DNA of 64,000 nt, taken from positions 372,001 through 436,000 of the forward strand of contig JAGTXK010000055.1 in assembly GCA_019096195.1 (NCBI GenBank), in the 5' to 3' direction. The notes under the pieces are model-generated. The model was not told the origin of the DNA, ran no database searches, and was given only the letters and a program-made list of their open reading frames with translations. Positions 1 to 64,000 of this stretch are shown here, in pieces (the stretch's first letter is position 1; each line of letters starts with the position of its first letter). This DNA is from Boletus sp. NGJ (Eukaryota > Basidiomycota > Agaricomycetes > Boletales > Boletaceae). The position numbers and the translations under genes are program-made.

Positions 1-1
1 G

Positions 2-64
2 GCCAAGTATGTCCCTGCGGAAAATGTCGTGATCTGGAAGTACGTCAAGCTGTACATCGCTTGA
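2..64 (+). CDS. possible C-terminal end of an upstream gene
   Basis: The frame starting at base 2 is open and ends at a TGA at 62-64, giving a short lysine/tyrosine-rich tail (…WKYVKLYIA). It could be the last codons of a gene lying mostly left of the window. A second frame is also open here, and 20 codons are too few to show a domain, so the call is weak and no function is proposed. Confidence 0.2.
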   Translation, partial: AKYVPAENVVIWKYVKLYIA

Positions 65-669
65 GCGCTAGTGAGGCTAACATATTGCACCAGAATGCCC
101 CGGATACAAGGCGGCCAAGAGTGTACATTCACAGCATCCGCTGAACTCACTTCCACGACGGTTCGACAAGTATGGGCTCGGCCGCCCATCGACGTCGACT
201 TCCAGGTCCTGATGTTCACAGCATCTGGGTTGACCGTTCGCTTTTTGAAGGTATTCGAGAAAAGCAACTACCGCAGTATTAAATGGGTTCGCTATCTCAC
301 AAAAGCAAGTGGGTCGTATCAGATTCGGGTGAGTTCTCGATCCATGCTCTTCGGTTTAGTCGATTATAACCTGGCGCCGGCAGTTCTGAGGCATCAGACC
401 AGCCTTTTATATACACGGAATTTACGATAGGATATTCTCGTTGGTAATATCTAATATACTTTTGGGAGATCAGGGGCTGCTAGTTTGCAAGTATCGTCCG
501 AGTGCAGGTTGCTTGTTGAGTGGAGCGCGATCTATGACTGCCCAATCCAGGTAATCTCATAATCCTCGCTGGGTTTGCACGCGCGTAGTATCAGTGTCGT
601 AACTCTCCCCAATTGTTCACTCGTTCGTTCCTCAACTCTTCACAATCCAAGCAGCGCTCGTCTGGTTTC
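65..669. other. intergenic, upstream of the SAPS gene
   Basis: About 600 bases with only short random frames and no recognisable motif. It presumably holds the promoter and leader of the gene starting at 670; no clear TATA box was found. Confidence 0.5.
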
Positions 670-3600
670 ATGTTCTGGAGGTAGTTCATTATATCTCAGC
701 CGGTAAATGCCTGCGTGACGATTTTCGCTCTCGTGCAGATTCGGCTTCCATAACACGTCCGCGATAGACAGTCTCCTGGACAAGGACGATGTCTCGCTGG
801 AAGCCATACTAGACGAAGACGATCTGCTACAAGAATGCAAGTCCCAAAATACGAGACTCATCGACTATTTTCAGCGCGTCGATGTCTTGAAGCGCTTATT
901 AGGGTATGTCACTGGCGAGATTGAGGGTACCGAGGAGAGAGGCCGATTCAAGTGCGTGACAGTTTCAATCGAGTCTCCATTGACGTCTGACGGCGCAAAG
1001 ATACCCATATGTCGCAACCGAAGTACTTTGCAGCGAGATTTGGTCTATCGTGGAGACTTGCGTGAACCACAACGAGGAGCTTCTCGCCCCCTTCTGGGAG
1101 ACCGTACTTGATAGGTGCCCCGAGGACATGAAAATGGGGATGGTCATGGCGTCGCATTTTGCAAAGATCAACGCTGTATTTCTCACCAAGAAACCTGCAG
1201 AGGTAAGTCGTAACCTACCTTTTTCGTGCCGCTTATTCCGTCGTAGATGTTGGCGTTTATCCAGTCCCAACCGTCCGTCGTGGAGCGGTTACTTCGTCAT
1301 GTCGAGACCCCTTCAATAGTGGATTTGCTCGTTCGCATTATCCAACTGGATGAGCATCCAGGCGGAGCGGGTGTCCTCGAAGTATGCTCTTACATGCACT
1401 CTTGTGTACAGTCACTCACCCCCCGTCGGCACCCAGTGGTTATCTTCAGAACAACTTATGAAGAGGTTGATAGGTCTACTTTCTCCTTCCCATTCCAGCG
1501 ATATGCACACCGTCGTGTCGGAACTCATCAAAGGGATTATCTCCATGGCTGCCCCCTCGCCCGGTGCCGGCTTGACAGAAGGGCTCCAGAATGGCCCTGC
1601 GTCAAATCGTTTTGCACGGGAATTGGCTCACAGGGACAGTATCTCCACGTTGGCTGGATATATCCTCTACGACTTTGAGGCTGACCAACCTCTCGTCAAA
1701 GCTTCGGGGGGTGACGACGCTGACAACGTTGCTGCCCCTCCCTCCGAGTTTCCAAATGGACATTCCGCCACGTCATCCGTCATCCACTCAATATCTGTCA
1801 TCATTGAGCTTATCAGAAAGAACAACTCGGACTACTTTGAACCGTATCTATTCCACACGCTGCGGAATCGACTGATACAAGTCCAACAGCAGCTCCAGGG
1901 CGCAGAGGACGCGCGAGAAACACTGGAGGTAACGATGAAGGAGATGGTTGACCGAATGGGGGTTGTCAATCTCGGATCATTGCTGGATATCATGTGCGAA
2001 CGACTGCCCGATTTCCAACGGTTTCTACGTCAGCCTCGCTCTTTGGTGTGTCCATCCTGATGTTCCCTTACGATGGCTGGTTCACCTCTAGCCCTTGTAG
2101 CAAGGGCTCGTGCCAACTACTGTGGGTCTAATACGGCCTCTTACGTTCGAGCGATATCGACTTTGCGAATTATACGCCGAACTTCTCCACTGTTCAAATA
2201 TGTCTCTTCTGAACCGCTGCTCGGAGCATGATAACCTCTATGATAATGAGGGTCGGTTACAAGGTGGACTGGCAGCTTTGGAGACGTTAGCCCGCGTGAT
2301 CGCGCTAGGCTCTTCGGACGAACGGGAACGCGAGCCCTCTGACGAGCCTCGCGATGAGGTTGAACCGGCCTTGGAACTGCCAGTCACAAACCCTCTACGC
2401 ACATCCCCTCTCCTGGACTCGGATGATGATATGAGCGAGGACCCAGGAAGTTCGGACGACGACGCTATGGAGGAGATCGTAATGGACGACGAATCTCCGA
2501 GAGGTCATCTCCGCAGCGGAGATGATTCCCCAGCGGAACAATCACAGACGACGGTGGCTTCCCCTCCAAGCACGCCTTCTTCAGAACCCGCCACGCAGAC
2601 TGCTTCCCAACAGAGCCCTTCCGGTCCTAGTCCGCGGGAGGCAAGTTCGCAGGCGACGTCGACTCCATCACGTCAAAATTCGCGACGGTCGTCCAACTTG
2701 GGCACGATTCCAGAAATTCCCGTTGGTGAGAGGATGAAGCAGTGCTTCTTGGACTCGTCTGTGGTGTCGACACTATTGGTAAGGATTCTCCCACCTTGCT
2801 CGTGTCGGTCGTCTGACCTTGTTTGGGGCAGGATCTGTTCTTTGAATTTCCTTGGAATAACTTTTTGCACAGCGTCGTCTACGATTTCATTCACCAAGTT
2901 CTTACAGGCAGACTGGATGGCGGTCTTAATCGCGAGTTGACGATTGCACTGTTCAGGGATGCCCGATTGATGGAGCGCATCGTCGACGGACAGAAACAAA
3001 ACGATGCGGAAAGGCACGTCTTTATATCCTAATCTATTCGGATTGTGCCGTGTAACGATGGCATCTTTCAGCACCAAGCCCAAGGGCGTGCGGTTGGGTT
3101 ACATGGGTCACCTCACGCTCATGGCGGAGGATGTCATCACCGCCCTTGAACACTTCCCGCTCGATCTACGCCATATCATCGAACGGTTTGCACCACAGCC
3201 TGCATGGAATGACTACGTGACGGGAAGATACAAGGAAACTAAGAAACGTGATACTAGCTTGCTTGGCGGGGGCAAACCGGCTGTCAACAACGTTCCACGC
3301 GCAGCCGGCCGGTGGGCAGTGGACGAGGAGGACGTCAAAACAGCAGCTGTACCTGCCAACGAAAGCCCCAAGACGAAAGGGGAGTTCAAGAGGACGACGA
3401 CGACGCGACCAAGTCGAGAAACGAGTGCTGACTTTGGCCCTGCATCGATGGAAGACGAGGAGGACCATGGGACTGGTCCACCCCAGGTATAGTATAGTTC
3501 CTTGGTATCGTCGGGTTCCTCTACTCACACTCGTATGTCAGTTTGCGCGATACTTGACGCAGGAGCTCCATTCAGGAGAATATCTCGCGTCGGATGCATC

Positions 3601-4238
3601 CGACGACGAAGATGACGAAGACGATGGCGGGTGGCTAACGCAATCCACGTTCGACCTTGGAAAACCTCCACCTGCACGTCGACACAACAACGGACAGAGT
3701 TCATCTCGATTTGAAGTGGGGTGTTATCACCTATTTTTGTATTCTCCGAGCCTGAACAACATGATTGCAGGACGCGTTCAATCCCTCTACTTCCAGCGCT
3801 CTCCAAGAAGTACTTTCAGATGACCCGTTTGGGGTTAATAGCTATGATGACGTTGGTCTCGTTCACTGGAACCAACATTGCGCGCTGACGTTGGATGTTT
3901 AGGATGACGGCTTTGGCCCATTTTCTGACTCTGCCGCAGCAAGCTCTTCAGACCCATTTACGTTCACGTCGTCGTCGTTCTCTTCCTCGTATTCGTCGGA
4001 CGACTCATTTGATTTCGGTGATTTTCAGTCCGGTGACTCCGACGGCCCAAAGGACGGCGATCTCACGCCCACAGCTGGAAGCTGGACGTTTACCAGCGGC
4101 TCAGAAACGGAGGGAGAGTCTGAAGGGGATGATTTTGGGAACGCTAATGGGAGCAGACCGAAAAATGGCTTGCGAACGATATCACTGGATGACGTTAATG
4201 ACCGCTTTGAAAAAAAGAAACAAGCGCGGGACTCTTGA
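670..4238 (+). CDS. SIT4 phosphatase-associated protein (SAPS family)
   Basis: Regulatory subunit of the PP6/Sit4-type phosphatase (family of yeast Sap155/185/190, S. pombe Ekc1 and human PPP6R1-3). The ATG at 670 begins an 11-nt first exon; splicing at 680/681 gives the family start MFWRFGF. The SAPS helical repeat region follows across several exons, with signatures such as SLLDKDDV, LIDYFQR, APFWETVLDRCP, IQLDEHPGG, LLSPSHSSD and the block TFERYRLCELYAELLHC near 2150. After about 2300 the protein turns acidic and Ser/Pro-rich (DSDDD and EDPGSSDDD tracts), as expected for the phospho-regulated tail. A conserved block near 2830-3250 (FEFPWNNFLHSVVYDF, YMGHLTLMAEDV) returns before the final low-complexity exons. 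The tail ends RFEKKKQARDS at TGA 4236-4238. All junctions checked keep the frame; the smallest 3' exons around 3770-3900 are less certain. Confidence 0.88.
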
Positions 4239-4409
4239 AGAAGGAACCGTGGGCGGGCCAATGACGCATCTTGCTGAATGAAGCCCAACAGCCCGGTAGC
4301 ATCTGTATCGTAGTATACCTCCAGCAGTTTTGTTGTTCTTGTGCGACTGTACCATGTGCCATATAATTTCGTAGTAGTTATGTAAAAGAGGCGAGGATGA
4401 GAGTTGATA

Positions 4410-5416
4410 CTATGGCTTGAATAGATAACCTCCATTTCTCGTGATGGCTGTGAAGGTTAACTGATCGAGAATCTTGCCGCTGGGCTCGGCTAATGTACAT
4501 TCGACCGTGTCGCCAGGTGCCACGGGGCCGACGCCTGAAGGAGTCCCTGTGAGGATGAGATCGCCTTCCTGCAAGGATCAAATTCAGTCAGTAAAACAGT
4601 CCACCGAAATGCTCCCAGGACAAACCTCCAATGCCATGATGGAAGAAATGTGCTCAACGAGTCTCGGAATACGGAAAATCATGTCGCCGGTGGTGCCATC
4701 CTGCTTGACTGCACCGTTGATCTGGTCAAGAAATCTGTTGCAGTGAACCCTTGCATATGTAGGTCTGGATACGTTTACCTTGAGAGCGAGCCTGAGGTCG
4801 TGAGGATCCGAGATCGACGACTTTGGTATGAATGTCCTGAGTGCATGGGGGTGAGCACAAAGGACGGCGTACAAAGGGACAGACCGACCCGATCGGAGTG
4901 AAAGTGTCGAAGCCTTTCACTGCAGACCAGGGAAGGCCCTTCTTCTTTACGTCCTCTTGCATGTTCCGTGCCGTCATGTCGACTGCCAAAGCTAAGGAAA
5001 TGGCGATCAGCACCCCGTCCGCGTCTGTCCGCGTCGGCATCCCTGCTCACCGTATCCGGCAATGTAGGATTCAGCAGCGTCCTGTGATATGTCGCGTCCA
5101 CCCTTGCCGATCACGAGACCGAGTTCGACTGGTGCCAGTTAGGCATGTGTGACCGAATTGGGTGGAAGACGGACCTTCGTGGTGAGCGAGTACACCGCTG
5201 GGTATCTCGACATTCCCCCCGGAAGGAAGGTAGCTCGTTGTGGGCTTGAGGAAGAAGAATGGCTCCTTTGGAGGAGCGTTGTTGAGCTCCTTGATATGTT
5301 CGCTGTAGTTTCTGCCGATAGCGACGATCTGGAGCAAACAATGTGAGACGCATGAGGTGTTGCTGGTTCTCTACCTTTTTGCCTTGCCTCACAAAGTGAG
5401 TCGCTATCGACGACAT
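4410..5416 (-). CDS. fumarylacetoacetate hydrolase-family protein (FAHD1-like acylpyruvase/oxaloacetate decarboxylase)
   Basis: Small-acid hydrolase/decarboxylase of the FAH fold, closest in pattern to eukaryotic FAHD1 (yeast Fmp41), a mitochondrial or cytosolic enzyme acting on acylpyruvates or oxaloacetate. The ATG at 5416 starts [14 protein letters not shown] and is followed by a short intron. Family blocks follow in order: [29 protein letters not shown], the metal-ligand strand [51 protein letters not shown], and the C-terminal [15 protein letters not shown]. The Glu-x-Glu and distal Asp that bind Mg2+ in the family are present. It ends …NGGYLFKP at the stop complementary to 4410-4412. 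It is divergent from ILV2, with 340 bp between start codons. The substrate cannot be fixed from sequence. Confidence 0.85.
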
Positions 5417-5678
5417 TGTGGTGGTGGAAAGCGGAACGACCGTCCCGGAGGCGTGCGCCGAAGTGATCAGTCCACCAAATTAGGCATTTGCCCCTGAGTA
5501 GCTTAGCGCTCGCTCGACGCTGATAAACTTGGATGCGATTCTACATTGTAAGCAGTGCTCTCTTGTAAATATTAGACCTGAGGTTGCCTCTGCTTGCTGG
5601 TGCAGGGTGGAGACAACGGGGACATCGGACTTTCGGCCATGACCATATTTGGGTATCGGCCGAGGCGATGTGGGGGTG

Positions 5679-5729
5679 TGACTCGACTACCAGCTCGCTG
5701 AACTGAAAAATGATTTGATTCGTGACTCA
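5679..5729 (+). promoter_or_regulatory. Gcn4/Cpc1-type sites upstream of ILV2
   Basis: TGACTCA at 5723-5729 matches the full consensus bound by the fungal amino-acid starvation activator Gcn4/Cpc1. A weaker TGACTCG lies at 5679-5685. Both sit within 80 bases of the ILV2 ATG (5757). ILV2 genes are known general-control targets in yeast; regulation here is inferred from the motif and its place. The 7-bp site lies close to the start codon and could fall inside the leader. Confidence 0.5.
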
Positions 5730-5756
5730 TTTTCTCCTCCTTCATTTCCCTTGGCG

Positions 5757-8020
5757 ATGGCCATGTCTATCCAAACAGCTCTACGCACTACAAGTGCTCA
5801 AAAGTCAGCTACGACTGCCTGCTTCACGCGCTCAAAATCTACAATCTCTTCGTCCTCGATCGTCGACGCTAAATCGAGAGTCAGAGATCATGCCAGAAAC
5901 TTGAGCAGATCAACTCCGAGAGGCGCTATCCCAGCACCAGCCATGTAATCTTTTTCGAGCTACTCTTATTTTTGCCAGCGTACTCACCAACTTGCAATAG
6001 TCGGCCCAATATTCCTAATAATGTCCCGTTTCCCGCGCCGGTGGAGTCGCGCATCAATCCAGTCGCTCTTGATCACTCGTTCGTTGGCATGTCTGGGGGA
6101 CAGATATTCCACGAGATGATGCTTCGCCATGGCGTAAAGCATATATTCGGTTATCCAGGTGGTGCTATCCTGCCTGTGTTCGATGCCATATACAACTCCA
6201 AGCATTTCGACTTCGTACTCCCACGTCACGAGCAGGGCGCAGGCCACATGGCAGAAGGGTATGCCCGTGTGTCTGGAAAGCCTGGTGTGGTCCTTGTTAC
6301 GTCTGGCCCAGGGGCAACCAATGTCGTGACACCAATGCAAGACGCCCTCTCGGACGGCGTCCCTCTCGTCGTGTTCTGCGGGCAGGTCGCTACCTCAGCC
6401 ATCGGTTCCGATGCATTTCAAGAAGCGGATGTCGTGGGCATATCGAGAAGTTGCACCAAGTGGAACGTGATGGTTAAGGATATTGCCGAGTTGCCCCGGC
6501 GTATCAATGAAGCATTCAAGATTGCTACCTCCGGGCGTCCCGGCCCGGTTCTCGTAGATCTTCCAAAGGATGTTACGGCCGGGATTCTCCGCACACCGCT
6601 CCCCTTGAAAGCTACGACTCCTGGATCAGATACCCTGCCTACGAATCCCCTCCAACCCATCACTTCCCCAAATGATATCGTCCTCATCCAACAAGCCGCT
6701 AGTCTGATCAACCAGGCACAACGACCAATCATCTATGCCGGCAACGGAGTTCTGTCCTCTCCCATGGGACCCAAGTTGCTTGCCCAACTTGCCGAGCAAG
6801 GCAACATTCCTGTCACCACCACTTTGCAGGGCCTTGGTGCATTCGACGAGACCAACGAAAAGAGCTTGCACATGCTCGGTATGCACGGTTCGGCTTATGC
6901 CAATCTTGCAATGCAAAATGCCGATCTGATCATCGCCCTTGGTGCACGATTCGATGATCGTGTTACTGGCAAGGTCGATACTTTTGCGCCTGCTGCACGC
7001 GCCGCGGCGGCCCAGGGACGCGGCGGTATCATCCACTTTGAGATTCAACCAAAGAATATCAACAAAGTTGTCGAGGCCTCCATCCCGATTCTTGGTGACG
7101 TCGTGTCGAACCTCGCCGTTCTTGTCCCTTTGATTCGATCGACGTCGCGCAATGAATGGTTTGCTGACATCAAGGGGTGGAAAGAAAAGTACCCTTTCAC
7201 CTACGTAAGGACTGCTGGTACCGATGCCCGTATCAAGCCCCAAGAAGTCATCGAGGAGCTTGATAAGCAGACAGCTCACAGAAAGGAGGAGATCGTCGTC
7301 ACCACTGGTGTTGGTCAACACCAGATGTGGGCAGCTCAGCACTACAGATGGAGAACACCACGGTCCATGGTTACCTCCGGTGGGCTTGGCGTGCGTGTTA
7401 CCCTGTCTTTCTCTCCAAAGGCTGAATTTGTGTGTTTAGACGATGGGCTTTGGCCTACCTTCGGCCATTGGTGCTAAAGTCGCTGCGCCGAATAAGACTG
7501 TGATTGATATCGATGGCGATGCTTCATTTAGCATGACCGCAATGGAACTCGCCACTGCTTCCGAATATAACATCGGTGTCAAGGTTCTTGTGTTGAACAA
7601 TGAATTTCAAGGAATGGTGTTGCAATGGCAAGGTATGACCATTCTTGGGACGAGGCACAGCAACAGTGACTCACAAGCTGTATACAAAGATCTATTTTAC
7701 GACGCTCGATATTCCCACACGCGGATGACAAACCCCGACTTTGTCCTCCTCGCCAAGGCGATGGGCGTCCATGCGATCCGGTGTAGCAACGTAGACGAAC
7801 TACCTTCCAAGATGAAGGAGTTCCTTGAGTATGATGAATCGAGACCCGTCCTGTTGGAATGCGTGGTAGAGAGGAATGAGCATGTATACCCAATGGTACA
7901 TCTCCCGACTTGGATTGATCTCACAAATGACTGATTCGCCGCTAGGTACCAGCCGGCAAGGCCCTGCACGAACAGGTTCTCCACCCTAGCCTGAGACCAA
8001 AAACGAAATCCGATATTTGA
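5757..8020 (+). CDS. ILV2: acetolactate synthase catalytic subunit, mitochondrial
   Basis: ThDP-dependent acetohydroxyacid synthase, the first common step of valine/leucine/isoleucine synthesis. Five exons give 683 residues: 5757-5944, 6001-7390, 7440-7632, 7690-7895, 7946-8020. The first ~70 residues are Ser/Thr/Arg-rich with few acids, fitting a mitochondrial presequence. Visible motifs are the ThDP N-domain GYPGGAILPVFDAIY and LPRHEQGAGHMAEGYARVSG, the FAD-region RFDDRVTG, QMWAAQHY, GGLGTMGFGLPSAIGAK, the ThDP/Mg motif IDGDASFSMTAMEL…VLNNE, and QGMVLQWQ with the Trp that is the herbicide-resistance site in this family. Exon 5 supplies the usual VPAGKALHE tail, which unspliced reading loses to a false stop. 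Intron 3 (57 nt) is a multiple of three and has no stop. The regulatory subunit ILV6 is not in this window. Confidence 0.96.
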
Positions 8021-11000
8021 ATATCGTTGCGAGGTATCCCCGAGTTCCGTCGCCACATCTACCAAACCTTTGAGCTATCCTCTCTTGGCAATTCACCAAT
8101 GTATCATGCTCAACGTGTACCGTTCTTTGCTTCCCATTCGCTTTCCTTTATTCATCGTGTACATCTTCATTTTCGAATTTCTGGAAACCTAAAATGGGGT
8201 GTTGAATCCCAGTCCCGGTGGTTTGGTTGAACGTAAATGTACTGCCTTTTTTTTTCAATTCCTTTGAGCGGACCACAGCAGGAGACTCAATGCAAGTATT
8301 CATTCATTCAGGTTCCTTTCTAGATGAATCATTTGAATTCTCCATCAGAAAAGATCCAAGGCAATGTTTGCAGTGTGACATCTTGGCATCGGCACTTTTT
8401 TTCCGTTGAACCTTTAGCTTTCGGGAATTGGACACAGCAATCGCACTGTATCGATATCGACGACATCATTTTCTGGGCTGTCCTCGAATCACTACTCCGC
8501 CTCGCATTGAATCATGGCAGACCGGTGAAAGTTGGCTTCGTGCAGCCCGCAGCCTCCAAGACAACATGTTTAGAAGATTCAGACTCTGAAATTTGGCCAC
8601 GCTGCGATGCTCGTCTCGATGGGTTATTGCATCAGTATTTACCCGAGGGCCAATGACGTTTGTCGATGTATTCACTCCATCTGGACGCTCGGCGAGAACG
8701 ACAGCGGAGAATCAGTACAGCCTTGCTTGGTTGCCAAGATGCCTCCGGTCGGGCAAATGCGGCGGGCTGCGGCGGGCATGAACAGCCGTTGCACATTTCT
8801 GGACAAATACAATGGTACAACCACGTCCGAGGTTCCAGATAAAAAGCGTGCATCACAGAGTGTAGCTTTTGCTTCATCACATACACTCGGACTTCCCTTC
8901 TCCCCACACACACACACCGTTCAAAATATGAATACGCTCTCCGACGTTCGTCCGACCGTTCTGACTGGTCGATCCTGCGGGTACGTATCGAATCAACTAC
9001 GACCAGCTCTTTCGTACCAACGGATTCTGTCATGCAGGATCGCCAGTGATACACACTATCAAGCCACAAGGCATGCCAACAGGAACTACCCCAGAGTTCG
9101 AACGGGGCAAAACTTACCGAGGTCAGCTTCCTTGACCATAACAACTCCTTGGCTGCCGTGTTCATCACATCCAAATCTAGATCTTCCCCTGTGACGGTGG
9201 TCTCTTGGTCGCAATACGGGGCAGTTTGACATGATTCGTGGCATTGGCTTTCAAGTAACGTCGAGCGCACTGAAACCCTCTCTGTCTCGTGACTGACGTT
9301 GCATGTCTATTCCCAGGTTACTTCAACCAGGCTATAACTGCCGCTCGCCATGAACCATATACAACTGCGCATCCAAGCTTTTTGATAGCCGGGCTCTATG
9401 ACTATCGCACGCATAGTGTGTCCTTGGGTGGCTCTTGGTACAAATTTACCATGGGCAACCGTATTCGACAAAAAGGAGTCACCAGACGCAGATGGGAAGA
9501 ACTGTGGTGTTGTATCCAACGTAGCAGGTCTACTATAACCTTGAGTAGTCGGTTACCTGCGCGCATGTATACGTTGTATTGGTAGACACGCTTCTCCGGT
9601 ATGTCGGTGAAACACGCAGACTACTGTATATCGAAAATATCCTTTGGCTGCTTAACGTCGGATGACTGTTTTTTATAGAGGGATCGCGAGGGTATCACCA
9701 CACATTAGTGCCGAGGGATGTTGAATTCATCGTTCATGATTCACAGGGGTCGCGAATCTGGTCGCGAAGACGAAACTTGCGCGGAGTATGATGCACTGGG
9801 AAAACGGGCAAAGGCAGATTGGCAGCTTTGGTGTAGCTGCGTCTCGACGTGCGATCGATTAGCATAACCATTACGACTAGTATAGTTGTTCCCTGGATCT
9901 ATTTGCAGAGTTATAGAGTCTCTAAAGACATCCCAATCTAACTTGCAACGACACCCATCCCGCTTGCATTCCGAAACGGATATCGATGGGAGGCGGGGCC
10001 CTTTCCGGTGAATTCGGGTTCCCGTGTTTCCCATATATAAAGTGCGACATGGCCATCAATTTCTCGACGTTCCACCGACAGTTTTATCGCGTCCTCGGAC
10101 TTGGCTGTAATACCTCCGCCTTTGGCGTTCTCCTCGGACTCGACTCTGCCACTTCTCGAGAGTTGTGCTGTACCATCTCGGTCATGAACGGCATTTCAGT
10201 GTCTTTTCACTTGAAGCGACGCGACGTCACCTCGACATGGCTACCCTGGAACTGTGGTTGGTCATTTCCCCGCTTGTGCTCACGTTGGTTCGACTTGGCA
10301 CTTGTCGCAGGAGTAACAAACGCCGTCCACCCACGACCGACTCGGAGACTCGGCCACTGGCATATTGGTGGCTCGAAAACCCTCCACACCGCAAATCAAA
10401 AGGCGACTTTCAAACTTGGATTGGCTCCATTTAAATAGGTCGTAGGTACACGGAAGTTTTGGTCACTTGGGTTTACCACCTGATTCTGAGTCAGCCGCGT
10501 GGTTAACGTGTCCACTGGCATTCGCGACATTCGTATACGCCAAGTCCCGCAGTTCTTCCTACTAGCCAAGTGGCTTTGGAGGGCACGGCGCGCTTGTACA
10601 GCAAAATCTGGCCTGCACGCCAACCGTTTGGCACGGCCCTCCGTATGACGTAAGTAACTTGAGTATTCGCGACGGTTAGATTGCAGAGAAAGACCAAGGA
10701 GCAATACTCTCGCGTCAAAAATATTGGCTAGAACAGGGCGGCGAGGAGCATTAACCCAGCACTGCAACATGTCCACTGCCGCTAAATAGGAAGAGGAGAA
10801 ACTGACCACTCCCCAGAAAGTTCCCCGCAGATCTTTAATAACCATACCTGATCATGGGTGCTCTTGCAGAAGACTTGCAGACTCTGTATCCAATTGCATC
10901 TTCTTCGTGTGGTGCCGCGACTGGCATTCGTCTCGACAAGTCTCCCGATCGTCCCAAGATAAATCGTCGCAGTCACATTTGCGATAAACATCGACGGGGG

Positions 11001-14000
11001 GTCAAGCGCGACCTCGGGGATGAACCAATCACGAAGAACACCCCGAAAGACGGTCAACGCCGCTATCGCACTTGCATCGCTCTTCATCCGATGCCACCCA
11101 TCGGCGAATTGCGGTTCGTCTTCAAGATACACCTCGCAGGTAACCATTCGTCCCTGAACCGCTCTGTCCGTCATTCCCTGACGACATTTATAAAAAAAAA
11201 GTATGCGAACGTGTCGTGCACCGAATAAGGGACTGGCATAGTCATGCTGGTCGATGAACTTGAACGTGCGCTGGTGCTAGCGTATGTAGATGAATGAACC
11301 GCGTGCGCGTTCGACGAGACTGATCTCATCGCACCTAGATCGAGAGACCGTTCGAGCAGTGACCAAGTCGGTGGATCTGTAGCGATAGCGGAGGTGAAGC
11401 GAGCCTTGGCTGTGAGCGACAAGGACGACGCTATTTTCAGAAAGGGGGACCTACATCGCACCACGCCAACTCCACGACCGTGCTGTCACCACAAGGTCGT
11501 TCTCCACGCCGTCGCCGACGGACCGTGCGGACCGTGATTAACAGAGTATCACTTGGGACGTTCGATAAAGTGATGGATACGACGCATGAAACGTAAATTA
11601 ACTTTTTACTATGGAGATGAGCGACGGTATTACCTGGTAACAAGCAGATATAACTACCGGTCACCAAGCTATATGTAATATTGATATGTGACAGCGACCA
11701 AAAGTTTATCGAGTTACTAGGATTGCACGAGGTCGACCTTTTTCGCAAGTTACAGTTACCCGCATGCCCGGGTTGGAAGGCGCGTGGCGGTTTGGTCCAG
11801 ACTTGCAAATCGATGCGATCAGGCCACTGTACTCTGGGGGAGACGATCGGCAGCCAACTCGTTGACACCAACATCGCCAGAGACGCTTACGCTCGTGTGC
11901 CCGCACGTGTAGGTCAGGTTTAAATTCATGACCACGTCACGTTGGAAGCGCAGACGGACAAGAGGTAGTCAAGAAAGAGAAGTTTGGAATGGAAAAGAAA
12001 AAGATGACAGGCCGCAACGAGGCGACCAAGGTTGCATTGAAGAGAAAAAAAAAAAAAAGAGTTGAATCCTGACATCAGGGTAGGCCGGGTGATGCTGTGA
12101 GACGAGCGTAAAGACCGAGGAAAGAGTTTAAAACGAGTAAACGGCCAACTGAAAAACGTTGGATTGGCATGGTGAGAAAAAAAAAGGTGCCAACCGACGA
12201 CGGTCGTCCCCTGACGTTCAGAGTTTCGCGGTGGAACTGTCTTGCATTGAGAACAAGGATGGAAAAGTGCAAGGACATATAGTTGCGGACCGTTTGACGG
12301 TTATGAATTGCAACGATGCACGGGCAGGGCCAAGAACCACTGGGAATTGCAACCCATGATGGGCTCAAATCGGCTCACGGTGGCACACCCCTGTTCGAGC
12401 ATTCAATGAGGGTTTTCATTGTGGCGAAAGCGGGAAAGTGAATTTGTTGACACGGCGGTTGAGTCATGTGTTACCCACTTAACTGTATTCGTTCAATAGA
12501 TTTCAGACGCCCGGCGGGATGGTCATTTACGTCTTTTGACGGTCATGATAAAGAAAAAGTTTTCGTGGTCCGTGTGATCTTTGCCTGAGCAAAGAGATTG
12601 ACCGTCATGCCATCGATATGAATCAGATCGCGTACACGGCGATCAGTGAACGAGAGCAGGAATGTGCGATATTCGACACACTTTTTTACGTTCCCCCGCC
12701 ATCTGAGAGAGAACGGCCTGGTGGAGCGAAAGGACCAAGAGAGGCCTGCAGTTTTTCATTTGTGATTGACACGATCAGGGAAGAGAAGAAGCCCCACAAG
12801 TCCAAGGTCGGAGAACCATGCTTGTTTCCATGTCCACATGTCCGCTAACCCTCTCCACCATGTACACGATGTTATTTGTTAGCCATGTCACGAAGGAATA
12901 TTTCCCTTCCAAGGTTTGATCAGCTAGCGAAGCCTCGCGTGTGCGCGCCAAGCTGTGAAAGAGGGATAGACGGAGTGGACTGTATTGTTCGCCCAACGCC
13001 GTCTACTAGTCTCAAAGGAGAACCGATCCCAGTGGAATCCGCAGTCACTCGAGCGTACGTTTCCAAATCCGTATAGAGTAGTCTTTCCCACGGCAATGCA
13101 AACCAAGCTTTGGACGACAGCCAATTCTCGTCGACATCGACAAGCGTGGTGAATCTGAACGCGCAGCACGAGTGGTGCGACAATTTTTTTGTACACTGCC
13201 ATCAGTTCCCTGAATGAGCACCCACCTCCATTCTTCCAAAATGCTGTTCAATACCTCCACAGATCCGCGCCAGCGCGCGCTTGCCGTAGGATCCATAGCA
13301 CTCCTTCCAATGGAAATGCGCCTGTTCTTGCAACGTCGCACCTCAAACACCTAGGATCCTGTGGCACAGCACCGCGTTTCACCTCGGACAGGCTACAGCA
13401 TTTCACACCACCGGATCGGATATGAAGGAATGCGAACGCCACACCTCGTCCAGTCCGAGATGACAGTGGGGTGCCCGACCGTGTAGGGAGACTCGGGATA
13501 CCTGTTATAGGGGCCAACGCCATGAGGCTACGGCGCTGCCGGACACACTAGCACAGCGCGGTATGACTCGCACAAGCGGCGCCGCATCGGTGTACTGCTC
13601 GTACCACGTCGCCCCTCGTGGAGAGCGTCTGCAAGGGCTAAACCAAGATTGGCTATCCACCCTCGACTCAGATTCGCGAAATGAACGTGCTCACGTAGCC
13701 TCTACAAGAGAGATCAAAACAGGTGTTTGGACACGCGTCGCGCACGTCACCGATCCCCCCTCCCCCCCACGTCGTCATTCATTTTGCGTCGCTGAGCCAA
13801 TCTCTCCAATCTTTGTGGATTCAATGAAATGCGCCATGCTTTGGCGTGGTGCTTATCGATGGCGAACGCGTGGTGAGCTGGGTCGTGGTCTGTGAGAATG
13901 AGTGCGCGTGGTAGAAGCCGAGGTGGAGAGTGACGCCCTTTCTTGGAAGCGAGCTGGATGGTCGTAATTGATAGCCAAGATGGCGAATGGCGTCGACTGC

Positions 14001-16130
14001 TGGTATTGGTCTTTCCTTACCGGGCGAGAGCCTTGACCGAAATATAACCTCGTGGACGGTGAACTCGCTCTTATAGATTCAATAATGTTCGTGCCGATAC
14101 AGGCTCAGTTGATTGAGGCGACATGTCGTTGGTGCGTTTCATCTGATTTGAACAAAGAGCTCTTTTATTATCAACCAAACAAAGATGCGGTGCTTGGGGC
14201 AGTATTAACTCCATTGCATATTGCAATTTACACGTCATTCAGAACTGGAAATCACCGAAATGAAATCAGGTTGCCGGGCATGTCTCTCCGGTTGGCCTAT
14301 CAAAGATGATGATAGATGTTATTTTGCCGGTCAGGAAAGCTGTTACCGGGATTTTCGATGAGCAAGAAATGAAACAAAATGTCTCTCAAAGAGCGATCGG
14401 GGTTGTCCAATGTCCGGCCCCACCTTATTAACTTTAGGAGGGGGGGATCCCAGCGGTGAACATCAATCCTCGAGGATTCGCCCGTGTTCGAATTCCTGGC
14501 GTTCTATGGAGCGTTATTCATCGCTTACGAATGATTGACTTGATCGTCATTCGGATGAGTCATTGCGGGAATGTCAGTCGAGTCATCACCTCAGCTAGCG
14601 CTGGCGCGTCCTCGAAATTATGCTTACCACGAAGGTTCATGGATTCATTCATGGTTTAACGACACGAGTTATCACCGCGCGCGCACATCCCGTGACAATC
14701 GTGGTTCGTTTGAAAACCTCTTCGGGTCCGCATGGGGTGATGTTGATGTTCTTGTTGGACCGCCCACTGGTAAGAATGAATTGGCAATCGGTGTAGGTGC
14801 CATCGTGAGGGTATGATCCCGCTCCTACTGGTATCTGAGAGAGAGGCATAGCCTCGTTTCGCGTTCAGACACTGTCCGTCACCGGTTTCGGCTATACTTC
14901 ATCAGTCCAAACCCATTGGAGGCTCTTCCGCGAAGCAAGGAAAGGAGTGAGCATATGATACAGCCTTTCAACGCTGATCCAGACACGGCAACTCTGTGAA
15001 TGGCCGAAATGACCGACCAAGGGGATTCCGTATATTTCCGAGTTGGTGGAGATGCCCGTCGGTGTAGACTAGTGCCCATAAGGACGGATGACCATCTATG
15101 GGACACGGTCATTAAAGAAGAGATAGTCGAGGGGGTATTTGCAGATGGATGGGCCATGCTGGGAGAGATAAGATAATAATGGTCTTCTCCGTGTGCTTAC
15201 GCTTACGTTCCGAAAGACACGGGGCTGAGAACGAGGCGAGGACGGATATAGAGATGGCATGGGAGCTGGCCCTGCGACTGGTCAGAATTGGGCAAGACCC
15301 GACGCTCCGGATGGCACGACGCCTCTCAGCCAATCGTGACCCAGGGGAGCGTCCACATCACGTGCCTGATTGGGTAAATCTTGCGCGACGTTACCATTGG
15401 GGAAAATGCAGGCAGGCACCACACTGGATGCAGCCAAAATGGATAGGCGGGGTAATGAAGAGATAATCGATGAGAGAGGATCACTCGTATGGTTTGGCAG
15501 CATACACCCTACGCCCTCTCAGGAGGGACAGAACTCGTCCGAGAGCGGGAATTATGGAGCTAGCCCTCCACAGCAACCCCTTTCCATTCCTCTGCTGGCG
15601 TGACCTTTTATATTCACGCCGACATGTCCGATATGCCGAGGGCGTCCTTGCGCGGGCCACATGACTGGAAAAAGGGATTCTGAGGACACGAGGAGAGCCG
15701 GCTATTGTTGCAGTGGAACCACAAGGGATCTTATCTATGAGACTAGCCGTGGAGGACGGAACAAGCACAGGTCGGCGTGGACAAGGGACCGAGACAGGCC
15801 TTGTGTGCTGACGCGTGGACGGGCCGCCGCCGGCAGAGTGCGGACTGGCTGAGTCAGCTGCTACGGGGACTCGCCGCTGTCGATTCGGACGGCGATAACA
15901 TGCGTGCAAGTCGAGGCGGGCAACGTGTGCAAGAGGGGGGGGCACGCTCGGCCGTGGCGGAGGGGGACGGCGAGTGGGGACGGCATCGCACGTGAGGCGA
16001 GATCTGAGATCGAACCTGGCTCGATTTGGGCAACCCACGGGATCCTTGTATTGCCCGAGTGTGTCTCTGTCTTTGTCAAGATGCTATATAACCCCGCTCT
16101 CCTCCGCCCGCTCACGTCTCTCCCCACCTC
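8021..16130. other. gene-poor tract, no supported gene
   Basis: About 8.1 kb holding only short overlapping frames with no domain or convincing splice structure. Two spots look promoter-like: a TATATAA at 10034-10040, and a CA-rich leader near 8890-8927 before an ATG at 8928. The 65-codon frame at 10237-10434 downstream of the TATA has a hydrophobic start followed by a basic stretch but nothing recognisable. A 15-A run lies near 12045-12058. No transposase, reverse transcriptase or terminal repeats could be seen. Confidence 0.5.
16085..16091 (+). promoter_or_regulatory. TATA box of the 16131 gene
   Basis: TATATAA lies 46 bases before the ATG at 16131 and is followed by a C/T-rich stretch, the usual fungal core-promoter arrangement. 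The short distance implies a very short leader. Confidence 0.5.
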
Positions 16131-16986
16131 ATGCCACCGTCCCTCCTCGACGACGCCTCTCCACCAATGCTTGCCTACGACTCCTCCTCCTCCTCCTCAT
16201 CCCCCCCTCTCCGCCATCGTCTCAGGCGAAACAGATCCCCGTCCCCCCACCACAGCTATTTCGCCCCATACTCGCGCCAATACTCCCCATCCTCGCGCGA
16301 AGCCGACATTGCACGTCTCCTCGATCCCGCCTACGCCTCGCCCGCCACCCACTCCCCCCTCATAAAGTCCCCCAGGATGGCACCCAAGGAGGTCTACGTC
16401 GACCACAGCGGTGATCTACACGATCCCGACTTTCGCCACTTTCCTGTCTTTGGCCACTCCCACATGCAATCCCGCCAATCGCGTTGGGAACAGGGCTACG
16501 CAGACGACGACGACGACGACGAAGACGACGAAGACTGTCAGTTCGAGCAGCGCCGCCCCTCTTTCGACCCTCAGCCACCCAGACCATCCTCCACCGTCAC
16601 CTTCCACCCACCCCCTGTCTATTACCCTTACGAGGAGCCTGCGTCCTACGAGTCGCGTTACCTGATAGAAGACGAGGACGGAGAGCATCTCGTAGACGCG
16701 CCCCTCAAAGAAAAGTCGTTTCATTCCAGACCCAGGTCGCCCACAGTGCGATCAAAGGGCCAAGACGAGAAGCAGTCCCCTTCCACCGTGGAGGGACACC
16801 ATGTGATCCAAGCTGATTCCGAGTGGACGTGAGTCATCCTTTCCCTCGTGGTCCCGTCCTTGCTCATATAGAAACAGCCCGACGTGCACTCAGAATCTTC
16901 GTCGTCACTGGCAAGCCATTGTCCTCAGTTTGCGCTTCACCCTCTTCAGGACGAAACGGAGACTGAGACGCCGTCTGACGGGCTGA
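16131..16986 (+). CDS. hypothetical Ser/Pro-rich protein with a basic C-terminal tail
   Basis: Not recognised. Two exons (16131-16828 and 16872-16986, joined at AC|gtgagt…tag|A) give 270 residues in one frame. The protein is mostly disordered: a Ser-rich N-terminus (YDSSSSSSSPPLRHR), a proline/tyrosine-rich section, a run of acidic residues from a GAC/GAA repeat (16503-16535; DDDDDDEDDED), then a mixed section. The second exon encodes a compact Arg/Lys-rich helix-like tail containing RRHWQAIVLSLRFTLFRTKR. That ordered tail after a 43-nt intron is the best argument for a real gene; the rest is low complexity. A TATA box sits 46 bp upstream. No membrane segment or signal peptide is evident. It is the only supported gene between ILV2 and the MFS pair. 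Confidence 0.6.
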
Positions 16987-17964
16987 GCAAATCCTGCCCC
17001 CTTCCCGTCATTCGCAACGCACTGCTGTGCACATTGTATATGCAATCCCTTTTTTCGCGCGTTGGCCACAAAGGGGACTCGCGACTTATGCACCCCCTCA
17101 CTGGAAATGGGACACGTCGCGCCACGCGCCCACCCCCAGATCCGCATGCGCCGCAGGAACACCTTTTCACCATACATTGTCGTCGCCAACCCTTGGATCC
17201 CCGCGCACACCGCGGTTTCGCGCCACCGCCATCCCCCGGACTTTTTTCTTCGTTTTCGCAGTTTCATATCATTATCTGATTGGCGACAATTTCCATGCGG
17301 CACATTATGCATCACCCATCCACATACCTACTTTTTCACCTGGGACAGTATCTATTTTCATCTATCAAACACATGTCCCCTGGAGGGCCTTGGACGGTCT
17401 ATTGACAGCCATGTGGAGCGAACAGGGGCAGAAGGAGAAACGGCTAGATACAGACATCTCCACTCACGAGTGGAACGGATCTTACGAGTTGTATGAGATA
17501 GTCACTCTTGCGAAGAATGAAACGAAATGAAACATCGTCCAGAGCGATTTCGATCAAGGCCTCAAACCATGCGATTATCAGCACTCTAAAGGTGGGCTTT
17601 CTGCGGACGTTTCACCTCTCTAGACCATACCGAGCGAATACGTATACGCGAAAAAAGCGCACGAAACTGAACCAGCATTCCGTAAACACCGGTGGCACCT
17701 CGAAATTTACCGCCCAATAAAACACAATTTGGCGAGATTGCACTGTTTTCTCACACCCGAACCTGCATACTCGTCTCGGCGAATGGCTGTCAAGAACGGC
17801 ATCAGCCGATCTATTAGGGCTCGCCTTGGTCACGAAAGGCAACGGCGGGTCTGGACGGGTAAGGGGGATCAACATGCGTCGGCGAGTCTTTGTTTTACGT
17901 CTCTCTCCTGGCGGTCGGTCGAATAAAGAAAATTGAAGGGCGCTTTACCCGAAAATGCGTTTTT

Positions 17965-17985
17965 TTGTTGTTGTTGTTGTTGTTG
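17965..17985 (+). repeat. (TTG)7 microsatellite
   Basis: Seven tandem TTG units preceded by a T run, in non-coding DNA. Confidence 0.9.
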
Positions 17986-20439
17986 CGACCCGAAACGTTC
18001 AAGTTCGTGGCGAGCGCGTCGCTTGGCACTTGTTCGGTTGGCCTCGTCGTCTGGAACAAATCTCCGCGTTCGCTCGCTCTCTGGTTGTGAATAGACTGTG
18101 GGGTTTCCCCTGCGGAGACGCTTCGCGCAAATAATCAAGCGTTGACTGGTGATGTACGTTCAATTTACGTCTGACATCTTGTTTAGAGTATTCTGGCGAG
18201 GTCCGATGGCTCCAGGAAACCCGCCGCCTTGAACATGTGGCTGCCCCAAAACAAGTCTCCATCATGCATGTGTTCTCTCTCTCTCTCTTCCTGTGTCCTC
18301 CCCCTGAACGTTGCAACAGATCCGAGGTGCGATCTATCGAGCTTATAGGTTCGTTTTTTTTCGGTCGTCCACCCATCCGCTTCTGGTGTTGTCGGCGGGG
18401 GACAAGCTGATTCGGATATAAGCTCAGCGGCGACATACTTGTGAGAAGGCCTGGCACGCCCTTTGCGCGCGTCCGCCTTTGGAGGCCAGGGTTTCGTACT
18501 TGGCTATCCCTGGACGTACACCCACACCCGAATCCAGGGTTTTTTCTCATCAGCCCTGCGAGGCTTGCATCCCGTCAAAGGACGTTTCAACCAGGCGTGG
18601 TCTGCCTCGACACGATTATAATTTGGTAAACGTCGAAGAAGACCTAAGACTCCACCAACGCATGGTCGTCGTTCGGTTTCTTTCGTTCACATCGCCAACC
18701 TGTGGTCTCTGCGAGGGGACACTCTTTGTCAAGTTCCGGCATCGGACCTCGCTATCGCCCCGGACTGCCGCGTGTTCGATATCATATCTAACCGAACGCT
18801 TCACACTCGTTCTTCTCAGCGCGCGCCCGCTTGTCTAGTGTACCTGACCTGCATCGCACCTGCGGAAGTTCGCTTGACTGGCCGTCGACGTCGACGTCGT
18901 CATCGTGACCTGTGCGCTCCAACCACGTTCGTTTCATTCCCGCGCATGGACGAGAACAGTGGTTGCCTCGCGGATCGCGCATGGTCACTTATCTACCCCC
19001 CACCTACCGACACAGTGTGCTGGCCCTGGCGGGGCTGTGTTGCTCCTGTAGTCCCCTTTGAAGCTGGTTCGCAAAGGGTTCTCGCTTGTCGGATCAGAGT
19101 ATTCCCGGAAAGACGGTCGTTGCAAAGGTTGATTTGTGGCGGTGATATCCACACCGACCCCTCATCTGGTCAGACATACGGTGCGTTCCTGTGACGTATG
19201 AACACAGTGGGTCCCCATCTATTGACAGTATGTTCATTTTACGCCGCCTCCGCCTCAACCCCGCCTTTCACATTCAAGCTTCTGTATGACGAACGGTAGG
19301 TACACAATGCTCATGACGAGTCGTTCATATCGGGAAATGCTTCGTTTCATTTCCCTTGGCGGTACTCCCTTGTTGTAATCACCTCGAGGAGGCCGCGTTC
19401 ATGCCTTTAGCGGACTCATGAATGCCCGTAGACCCAACGGCGAGGGGCCGGACGAGATGTGGGTACGAGGGTTGGTGGTTCGAACCCCAGAGCGCAGTGC
19501 CATGCGCCGTGCTTCTGTAACAGCGTGTCTTGGTGCGGTGAGCGATCGTCCGAGGAAAAGGGGGCGTATTCCGGTGTACACTCTCATGATTGTACTGGCT
19601 GACTTGACGAGTCTAGTCGACTGCACTGACGTAGATCTCAGCTATCTGATAAACGTTATGGTTCGCGCGGGAAAGAGGCTGCGCCTCGCGTATGCGATAG
19701 GAGGTTGATTATCGTCGATATCTATGCATGATGCTGCTTGTTCGCGTCCGTGAGCGTTGCTCCTATCTTATCCGAGCAGATAATCGCGACGTTGTCCTGA
19801 TGTGGATGGGTCAGGGGGTCTAACGCACAGGGTTGGTACGTTTGGGATGGAGTCTGGATTTTGGAGATAAGATGGTAAAGTCGTGGTACGTACGTTTTCG
19901 AATCGAAAGGTCTATATCAGAACATGGCCAACGTGGATGCCTCGTCGGTCGTTTTTGCCACTCCGACGTTCTCCGACTGAAAGTATTACAATCCCTGGTA
20001 TGTAAGCAAGTTTGGCTCGGACGCGCAAGAATAACACTGCGACGGAGATTTGTCATGCTTGTCGTGTCATGGAATCCGAGATGACGTAATTACGACGTAA
20101 CCCGATGCAGATCAACTGGATGATCCATCGCTCAACGTTGTCTGTTGACGAGTCTTGGAGGTTCGTAGACGTTGCATGGATCCATCGAGTCCGCGTGCTC
20201 CAGTTCGGTCCCGTATAGGACCGATGGCTGTACGATTGATGGTGTTACCACCCACGGTGCTACCCATTTACACAAGCTGACTGAGCTCTTTGTAACTGGC
20301 CCGCTGTCAATGACCACGTGAGGTTTGCCTCGATCGAACGAGATGGCCAGATTTGGGTTACTTACACTTCAACTACACGCAATCATCTCCGACGTCGGAC
20401 GGCAACCCCCGTGAGAGCAATGTGGACGGAATCGAGGCA

Positions 20440-20449
20440 TATATATATT
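20440..20449 (+). promoter_or_regulatory. TATA box of the first MFS gene
   Basis: TATATATAT lies about 100 bases before the ATG at 20551, followed by a long CT-rich stretch (about 20451-20490), typical of strongly expressed fungal promoters. Confidence 0.6.
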
Positions 20450-20550
20450 CCGCTCTCTCTCTTCCGTATTCCCCTTCCGCCGTGTCTCCTTGTATCCAAA
20501 CGTCACCCTCGCAGCTGAGCACGCTTTACACAGAGAAGAGCGCATTCACA

Positions 20551-23168
20551 ATGGCCGGTGCGTCGACACAGCACGGCGCATTGCCTGCCGAAAAGGCACA
20601 ACCAGGCGCATCCTGGAAAGACAAGGAGGAGCATGTATTGCCCAAGAACCGGTTGAGCATCGTGTTCTTTGGATTAATGTGTACCATGTTCTTGGCGGCA
20701 CTCGACCAGGTGAGTCCGAATGCAGTCATGTTGGTTTTGGAACTGGCTCTCACACTGTCGTCGTAACAGACAATCATTGCGACTGCACTCCCGACGATCG
20801 TGGCCCAGCTTGGAGGTGGAAACAGCTATAGCTGGGTTGGAAGGTAACGTCCTATCGTCATCGCGTGCAAAACATTGTTCAACGCAAGCGTCGTTCAGTG
20901 CATACATGCTCGCTGCAGGCGCTTTCGGCCCCCTCTATGGGAAACTGTCAAATATGTTTGGTAAGCATGACGCCCTGCAGATAAGGATCTCCCTGATATA
21001 GATATACCTACCAGGCCGCAAGCCAATCCTTTATTCGTCCATAGTCACCTTTTTGGTATGTGTTCCTGCAATTCGTATGCCCCCTTGGGTGCTCACTTGC
21101 CCATTTCCAGTTCGGTTCCGCGATGTGCGGAGCGGCACAGAGCATGACTTGGTTGATCGTGTGTAGAGCCGTACAGGGTATCGGAGGTGGTGGAATCATA
21201 CAGCTCGTGGTCATCACCATTTCCGACATTGTGCCGTTGAAAGAGTGCGTGATGGATTCTTCACTGCCCCTCATCTCACTGACGGTCATGCAGTCGAGGT
21301 CGGTACGGTGGGTTGATCGGTGCGACGTATGGCATTGCAAGGTATGGCCTCTCCCCTTCCTCACATTGCACGTTTACTTATAGATCAATTTGACAGCGTC
21401 GCAGGGCCGCTTCTGGGTGGTGTGCGTTGCGTGCTCTTCCTTTCGTCTTCCTGCTTGCTCACACATCCTAAAGGCATTCGCGGAACACGTCTCTTGGAGA
21501 TGGTGTTTCTTCATTAACCTGCACGTCGTCGTTCGTCCGGATTCTCGTCTTTCACACTGACAATCGTCTCCAGGCCCACCGGCGGTGTTGCAGCAATTCT
21601 TCTCTTTACTTTCCTCAATCTTAACCCCTCACCAAAAACGCCCGATTCGTGACCAAGTCGCCGAACTCGATTTTATCGGACTCATTTGCTTCGTCGGTGG
21701 CGTCGTCTGTTTGCTCCTCGGCTTTGACTTTAGTCAGATATCATGTGAGTATCCATCGTGGCTTCCGTGTGAGGAGGGTTAATAAACTGTTTCCAAGGGT
21801 CGGCCGCAAAGACGATCGCTCCACTTGTTATCGGAATCGTTTTGCTCATTCTCGGCGGTATCAATGAAATGTTTACGAAGCGCTCCGCAATCATCCCTGC
21901 ACGTTTGTTCAAGGTGAGCTGTCGTGCCAAACGATTTAAAGTGTACTTGACGAGACGTCAAAGACTCGCACTACTGGCATCGTGCTCGTCGTTGTTTTCC
22001 TCCATGCCGTCGTCTTCTTTGGAACTTCATAGTGAGTGATGGAAACTCAAACACCACGAATTTGACTGAAATTAATACCTAGCTATCTGCCCTTGTTTTA
22101 CCAAGGTTGGTCTTCCCATTTTGCCATACAAGCACGAGGGCTGACATGTCCTAGTGCTCGGTGCATCGGCCACCGGCGCCGGAGTCAAGTATGCGTTATA
22201 CCATTCACTGTCTTTCTCTTGACTCACGTCGTGCGGCTAGGATGCTCACCTTCTCACTCGGGACTGCCATCATATCTGTTATTTCCGGCTTGATCTTGTC
22301 CAAGACAGGAAAATACCGTCCGATCATGTGGGTGGCATTCGCCGTGATGACCCTTGGCATGGGTCTCATGATCATGCTGGACTATACGTCAAGCCTGTAT
22401 GTATTTCGTTTTGCGAGTGCTTGTCGTCATGCTGACCCCATCGAAAGCGCCGAGCAGGAGATTTTCCCTCTGATCGCGGCCCTCGGATCAGGCTGTCTGT
22501 TCCAAGTGCCGCTAGTCGCTCTCCAAGCAGCGATGCCCCTCAAGGACATGGCTACCGCCTCAAGTGGCTTCATGTTTATTCGGTAAGCTCGTTATAACAT
22601 CATGTCTCTTGACCTGTAACTAGAGGATCGACCTTTTCAGTACCGTCGGAGGTGCTGTTGGAATTGCCGTCGGCGAAGCGATCATATCCAGCGTCCTTCC
22701 AGCGAAACTCGCGAGTATTCCCAATTTCGCTAGCCTCGGTATTCCTATCACGGCTGCCGCACTCAACGACAGTGTTGGCATGGTCCATACGATTTCTGTG
22801 AGATGCAGTGTTTCGTTCTTTGGATGTGTTGATGTTGACGATAACAGAACCTCACCCTTCGCGATGCTGTATTGCACGCGTGGTCAGAAGCAATCGGCAC
22901 GATATGGATCATGTCCACGCCCTTGAGTGGCCTTGCACTCATTCTGACGTTGTTCTTGCGCGAGTATTCGCTGGAGCGCAAAACGGTGCGGATCGGCGAC
23001 GAAAAGAGCCCTGAAGACCTCGAGAGAGGGACGGCAGAGTCTCGGAATAACGAAGGAGATCCCCAAGCATCAAAGTCGTTGGAGGACGACACCGAGCTGA
23101 CTCCGACCAGTACCGTCGCTCACCTCGAGGAGCCAGACGCGGACAAGAGGTCTGACAAACAGCATTGA
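20551..23168 (+). CDS. MFS drug:H+ antiporter, DHA2 (14-TM) type, copy 1; carries a +1 frameshift
   Basis: Plasma-membrane multidrug/proton antiporter of the major facilitator superfamily. The ATG at 20551 gives a short cytosolic N-terminus, then LSIVFFGLMCTMFLAALDQ and the DHA2 signatures TIIATALPTIVAQLGGG, SAYMLAAGAFGPLYGKL, FGRKP (A-motif), CRAVQGIGGGGIIQL and GPLLGG…SWRWCFFINLP. More than ten introns are needed, and all splice sites match copy 2 in position. One intron (21521-21573) begins with GC instead of GT. At 21634-21638 a run of five A shifts the frame: upstream reads …FLNLNPSPK, downstream RPIRDQVAELDFIGL. The paralog's aligned site (CCGAAACGC) is one base shorter. Either the run has a surplus base (consensus error) or the gene is inactive. 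The downstream frame continues intact to an acidic tail ending at 23168. Confidence 0.85.
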
Positions 23169-24455
23169 TCATGGCACGCGCAATTAGATTCCCAGGTAAA
23201 TGCATCGATATATCCCCCTAGCATCAAACGTTGTACTATAGGACTTTTGGCAAGGCATGTGGTAGCATACCCTCGGCTTATTTACATTCATTGGATAGTA
23301 CGTAATGTTATCGCGGTGGTTCGGGCGAGCGAATGTGTGCGATTCCGATTCCTGATTATGCAGGACCGGTGTAAACTCGTGAGCAAGCGAGTAGCTTACT
23401 AACTTGCGTCCGTTCCTATGTGTATAACTACATACAGGTGATGGCGACGGACCTCCGGTCACTCAAGTCGGTCGTAGAGTGAGGTTCGCTTCTTTGACAC
23501 ACGCCTGCGTTAGCACTTGTCTCGTCTCTGGGACGCTGCCACCCCAGCACACACTATCTTCGCAGTCCGAGGACCCGAGGACGCTGATGAGCGAGGCTGG
23601 CCCGACGAGACGCTGTTCGTCAAACATGGGGTATTGTGCAGCGTGTGTTCGATGTCAAGAAGAGCGTGGCGAAGGAGCGGCCTGCGCTTTTGCATCCAGC
23701 ATGGGAGATTATCCTGAAAGAGTTGGTATCGGGAAGGAAATCATGGTGACGATGTCATCCAGTCCTTAACTTGACTGTTCCCGATGAAACGTCTTTTGCC
23801 TGCCTAACAATCAAACGCTACAAGAGCTGCCAAAACCTTCCAATGTCACGCATAGTGCGGCCTAATCAATAATCGGCTATCACTGGATGAAATCGTGTGC
23901 TGGACGACGGATGCAAATAGAGGTACGGTTTTCACTCGCGTTTAGAGTTGATTAGATGTTTCATCCATGACACGTCGACAGTCCCCATCCCATACACGGT
24001 CTGAATACATTCTCCTCGGAGACTGTCCTCTTTTACACTTGGCGCGATCGCTGTACTCGATAGTTGGGAGACCTGGACGGAACGAGATCCAACGGATGGG
24101 CTTCCCAATCACACAGCGTTTTCTAGGGAGGTGTATCAACTCACACACTCCCACAACGTGTGCGGCCGCTCCTCCCCCCCTGAAGACTTTGCGAATGCCG
24201 CACGCAATTTGCCTGGGATACACTCTCACGTCACTAAAGTCTATCGATCCGCGGAGGTGTATTTTGAGAGAGAGCATTTAGTGCGCGTGCCGGGGTTAGT
24301 ATAAAGTCTAAGCTATGGCCTTGCAAAGCGAACACCATTGACAATTGTCAGCGCCACGATATTGGGGTGCTCTCTCGATTGGAACCGTAGCGAACCGGGT
24401 TCAACGCTCCTACGTCGGTACTCTGAATTCTTCTTCACCTTCCCAGTTGTCCGTG
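23169..24455. other. intergenic between the two MFS paralogs
   Basis: About 1.3 kb without a supported gene. TATAAAG at 24300-24306 is a plausible TATA box for copy 2, 150 bases before its ATG. No repeat explaining the tandem duplication was found by eye. Confidence 0.5.
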
Positions 24456-26981
24456 ATGGTCAAGTCTTCACAGCGAGAAAGGCACGCTGCAAAGCGGAAG
24501 GAGCCAGGTGTTTCCTGGGCGCAGGATGAGGTGCAAGTTCTGCCCGAGAACAGACTGGGTATCGTCAGCTTCGCTCTGGTGTGTACGATGTTCCTTGGAG
24601 CGCTGGACTACGTGAGTGAGAGACCTCGCTGCTATGGGATGGGTCTGATGGGGACACTGCAAGACTATTGTCGCGATTGCGCTCCCCACCATCGTAGGGC
24701 ATCTTCAGGGGGGAAATAGTTATAGCTGGGTCGGAAGGTATGCCTGACTCTTTCCATTATTCGTCATGTTAACACACGTTGCGCTAGTGCATACATGCTT
24801 ACAGCTGGCGCGTGTGGTCCCCTCTATGGAAAACTGTCCAATATGTTTGGTGCGGTTCTTCATTGTTGATGACACATGCAGACAACGTTCCTTATCCATG
24901 TACTAGGACGAAAACCGATCCTATACTCATGTATCTTTATATTCTTGGTGTGTTGTCCTGCTTGGAATGTGTGTCGTTTTGCTTATTATCGTCATGTCAG
25001 CTCGGATCAGCGCTTTGTGGGGCTGCGCAAAGTATGACTTGGTTGATCCTGTCCAGAGCACTCCAGGGGGTCGGCGGGGGCGGTATCATACAACTCTCAA
25101 TAATCACCATCTCAGATATCGTCCCGTTGAAAGAGTACGTATAGGAGGATCAGAAAGGTCCATTTCTTGAACCAACTGATCGATCTTGTAGTCGAGGACG
25201 ATATGGTGGGCTAATGGGCGCTACGTATGGTCTTGCGAGGTACTCCATTTACAAATTTGAGCTCCAGGTTCGTTGACTCTATTCTGAACAGTGTAACTGG
25301 ACCACTCCTTGGCGGCGTAAGCCTATATTGTTCGAAACGTCCGCCATGACGGCTAAATCTCCCAAGGCTTTATCGCAACATGTGTCGTGGAGATGGTGTT
25401 TCTTCATTAACTTGTACGTGCTTACTACAATGGGAACGTTTAATTCAGCACCTCTGACCACGAAAGCTCCAGGCCTATCGGTGGTATAGCAGCGACGCTG
25501 TTGTTTGTCTTTTTAAACGTTCATCCACCTCCGAAACGCCCGCTTCGTGACCAAATCGCCGAACTCGATTTTATCGGACTTTTCAGTCTTGTCGCAGGCG
25601 TCGTTTGCCTCCTCATAGGGCTCAACTTTGGCGGGAATTGTCAGTCTTTTGTGCTATTATGCTTGTTGTGTTGACCGGTTGAATCCTTGGCTTTTTGGAG
25701 GGTCAGAACCCCGGACGATCGCCCCGTTTGCCGTGGGAGTGACTCTACTCGTTGTCGGCATGGTCAACGAAGCGCTCACAAAACGCGCGGCTATCCTCCC
25801 TCCCCGTTTATTCAGGGTAAATATCAAGCTCGAGGTTTGCACCCTGTTTCTGACAGTGTTTACAAAGACGCGAACGACTGGATGTCTTATGGCTACTGCG
25901 TTTCTCCACAACTTTGTTTTCTTGTCGACAATGTAGTGAGTATAGACAACGCGGTCCGAGTCTCAGTAGCATCGCACTGATTCGAATCTTAGTTATCTTC
26001 CCCTGTTTTACCAAGGTTTTACTTTTCTGGTTGTGTCGCGTGCAAACATTTGATTGACATTTGATTTCTCCAGTACTTGGTTCTTCGGTGACTGGTGCAG
26101 GAGTCAAGTACCTATTTTTCCTTGTGCTCGAATTTCCAGCCTACTCACCCTTTGAATTCAGAATGCTTCCGTACATCCTCGTGTCTTCCTCGTTCTCCAT
26201 CATCTCTGGATTCATTGTCTCAAAGATGAGAAGAAACCTCCCAGGGATCTGGTTCGGGAGTACGTTCTTGCTCATAGGCACAGGCCTTCTCATCATGTTG
26301 GATTACACCTCAAGCATGTATGTTTTTTTTTACTCTTGAGGAAGTACTTTACGATGCTCAACGATTCAAAGTGCCGAACAAGAGGCATTTCCTCTGATCG
26401 CAGGCATCGGAGGAGGGTTTCTATTTCAGGTTCCGATAGTGGCACTTCAGGCAGCGATGCCTGTGAAGGATATGGCTACCGCGACGAGCGGCTTTATGTT
26501 CCTTCGGTAAGTATCCATTTCTATTCAGTTCAACAGAACTGAACGAGGGTTGCAGCGCGCTAGGCGGTGCCGTAGGACTTGCCGTTGGCGAGGCTACTCT
26601 CGCCAACGTGCTTCCCCGAAAACTCGCAGCCATCCCAAACTTTGCTTGTTCCGGGCTTAGTGAGGACATCGCAACGCTCAACGATAACATCGGCCAAGTC
26701 CACCTGATCCCTGTGTGTTCCCACGTATTCATTCGTCATTGTCATTGACGAAGAGCACTGAACACGACCAGGATGCTACCCTTCGTAATGCGGTGTTACA
26801 CGCGTGGGCGCGTTCGATCGCAACGATATGGATGGTGACAACGGCGTTGGCTGGTATTGCCCTAATTTTGACGCTGTGCTTGCGGGAGTACTCGATGAAC
26901 CGCAAGACGGTGTACAGCAGGGACGTTGAGGATGCGAAAGACGGCGAGAAAAAGGTGGTGGTTGTGGAGGTTCAGAAATGA
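24456..26981 (+). CDS. MFS drug:H+ antiporter, DHA2 (14-TM) type, copy 2
   Basis: Tandem paralog of the gene at 20551 with the same exon pattern; every intron position I checked is shared. The ATG at 24456 (MVKSSQRERHAAKRK) aligns with the copy 1 start; the frame stays open further up to 24345, but that extension has no counterpart in copy 1. Signatures: TIVAIALPTIVGHLQGG, GACGPLYGKLSNMFGRKP, RALQGVGGGGIIQL, GPLLGG, HVSWRWCFFINLPIGGI, KRPLRDQIAELDFIGL, PLFYQVLGSSVTGAG, LIMLDYTSS and VALQAAMPVKDMATATSGFMF. All exons join in one frame, so this copy looks intact. The tail is shorter than in copy 1, ending in a Val-rich stretch. Substrate unknown; the family exports toxins, antifungals and some metabolites. 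Confidence 0.9.
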
Positions 26982-27533
26982 ACCCATAGATTTGGTCCAT
27001 GATGTATGTATTCGGTGTAATATTTATGTACAAGAGCGCTTGTGGCCTCAGTGCTGAGCTTGTGGTTGATTTGACTCGGAAAGGCACTGAACGGACGAAT
27101 TAGAGATATGTAACAAAAAAAAAATTAATGGGGGCGGTTCAGGGATGGCTGTGGATGCACCTCTGCCGCTGCTTGTCGAGCAGGCAGAGCGCAGCGTCGG
27201 CAGCAAATGCGCTAGACAAAGAGCATCAGCGCGCTCGGATACTTGGCAAACCAGGTTTAGATTGTCCTGATCATCAGGTGCTGGCAGCAAGCTGCCATTA
27301 CCTAGACCATGGCAAGACCAAACTCAAACTGTGCAAGTGTGTTCAGCAGACTAGCAGTCTTGTAATCCCGTTTTAGGAATGACATTCACATGGGATACGC
27401 AAGCTGAGCTTAGCTTGTTGAGCCAATTTACCACCGCGACTCTGACTTTTATAAGTCACACGGTTCACGACGGCGTCGCACATCTCTGGCCTGGCAGCCA
27501 CGTTCGCCTTGACGAGTGGGTGAGACTAAGGAG
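26982..27533. other. intergenic
   Basis: No supported gene. It contains an A-run (about 27115-27123) and presumably the promoter of the downstream SLC44-like gene. Confidence 0.5.
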
Positions 27534-30233
27534 ATGGCAAAATCCTTTGCGCAGTATGCCTCCCAGTTTTTGTTGCAGCAGCAGAATCCAGAGTCAAGTC
27601 TGTCCTCCTCACACCCTCTGTTCTTTTCATTCACAACCGACGAGGGGTCTCGTGCAGGCAGCGACCACAACAGCGAGCTCGACGACCTTGACGATCCTCA
27701 TCTACGTGAAATGAGCAGGATGTCCAGCAAAGGAGATTATAGGAGTCGCAGTCACGAAATAGAGGAGGATCCGTATCTCCGTCTGGACGAGGAAGATATG
27801 CCGCCAGGGGCTTCTCGCCATGCCTCCCAGTCGATACCGTTGATGGCGTCTGACTACGGCCAGGCTGAATCTCAGGAGTTTCCAAAAGGCTGGCTGGCTC
27901 ACCAAGCATCTCCTCCTCGACGTCTCCGCGCCTCCTCACCCTCCCCTTCCAGGTCCTCCTTCGACTCACCGGGGTCCATAGCGGGTCCATCACACCCCAT
28001 ACAACCTATCCTGAGCGCGCAGTCGCCTCCGCCTCCACCTCCTCCGACACGTACTCGGGAACCCGTATCCTTATCTCTGACAGAATCTCTGCTACCGAGA
28101 GACGGTACTTCTCGCCCGATTGACGTATTCTCGCTACCGGACCCTCGTCACATTTCGCGCGCCCGTCGGAAGTTCAACGATTCGTACTGGACTAATCTAT
28201 GGTGCACTGGAGTCACAATATGTTTCTTCTTCTCCATCTTGCTCATCTTCATTGCTCGTCGGCCTAACAAAATAAGGGGCCCTTTGCCATACCTCACTCT
28301 GCTGCACACAGTACCGTTGCTCACCATCTTGACATTCGTGAGCGCCGCCGTTGCTTATGCACACATCTTCCTCTTGCGGATATTCGTCAAACCCGTTATG
28401 GTCGTCACCTCAGTATTTATACCAGTCACGCTCTTCATTTCTGCAGTATGGGCCTTTGTTGGCAGTTTCATGTGGGACGGTGAACAGGAGCCAACATGGG
28501 GCGAGACCGTCGGGTAAGTCACGTCCGATATCTCATCCTCCGAAAGTCATAACTGACTTGAAACATAGACTACGCTTGTTTTCTGTCATCCCCCTCGTCT
28601 TGTCCATACTTACCGCTCGACGTTTAATCGACCTTCCACGCAAGATCCATTCCACATCGTCCATCCTTGACCTCACATCGCGGCTTTTGATGTCGAATCC
28701 TTTTCTCCTGGCACTTTCACCCGCCATCCTTCTCGTGGTATTAATTGCCTCGATCCCTTTCATCACACTCATTTTCCGTCTCCTGTTGATGGGCTACTTT
28801 GAAAGTGTGCAGGATCGGTACGAATGGCATATCAAGGAATGGGCAGATTGGGCAATCGTTGGCGCTATTGGGGTGTGGCTCTGGAGTTGGGGCGTTGCAC
28901 GAGGCATTTTACGTACTACTTGTGCGGGAGTCATTGGTGCATGGTATTATGCAGAGTGAGTACCTTTTTGTTCATCCCCTTCGTTTCCTCACTCGTTTCA
29001 TGTTTCAGCTTAAATCAACCCCTACCACTTCCAACGGATACGCATATTATTCACGGTGCTATCCTTCGCTCCACTTATCCATCTCTGGGGTCCATCGTTC
29101 TGAGTGCACTTATCATGGCTGCCATTCGTATGCTCACACTCTTGACCATCGCGTTGCGTCTCCTGCCTTCGTACTTCCCGCTTGTTCTCCGCCCCTGGCT
29201 TCAACCACTCACGATGGGTGCTGGTATGGCGGTAGGCTACTTGGAGAGCGTGACAACGTCGTTTAGCAAGTATGCTCTCGTGTATACTGGCCTTACCGGT
29301 GATCCATTCCTACCGAGCGCAAGACGGGCCCGTGCTCTCACAGCGGCCGTGGAGTCTGCGGAAGCAGGGCGTTTCAGGCGGAAGTTCAAGACTGAGCGTA
29401 CGGCGATCTAGCTTTCCGATCGTCAGGAACTGATTTTTTTTTTTCTAGCTCAACTTACGATGCTCACGTACACACCCTTGACGCTTACGTTTCCATTTGC
29501 GCTCTTGACCTATCTGTTCGTCGCTCACACTTTGAACGCTCCGGACTCTGCCCTTGGGGCTGCTGTGTTGGCTGGCGGCGTGACAGCGCTTGTTGGTTTA
29601 TTCTGTGTTGGTCTTGTAGAAGACACGTAAGCCCTCCCTGTTGTCTCTCTGATGTGTTGATGACCATGCTCTAGTGCGGATGTCTTGTACCTCTGCTATT
29701 GCATTGACAAGGATGAGGGCAAGAAGCGGAGGGAAGAAGTTTTCGCCGCAGTAAGCCATCCTCGCTTCCGCTCTGCACATTTCGCTCTGATGCGTTTGCT
29801 ATAGTTTGAGTACGATCTACAACCCAAACCCCAGACCACTGCAACGCCACCCCGCCCTCAGCCACCTACACAAATCCTGCTGCAATGTAATACTCCAGCC
29901 AGGACTCAACCTTTGTCTATGACTCCTCCTCCCCAAGCCATACGTCTTCCGCAGTCCCCGCAACATAACGCGTCTCCTCGGACGCGTGCCATTCAGCCTG
30001 TTGCTCCTCCAGAGACAATACAGCCACTTCCACCAAGAACACCGGATACGGATATTGATCCGTTCGAACATGAGCCGTATGTGCCCGAGGACCATCACCA
30101 ACCAGAACTGCACCCAGCAACACCCTATAGCCTCTCCTCTGAGATAGAGCCCTCAACTTACGCCAATCACGAAGAAGACGACCAAGATGCAAACGAAGAG
30201 TCACAATTGTTCCCCGGGTCCGGGTTATTCTGA
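27534..30233 (+). CDS. PNS1: choline-transporter-like (Pns1/SLC44 family) membrane protein
   Basis: Polytopic plasma-membrane protein of the CTL/SLC44 family (yeast Pns1). The ATG at 27534 (MAKSFAQYASQFL) is preferred to an upstream in-frame non-ATG codon. Residues 1 to ~215 are a cytosolic, Ser/Pro-rich region with a poly-Pro run. Membrane segments follow: VTICFFFSILLIFIA, LLTILTFVSAAVAYAHIF, VVTSVFIPVTLFISAVW, LSPAILLVVLIASIPFI, WAIVGAIGVWLWSWGVA and others. Conserved family blocks include the segment around GVIGAWYYAD, GSIVLSALIMA, YTGLTGDPFLPSARRA, FRRKFKTE and the late VEDTADVLYLCYCIDKDEG. The intron after KFKTE begins GTACGG (29398) and ends TAG at 29450; unspliced reading stops there falsely. 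The C-terminal 130 residues are a Pro/Gln-rich cytosolic tail. Five or more introns keep the frame. Confidence 0.88.
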
Positions 30234-30504
30234 GCATGGCGGAACCCTTGGGGGGGACTGCTCTGGCTTCTTGATTCTTGATGTCTGAGGCGTTAGACGC
30301 GTTAGACAGGCGAATCGAGATTCATTCAAATTAGGTCTAGATCATTGAATGACCGTGCTGGACTGTACATTTTTTCTTGTATTTACTGTATCCATTCAAC
30401 CCGTAAATTCTCTTGCATCCGTAGTGGTAAAGTGCCGGTGTGTCACTCCCGTCACAGGTCACTTGTTCACCTCCACCGAAACGCGTCCAAATTGAATATC
30501 GACA

Positions 30505-30940
30505 ATGTCTTTACTTGCCATTCCTCGAGTGACGTTCCGGAGAACTTTTTCGCTTCACTTGGCACGCGGGTACGCTTCGACGTCGAGCAGCAATTCTAGT
30601 TCGAGCCAACCCCCCAAAACCGAACCCACTAAAAGTACGTCTCGAGACAACGCCTCAAAGTCGTGATGATGCTCACCATCCCCTGCACACACACGCACAC
30701 ACACACAAAGACGTCGTATCGTCATGTCCAGCTGGCGCCGTACTGACCGGACTTAACTACTTGAAGGGCGAACCAGCCATCCTCGCGAAACCGGACGAAG
30801 AGTACCCCGCGTGGCTTTGGGATCTCACGAAACCCAAGGTGCTCGAGGACGATGGACCGGGTGGGAAGGCGGAGAAAAGGCAGTTGAGATTGTCGCATCG
30901 CCAAGCGCTAAAGGATCGCAATTTGTTCAAGGCCAAGTAG
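30505..30940 (+). CDS. MRPL37: mitochondrial large-subunit ribosomal protein mL54
   Basis: Component of the mitoribosomal large subunit (bacterial-type numbering mL54; yeast Mrpl37). Two exons, 30505-30634 and 30711-30940, give 119 residues. The N-terminus (MSLLAIPRVTFRRTFSLHLARG) is a typical mitochondrial presequence. The conserved core begins SSCPAGAVLTGLNYLKG and continues with PDEEYPAWLWDL, the DDGPGGKAEKRQLRL block and a basic end ALKDRNLFKAK. The 76-nt intron carries a CA-repeat tract (about 30685-30708) at its 3' side. It follows the SLC44 gene on the same strand and converges on the WD40 gene, 170 bp apart. Confidence 0.92.
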
Positions 30941-31110
30941 ATGTCTCGCTTTTGTTTCGTTTTTTTTTTGTTTCTTTTTTTAGTGAGTCCGACGTTGTCC
31001 ATGGGCTGCGTCGTACGCTGACGCGGTTGCGCACCGCACAAGGGTAGTTGCATAGATTGAATGTGTGCTTTTTGGATACAATGCGTGTCGATCACGATCT
31101 GCTCGCTAAA

Positions 31111-34100
31111 CTATGCTTCCTCGACCGACTCGTCTGACGCCACGTCGACTTCTTTTCTCATCTTTGGTACGCTCACGTACGGCGTTTTGTCTTTGATCCA
31201 TCTCCCCATCACCCAGTCCACTCTGCAAAGTCCTGATGCGGTTGCGGAGGCTAAGAGCGGCGCGCCTCCGAGGCCGTTTCCATTGTTCCATGCCACTCGG
31301 GTGACGCCAATGTCTGGTGGCCATACGCCCGTGCTGGTGCTGCGACCGCTAGCCTCTGCATCTTCCTTCTCTTCCTGTGCCTTGCCTTTGGTGTTGGTCG
31401 ACCTTTCTTGCGTTTCCTGCAGCTCTAGCTCAGTGTTGGTGAAAGACAAGACCCTGTGGATTGACCTGCGGAAGGAAATGGTCGAGCATACGGAAGTCTC
31501 CAGTTTTGCGACTATAATCAAGTTGAAAGATCTTGTGAACGAGGAATGGCTGAGATTGGATGCTCGTCAACGTGTCCAGCATTTGGACTGTGAGTTGCAT
31601 CGGACGCACGACTGTTCCACCTCTCCGCGTAGACCTGAGCGTGTTGGTGGTCGTACACGAACCATCGGCCGATCCGACAGCGAGTTGAGGATGATAGTCC
31701 GATACGCTCACGCTCTACGGCGAGTCATCAAAAGTGTCATGCGACAGTAAACACTGAACCAACCCAAACAGGCCCATCTGGTTCCATCAGAACATGACCG
31801 CGCCCCAGCATGCTCGGCGAGACGGAATACGACTTGACAGTGTTGTCGTGGTCGATCATGATCGGGCCCGTCGCAAACGCGGAATAGGCCGCACTGTTGA
31901 TGACGTCTGTTTCAGCCAACGATTCTGATCAGACAGGATGGTTGTGTGAGGTGATGCAAGTGACAACGTGCCTCTTGTCCGGTTGACGACGTTCCCGTGT
32001 GGCTCCCGGATGTCTGTGAGACATTCTACGCCATCGTAGCCGCCGCTCGCGATGACTGTTGGATCCTCGGATAGGTTGGGCACGCCGGACCCATCTGTAG
32101 GTGGCACCCGAATCCATGCGAGTGCACGAATGGCGGACTGGTGTACGGCAATGAAATGCGTCGGAAAGACGTCTGAGAGGAGCATACAACGTCGTATCAT
32201 GGACGAAAAAAAAGGGGGGGCCATTGAACTTACGAAGAGCCTCGCCGCTATCCAATGCATGTTTGACGTTGTAGACGGCGAGGCAACCTTGGAACGCGTT
32301 ACTCCGTGCGGCAATTACAATCAGGAGATCTCACCATTCGTGAGACCCACAACGAGGACTTCGCTATTTGCCCAATCAAGGGACCAACATGACGTTCCTT
32401 CATGTTCAATGCGTAGGACGGGCTCGGGTAATTTGACTGTCCAAGATCGGTACTTATTACTGATAGCGAAAAAAAAAGAAGTGCACACCAAAGACAGGGT
32501 GAGTGGTATTGTCACCCGGAGGTCTTACGTCCACAGGATCTGGTGCAACGTATATAGAGAGTGACCCGTCCTCGAACGTTCCGGCCAGTATACCTATTTT
32601 TCGAGGATTTCTGGGTCGTGCGCCTTCCCACTTTGGTGGGCTCTTGTGTTAGTTCCTGTTTACGGATTTTTTTCGGCAAAGACGAGGACGAACTTGGTCA
32701 TGAGTGGGCAATGGACACCACTTGATTTCCTGAGCTGGCCCGCTGTCCAGGCATAACACCATTTCACAACGAATTTCGGCTGGATCACACCGAGGGCGAT
32801 CTTCGTCCATCGCATTCTCGCCTCGGGTTCTAGGTTTCAAAGTCCATATTTGGACGCAGGCAGGGGAAGGATGAGGAACCTTGACACCGATAGCTGGGGC
32901 ATGCGAGCGCGTTGGAAAGGGGGCAACAGCTAAATAATGTCTGGACTGCCGAGCTGACTGCCGCTAAGTGCGAATCACATGAAACGGCGACGAAAATTGG
33001 CACCCTTACCAGGGCGATCTGCTTGATAAATCGGACACCAATCTATTCCCCACGTAGGGGAGCCCGCATTGAAGATGTACCCCGTACCGTCCTCGAAATA
33101 CTCGGCTTGAGGCGTCCTCAGGTCATTGCCGTCAATGGGATGTCATAAATGCGTTCACGTACAGGTAGAAACACTGTCGAACATATTGAAAGCGACGCGC
33201 GTCTGTCTATCATGCGGGCCCACGTAGCAGTTGACTTGAGGTGGTGGCTTAAATTGCCCGTCCTCAGTCATGACCGAATCTGTGGGCAAATACTTTAGAG
33301 CATCCCTGTATTTTTAGTTCAAGAACAGCTTGAGTACAAAATCACAAAGCGAGCCATTTGCCACACACTCGTTACTCAACACCTCCCACCCAGGTCGTAC
33401 GGATACGTTCTGGTACACCCTGGGACGCCGAGAAGACTCTTTCTCGGAACCAGCACCTGAACCGATACTTTCTTTGTAACAGGATCTATCTTCCATGATT
33501 TGCCAGACAGGACCGGCACCGACATTGAAGCCCCATGCTTTGCTAACCCTGTCAATGAGGGAATGATCGGCGGTCATACTGTTCGTCGGAACGATACGAG
33601 GTTCCTTGAATAGTGAGGGGGGCTCATCCAGTCGTTCAACCATGTCTTTCCTAAGGAACACTGGTATCGCTCGGTGTCGATGGTGTGCGCTCGGACTTGG
33701 TAACGCGTACATCTTCGCCGCCCGAGGGGCCAGTAGAGGCGGCATAGATACGGAGGGTACACGAGTAACTTGTTGCACCTTGGGAGGGAGCCTGCGTGAC
33801 TGTTCTTTCCGTGTTTTCGAGGATGCGAACATGAGAGAGCTACTCGGGTCGGTCGTGCTAGAAGTGGGGGCTCGGGGCTTGCGAGCTCGAGAAGTCCGAG
33901 TCGTCTTGCGACTCCGTTTCGTCGGTGTTTCCTCCACCTCGGATTCTGGGTCTTCGACATCTTCATCCTCGTCGCTGGACGGCACTTTCTTTGAACCTCT
34001 GGGGCCCTTGTCAGGTTCGAATTCGCTTCCGCTATTATCCTCTTCGTCCATTAGATGGACTTTTGAGGGACCTGCTACGTTTCCGTGGTCTTCATTACCG

Positions 34101-34159
34101 TAGCCTGCAAGGACGGCATAACTTGTGGGTGGCTTTCTTGGGCGAAGCTCACGAGGCAT
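31111..34159 (-). CDS. WD40-repeat protein, probable TFIIIC subunit 6 (Tfc6/Sfc6-like)
   Basis: Likely subunit of the RNA polymerase III factor TFIIIC (tau91/Tfc6, human GTF3C2 family). The ATG at 34159 starts MPRELRPRKPPTSYAVLAGYG. The first ~160 residues are acidic then basic with an AT-hook-like RKPRAP. A small folded section follows (HRHRAIPVFLRKDMV, RVSKAWGFNVGAGPVW, RPRVYQNVSVRPGWEVL). The second half, over several exons, reads as divergent WD repeats: GSPTWGIDWCPIYQADRP, EIKWCPLPTHD, GTFEDGSLSIYV, SLDWANSEVLVVGLTNGEI, IRALAWIRVPP, VIASGGYDGVECLTDIREP, YHPQLAVGSADGS. The end (WPPDIGVTRVAWNNGNGLGG…) stops at 31111. The TFIIIC assignment rests on overall architecture and blocks such as GIDWCPIYQADRP, so it could be another nuclear WD40 protein. 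It is divergent from CSM3. Confidence 0.65.
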
Positions 34160-34288
34160 CGTGTGCTCTGTCGAGTCTGTGAATTACAGTATGGGGTCGC
34201 CCGGTTGAGGTCTGAATCAATTAGAGGCTGTTCGTAGGATAATCGCGTCGCGCAAACACACCAAAATAACGCGTGGCCTCACTCCATC
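34160..34288. promoter_or_regulatory. short bidirectional promoter
   Basis: Only 129 bases separate the start codons of the WD40 (-) and CSM3 (+) genes, so both transcripts must start from this interval. No TATA box was seen, as is common for shared housekeeping promoters. Confidence 0.55.
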
Positions 34289-35706
34289 ATGTCTCTCAAT
34301 GACATCTGGGACGAGCCCATCGCGTCTCCACCAAAACCCGCGCCAACCGATGATGATTTCAGCCCTCTAAAACGTCCCCACCAATCCCTTTTTTTCTCCG
34401 ACAGCGACAGCGACTACGAACGGCCCCCAAAGCGTGCAACCCCGGCTCCGCCTCCAGCTAAGCCAGACGTCGATGCCTTGTTTGAGGACCTCGACAAGGA
34501 CGGGGAATACGATGACTTGAGATATAAGCCGCTTGCACCGGCGTTGGACCTTGAGAAACTTGCCAAAGAAGCAGAGGCGAGACATGCACGTGCACGACAA
34601 ACGGCCCCTTCGCAGACCTTAGCAGGCGGTTCGAAAACAGCAGCTTCTGGTGGCGCCGGTAATGATCAGTCTGGAAAAGACGAAGGGAAGGGCAAGCCTG
34701 GTGATGGAGAGAAAAAGGGTCGAAAAGTTCTGCCAAAGTTGGATGAAGAAAGGCTGGTAGGACCTGAGGGCTTTCCATCACTCGTCAAGGACATCGAGGG
34801 ATTTATACCAAAGGGTAAAGGAAACGAGGTGCACCCCCACTCTCCTTGTACGTTGTATGCTTACGCTGACCAACGACTCCTTCAGCATGCGGATCTCATT
34901 CGGTTATTGCAGGTATACCAGTTCTGGACCCACAAGATGTATCCAAAGACTTCGTTCAAAGATACAGTCAACCGTGTTGAGAAATTATGTCACTCCAAAC
35001 GCATGCAGGTAGATGTCCGAGTACCTTGACTAGTGATTATTCTCTGAGTCGCATGCACCACAAGGTTCGCCTGAGCGTATGGCGGGATGAATTCAAAGGT
35101 GTCATAAACGACGCGAAGTCGGCCGACGGTCCGGATGTCATCGATCTTACCGAACCCACGCTTGTCGGGACTGAAGACGACGGAGACGACAAAGATTCAG
35201 AGAATGCCCAGTTAAAGAGCGACCGAGCGTCCTCGGGCGCTCCCTCGCTCCCCCCTGCGTCCTCGGAGGCAGATGACGATGACTTTGACATTGACGCAGT
35301 GATCAGGGCTGAGGAAGAACGGCTTGTTGCACTCCGCGCGGCGAAGGCTGACTCTGGGTCACCGCACACGTCAATTTCACCGACACTTTTGGGTGAAGCT
35401 TCGTCCAGAAACGGTCCCGATGCAAGTGTGATGGACGTCGACGAAGCAAGTCTTTGGGATGCCTTTGATGAACCACAAACACTGTTGGATCCACATCAGA
35501 GTGCCCCCTCGACATCTATACCCGTAGGTGACGACGAGGATATGTGGAATATTGTCGACGAGATGGAACAAGGGGAACAGAGTAAACTGGCCAAAACACA
35601 GATACCATTATCGGGGGTCAATGTTACACCTTCGTTGGACAGTACTAATAGCGGGAACACCTCACGTGCAACCAATGACGATGACTGGGACGAGATGTAC
35701 TCATAG
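34289..35706 (+). CDS. CSM3: replication fork protection complex subunit Csm3/Swi3 (TIPIN)
   Basis: Partner of Tof1/Swi1 (Timeless) that stabilises stalled replication forks and supports checkpoint signalling. The ATG at 34289 starts MSLNDIWDEPIASPPKP. After a disordered, Pro/Asp-rich N-terminus comes the Swi3 domain (Pfam-type), starting RKVLPKLDEERLVGPEGFP and continuing SLVKDIEGFIPKGKGNE|HADLIRLLQVYQFWTHKMYP|KTSFKDTVNRVEKLCHSKRMQ|VRLSVWRDEFKGV. Two introns inside this region (after KGNE and after KRMQ) are in phase 0. The C-terminal half is long, acidic and Ser-rich, with DDDDFDIDAVIRAEEERL and DEDMWNIVDEM, ending DDWDEMYS. Length and domain order fit fungal homologs. Confidence 0.92.
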
Positions 35707-35811
35707 ACCATAATATGTATCGCACTTAAATTTACAGTAAATAAACACGGTGGTTTGTGGCCCAAGCGCCAACATTCATTTATCATTATAGAAGGTGCGT
35801 TGGATCCGTGG

Positions 35812-37143
35812 ATGGAACTGATTCACTCTTCGAAGACCCCCGCCTCGCGTTGGGACACAGTCGCTCTTCCGCCGGAAACAGAGTGCACAGACCCTCTAGA
35901 TGTCAGGCACTCTGTCAGAAGGAGACCTGGAGTGAGTGCATGTCTCCTTTGTTGGTCTATACTGACCTTGATGATAGAGTTATCTGCTAGGAGATCGTTG
36001 CTATCATCTATATCCCACCTCAGAGGTTGATGGCCTCCTAGTGTCTATGGGATGGGCAAATACTGCAGTTGAGCAATCATCAAAGTATCTAACGTACCTC
36101 GAAAAGTTGTCTGTACGAGTTTCCATGCCGCACTTCAACCTGGTCAGTGAATTATCTTTCCGCTGATAATAATCGCATTGCGACTCGCAACCTCGAGGCG
36201 ACAAGTTGCATACCACTCTCCAAAAAGGCATGGTATCGCTTCCGAACGATCCCCAAACACCAGTTATTGTGTCGGTCCTGGTACAAGCATTGCTCCAGTG
36301 CGAGCTAGAAGACAGTGTCCATGCAGGACCCTCAGGTCAGTCCGTTTGATACACCCTGCGGCACGTAATTTCCGACATTTGTCCAGCTCCGCAAGTTTAC
36401 TGGGTTGTTGCTTTGAAGGATCATCACTACAGCGCAGAATTGGAAACCTAACGCAACCGCAGACAAATCAGGTATCGTGTTGCGCTCTCGCGCGATGGTC
36501 TTGAGGCACGAAGAGAGCGTACGTTCAGGATCTTCTGCGGCAGGGTGTGGGAGCTTCTGGGAGTCGGTAGCGAGGCACGTTGCCAGTAATTTCCGGGTGA
36601 GGAGCGACATGAAGTCAACAGCAAGGTTGACGAAAGAGGTTAAATGTCAATGTAGGTCTTCAAACAAGAAGCCTGCTGGAGTACGCGAGGCGTTAAAGAG
36701 AGCAGTGGAACATACGCAGCAGACTCTGTTTCTGCGATGCTGGAGCGGGAGAGAGAGAATTATCGGCACTTACCAGTGGTAGTTATCTCGTTACCTGCCA
36801 AAATCTCCCACGCGTTGTCATCCAATAGCTATCGCGTACGACACCGTGAGTTGGCTCCGCGGACGATTCCATCGCATGAAACATTTCGTCGCATTTATCT
36901 GATCACTCTCGACGGCTTTGGAGACGTGTACGAGTTCAACGGTGAAAACTTCCAAGTCCAAGCACGCTTTTCCACTTCTCCGAGCGGTCAGTACACCTTA
37001 GAAATAATCAACACGGCCGGTACAAACAAGCACCCTAACAGATAATTGGCCATGGCGGGGTTTCTCGCTGTTGGACGCTTGCTGCAAGGCTTGTTTTACG
37101 ATTCCGCCTTTACCGCTGTTGGCGACCGTTCTACCAATGCCCT
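35812..37143 (+). CDS. hypothetical multi-exon gene, structure unresolved
   Basis: Not recognised. Exon-like segments on the plus strand read as ordinary protein: MELIHSSKTPASRWDTVALP (ATG 35812), then after an intron SYLLGDRCYHLYPTSEVDG, MGWANTAVEQSSKYLTYLEK, LHTTLQKGMVSLPNDPQTP, PQVYWVVALKDHHYSAELE, RYRVALSRDGLEARRERTF and, further on, HETFRRIYLITLDGFGDVYE and a final exon SDNWPWRGFSLLDACCKAC ending at TGA 37141-37143. Early junctions (about 35939, 36141, 36334) work. Around 36425-36480 a branch-site-like CCTAACGC and an acceptor exist, but no donor in the right phase was found, and a second break lies near 36588. The gene may be decayed, may use a non-standard intron, or I may have mis-joined it. 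It lies between CSM3 and the giant gene, same strand as both. Confidence 0.4.
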
Positions 37144-37459
37144 GAACCGCACCCGAGTTAGGCTGTAGAGAGGCGATTTGTTTGATCATTTTGATCCCGG
37201 CTCTTTCAGGGTTTCATTGTGGGTGCAGCCCTGTGCCGAGGGCTGCGGACATTGAAAGGCCCAACAGCTATCTGCAGCAGCAAGTTCGTGCCTCGAGTTA
37301 CGCCCAAGCTGTTCGGCTTGGACCGTTGTTTAGGGAAAATTATCCGCCAGAGATCAACAGATATAAGGGCAGAACCTGGTACATTCGTTTTGCTCCTTCC
37401 CCTCTGCCTCGATACCACATCTAATACCAAACAGATTCTCATTATCGCGCATCTCTCAA

Positions 37460-40400
37460 ATGCCTTACTCCGTCCTTGACCATGGGGACATTCGTACATT
37501 GGAATATCTCGTTACGCATGTGTTTCTTCCTCTCAAGCTTCCCGATGGGGACGACCACAGTGCCCGCAACGATCGCTCTCTAGCTGGCGCAATCGCCTCT
37601 GTTGCGCATATTTACAGTGGCCACGTCGACACAGCCAACCTACCTGAGTGGCATCGTATTTCAGGAATGTTGGACAACCTGCAGGCCACTGTTCAGTTTG
37701 AAAGTCTGGACCAGCTCCGGACTGTTTCTCAGCTCAGCACCATGCATGTTGCAGGTAAGCTTTCGAACCCCCACAATATCATAGAAACTCATAACGTATA
37801 GATGTCCTTGCATATCTTATTCGAGCACAAAATGTGGCGGTCGTTTTCAGGAAGCAGAAAGAGGTCACTGTCTTCGAGTCGTTCGAGGTATCCCCGAAGG
37901 CTGAAAATGTGATGACTACACACGGAAAGCTCATCTGCTCATATCCCGGTCCAGCCATCGAGGTCCCCAATGTCGTGTTCGAAGACGAAAGCTTTCTCTC
38001 CGAACTAGTAAATTTCCTCGTTCACATGAATGACGATGTCCTTGATGCCACTCCAACAACTCGAAAAGCGCAGTCCACTGTAGTTGAAACCCGAGACACC
38101 ACCCATCCGCGTTATGTCACCGAGTTGCTTACTGGCATCTTGAGAAGTGTCGGTGGCCCTGCCGACATCGTTCGCATTAGCAAACGTGTGGGTGATGACG
38201 TTGTGTGGAACAACTCGAAGTTGCCATGGCGGCGCTCGTCACTCTGGGTCGTCATCAGAGTTACCCTTCAGACCTCACTGGATCGGTCTAATCTCGGACA
38301 TCGTACCTACAAGGAATTCATACTATTCTTCATGTGTTGCCTTGCACAGGAGAAAATCTCTACGGGTCTCCCCAATGACGCACTCCACTCCATGTCAGCC
38401 AAAATCAGCCGACGCTTAGGCAAGCTGGGTTCTTCCGCACCAGACTGGCTCTCCCGTACTGCATTGCAAACATGCAGTTCCCTCCGATCGACCCTTGAGA
38501 AGAGGTGGGGACAGGTACAGGCTGCTCAGCGTATATCTCCAGTCTGGACCCCCTCTCAGCTCGATCTAACCCGAGACATTCAGCTATCGCTCTTGGGTAG
38601 TGGCGACTACCTTCGCAATGCTCTCGCTAATCACTGCATCGAACCTCCCGACGCCACTTTTAACCCTGAACTTCGTCCTCGAGGTACTCTTGATGATTTT
38701 CTGTCCTCTGACGGGGCCTTTTTCGAGGAGGCATATCGTACCGAGCCTCATGTTGCCCTCTATGATGTCGAGCGGGCGGTTGAACAGAGTATTGACACCT
38801 GGGTCGATCGGGTCAGAAACAACGACGAAGCTTGCGTGAAGCTGGAGATCTTGGCAAATAAATACTCCTCAAGTGCGCTGATAACGTACGCGAACAATCC
38901 AGAACTTCTGTCAGTTATGCTGTTGACCATGATCGAGCTCTGGGTTGCACTCGACAAAATAGCCATCATGGAAATTCCCATGCTCGCAGAGTACTCTCCG
39001 GAGGTCCCCACAAGTCTTCTGGAGGATTTGTTATTTTGCAAGACTAAGAGCCTCCATCGCCTTCGTCACGCACATGAATACCTCTCTCATCGCCACTCCC
39101 AGTCACAAAGTCAATGGTCGGTGTTTTCTCAGACAGTCGCCACAGACAGTTTTGCCGTCCGTTTCTACGCAAGTTCTTCGCATCTTCAGTGCCTCAAGAC
39201 TCGAATCGAGGAGGCAGCGCAGCGCGAAGTTCGTGACAAGGTTACTGAACTCGAGAAAGCAAATGCTCGTCATGCCGAGTTTCAGCAAACAGCCGCTAAG
39301 ATTAATCACCAATACATCGGCAATCGGAATGGCACCGAAAGCCATGCTGGTTACTGTAACAAGTGCTTCTACGAACAATCGTCTAAGAACATGGATATCG
39401 CCCTTCACGAGTGGCCGTTGCCAGCTGAGCAATTCCGCGCCGAGGCTGTCGTGTTCGAATTAGATTGTCCAATCTCTTTCAACATGTGGCGCAATGCCAC
39501 ATTCCATCTCTTGGTGGATCTTTGTTCTCCAGCCATTGAGCCAAAAAAACCTTATATCCAACTCAGCAAGTATGTCGCGCTCCAACCTTACCTTGTTCAG
39601 CATCCGAGATCGCGGATCTCCCTTGCTTCCGACACGAAACCATTCGTTGTCTCTCATTATAGCAGAACGCGCATTCCCACCACGCAGGAAGAGGTCTGCG
39701 TCAACAATGGACTGAATGTCTATGGCTTTGATAGCCATTCTTATATTCCTGTCTCGGAGGCATTGGGTCGTCTCGACATCGGCAGGTATTGCACGTACCA
39801 GCTTCAAAGCGAATCGTACCAGAATTTGCAGAAGTATGTTGATGCCACCTCCCACACGTCGAACGAAATCGTGGCAAACCAAGCCGACTGCCACCAGGAC
39901 CTTTCCATCGATGAATTTATGGCGTTCGGACATCTGCGCAGTGGCGGCCTGCTTCAATGGTTCAACATCTTGCGAGAGCTTCGAGGTCGATCATTGAGCT
40001 TCCATCATCATGAAGTGCATTTGCTATTGGCTCAGGCAGTCTCACAAGTTGGACCGTTTGCAAATGCGGAGTGGACATGGCATCAGGAGATCCAACAGCC
40101 CTCCTTTTGCTATGCGCTTCTAGGAGAGCTTGAGAGCCTCCTCCAGGACGTCGAAGCAAATTGGCTGGAAGCCATAACAATGGATACCATCTCCTTTTTG
40201 CTTCGACGTCTTCTTGCGTCCAGCCCTGATCAAGCTGTTTCACAGAAAGCACTTGGACTCCTCCGTACTACACGTGGCAAGGTATTCTCCTGGGTACAGG
40301 AGTTGTCGGCTAAGCTCGCGAAAACACCGGGAGATGAAGAGTTGCGTGGGATTTTGCGGGACATTGCCGCCGTTTGTCGAACCACGTTCGATGTTGACCC

Positions 40401-43400
40401 TGCCATCATCCAGGAGCTCCTTCATTCAGCGGAGGACATCGATGTTTTACTTTCTTCCGCTATATTAATCCACGACAACCTACCCAGTAAGGTCTCTTGC
40501 CTCCCCTCATATTCGCAGATGATCTTTGACCGAGATCGTCGCCTCTCCCTGGCTCTCGAGAGTGTCGTACGCGATGTCATTCTGGCCGACTCTAGTAATC
40601 TAGGCATCAACCTTGCGGTTGGCAGGGTTTGGTCCCACTATCGCCCAGGTTCGAAGTGGACCCAATTACAGAGTCCGAATTCACGCTGGTTATCGTGTAC
40701 GACTGCACCGACAGTTGACCAGTGTTCGCAAATGGTGCATTTCAATATACTTGATGGGTCACTTTTGGTCAACGGAAAATCGCTTGGGCGATTGCCGAAT
40801 GAAATTCAGCGGCATCCGCTGTACAACCTAATATTTGGCGAGGTACGTCTCTTCATGCCCATTGTCATGCAGGTTACAGATTGCTTGTGCAGCAGGAGCT
40901 TGAGGTCTTACCAAGTGATCTCCCAGGGATGGATTACTCGACACGGGGCAAGATCTCCGGTCACCAGGTGAGCGCACTTTCGGAGGGGTAGGATAGAACC
41001 TTGAGAACTTAGCTTGCATGCCCAGGTGTACTTTTCTCTCAGAAGCAACAGCTCCGATCTCGTGATACGAGCATATGCTAATTCAGACACCATGGAACTC
41101 ATTCCTCAAGAAAAGTTGAAGGGAGACTTGCCGGATGTATTGATTGAGGGACATGCTCATTGGTTAAACCTTTCTACATCCATCATAGAGATCCGCCCCC
41201 TCGACAGCCTTTGGAAGGGTTCGTCGGAGAACTGGAAGATGGATTGTATTCCTGGACAATATCGCGTGCGCAATGGCCGTGAGCTCCTCATAGACATCCG
41301 AAGCCGATCTTGGGCCATGGTATCGGATCTCTTGAAGCCACTCGACGCCCCACAGAATCTCCTCGTCACCGTGTCCCCGAACGACTCCGACCAACCTTCT
41401 TCACCATTGCAACTAGCCGTTGTTTTACCCCGCTATCGCCTGTCATTTTATGTCGATGAAGATGAGGACCTCCAATCTCACAACATCCGGGGCATGGTTT
41501 ATGACAAGGATCAGTCTATTGGCACTCTGTTTGGTTTGGTCAATCAGCTTGTGCTTCGGCCAAAGCTCAGAGAAATTAACGACGCCGACGAACTTGTCCC
41601 GCGGTGTGTCCTCGTCCCCGAGGGAGCGATTTCGTTCCAGAAGGATGGACATCACGTTCGCATCGAGATCGATACGCGTGGTCCCGCCTTTCAGCGGGTC
41701 ACGTACCAAACCTATAGAGTCGATACCGACCTGGGCTGCTTGACAGGAAATGGCAGCTTGACGAACAAGCTGTACTGTGCTTACCTGCACGCTCTTACCA
41801 GCGGGTGTAGCACCGATTCGCTTACAGGCAGGTCGGGCACGGAGGAAGCGTTGTCTATACTCCGTTCAGCCAGCTGCTGGTCGATCATGAGGTTCAGTTC
41901 TCGCGATGAGGAGCTCTTGAGTCTGATCGCATCCATGTGTCCCTCGCGCACGTGGTATCCTAAATACCTCAGATGTATGCAGAAGGTGGAGTGGCTTGAT
42001 CTTCCGGTGAATTCTCAGCATCACGAGTTGTACGTCGTTTCCAAAGGGATCAAGGAACACTATGAAAGAGTCCGGTCGTTTCACAAGAGCCCATCACCGA
42101 ACACTTCGTTTCCATCGCATGACGATCACCTGCTAGAGCGCAGCGCGCTACGAACTGCGTATTTATCCCCATCCGAGTTTTCTGGGCAACCTTCTGGGGC
42201 AGATTTCGATGTCCGGTACCCCGCCAGAGACCTAGTGGAGGTTAATTCGGGAGAGCATCGTGCTTATACCGCGGCGACCGTCGTTCACCGCCGGACCGCC
42301 AATTCAACTCCAAAGAATATACTGAGCATGATGGAATCATGGACAGGGACTGCGTCTATAGATGCTACTTTGTCTCTCCAATATGACAGGTCGTGGTTGG
42401 CTCCAGATTTTCCATCGACTTGGCTCAAGGCATACAACCTCTTGCGAAGCAGCGATGCAAGGCAATGGTTTCAATTACTTTTCTCGCTGCCCGCGATGGC
42501 ATATGGCTCATCGGAGGATTTGGAGCTCACCGACCTGGTCCCCGCATTCGTAGCTTTTGCGGCGAATTCGCAGTTTCGTTTGGAGGATCCACCGCACTAT
42601 GATTCTTACAATCTCTCAGAAGGACTTTATCCCTCCTCGTACACCCTGCGCAATTATATCTCTGACTGTGCCCGCTCTTTTGAACGTAGCCCTGAAAGCA
42701 CAAAACCTGCGAGAACTGGCGAAAGTTCCCAGAACCTGCGAAAACGTCGATTCGAAATGTATAACAAGAGACTAAACTCGGACACCGATGCAACCATCCA
42801 ACAGTTGTTGAGCGCTTGGCCATGCGAGACTCCCCCACCGTGCTCGCTCAACGCTAGGTTGTATGATGTGGCGAATTTGACATCCAAGGTCCAGAGCCTC
42901 TTCTCCAGTTGTTATCGCAATCTCAAACTTAAAGAGCACCTCACTCGTGTTCAAAGGATCCTGGACAACGTACACTCCCAGGGTTTCCCAACCCCCACTC
43001 TTCAATACTCCTTCGATCCATCACAAAACATCCCATCTTGTGGCATCCCGTGGTCATTTACGGTGGACCGGTTATTCGCCAGACCTGCTCCATCTTTACA
43101 AGTGCATGATAGATTGCCCCGATACACTCCCGATGCTGGGAATACCTCGCTCTCTGGTTCCGCCCCGTTGCACCAACTGGTTACTGCAGCTGAGGCGAAC
43201 GCAGAAAATCCATTCCAGCGACGATACGCCTTGGCCCTCCGCGCCAGTGCAGAATGCTTTGAAAGCGAGATATCTCTTGTAGCTCACGGAGTAATGGAGT
43301 TGCCTACCCCCGAGACACTTTTGGCACACTATGATCGGTGCAGAGCCAACTACATTAAGGCTATTCGCTATCTTAGGCAGCATCTGGGCCCGAGGAGCCA

Positions 43401-46400
43401 GAGTGAACAAGCTCTTGAGCAGTCGGGCCAATGGCCGCGCGTCACTCCAGATGCACTTTTTCGGTCCCTTGCGTCTAATTCACCTATCGTACTCTCCGAC
43501 GAGTGGAAGAGATGTCTCACGAGGTTGTCTCTACTCGCGCTCGAACTACAACGTGCGCGAAGATTGCTTCGACTACACCTCGACAATCTTCAGGAAGAGC
43601 TCCGCAGGGAGCTGCAGAACGAAGGATGCGACGGTTGGAACGCTGAAGCACATCCAGACTGGCTACTTATTCAGGTGTGTTTCCCGTGTCATGGATGTAT
43701 ATACCAGCTGACGCGACACCCTTCGCCCACGTCAGCTCCAAGGCAACTTTTTGGTTCGTCGCGTTCAAGCTGACGTTGCCAACGAGATGATCACCCCATG
43801 CTCGGGTAATAATACGGTCATGCAACTTAGTATTGGCGAGGGGAAGTCGTCCGTGATCGTCCCTATCGTTGTTGTTGCTCTTGCCGATGGTGATCAGCTC
43901 GTCCGCATCATTGTCCCGAAAGCGTTGACGGCGCAGATGTTCCACCTTCTTGCGGATCGCCTCGGCGGACTTGTTAATAGGCGAATATACTTCATCCCAT
44001 TCTCTCGTTCCCTCGAGGTCGATTGTCAGGAAGTGGCTGCGCTTCATGACCTCATGTCGGAATGCATGAAGGAGCGCGGGATTCTTGTCGTCCAACCGGA
44101 GCACGTTTTGTCGCTCAGGCTGGTGAGCGTGGAGAACCAGCTGCTCCAGGCAGAAGACAGTCAACTGGCAAACCTGTTACTGCAGCTTCAGAAGTGGCTC
44201 CATTCTCATTCACGAGATATTCTGGACGAGAGCGACGAGGTCCTTCACGTTCGGTATCAGCTGGTATACACCATTGGCGATCAACAACATATGGAAGGTT
44301 TCCCTGAACGATGGACCACCACGGAACAAGTTCTCAGTCTCGTAAGCAAACATGCGTCTTCCCTTCAAGAGCTTTTCCCGCTTGGTGTAGAGTACGAGCG
44401 CGGTCCGCCCGGATCATTCCCCCGCCTTCGCATCTTGCATGCAGACGCTGGTCAAGAGTTAATCTCACGGATAGCGCAAGATGTTATGGATGGTCCGCTT
44501 CCGAACTTCAGCTTTGGACAGCTCTGCTCGGCCCTCAAGGAGGCGATTCGAAGCTTTATATCTTGTGCCAATGTCCCTCCCGAAAGTGTCCAATTGGTAA
44601 AGGAGTACTGTCAGCAGACCCCTCTGTGGGGTGGTCTTCTACTGCTGCGCGGCCTCTTGGCCACCGATATTCTCTTGTTTGCTTTCAGGGAGCGACGGTG
44701 GCGGGTAGATTATGGCCTTCATCCAACGCGCAGCATGCTTGCAGTCCCTTACAGAGCAAAAGACATCCCAGCACAAAGGGCTGAGTTTGGACATCCGGAT
44801 GTTTCCATCATCCTCACCTGCCTGTCGTATTACTACGGTGGCCTCAGCGAAAAACAGCTGAGGATTTCTTTTGAAATTTTGTTGAAACAGGACGACCCAT
44901 CTGTGGATTACGATCTCTGGGTTCAAGAGTGCGGTTCTGCTATGCCAGAAAATCTGCGGACCCTAAGTGGCATCAACATCAAGTCATCTGAGCAGTGGGA
45001 CGAGTTTCTGGTTTCTCTGTTCTCGCGGAATCGGGCAACAGTTGATTTCTACCTTTCAAGTGTCGTGTTTCCGAAAGAAGCAAAAGAATTTCCTTCAAAA
45101 TTGTCCTGTTCAGGATGGGACTTGGCAGAGAAGAAGGACCGTCTACTGACTGGTGAGTCGAAAATTAGGTTACTAGATCGCCGAGCTAGCTTGCTCAACC
45201 TTTTTCTAGGATTTTCGGGAACAAATGATGGTCAATATCTAATACCCCTTACACGTCACTCAACGCGATCCCGATCATCAGCGAGGGACCAATGCGAAGG
45301 TTCTGTCATATCTACTCCAGCCGGAGAACAAGCACTATATGTGCATAACCAAAGAGAAGGGCGAGCGACGGACCACACATGAATTCCTCGAGATCTTGGT
45401 TGCCCAGCAGCCCGAGATCCGCGTCCTGTTGGATGTCGGTGCTCAAATGCTCGATCTTCATAACGATGAGCTGGCTAAAGCATGGTTAAACATCAACCCA
45501 GATGCTTCTGCTGCCATCTATTTCAACGAGGATGACGAGTTGACAGTGCGCACACGAGACGGAAGTACACAGCTTCTGATTTCGTCACCATTCGCGCAGC
45601 AGTTGGATCAATGCGTCGTATACCTCGACGATGCTCACACACGTGGTACCGACATCAAGTTTCCAGGCGGATTCCGCGCCGCCGTCACGCTGGGCCCCAA
45701 AGTGACCAAAGATCGTTTGGTTCAAGGTATGTAGAGGTACGCCATTTCGTTCCACTAATTTAACTGTTTGGCGCGCGTAGGTTGCATGCGGATGCGGATG
45801 CTCGGTTACGGTCATTCTATCATGTTCTTCGCACCTCTCGAAGTTGATCGGCGTATCCGCTCTGTGGCTGGCAAAGACAGAGATGCTTTGCACGTCATCG
45901 ACACCATGGATATCCTACAGTGGGCTATACATGAGACATGCGACGATATTCAGCAGCGAGCGCCTCATTGGGCACAACAAGGGATGGATCATACATCCCG
46001 ATATGCTGCTTGGACCAGCTTCTGCGGGAACGAGCTGTCCTCGAAAGCGCTTTCGGAAAAGTGGCTCCAGCCGGAAGCCAAGAGGTTGGAAGTTCTCTAT
46101 GGGCCCCACAACACTTTGAACTCTGCGGCCTTGTTGACCGCTTCAAACATTCGCCAACATTGTACCGAACTCGGGATTTTCTCACTCCGCGATGTGAGCA
46201 TGGATGAAGAACAAGAACGAGAGGTCACTCATGAAGCTGAACGCGAACGACAAGTGGAGCGACCCCCGAGGGTGCTACCGCCCAGCCATTCACTCCATCC
46301 AGACGTTATTGCCTTTGTAATGACAGGCGTCATTCTTCCAAACACCACAGCTTTCCGTCCAGCTTTTGAGACACTTAATGCTACTTCTGCAGCTACCAAC

Positions 46401-47036
46401 GAGGCGCATGTTTGGAGTCCATTCGTGTTGACGACAACGGACTTTCAGGAGACCGTCAGCTCGTCCGGAAACTTGGACGGGTACCTGCGCCCCGTTCAGT
46501 GGGTTGTTTCTGGAAAAAGAGATCACAACGAAGTGCTCGTCATTCTGAGCCCTTGGGAAGTCAACCTCTTGCTACCGCGTATCAAGTCGAGCAACAATGT
46601 TCACCTCCATCTGTACACACCCCGCATCACCAAGTCCATGAAACCATGCGACGACCTTACTTTATACAGCATCCTCGCCGTTCCCACCACCGAGTGGACA
46701 CCTCCTCGGCTTCTTATGGATCAGTTGAACGTGTTTGCTGGGCAGTTGTACTTGAAGGACTACGAGACGTACATCCGGTTGTGTCGTTTCCTTTGCGTGT
46801 ATGCAAGGGATCTACAAGGCAAAGAGGGCATCACGGTTGGGCCCGACGGGTTCATCTCGCCGAGGAATCGGCCAAGGCACTTGCAGACCACCATGGACAC
46901 GTTCCAACGTACGCCGATGGCTTCGGTGAGGACGTTGATGGGCCTTCGCAGGAAAGGCATGCGCTTTGCATTGACGCACATGGGGAAGGTTCTTGATGGA
47001 CGGGTACTGTCTGAAGACGATTTCAATGTTTTGTAA
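37460..47036 (+). CDS. giant DUF6606/DUF3638/DUF3645 protein with SecA-like ATPase motifs
   Basis: Very large fungal/plant-type protein of unknown function; database names such as 'ubiquitinyl hydrolase-like' for this family lack support from motifs seen here. Seven exons: 37460-37754, 37802-40842, 40896-40967, 41026-43674, 43736-45152, 45210-45726, 45781-47036; about 3081 residues. The N-terminus (LEYLVTHVFLPLKLPDGDD…) fits DUF6606. The DUF3638/3645 part holds QADVANEMITP, a P-loop IGEGKSS (~2053), LDESDEVL (~2183), GFSGTND (~2493), DDAHTRGTDIKFP (~2631) and QGCMRMRMLG (~2663). These resemble, in order, SecA motifs GEGKT, DEVD, MTGT, GRGTDI and the arginine motif. The total length is a multiple of three only if one base at 45249-45253 is surplus: upstream frame reads …QYLIPL, downstream TQRDPDHQRGTNAKVL. 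No membrane segment is obvious. Confidence 0.88.
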
Positions 47037-47840
47037 AGTGTTTCAATTTAACTCTGATGCACGACCTGGAATGTACCATTATTAGCATAGATTTGTACGT
47101 CTTGTTGTGAATGTAGTACAGTACTACTATAGCTATGTCCTTCAATTTATGAATGGATCGAGTACGTTCAAGTTAGAACAGAGAACAGGTATTGGTCGGT
47201 ACCGTCGTCGCTGCTGCACGCGCCTTTACCAGCGTCGTCCGAGCCTGCCGATTGAGTGAACAACCACCAGCTGCAGCCTCAAGTTCATCTCAGCATCCTC
47301 TCTGTTCAACAAACGTGTCAGTACGAGCTCTATGATAGCGTCGAAAACAAGTGCATGTCAGAAATAAAAAGGCAATATAAATTGTGTCTCCACGAGGGTA
47401 TGGCAGAACAGGTCTGAGAAGGTGTTCATCCGAGGAAAAAGCAAGAGGAAGACTGGCAGGGCCTTCCTCACAAAAATTTATTTTTGACTCACCAGAACAA
47501 AGCCCTACGTTGCGATGTTGAATGAACGATGCAATGAACAAAAAACAATTAGGACAAATTTCCACGAACTATAACGCTGCTTAGTCAGCGTACCGTCAAA
47601 GGCTCGACCTGCCAATCAGAATGTGCTTGTCCTACGCAGCCCATGTAAAGACCTTACATACAGCACAGAACAAGAAAAAGGGATCAAGGTGTGATGTATG
47701 TTACATGTAACCGTGACGGGACAGTCATTTCTACGAATGACAGGGACGTGCTTGTTTCGTCGTATGTACCCCACCCCGCAGTTTGCGCTTCACCCCGGCC
47801 TCGAGCTTCGGCATCTAGAGGGCATCCATAACATTGTCAA
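47037..47840. other. intergenic, 3' of the giant gene
   Basis: A/T-richer DNA with no supported gene. The frames present are short and lack domain pattern. The right end runs into C-terminal remains of the FunK1 copy A. Confidence 0.5.
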
Positions 47841-47867
47841 CGTTGGGTTCTGGTTCCTGCACGTCAA

Positions 47868-47988
47868 AGAGGGCGTCGAGATGAATTATCTCTACAGAGT
47901 CGGCAGTTCGGCCCATAGCTTCATATCAGACTGTGGATCTGGTTGCTGATCGAAGAAGGCGTCGAGAAGAATCGTCTTTACAGAGTCG
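47868..47988 (-). repeat. imperfect 35-bp direct repeat encoding a repeated peptide
   Basis: Units at 47868-47902 and 47954-47988 match at most bases. On the minus strand they read DSVKTILLDAFFDQQ and DSVEIIHLDALFDVQ, so this is a duplicated peptide unit just beyond the present stop of FunK1 copy A, probably part of its former C-terminal tail. Confidence 0.6.
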
Positions 47989-48008
47989 TGGGTGACAGGG
48001 GAGGTCCG

Positions 48009-50179
48009 TCAAGCATACGGCTTTCGGCCAAAAGCTTGATAGAGTAATCGCACAGGCTTTTTGAGACCTTCGAAGTAGCTCGTAAATTCGTTCACCGGGG
48101 TCTGGCTCCAGGTTTCGCTAGCCTTGACACACCCGAGGGTCTGGAGGCTCCTGCTTGTAGTAGTACTTCCGTCCGGTAGTACCCACGCATGCAAGCACGC
48201 GCTCTCTACGGTACGGGGTTGACGATCTGGATCGCTGGGGTGTCGATAGAGAACACAAATCCAAGCGAGGACGTAGATGATGGATTCGAGATCATGTCTA
48301 GGTTCGTGGACAGTAGCCCCGCCTGCTTTGCATATCCCACACCAGGGTATCAAACGCCATGAAGGGGATCAGACCCTTGATAGGCGATGAGTAGGGTGAA
48401 CGACTGAGTATTGCCATACGTACCGTTCGTTCACCTTGCGATGTGCCTGCACTCGATCCATCGATAGATCTGGCACAGTCGAGATTGATGAGGAGACCAC
48501 GGCGAAATCCACGTTTCCAGTATGATATTTTCTCTTTCGGAGAGACGCTCCAGCTTCTCCGTATCCTTCTCCCGAATTGGCCGGGGACCACCAGCAGACA
48601 TCAAGATATTGTTGATGCTGATATCCCGATGGAGAATACCGCAATCAAGGAGTATCTTGTGGACTGATCGTCACTGGATATCAGGACGGTCGATTCTTGC
48701 AACACAGCGATAATCGCACTCACTCTCGATGATGTCGATCAGGACACTGACAAGTTCTTGTATACACGAGAATTCTGCTAGAGGGGAGCCGACGGGTGCG
48801 AGGAGTAGTCGGCGATGAACCCGAATCTCGGGTAGGGGATCATCATCTGAAAATAGGCAACTTGGTCGGGGTAGACTTGTCGAATCATCTTCCTCCCCTA
48901 TACGGACTGTCCGTGCAGCCTCAAGAGTAGTTACTGCGTAATTAAATTTTCTCTCTTTTGTCCTCTCCAACATTTCCTCTTCAGTTGTCGCCCGCCCGGT
49001 GTAGGTCCAGGAGTCCTTGACAACGTATCGCTTGCCGACGTTGCGATCAGTGTCGTCGACAAGAAAACATACGGTAGCTCTTCCGCGGATCATCTCGGTG
49101 TTGAATAGTACAGGTGTGCTATTGTTCGTTTTCTCGGCTGCTTGGATTGTCAAACGAGAGCGCCGACAATTTGTATTCATCCGAGAGATGGTAGGGGAGA
49201 AGCAGTGTTCAAGGCGCCCGAGGGTCAAAGTGTCGAGTGCACGGACAGCCAGATTGGAATGGGAATGGAGGTGGATATCGTACCCGCGCGGGTGAGCTAC
49301 ACCAGCGCGGTAAAGAGATGAAGGCGGGGGGGTTGATTGGCAAGTGTCAATATGATGACGAAACGACGATCAAGTTGTGCGGAAGCACCACAGGCTTTTC
49401 TCGTGATCTGAAGACACAAGCAAGAGGAAAAATGTTCAGAGGTGAGCTCGAGGACAGACACGACGTTTTGCCATGAATACTGATCAGGTTTCAACACCAG
49501 GTCCGTCCCTGAGATGGGTTTCATTGAAAATTCCGCAGACCAACGGCATTGTGCGCGTGTGGACTGTAACCACGTTCTTACCAGTGGGCCCTCCAGCAGC
49601 GAGTGAGAGGAACTTGAAGAGCCTTGATCTAGGGATCGAAGGGAAGCGATGATGGCATTGAGCCAATTTGCCACCGTCTTCTCCTCCGAACCAGGCTTTG
49701 GCAGGTAGGTACGCTCTGTGTGCGATCCCTCGATCGTCCTTGCGATAGTAAAGTCCTGCTTCTTCTCCTCCCCCTTTGCCGTAGGTGGCAAAGATTGCTT
49801 CCTCCTTTCCTGCCCCACGGCTTGCTTCAAGTTCCTAGTTCGTACCATGCTAGGCGAACTTGGTATCAAACCACTAGCCCGAAGAATTTGAGGCATCACC
49901 ATAGGCTGCCAACGCTTCGAACCATTGTCGTAAAGCTGGATGTCGCCTTGTTTCAAACGTGAGGAACTCTGGAACGATATCATGGTTTTTAGGCTGGGAC
50001 TCGTCTTTTTCCCTGATAGTGACACCTTCCAACTCGTTGGCAAGGTCTTCATTAAGAGCCACCACAAGGTAAACCGTCGCAGAAGTAGAGACAGACGCCG
50101 TTTTCATGCAAAACGGTGTCATCGTCACGGATGTGATTGCGCTGCGATGAGGAGGAGTGGATTCAGAGGGATTTGGCAT
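48009..50179 (-). pseudogene. FunK1-type fungal protein kinase, copy A (decayed)
   Basis: Fungal-specific kinase family FunK1, expanded in Agaricomycetes. Reading the minus strand from 50179: MPNPSESTPPHRS…, an N-terminal region with YDNGSKRWQPMV, then FSMKPISGTDLVLKPD and VVSVLELTSEHFSS…QITRKAC…RRFVIILTLANQ, the RYVVKDSWTYTG strand (lysine of the kinase N-lobe), the catalytic loop ILHRDISINNILMSAGGPRP near 48610-48650, then GLIPFMAFDTLVWD and the C-lobe RHDLESIIYVLAWICVLY, ending GRKPYA at 48009. The pieces lie in several frames: at least one frame change separates NHDIVPEFL from the YDNGSKRW segment, and a gap is present after LVLKPD relative to copy C. It is therefore probably not functional, although some frame changes could be introns. 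Bases 48516-49290 are almost identical to copy B. Confidence 0.75.
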
Positions 50180-50848
50180 GGTGACCGTGCTGAGACTCGA
50201 CAGTAAAACTGACTAGTAACATGCGCCGCGCACAATGCATAAAAAGGTAGGGCGAGTACCGTTCTAAGTAGAGCGGCAAAGGGGCACGAGGCTGACCTAG
50301 AATTCAGTCCGTGCATGAATACTTACGCGAAGAGGGTGTCCCAACATGACTCAAATGATTCAGAAGACGCGGCGAGCACAGCCACAAGTGGCAACCGCAC
50401 GGCAACCTTTGCTGGACTCGAGTCACATCAAGTTGTACGCCATGACTCAATCTCGCCATGATCTCGGACCCCCCACTTTAACACCGAGAAAGAACCGCAA
50501 GCACGCGTGCAGCACCGAGCGATTCAACGACGCATGCACCACCTTATCCACGACGAGCGAGTTCGGCCAGGGAGAGAGGAATCAATTCGGCGCTATAGGG
50601 AAGAAGGAAATGTGGAGCACGGAGCCTGCAAGAGAGATGACGGACGCTGCTTGATCCACTCTGAGACGAGGGAAAGGGTGAAAGAGCGTGTTACAGACCC
50701 TCCACTGTTTACTCCTTCATTGCATTGTTGGAGATGAGCACGAGATCGATGGGGATGACTGAGGCGCACGCACCGACACGTTCCTCATTCTCGACGGCCA
50801 TCTCTACGAGAACGCCTTTGGTCGACGCGATGCTCGGGCCTTTGAAAA
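50180..50848. other. intergenic between FunK1 copy A and the second kinase
   Basis: No supported coding region or repeat was seen. Confidence 0.4.
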
Positions 50849-52086
50849 TCATACATCCTGATAAGTAGACCTAATTATCCTTGCTCGATTGATGTATTCT
50901 AGCATGAACAAGTCATAATTAGCCAAAATCTCCTTCCCGAATCGTGCACCTGCTGGCCTCTTTGTTCCTTTATGATCCACAAGATCTGGGTACCGCGCCT
51001 CCCCCTGCTTTCCTGCCTAGTCAAAGTGCATAATCGTGAACCGCTTCTTGTCTGATTTCGACACCATGATATTCACGTCGCGGAGGTCACCATGGACATA
51101 GCCAGCAGCATGAAACTCCTTGAGTTTCGCCAACATGTCACCAAAGACAAATCCAGGGAGAGACGAGATGCGGTAACACAGTGTTTCGAACTCATCCGAG
51201 AGCTTGTCCATGACCACCATCATCCATCCGCCAGGAAGCTTTTCGAACCCTCGTAAGGCCGGAGCACATCCCAACGATGCAAAGTAATCATGAGCTTCGC
51301 GTGAATACGTTCGAACGAATTTAATGCAGATAGGGCCGATATGCCCGTCACGTTCGATTCCGAAAAAGACGAGCTTGTCCTTGTGTTGCTGCCTCTTGTA
51401 GTGGAATCTGATTTCCTCGTCCTGGAATTTATACTTTGTTGGGTATGGGAACAGGTGCGGAGGGGCTGGTTTGATAGCGCGATAATCGGTTTTCAACTGA
51501 TTCAACTGCTGATCATCGTAATACTCCTCGAGCGTTTCGGTAGCTTTACGAAAGGCGGCCAGGTATCGCTGGAGTGGAAATAAAGCGCAAGCGGACTTGA
51601 CAGGGCTTGCACAGACGGCCGCAAATTCCAGGTCGCACCAGCAAACCAGATGTTGGGTCCTGCAGGAAGAGATAATTAACTTGCTAAAGAATGACAAGCG
51701 GTGAATGGACTAACCCGCAATGGCGAGGAGGAAGCATGGTAAGGCAAACCATGGACAATTGAGTGCTGCGTCCCTTGTGGACTCCAAATAGTATAGTATA
51801 GACTCGAAGTACGGCTCGTCTAACGTGCTACCAACTTCGTTCTTAAATTTGGCGATCACGTAGCGATGTCCGTTGGTGGACATATTTGCGCCACCACAAA
51901 TTTGCCGTTGACTTTGGAATCAGTAAACTGGATCCCGTATCGCTTAAATGTCTCTTCAACCGCTTGAAAACGCGCCGCTTCGTTGTCATACAAGCCGGAC
52001 ATCGTGTTCGTGAGGTCGATTGCAAAAGTGTAGTCGTCAGGAGTGATTTCGATAGTCTTACAGTTGTCGACAAACTCGCCAAAGAC
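50849..52086 (-). pseudogene. second kinase family, C-terminal part with a nonsense codon
   Basis: A kinase-like gene of a different family from FunK1, with catalytic loop YVHGDLRDVNIMVS (about 51065-51105). Upstream pieces on the minus strand: GVFGEFVDNCKTIEITPDD, LTNTMSGLYDNEAARFQAVE, then in other frames YVIAKFKNEVGSTLDEPYFE, CFLLAIAG, a normal intron (about 51660-51714), GPNIWFAGATWNLRPSV, LEEYYDDQQLNQLK and FPYPTKYKFQDEEIRF. After the catalytic loop the DFD-like segment reads MHFD followed by TAG (51017-51019), where the family normally has Trp (FDWAGK). Past the stop the same frame continues with AGKQGEARYPDLVDHKGTKR and NYDLFMLEYI to a final TGA at 50849. The nonsense codon and frame changes indicate decay. 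It abuts the FunK1 block at 52087 with no gap. Confidence 0.7.
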
Positions 52087-52861
52087 TCCAGTATGATATT
52101 TTCTCTTTCGGAGAGACGCTCCAGCTTCTCCGTATCCTTCTCCCGAATTGGCCGGGGACCACCAGCAGACATCAAGATATTGTTGATGCTGATATCCCGA
52201 TGGAGAATACCGCAATCAAGGAGTATCTTGTGGACTGATCGTCACTTGATATCAGGACGGTCGATTCTTGCAACACAGCGATAATCGCACTCACTCTCGA
52301 TGATGTCGATCAGGACACTGACAAGTTCTTGTATACACGAGAATTCTGCTAGAGGGGAGCCGACGGGTGCGAGGAGTAGTCGGCGATGAACCCGAATCTC
52401 GGGTAGGGGATCATCATCTGAAAATAGGCAACTTGGTCGGGGTAGACTTGTCGAATCATCTTCCTCCCCTATACGGACTGTCCGTGCAGCCTCAAGAGTA
52501 GTTACTGCGTAATTAAATTTTCTCTCTTTTGTCCTCTCCAACATTTCCTCTTCAGTTGTCGCCCGCCCGGTGTAGGTCCAGGAGTCCTTGACAACGTATC
52601 GCTTGCCGACGTTGCGATCAGTGTCGTCGACAAGAAAACATACGGTAGCTCTTCCGCGGATCATCTCGGTGTTGAATAGTACAGGTGTGCTATTGTTCGT
52701 TTTCTCGGTTGCTTGGATTGTCAAACGAGAGCGCCGACAATTTGTATTCATCCGAGAGATGGTAGGGGAGAAGCAGTGTTCAAGGCGCCCGAGGGTCAAA
52801 GTGTCGAGTGCACGAACAACCAGATTGGAATGGGAATGGAGGTGGATATCGTACCCGCGCG
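52087..52861. repeat. 775-bp near-identical block, copy of 48516-49290
   Basis: The block matches 48516-49290 at a constant offset of 3571 with no insertions or deletions. I count four differences by eye (near 52246, 52709, 52815 and 52818), about 99.5% identity. Sequence on the left is unrelated between the copies; on the right similarity continues a little with a 17-bp length difference. Confidence 0.9.
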
Positions 52862-52890
52862 AGTGAAAGAGATGAAGGCGGGGGAGTTGA
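52087..52890 (-). pseudogene. FunK1 kinase, copy B, middle fragment
   Basis: Contains the N-lobe strand RYVVKDSWTYTG and the catalytic loop ILHRDISINNILM of FunK1. It breaks off at 52087 where the second kinase family begins, and at its 5' side at the 1.5-kb insertion (52891-54384). The C-lobe is missing, so it cannot be an active kinase. Confidence 0.8.
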
Positions 52891-53101
52891 TTGACCCGGA
52901 GGGGACAGGTTTGCGATCCAAGAATGCGTGGGAAGTGCCAAAAGTCGACGCCCGTGGGAAGTCTTGGCTTGACTTAACGGGAACCTAACCTTAACCTCAG
53001 TGTTGGGGCTCGTGTCGCCCAGGGCAGAGGGCTGGCGGTCATCACAATACTCCATCATCTGAACACTCCATTATCTACAACAACAGTACTACGATTTTAT
53101 C

Positions 53102-53797
53102 ATGTCGAGCTTGGTCGTAAACGAATCGGACGTGCAGGTCGTTTTGGCCGTTTCAGAGGACGTTGAGTGTGATGTGGACGTAGCGAACGGCGTTGTCAGT
53201 TCGCGCAGACTTGGCGATGCGTTCGACTTTGTGGGTGTTCGTCACATGCCGCTCCCGACAGTGCGTTTGTGGCCAGCGGGTCCTTGTGTACTCGTTCAGT
53301 TTCAGTCGCTGACGCAACTGGTTCATTCCTTTCCGTACCTCACTGTCGCTGCATTGGAGAGTGTCGCTTCGATTCATCATGTTCCTTTTAGTCGACGCTG
53401 GCCTAAGAATCGGCTCATGGAAGAACTGCGCCGTCATGAATGTAATGCACCTTGCGAGTCTGATCTCGTGTTCGTCTTCGAGCAACATCGCAAAAGTAGA
53501 AGGGTCAGTCGACGCAGGCACGCGAACGAGAATGATGCACGCATTGTGCATGAATTTGTGCAGTCCCAAGAATGCACGATGTGGTCGCGCGATGGGATTC
53601 ATTATGTCTCGTCACATCTTCTTAAAACACAATATCGGATAGCGCCTGATGATGATGGGCTGTCGTCTCTTCTCGTAGACGTACCGTTACCTTTCATACT
53701 GTCGATGTATACGCTGACATCCCAGGACACCGATTTTTTAATGAGTGCTCATTCGGTTGCATGCGCGAGTACAGTAGACTTTCTCATAACGTATTGA
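53102..53797 (+). CDS. open frame inside the insertion, unknown function
   Basis: A 231-codon frame from ATG 53102 with acidic N-terminus and a middle block (TVAALESVASIHHVPFSRRW, PKNRLMEELRRHECNAPC) that looks like an ordered helical, Cys-containing domain. The pattern of helix, basic loop and C-x-C-like end vaguely recalls N-terminal parts of some fungal transposon proteins, but I cannot name a family. The present end is not the original: the last codons (VDFLITY) come from the left inverted repeat of the MITE at 53772. Open, protein-like sequence is still visible to the right of the MITE. Confidence 0.45.
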   Translation: MSSLVVNESDVQVVLAVSEDVECDVDVANGVVSSRRLGDAFDFVGVRHMPLPTVRLWPAGPCVLVQFQSLTQLVHSFPYLTVAALESVASIHHVPFSRRWPKNRLMEELRRHECNAPCESDLVFVFEQHRKSRRVSRRRHANENDARIVHEFVQSQECTMWSRDGIHYVSSHLLKTQYRIAPDDDGLSSLLVDVPLPFILSMYTLTSQDTDFLMSAHSVACASTVDFLITY

Positions 53798-53906
53798 AAA
53801 ATTCTCATAATGTATACTAGTGTTTGGTAGTTGTTTTTTCCCGGAGTGTAGGAAATGCTAATATACATTATGAGAATTTTTCGATACATTATGAGAAAGT
53901 CTACTG
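53772..53906. mobile_element. 135-bp MITE with 45-bp inverted repeats, Tc1/mariner-like ends
   Basis: Left arm 53772-53816 starts CAGTAGACTTTCTCATAA; right arm 53862-53906 is its reverse complement with 2 mismatches in 45. TA dinucleotides flank both ends (53770-53771 and 53907-53908), the target duplication of Tc1/mariner elements, whose ends also often start CAGT. Each arm contains a short internal duplication (CTCATAAYGTAT twice). The 45-base centre has no coding potential, so it is a non-autonomous foldback-like MITE needing a transposase from elsewhere. Confidence 0.88.
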
Positions 53907-54384
53907 TACTGCTACTCACCAGGATAGGATTCAACTACTCCGAGTACATCATTGCCCTACAGTCAACCGTTGGCCGGACGAACCACCTCACTTACTACTT
54001 TTGCCAATATGCACTGCTATGGAATATCACCTTGTTGGTACGAACATTATCACGAATGATGCAGAAAATGTCCCTTCTTTATTCGACCTGTTGGGTTAGT
54101 CTCCAACACGATTTATGTTCATTGTTTTCTCACGTAGTACAGCAATCACTAACATACATCGCATATATTTCACCTCCATTGACACCGCGCGGAGAGCTCT
54201 CTCCATCCTATCACACTCGGCTGTCATCTTCGAGCTAAATGGTATGAACTGACATTTGTTCTCTCATCCTTACAACATTCCTCAACACAGTAAATACGAC
54301 GTAAAATTTATGCTATTCCCCCTTGTACTTCGTTGTTGAATTACTCTCCATCCTTGGGGCCAGGGGTGCCCGGAGGGCAATGCT

Positions 54385-54950
54385 ATTGACAATATGATGA
54401 CGAAACGACAATCAGGTTGTGCGAAAACACCATAGGCTTTTCTCGTGATCTGAAGACACAAGCGAGAAGAAAAATCTTCAGAGGTGAGCTCGACGACAGA
54501 CACAACATTTCACCATAAAAACTGATCGGAGATGTTATCTGGATCCGGATTGAGGAGAACAATGTCAGGTTTCAACACCAGGTCGGTCCCTGAAATGGGT
54601 TTCATTGAAAATTCTGCAGACCAACAGCCTGCGGACTGTAACCGCGTTCTTATCAGTGGGCCCTCCAACAGCGAGTGAGAGGAAAGTGAAGAGCCTTGAT
54701 CTAGGGATCGAAGGGGAGCGATGATGTCTGGAACGATATCATGGTTTTTAGGCTGAAACTCGTCCTTGTCCCTGATAGTGGCACCTTCCATCTCGCTGGC
54801 AAGTTCTTCATTAAGAGCCACCGCAAAGTAAACCGTCGCAGGTAGGGACGGACGTCGTCTTCACGCGAAACGGTGTCATTGCCACGGATGTGCCAGGAGT
54901 GAATTCAGATCAGTGATTTGGTGTGATGACCGTGCTGAAATGACAGTAAA
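54385..54950 (-). pseudogene. FunK1 kinase, N-terminal fragment (copy C)
   Basis: Reads on the minus strand ALNEELASEMEGATIRDKDE, QPKNHDIVPD, then PLRSLDQGSS, FSMKPISGTDLVLKPDIVLL, VVELTSEDFSS and QITRKAYGVFAQPD. It matches copy A (about 49350-50100) at roughly 85-90% by eye. It lacks about 300 bp that copy A has after NHDIVP, but keeps the KPDIVLLNPDPDN segment missing in copy A. With fragment B it probably formed one gene before the 1.5-kb insertion. Confidence 0.75.
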
Positions 54951-55139
54951 GCTGACTGGTAACTTGCGCCGTACACAAGCTGGCGGTTGCCATTCTAAGT
55001 AGAACGCTGACCTAGAATTCAGTGCATGCATATTGAAAAGTAAGTGAAACGGCGTACTTTCCTTCAAGTTTCGCCTACTTGGTTTGAAGCGGAGCTGTGA
55101 CAAATTTATGCAATACATTTCGAAAGCGCATCTTGGAAT

Positions 55140-56232
55140 ATGGCCTCTTCAGCAAGTTCGAGAGATGAAACGATTGTACAAGCAGGACTCCAATATTGGG
55201 AAACTCAACCCGCCAGTCTAGATGGTGTGCTTGGTGTGTCTCCTCACGTTCATCCAAGTCCAACTCATTGTTGATAACGCTAGCGTAGGAGGGTTCGGGT
55301 CTGGGGTGCGCGCCTCCACTCCACCTTGAAACAAGAGCTTATATCTTGATAAATAAATCCGATTTTCCAGTCCCTACCCCGTGTCGATGCGCTTGGTTCA
55401 CGTCAATTCCTCCTCGACCTCATCCCACAACTCCGTGTCATACCTTCCGCGATCCGTCTGTCCCGATCAGCAGATCCTGAACCTTCAAAGCGATTTCGTG
55501 CTCTGGACGTCGGTGCAGGGATCGGACGCGTCACAGCAGACGTCCTTCTTCACCTCGTCTCGGACGTCGTCCTTCTCGAACCAGTACAGTCTTTTATAGA
55601 AGAAGCACATCGACGCTGTCAAGGGACCTCTGCCAGCAAGGAAAACAGCGTTGCTGGATGGACTGGTATCAAGGATGGAACCAAAAGCGTATCTTTCTTC
55701 AAGGGTCCCCTTCAGCATTTCGATCCAGGACGACCGAAACAACATACAGAGGAATTGCAACGGCTTGGGTATACCCCCAGTGACGACGATACCAACTCGG
55801 GATTCGATGTCGTTTGGTGCCAGTGGTGTCTCGGTCATTTGAATGATGAAGATCTGATCACATTCTTGAAGCGGAGCTCCGCAGCGCTGAGAAATCAGAC
55901 AGGTGTGATAGTAGTTAAAGAGAATTTATGCTCGGAAAAGAGGGCCCCGAGAACTGTGTTTGATGAACAAGACTCAAGTTGGACAAGGTCACCAAAGATG
56001 CTCCTTTCGCCGTGCTTTCCTACTCACAATGTCATAGATCTGATCTAGCGTTCAAGGACATTTTCGAGGATGCAGGTTTGCATGTTGTTCGGCAGAAGAT
56101 CCAACGTGGTTTGCCTGCAGGACTGTATCCAGTTAAAATGTATGTTATGAACAATCTGACCCGTTCACTGACAGAATGCCGTCAGGTATGCACTACGCCC
56201 AAATCTGTAATCTGGTCCTTGCCAACATGTAG
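55140..56232 (+). CDS. protein N-terminal alpha-N-methyltransferase (NTMT1/Tae1-like)
   Basis: SAM-dependent enzyme that methylates the alpha-amino group of proteins with an X-Pro-Lys N-terminus (human NTMT1, yeast Tae1). Exons 55140-55233, 55289-55305, 55371-55987 and from 56038. The ATG at 55140 gives MASSASSRDETIVQAGLQYW, then PASLDGVLGGFGSG (family NGVLGGFG-like), SLPRVDALGSRQFL, SAM motif I ALDVGAGIGRVTADVLL, motif VVLLEPVQSFIEEA, the catalytic-face segment FDVVWCQWCLGHLNDEDL, VIVVKENLC and SDLAFKDIFEDAGLHVVRQ, then GLPAGLYPVKM. The body is intact. The 3' end is uncertain: the unspliced frame runs to 56470, overlapping HTD2, while a 38-nt intron at about 56137-56174 would give a stop at 56230-56232, used here. 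Confidence 0.88.
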
Positions 56233-56314
56233 AAAAGTACCCCAAGACGTTGAGCGTATAGCTTCGGGGAAAGGGCGACGAGGGTGGTGTACCTCCGCTT
56301 GGTTGACTATTGCA

Positions 56315-57370
56315 TCACTGCGAGAACGTGACACTGCCAGTCGTGCCCACGACTCCGTCGTCATCTGCACACCACATATCAGCCTTATTCTTGCTTATCA
56401 ATGTACCATAGATTGTAGAGTTGCGATTGACAATGACTGGGTTGCGAGCACGATATTCGAATGCTTGTAGTCGTAAGCTAGGTTTGTAGAACTGCAACAC
56501 CTCGAGCAGCATGAGTGCCGTCAGAGGTCCGTGGACGAGGCGTTCTGCAAAGAAAGTAAAGTGTCATGGTTCTCGACAAGCCTCGAGTAACAAACCTGGG
56601 TAACCTTCGCTGCTCTGTGCATAGTCTTTGTCCAGATGGATGTGGTGTCCGTTGAAAGTGAGCGCCGAGAAACGGAAGAGCGTTGTCAACGAAGGCTTGT
56701 AAGTGAATGAAAAGTCGGGCCTCGGCAGTCCTGATACTGTTCAAGCTTGAGTCGGTTCCGCCTGCGATCGCGAACATTGGCACAAAGGCATCACACCTTC
56801 TCGAGCGTCCCGTCTGTTTCCCCGGGATGCAAGATACACATGCGATCTTTCCTCTACGACGGACGGTTCTGCGCGTCCTTGGGCCGTGACTTCGATCCTC
56901 TGCTTCACAAACACCATCGGATGCGTGTTTGCGGCGTCGAACCCTTTCTTCTCGACGCTGGCTATCGTCGACATGGCATGGGCCCTGTCTCCGACGTTCA
57001 ACGCACTGCCTGGGGTCGAATTCCATTGCATCGTGCCCGACGCCCACATGCGCCGCGTGAACGGCTCCGGAGGACAAAAATCCGCGTCAGTACCATCGGG
57101 GCGGAGAGCGGACTCGGGATGACGTGGATGGAAGAAAGCGAGGTGGTGGCCGTACCCGAGGGGCGTGCCCTGTGCGGGAGGCTGGTACGGCTGACCTCGA
57201 GTTCCGTCGCGTGTTGGGAGGGTGATGTAGAGATGGGCGAGATGCGTCTGAGTGAGGGTGTCGGTGAGCGCGAGGGACTTGGGTTGTGCGATCCATGCGT
57301 CGAGTGGGGTGAGGTTCGTTGAGAAACGTCGTCTAGCGATTGCTTGTGGAATGGACCGTAGTAATATCAT
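56315..57370 (-). CDS. HTD2: mitochondrial 3-hydroxyacyl-thioester dehydratase (HTD2 type)
   Basis: Hot-dog-fold dehydratase of mitochondrial type II fatty acid synthesis (lipoate precursor pathway). The ATG at 57370 starts MILLRSIPQAIARRRFSTN, a clear mitochondrial presequence. Blocks follow: LDAWIAQPKSLALTDTLT, GYGHHLAFFHPRHPES, the FTRRMWASGTMQW region, VGDRAHAMSTIASVEKKG, VFVKQRIEVTAQG, then after an intron SGLPRPDFSFTYKPSLTTLF, RFSALTFNGHHIHLDKDYA (catalytic His region) and after a second intron ERLVHGPLTALMLLEVL. It ends DGVVGTTGSVTFSQ. Both introns keep the frame. It converges on NTMT1 and is head-to-head with TRM1 (232 bp between start codons). Confidence 0.88.
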
Positions 57371-57602
57371 AGTCGTCCTTGTTTGGGAACAAGACGTAAC
57401 GAGTTGGAGAACTGAAGACATCCAATATTGATGGGACCGGTTGTGCTACATCCAGCTGTACTACCCGTAAATTTCGACAACCGTGACGTCTCTCTTCGTG
57501 TTTACACTCTGCAGGCCTTTGCGCCTCGCGCTTGCGCCATTTCGGACAACTCGTCTGCATACTGACCCAAGGCTCACCGGCCCACACCTTACTCGACGTC
57601 CA

Positions 57603-60090
57603 ATGACGACGGCGATGGCAGACACGTCGAAAACAGAGGTACCCAAAGAACCCGAAGGACCGCCCATCGTCGTCCCCGAAGGCTTCTCCCTCCACACCGA
57701 AAACAACGCGCACATCCTCATCTCTTCCAAGGACGAAGCGTTCCTGAATCCCGTCCAGGAGTTCAACCGCGACATGAGCGTCGCGTGTATCCGCGTGTGG
57801 AGCGAAGAGTTGGACAAGGAGAAAGAGGACAAGTTTAGAAAGGCGGAGGAGAGACGGGCAAAGAGACTCGAACAAGCGATTTGGAAGAGACCGAGAGGTG
57901 AGGGTTGGGGCATGCGTTCGTCGGTATTTCTTTTAACTGATATAGGGGGGTTACAGTTGAAGGCGAGGGGGAAACATCTCCAGTCGGCGATACATCGACC
58001 ATGGACCTCGATACGGCTGAGAATACCTCAAAGTCGCGTTCGGTATGTTGGTAGGATTGGTGCGCTGTCCGACGCATCTCACTAGGCTATTCTCCAAAGT
58101 ATCACCCGCACAAGTTCGTCCTCCTAGAGCCGCTCTCTGCGACTGGACTACGATCTATCCGCTATGCTAAAGAAATCCCACTTGCAAGGTTTGTCAAGGA
58201 AGCTAATCAGCCTCCCGCTCTTTGACTGGTGTTTAGATTCATTATTGCTAACGATTTGTCGCCATCTGCGACTGCTGCGATGAGGAGGAATGTGGAGATC
58301 AATGGCCTCGGTCCATTCGAAGAAGACATCACGACACCCGATGGGCAGCGGACGGTCAAGTCGAACCCGGGTAAGGTTAGAGTTCACGAAGATGACGCGT
58401 GGTATGTCCATTTTCCCCGATCAAACGACTGGATTGACTGACGAGGTGTCAGTGCTCTGATGTATAACCACCGTACGGAGAAAACCCGCGTTGATGTCGT
58501 CGACCTCGACCCTTACGGGACCGCTGCCCCCTTTATCGATGCTGCCGTGCAAGCCGTGAACAGTGGAGGCAAGTCGGCAACTCGGGAAGCATCAGTTTGA
58601 TGCCAATCTTGACCATCATAGGTCTGCTCTGTGTGACATGCACTGACATGTCGGTCCTTGCAACGACGAATTATTCTGAAAAATGGTGAGCGTGTCGTCC
58701 ATGGTCTGGTACTTGCTGCTCACATCTTTCACAGTTTCTCGAATTATGGCGGTATGCCTGTAAAGGCGGAGTACTCTCACGAGGCTGTAAGTCTGACATC
58801 GGTCCGCGGGTTCTTTGGTACTTTTCAAGGTATAGGCACTCCGGCTGGTCTTGAACACAATCTCGACATCGGCAATCAGATATGGGCGCTACATCGAACC
58901 TCTTCTATCCTTGTCCATCGACTTCTACGTTCGTATCTTCGTGCGAGTTCATGCGGCTCCCATAGAAGTGAAAAAAGTAGCCAGGTAACATTCTTGCATT
59001 GCTTACACCACCCACTGCCAAGCTGACATTCGCCAACGAAAGCAAAACGTCCATCTACTATGTCTGCTGTGGATGCGCATCCTTCCACGAGCAAAAACTG
59101 GGGCGGGTCGTGGAAAAGACGAACCAACAGTCCGGCGCGGTCAATCTCCAATACAAAACAGCCACTGGGCCCCCTGTCGACTCGGGGTGCCCCGAGTGTG
59201 GTTTCAGTATGCATGTGCGTTTGGTTATCGCTGTTTTGTGGTCTGGCGGCGTGTTTTTGATGGGCTAAGTGTGGTACGTAGCTGGCGGGGCCGATGTGGT
59301 CGGGGTCCGCTCCATAATCCCGAGTTCGTCGCCAAGGTCGTCGAGCATGTCGATGGAAACGCCAAGAGTTATGGGACGTCAACCCGTATGAAGGGGATGT
59401 TGGTCGTCGCGCAAGAGGTTCGTGTGTGGGACTCGCAGGCATAGATGAACATCGCGTGTTCTGACGGGATGTCATGCCCCTCCCCTCTCGCAGGAACTCA
59501 ACGTCCCATTTTATTTCACCCCCGCAAAAGTCGCGGGCACGTTCCACTGTTCGACACCCGCGCTGGGTGACGTTGCGTACGTTGCGCCATTCATCTCCCT
59601 CCACCACGTAGCTCGCTCATTCCTTTTTTTTTCTCTTGATCTCGCGTACCCCCTTCTCTCTAGCTCGGCGCTGCTCAACGCTGGTCACAAAGTCTCGCGC
59701 TCGCACGCGTCTGCAGGGTCGCTCAAGACGACCGCCTCACGGTCAGAGATCCACGACGTCTTTCGGGCGTGGGCACAACGGCATCCCGTACGGATGGACC
59801 GGATTTCGGAGACGTCGCCCGCGGCGAAGCTGTTGAGCAAGGAGATCAAGTACGCCTTTTTTTTTTTCTCTGCCTCTGTCCTCCATTCGCGTAGGGGTTT
59901 GGGGCAAGATGGCTAACCGGATCGTTTCTCGTTCAGAATGCAGGTGGATTTTGGGAAGCATCCCGAGTCCGTGACGCGTACGAGCGACGTGCGGATCGTC
60001 CGCTATCAGCAAAACCCAGCGCCGAATTGGGGACCGGGGTCGAGGGCGGGTGGGAAACGCAAGCGGGCGCGATCTGAGGAGGGTCTATGA
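57603..60090 (+). CDS. TRM1: tRNA (guanine26-N2)-dimethyltransferase; carries a +1 frameshift
   Basis: Makes m2,2G at position 26 of tRNAs. The first in-frame ATG is 57603 ([15 protein letters not shown]). Blocks in order: [60 protein letters not shown] (SAM site), [96 protein letters not shown] and CPECGFSMH (paired Cys). After this, LAGPMWSG and [13 protein letters not shown] are in different frames: the G run at 59302-59305 has one base too many for the conserved sequence. The frame then continues to a basic nuclear-type tail ([13 protein letters not shown]) at 60090. In-frame codons upstream to a TAA at 57468 have no ATG but read like a presequence. Confidence 0.9.
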
Positions 60091-60667
60091 ACGGATGGAA
60101 TCCCCAAGTTTCAAACATTTGTGATAAGCCTAGGTGCCAGGTTCTGGTTCCTGCTGACTTTCAGGGGGGAAATGAATGGGAGTCTTTGCCGACTGTTCGG
60201 ACCCTCGCCATTTCGAATTCGGCTATTGGAACAGCTTGTGAATCTATACATTGATATTTAAACGAAACGTCTCGCTACAACGCACACGAAACAGCCTGAG
60301 GCAGTGTCATACCAAACGAATGAATTGGGGGGGATAGTTATGCGAACGAAGAACGAAAAAAAAAAAGAACGTCCCAAATGCAATCCTATACAAAGTGAGA
60401 GAGAAAGTATCCGCACGACATGCGCACGCGCGCTCGTAAAAGCTAGATTGAATGGATAATAAAAAGAAAAGAGAAACAAATAAGGGGAAATATTCTCCCA
60501 TAGTTTTTTAGAGGGTCAACATAGAACGAGTAGGTCTGAATCAGGGCGGGTGCCAAGAAACGAGTAAAGCAAGGACGACGTGTGACATGTGTGAGAAACC
60601 ACAGCGCGCCGCGGTACGGGGAGGTGGTGGGCAATAGAGACATGATAAGAGACAGGGACAAGCGGCG
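60091..60667. other. intergenic between convergent TRM1 and STE11
   Basis: A/T-rich 3' regions of two convergent genes, with an A-run near 60357-60367. No gene seen. Confidence 0.6.
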
Positions 60668-63600
60668 TTACGCCGTGACCTCGATCGTCGGGACGCCCTT
60701 GGCAAGCGCGTTGCCTTTGCCGCTTGACATCCCAGCGGGTTTCTTGAGAGCCAACCATCCATGCTGGAGGAGCTCTCCGGCGCTCGGACGCACGGCGTGG
60801 TCAATGTCGAACGTCTTGGTCAAGAAATCCGCCGCTTCCCCCGAGATGTCGGACGGGATCGCAGGTTTCGCTGACTGACCAATCTGTGTGTGGAGGGAAC
60901 GAATGGTGAGCAAAGATGCAAGGAAGGAACGTTGTCATACTTTGAAGATGGCTTGCATCTGGGTCAATTGCGCCCACGGATGTTCGCCTGTGAGCATCTC
61001 GACGACGAGACATCCGACGCTCCAAATGTCCGCTGCGCTCGTGTGCGCTTTTTGCTGTACCACTTCGGGCGCCATCCAAAATACCGAGCCCTGCAACGAC
61101 GGCCGGTTCATGCGCTTTCCTGTGAGGAGATCTAGAGAAAGTCGGGCTCAAAATTGCGATCAACTCGAAAGCAAGAACGTACTGCCGTCGACTTTCTTGG
61201 ATATACCGAAATCGGAGATCTTGACCCCACCCTTGTTGTCGACGAGGATGTTGGCACCCTTGATGTCGCGATGGATGATATCGCGCTCGTGGAGATAGTT
61301 GAGACCCTGGAGGATCTGGCGGACAAAGTTCTTGACGAGGGGTTCCTCGAACGCGCCATAGTTGCGTAGTAGGGCTGTCACGGACCCACCCGGGACGTAT
61401 TCCAAGAAAATGTTGAGGAAGTCGTCGTCGACAGAGGAATCTAGGACAGAATGTCATTTAGACGGATGATGGTCAGGGGGGGTCTAGCACAGCTCACAGA
61501 GATACTGGACGATGTTGGGATGAGAGAGATCTTTGAGGAGGTCAATCTCGCGCTCGAGTGCACTGAGCATGCTCTTCTTGCGCTCCTCGTTGGGTGCGGA
61601 TCCGGTTGGCAGCTCGACTTGCTTAACCGCCATCAAGAGGCCGTTTACCGCATCCATGCCGAGGTAGACTTTCCCGAAAGAGCCCGCGCCGATCAGGGCG
61701 CCCTTGATCCATTTCGTGCCTAATTTGAGCTCAGCACGTGATCGGATATCGTACGCCTGGCGACTTACCTCCGCTTGACGTCATCGTCCGGCCCGTCTCG
61801 TCCTCTTCTTCCGTCTCTTCCTCGTCCTCCTCCTTCTCGTCCTCCTCTTCCTCCTCGAACACAGTCTCCTCCGAAAGACTCCTCACCTCGTCAATGTCCG
61901 GTTCCACCTTGGTCCAGTCTTCCGCCCCTTCCACCCCCATGTCGACTGCCATGCTCTGTCGCCGGTTCTCCACCTCGGCCGTAATCTCGTCGACCGTGAG
62001 CAGACTCGCTGTGTCGGAACGGTCCCGCTTGCTCCTCAGCTCCGTCATGAAACTCGTGTGCTTCGATGCGTTCGAACTCGCCCGCGACAGTCGCTTGCTC
62101 CCCGTCAGATCCTCCATCGACTCGGACAGCGACTCCGTCGGGAACGTTACCGGTGGCAATAAGTGTGGCTTCACATCGATACCAGACAGCTTCTCCACAT
62201 CGTCTCCTGTGAGGATCACCGAGTTCCCGTCCTCAGTCGAGATCGACACCCGCGGCGGGTCTTCGATCATACCTTCGCTCGCGACCGTCGACGCCTTGCC
62301 CGTCGACATCACCGAGTTCCGCTTGGACGACAGCCCATGCGACCCTTGCGTACTTGTGCTGAACCGCGACGGCAAAGGCGGGTTCAGCGACATCGTGCTC
62401 TCCTGCTGACACTGCCCCCCCACCGTCGTCGCTCGCAGCATCATGCTGTGCCTCGCCGTCCGGAGCGCCTTCTTCTCCGCGAACGGGAAGTACTCGGTCA
62501 GATGTGTCGTGATCAACTCGCTTGGCGGTCGTTGCCCGAAAAAGTTGAGCAACTTGGAGGGCCTCTTGGCAGCTGCTTGTGTGGGCGAGATCGGCGCCTC
62601 CAGGGCCTTTTCGGGATCGCGGACGCCGAGCCCGCTCAGAATACTGATCGTACTCGCGCGCTTGATCGATTTCATCGTTCTCTGACCATCGCTGATCGTA
62701 GTGGCATACTCGGATAATGGCATGTCGGCATCGGGCTCGTCGTCGGATGCAGGCTGTCGTGGAGCAGGGAATGCAATTCGTGCAGGAGAAGTAGGACTGG
62801 AAGTACGTGGTGAGGTGATGGGTGGATCTTCACCAAATATCCGCGCAAGAGCCTTGGAGCGCTTCGTCCGGCCAGTCCGACGGAGCGTTAGACCTTGCTC
62901 TTTGATGGAATCTGGTGGACCATGACATACTCCCAAAAGCTCGGCCTCGCAGAGGGCTTTACCTGTCACATGCCAACGGAGTTGTGAGCGCTAGTGACGG
63001 AGAAGAGAGGTACACATACCATTATCAGGCTGGTCCTCACTCTCCAAGTAGACACACCACCCATCCACGCTCAGTCCTCCATCGTCCGTCTCGATTCGGT
63101 TCATGATGTTCGTGGCATCGTCTTTTCTCCGTGCAGCTAGCTTGTCAAACTTTCGCAAGACTTTCTCCATCACCTCAATCCCTCCTGCACAGTCTGCGAC
63201 ATCGACAACACATGAGCGGCCTTCATCGGGAAGTATAAATTTAACGAGTTTCCGGCGGAGGTCGTCTAGTGAGAGTTGTTGATTCTGAGACGATGGGTGA
63301 AACGGACCACGGCCGACGGTGAACGCAGGCGATGATGGATTAGACAATGGACTCTGAAACGCTTCGACAATGGGAGACAACGCCGCGGCGCCGAGAGGGG
63401 GCTGTGCCGAAGCGTAAGGATGTTGGGCAGTCCCTGATGTGGATGGTCGTGGGGGCAACTTGGCACTGGGAACTGAGGCCATGGGAGAACCGAGGCCACC
63501 GAAAGAGATGTTTCTCCCATGCGCAGCACCGTTGGCGGTGCGTGATGACGAGTGCGATCCGAGGGGAGAGGGAGAACGTATGGCTGGCTTGAGGGTGGAA

Positions 63601-64000
63601 GAAGATGTAGAACGAGGCTCAGGGGAGAGACCGTACGCGGACCAATTATTGGGTGAGTTACCAGATAAGGGAGTGAGCAGGTTTTGAGAGGGAGCGCCAG
63701 GGGCCGGGGGAAGTGGAGAGTTGGTGTAAAGGGTGGCATCCGCTTGGCTTGGTGTCCGTGAGCGGGGGCCGGAGAGGGGGTGGAGATTGCGTGGAGGGGG
63801 ACGTGCTGTGGGTGGCTGGGGAGGCTGGCCACGAGGGGCGGGGGGTAGTGGAGGGAGGGAGGGGCGGGTTGAGGCGGGAGTAGAGATTGAGGGCGTTGAT
63901 GCTGGGGACGAGCCGTTTGTTGTTGGTTGAGGCAGAGGACGTATGGGAGGGGCGCGAGCAGAATCGCCCGAGTGTGGTTCTCGTATGAGTCGTGGTAGAT
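60668..64000 (-). CDS. STE11: MAPKK kinase, Ste11/Byr2 type (5' end outside window)
   Basis: MAP kinase kinase kinase of the pheromone/filamentation pathway. The frame is open to the right window edge, so the N-terminus (with the usual SAM domain) lies beyond 64000. Visible parts: a long Pro/Ser-rich linker; a Ras-binding-like domain at about 63130-63260 ([20 protein letters not shown]); a long acidic/Ser-rich linker with a Glu tract (61830-61860); then the kinase domain: [28 protein letters not shown] (catalytic Lys), [76 protein letters not shown] and [14 protein letters not shown]. It ends [10 protein letters not shown] at 60668. All catalytic residues (Lys, HRD, DFG, APE) are present; introns keep the frame. 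It is convergent with TRM1. Confidence 0.93.

Follow-up and report, generated by a model that had tools for sequence, protein, structure and literature searches.

The 64,000-nucleotide stretch of the Boletus sp. NGJ genome analysed here (the window, part of contig C22 in an assembly of 32.8 Mb and 141 contigs) carries a giant gene of the DUF3638/DUF3645 family, which raises the question of what kind of enzyme such a protein is: many members of the family are labelled 'ubiquitinyl hydrolase 1' in UniRef, and the initial annotation of this locus read in it an ordered set of SecA-like motor motifs. In the passages found by literature search, the mechanism of DUF3638-type proteins is described as undefined (PMC12615304), a domain of the family appears in a figure legend on a large microsporidian gene family (PMC5423893), DUF3638, DUF3645 or DUF6606 are mentioned (PMC6237848; PMC6627653), and a SecA-like domain other than the DUF3638 family (PMC8195603) or other domains (PMC7125106) are treated; the passages of PMC12615304 and PMC5423893 give no function for the DUF3638/DUF3645/DUF6606 family, searching by six Pfam or InterPro accessions returned no match, and further searches listed no paper on what the family does. 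Peptides of DUF3638 proteins are reported for Tetrahymena thermophila (PMC12615304).

The gene occupies positions 37460 to 47033 of the + strand, with a stop codon directly after exon 5 at 47034, and its five exons encode a protein of about 3,100 amino acids (Table 1), the GT-AG introns having been picked by hand among frame-preserving candidates. In Pfam, exon 4 matches DUF3638 (E 1.3e-83) and DUF3645 (E 1.7e-18), a weak DEAD match (E 0.037) overlapping DUF3638; the C-terminal pieces of the gene gave nothing of note in Pfam, and an NCBIfam scan of three exons gave no match. The closest database match, at 97.5% identity across the read-through, is the 3,101-aa protein J3R82DRAFT_6091 of Butyriboletus roseoflavus (P0001). 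All five motifs are encoded in the order claimed by the initial annotation, which had placed DDAHTRGTDIKFP exactly; IGEGKSS and LDESDEVL begin one codon earlier than it stated, GFSGTND was one base off, and VQGCMRMRMLG is encoded, over a slightly different span, only once the last intron is removed. The introns and a break of frame after GFSGTND had escaped it.

Table 1. Features of the DUF3638/DUF3645 gene in the window; the motif names (I, II, III, V, VI; Walker A/B) are those that we take to apply.
Feature	Position in window	Strand	Basis or remark
Exon 1, DUF6606 start	37460..37754	+	Pfam DUF6606 E 9e-10; GT-AG junction; P0001 residue 1 aligns at 37460
Exon 2, remaining DUF6606 and N-terminal part	37802..40967	+	DUF6606 E 8e-72
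Exon 3, middle region	41043..43674	+	0 Pfam families
Exon 4, first frame: RecA1 and large insert, ends at frame break after GFSGTND	43736..45230	+	DUF3638, DUF3645
Exon 4, other frame: first part of RecA2	45243..45726	+	P0001 aligns 45246-47033
Exon 5: RecA2 end, long helix, acidic linker, C-terminal alpha/beta region	45781..47033	+	helix from P0032 model
Introns	37755-37801, 40968-41042, 43675-43735, 45727-45780	+	GT-AG
Motif I (Walker A) IGEGKSS	43832..43852	+	M, G, G, K invariant in 68/68 relatives
Motif II (Walker B) LDESDEVL	44222..44245	+	D, E, D invariant in 68/68
Motif III GFSGTND	45209..45229	+	S in 66/66, G and T in 67/67 non-gap rows
Motif V DDAHTRGTDIKFP	45627..45665	+	H, R, G invariant in 68/68
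Motif VI VQG/CMRMRMLG	45720..45806	+	Q...R.R invariant in 68/68; intron 45727-45780 splits glycine codon

Motifs 1-3 share one reading frame and motifs 4-5 another, the switch falling directly after GFSGTND (window 45230-45260). From the nucleotide sequence we take this switch to be a one-base frame break rather than an intron, because a single base at this point sets it apart from the paralogous loci L001, L002 and L005; the mirror copy L003 has the same broken form. P0001, another B. roseoflavus record, is unbroken at this site, and thus the window copy is either broken or bears a sequencing error. The genome has further DUF3638 loci, namely the mirror copy on C22 and, with a DNA identity of about 86%, three on contig C41.

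Regarding the surroundings of the gene, C22 behaves as a near-perfect inverted repeat in which position x mirrors 486533-x; where this was examined (window 4000-9000, 36500-45868 and 48000-54353), identity was 99-100%. The contig is a large palindrome or else was folded back in assembly, so that copy counts on C22 may be doubled. The mirrored block spans window 1-54353 (C22:372001-426353), and within a high-copy repeat the mirror is lost at about C22:426350. A transposon-like repeat of about 1.5 kb (window 52893-54387) lies at the edge of the block and recurs at about 20 other places in the genome with 91-100% identity, six of them full length. Fragments of a choline transporter-like protein, a Swi3 replication-fork protein and a fungal protein kinase were found at window 28342-29408, 34238-35026 and 48674-49369, and a scan of ten flanking frames revealed no evident partner of the motor.

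Conservation of the motifs was followed in 239 proteins, the matches listed by three homologue searches (hit lists of 2,665, 28 and 2,166); 2,665 and 2,166 are overlapping 90%-identity clusters in two of the searches, pointing to thousands of database members. All five motifs occur in order in 230 of the 239 listed homologues, far beyond chance, with median gaps of 129/313/141/29 residues, as returned by a script that takes the nearest pattern and chose a wrong DExx or xTxGxN in some rows. The nine proteins without the full ordered set are P0013, P0033, P0038, P0079, P0082, P0084, P0085, P0147 and P0148, the alignment of P0147 being gapped at the last two motifs. For the alignments, proteins with less than 75% coverage were left out (224 of 238 retained as candidates), and 68 rows were picked for diversity and 34 for the fold; P0147 and P0148 were left out of tree and row selection, and P0138 also of the second selection. 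Among the 68 diverse rows 23 columns are invariant, 13 of them motif residues, and among 15 very divergent rows (16-31% identity to the first, bacterial-type members included) 21 are invariant, 14 of them in motifs. The most divergent members show varied forms (GxGK, DEVD or DEAH, HTTGMD, HTLGTD) and keep the pattern. The five motifs are the conserved core of the family; an origin by chance or artefact is rejected in view of the invariant columns and the ordered occurrence. The residue preceding GEGK is isoleucine in the window protein and P0001 and methionine in all 68 aligned relatives, the IGEGKS form being found once among 230 homologues.

The initial annotation proposed a check of conservation across fungi, oomycetes and plants; it extends to fungi, plants, animals, ciliates, a diplomonad and a heterolobosean, while no oomycete is named among the matches listed. 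The named listed members include Basidiomycota, Ascomycota, chytrids, Willaertia, a moss, a lycophyte, Stentor and Hexamita, and among animals Hydra, a sponge, springtails, gall midges, fungus gnats and bdelloid rotifers.

We consider it highly probable that the protein is a giant ATP-driven motor of the helicase superfamily 2 (SF2) type and not a ubiquitin hydrolase. An AlphaFold2 model was obtained for a 1,092-aa relative (P0032), not for the window's own protein, from the alignment of 34 rows (pLDDT 81.7), whereas a prediction from 11 Boletales rows alone was poor (pLDDT 46) and was set aside. Two RecA-like domains, set beforehand as the test of the fold, are present in the model of this relative in an SF2-type layout with the motifs at strand ends, which bears out the proposed two-RecA ATPase motor at the level of a predicted structure. 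A 41-residue helix (residues 689-729) follows RecA2. Between the motor and the C-terminal region of P0032 lies an acidic stretch (790-798) of low model confidence, in which E790, E792, E794 and E798 are nearly invariant in the family alignment A4.

For comparison, control sets were drawn from whole genomes: SecA (30, later 39), UvrB (24), DEAD-box (10), RecG (18 of 24 loci) and DinG (29 of 30 loci), the remaining RecG and DinG loci giving no usable frame. The profile-profile check suggested by the initial annotation was run with hhalign on 67 of the 68 A4 rows (one left out for length), and it placed RecA1 with SF2 through the DEAD-box family and gave no significant match to SecA. With P-values that hold per single comparison, RecA1 of seven divergent members matched the DEAD-box profile at 90.9% (P 1.2e-6) and that of the eukaryotic set at 39.9% (P 3e-4), with 39-40% across larger sets; the values for the other families were 3-14% (SecA), 8-11% (RecG), 9-19% (DinG) and about 1% (UvrB). 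For RecA2 nothing significant was found against the five SF2 families, the maximum being 3.0% (SecA) and DinG reaching at most 1.1%. Reversed-profile controls stayed at or below 1.0%, and pairs of control families scored 31-98% on RecA1 and 53-98% on RecA2; SecA against DinG reaches only 0.6% on RecA2, and a low hhalign score is therefore no bar to kinship. Motif VI of the family, Q...R.R, has the usual arginine pair respaced. The family thus belongs to SF2, with motif VI in a respaced form and with profile homology of RecA1 to the DEAD-box family. Several points weigh against the SF2 motor nonetheless: the RecA1 profile of the larger eukaryotic set stops at 40% where most control SF2 pairs reach 53-98%, RecA2 lacks a significant profile match, the arginines of motif VI are respaced, the fold is predicted from a relative and superposes loosely in Foldseek (best match TM to query 0.28, rmsd 16), and the frame of the window copy is broken, with isoleucine for the invariant methionine before GEGK.

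Such a motor would bind ATP between RecA1 (GEGKS, DESD) and RecA2 (HTRGTD and the arginines of Q...R.R) and presumably hydrolyse it, each cycle closing and then opening the cleft between the two domains. This motion may shift the insert of about 300 residues between motifs II and III against the long helix after RecA2, by which a polymer gripped in the groove would be stepped or remodelled, and the large N-terminal part probably selects the partner or substrate. We lean slightly towards nucleic acid as the gripped polymer, a polypeptide being possible and less likely.

The chances are about even that the protein is a nucleic-acid-stimulated SF2 remodeller or sensor, perhaps employed in conflict with viruses or mobile elements, whose likeness to SecA reflects a shared general layout. 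The match of RecA1 to the DEAD-box profile in the seven divergent members argues for this, as do a stretch resembling motif Ib, mostly of the form xPExxLS, which a narrow pattern detects between the first two motifs in 156 of 233 members, at a place where SecA has its own signature, and the presence of MDA5, DinG, RapA, UvrB and XPD among the top rows of a Foldseek search of the PDB with the model (MDA5 sixth, XPD/DinG at ranks 20 and 25), although SecA is still the best fold.

Regarding a role in conflict, the distribution of the family is informative. The description as a eukaryotic family proved too narrow, since members occur in bacterial metagenome-assembled genomes (MAGs) and giant viruses. 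Six bacterial loci were detected by searching genome contigs with the divergent alignment (four Legionellales, one other gammaproteobacterial and one verrucomicrobial MAG), and DUF3638 was over the cut-off in all four searched genomes that carry bacterial loci; the same kind of search with the Boletales alignment gave no relatives. Nine giant-virus proteins in the BFVD viral structures match the model (E 1e-30 to 7e-14), from Hyperionvirus, Fadolivirus, Harvfovirus, Hokovirus (HKV1, four different accessions) and Yasminevirus, and seven of them are labelled DUF3638 or ubiquitinyl hydrolase 1. Scans of IMG/VR viral contigs with the exon and with alignments A3 and A5 confirmed no relatives, and phages and plasmids gave matches only at E 8-10. 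A FastTree phylogeny built on 237 motor regions puts the named sequences of Diptera, of springtails and of Hydra into one clade each, unnamed sequences aside (support 1.0, 1.0 and 0.73), so that expansion within lineages is indicated; the bdelloids group together with little support (0.175), and the smallest clade containing the Basidiomycota takes in 13 of the 19 named Ascomycota. These lineage-specific multi-copy clades, together with the members in giant viruses and bacteria, are compatible with a conflict role, but PADLOC gave no defence-family match for the three proteins submitted, and the neighbours of the one bacterial copy examined are housekeeping genes. Judged from sequences, distribution and tree would fit both horizontal spread and a role in biological conflict, and prove neither. 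A different giant ORF of 3,464 aa with TGEGKS, LLIDEVD and TGT was seen in a gammaproteobacterial MAG (L108 37-10428); it matches the SecA_DEAD profile (E 7.4e-10) and possibly represents another giant SecA-like family.

A true offshoot of SecA, that is, a polypeptide-threading translocase or unfoldase whose insert would be a clamp of the PPXD type and whose helix would be the SecA scaffold helix, appears doubtful. In SecA, the PPXD is placed between motifs II and III and a long scaffold helix follows RecA2, and in the family the large insert and, in the P0032 model, the 41-residue helix lie at these places, although DinG too has an insert there; the GEGK and RGTD forms point the same way. SecA chains also took ranks 1-5 in Foldseek and ranks 1-19 in VIA-align, with 384-524 residues aligned against 314-354 for the listed non-SecA chains; VIA-align covers only chains ranked by Foldseek, and families missing there are not thereby excluded. 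The margin was modest, the top SecA Z being about 2 above DbpA and FANCM and the lowest of the 19 SecA rows tied with them (16.7 vs 16.6), and MDA5 followed directly in Foldseek; on the predicted model, SecA is the closest solved fold by this modest margin. Searches of the PDB by sequence were silent, the exon giving no match and the profile one noise match only.

Sequence comparison was less favourable to SecA. The SecA signatures YGTNxExGFDYLRDN (0 of 233 members by a laxer pattern vs 33 of 39 SecA controls by the strict one), DEVDSxLIDEARTPL (0 of 239 vs 30 of 39) and, in motif VI, RGRxGR (0 of 239 vs 37 of 39) are absent, and SecA_DEAD is absent among the 25 of 32 families listed for the 15 divergent members. 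SecA was the best RecA2 profile match, though a non-significant one, of the eukaryotic set (2.7-3.0%), with 2.4-2.6% for the combined set, in whose alignment GFSGT falls on GMTGT and RGTD on RGTD, and 0.4%, not the highest value, for the divergent one; overall hhalign against SecA was non-significant (0.4-14% for half-domains, 0.2-0.4% for the whole motor) with a narrow SecA set (Neff 2.0-2.9). RecA1 is nearer to the DEAD-box family, whereas the SecA profile scores 96.4% with RecG and 73.9% with DEAD. Median motif gaps were 104/169/119/66 in the SecA controls, 104/30/120/25 in DEAD (9 of 10), 98/28.5/127/26 in RecG (10 of 18) and 299/54/115/30 in UvrB (22 of 24), and the II-III gap in DinG was 148-210 (25 measured). 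The family therefore has a II-III insert like that of SecA, but also like that of DinG in the same place, and its V-VI gap, 29 against 66 in SecA, is like those of the DEAD, RecG and UvrB sets. Thus the SecA-like motor of the initial annotation stands as regards the best-matching fold and not as regards kinship in sequence: the family is an SF2-type ATPase with SecA-like architecture that sequence comparison does not identify as a SecA, and it may work in a SecA-like way.

That the protein is a deubiquitinase with an accessory motor, in line with the UniRef label, a protist member (P0140) with a UBA domain over the cut-off and RanBP-type zinc fingers below it, and a conserved N-terminal CxxC (50 of 51 at each cysteine), is scarcely credible, since Pfam revealed no ubiquitin peptidase in the window exons, three full-length members and 25 of the 32 families listed for the 15 divergent members, in agreement with the initial annotation, and the conserved cysteines would resemble a metal knuckle more than the Cys-His pair of a catalytic site. 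P0140 combines the DUF3638 motor with Thioredoxin_8, UBA_7 and the sub-threshold zinc fingers, and therefore a link to ubiquitin is possible in some members. In precomputed Pfam, the long fungal protein P0122 has an aspartic-protease domain, perhaps from a merged gene model, and other long members have what we take to be kinase, BTB, ankyrin, aspartic-protease and NACHT-type domains, some perhaps likewise from merged models.

The probable SF2 motor belongs to a large family, multi-copy in several fungi and invertebrates, whose database label is not borne out by domain scans. An SF2-type core with a SecA-like layout provides an activity that can be assayed, residues whose mutation should abolish catalysis and a cause to revisit the automatic annotation; should the family act on protein, eukaryotes would have one more kind of SecA-like motor. 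The boldest form of this idea, a SecA-type translocase or unfoldase outside plastids in fungi, plants, animals and protists, hidden in a giant mislabelled protein and moved between eukaryotes, bacteria and giant viruses, we hold to be unlikely.

Compared with known systems, the family differs from DEAD-box proteins in its motifs ([ST]AT, ARGxD and HRxGRxGR in the latter), and from both DEAD and RecG controls in that these have no large II-III insert (gap about 30). XPD/DinG share an insert between motifs II and III, but the DinG sequences displayed have DEAH, SAT, EGxD and a motif VI of the form Q..GR..R, and XPD/DinG rank below SecA in fold. Regarding motif VI, Q...R.R of the family stands beside Q..GR..R in the UvrB and DinG sequences and RGRxGR in SecA and RecG. 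SecA differs in that its motor is not set inside a protein of about 3,100 amino acids, its II-III gap is about half as long (169 vs 313) and its V-VI gap is longer; like the family, it has GEGK[ST], DE.D, [ST]GT and RGTD in the same order, with a large insert between motifs II and III and a long helix after RecA2.
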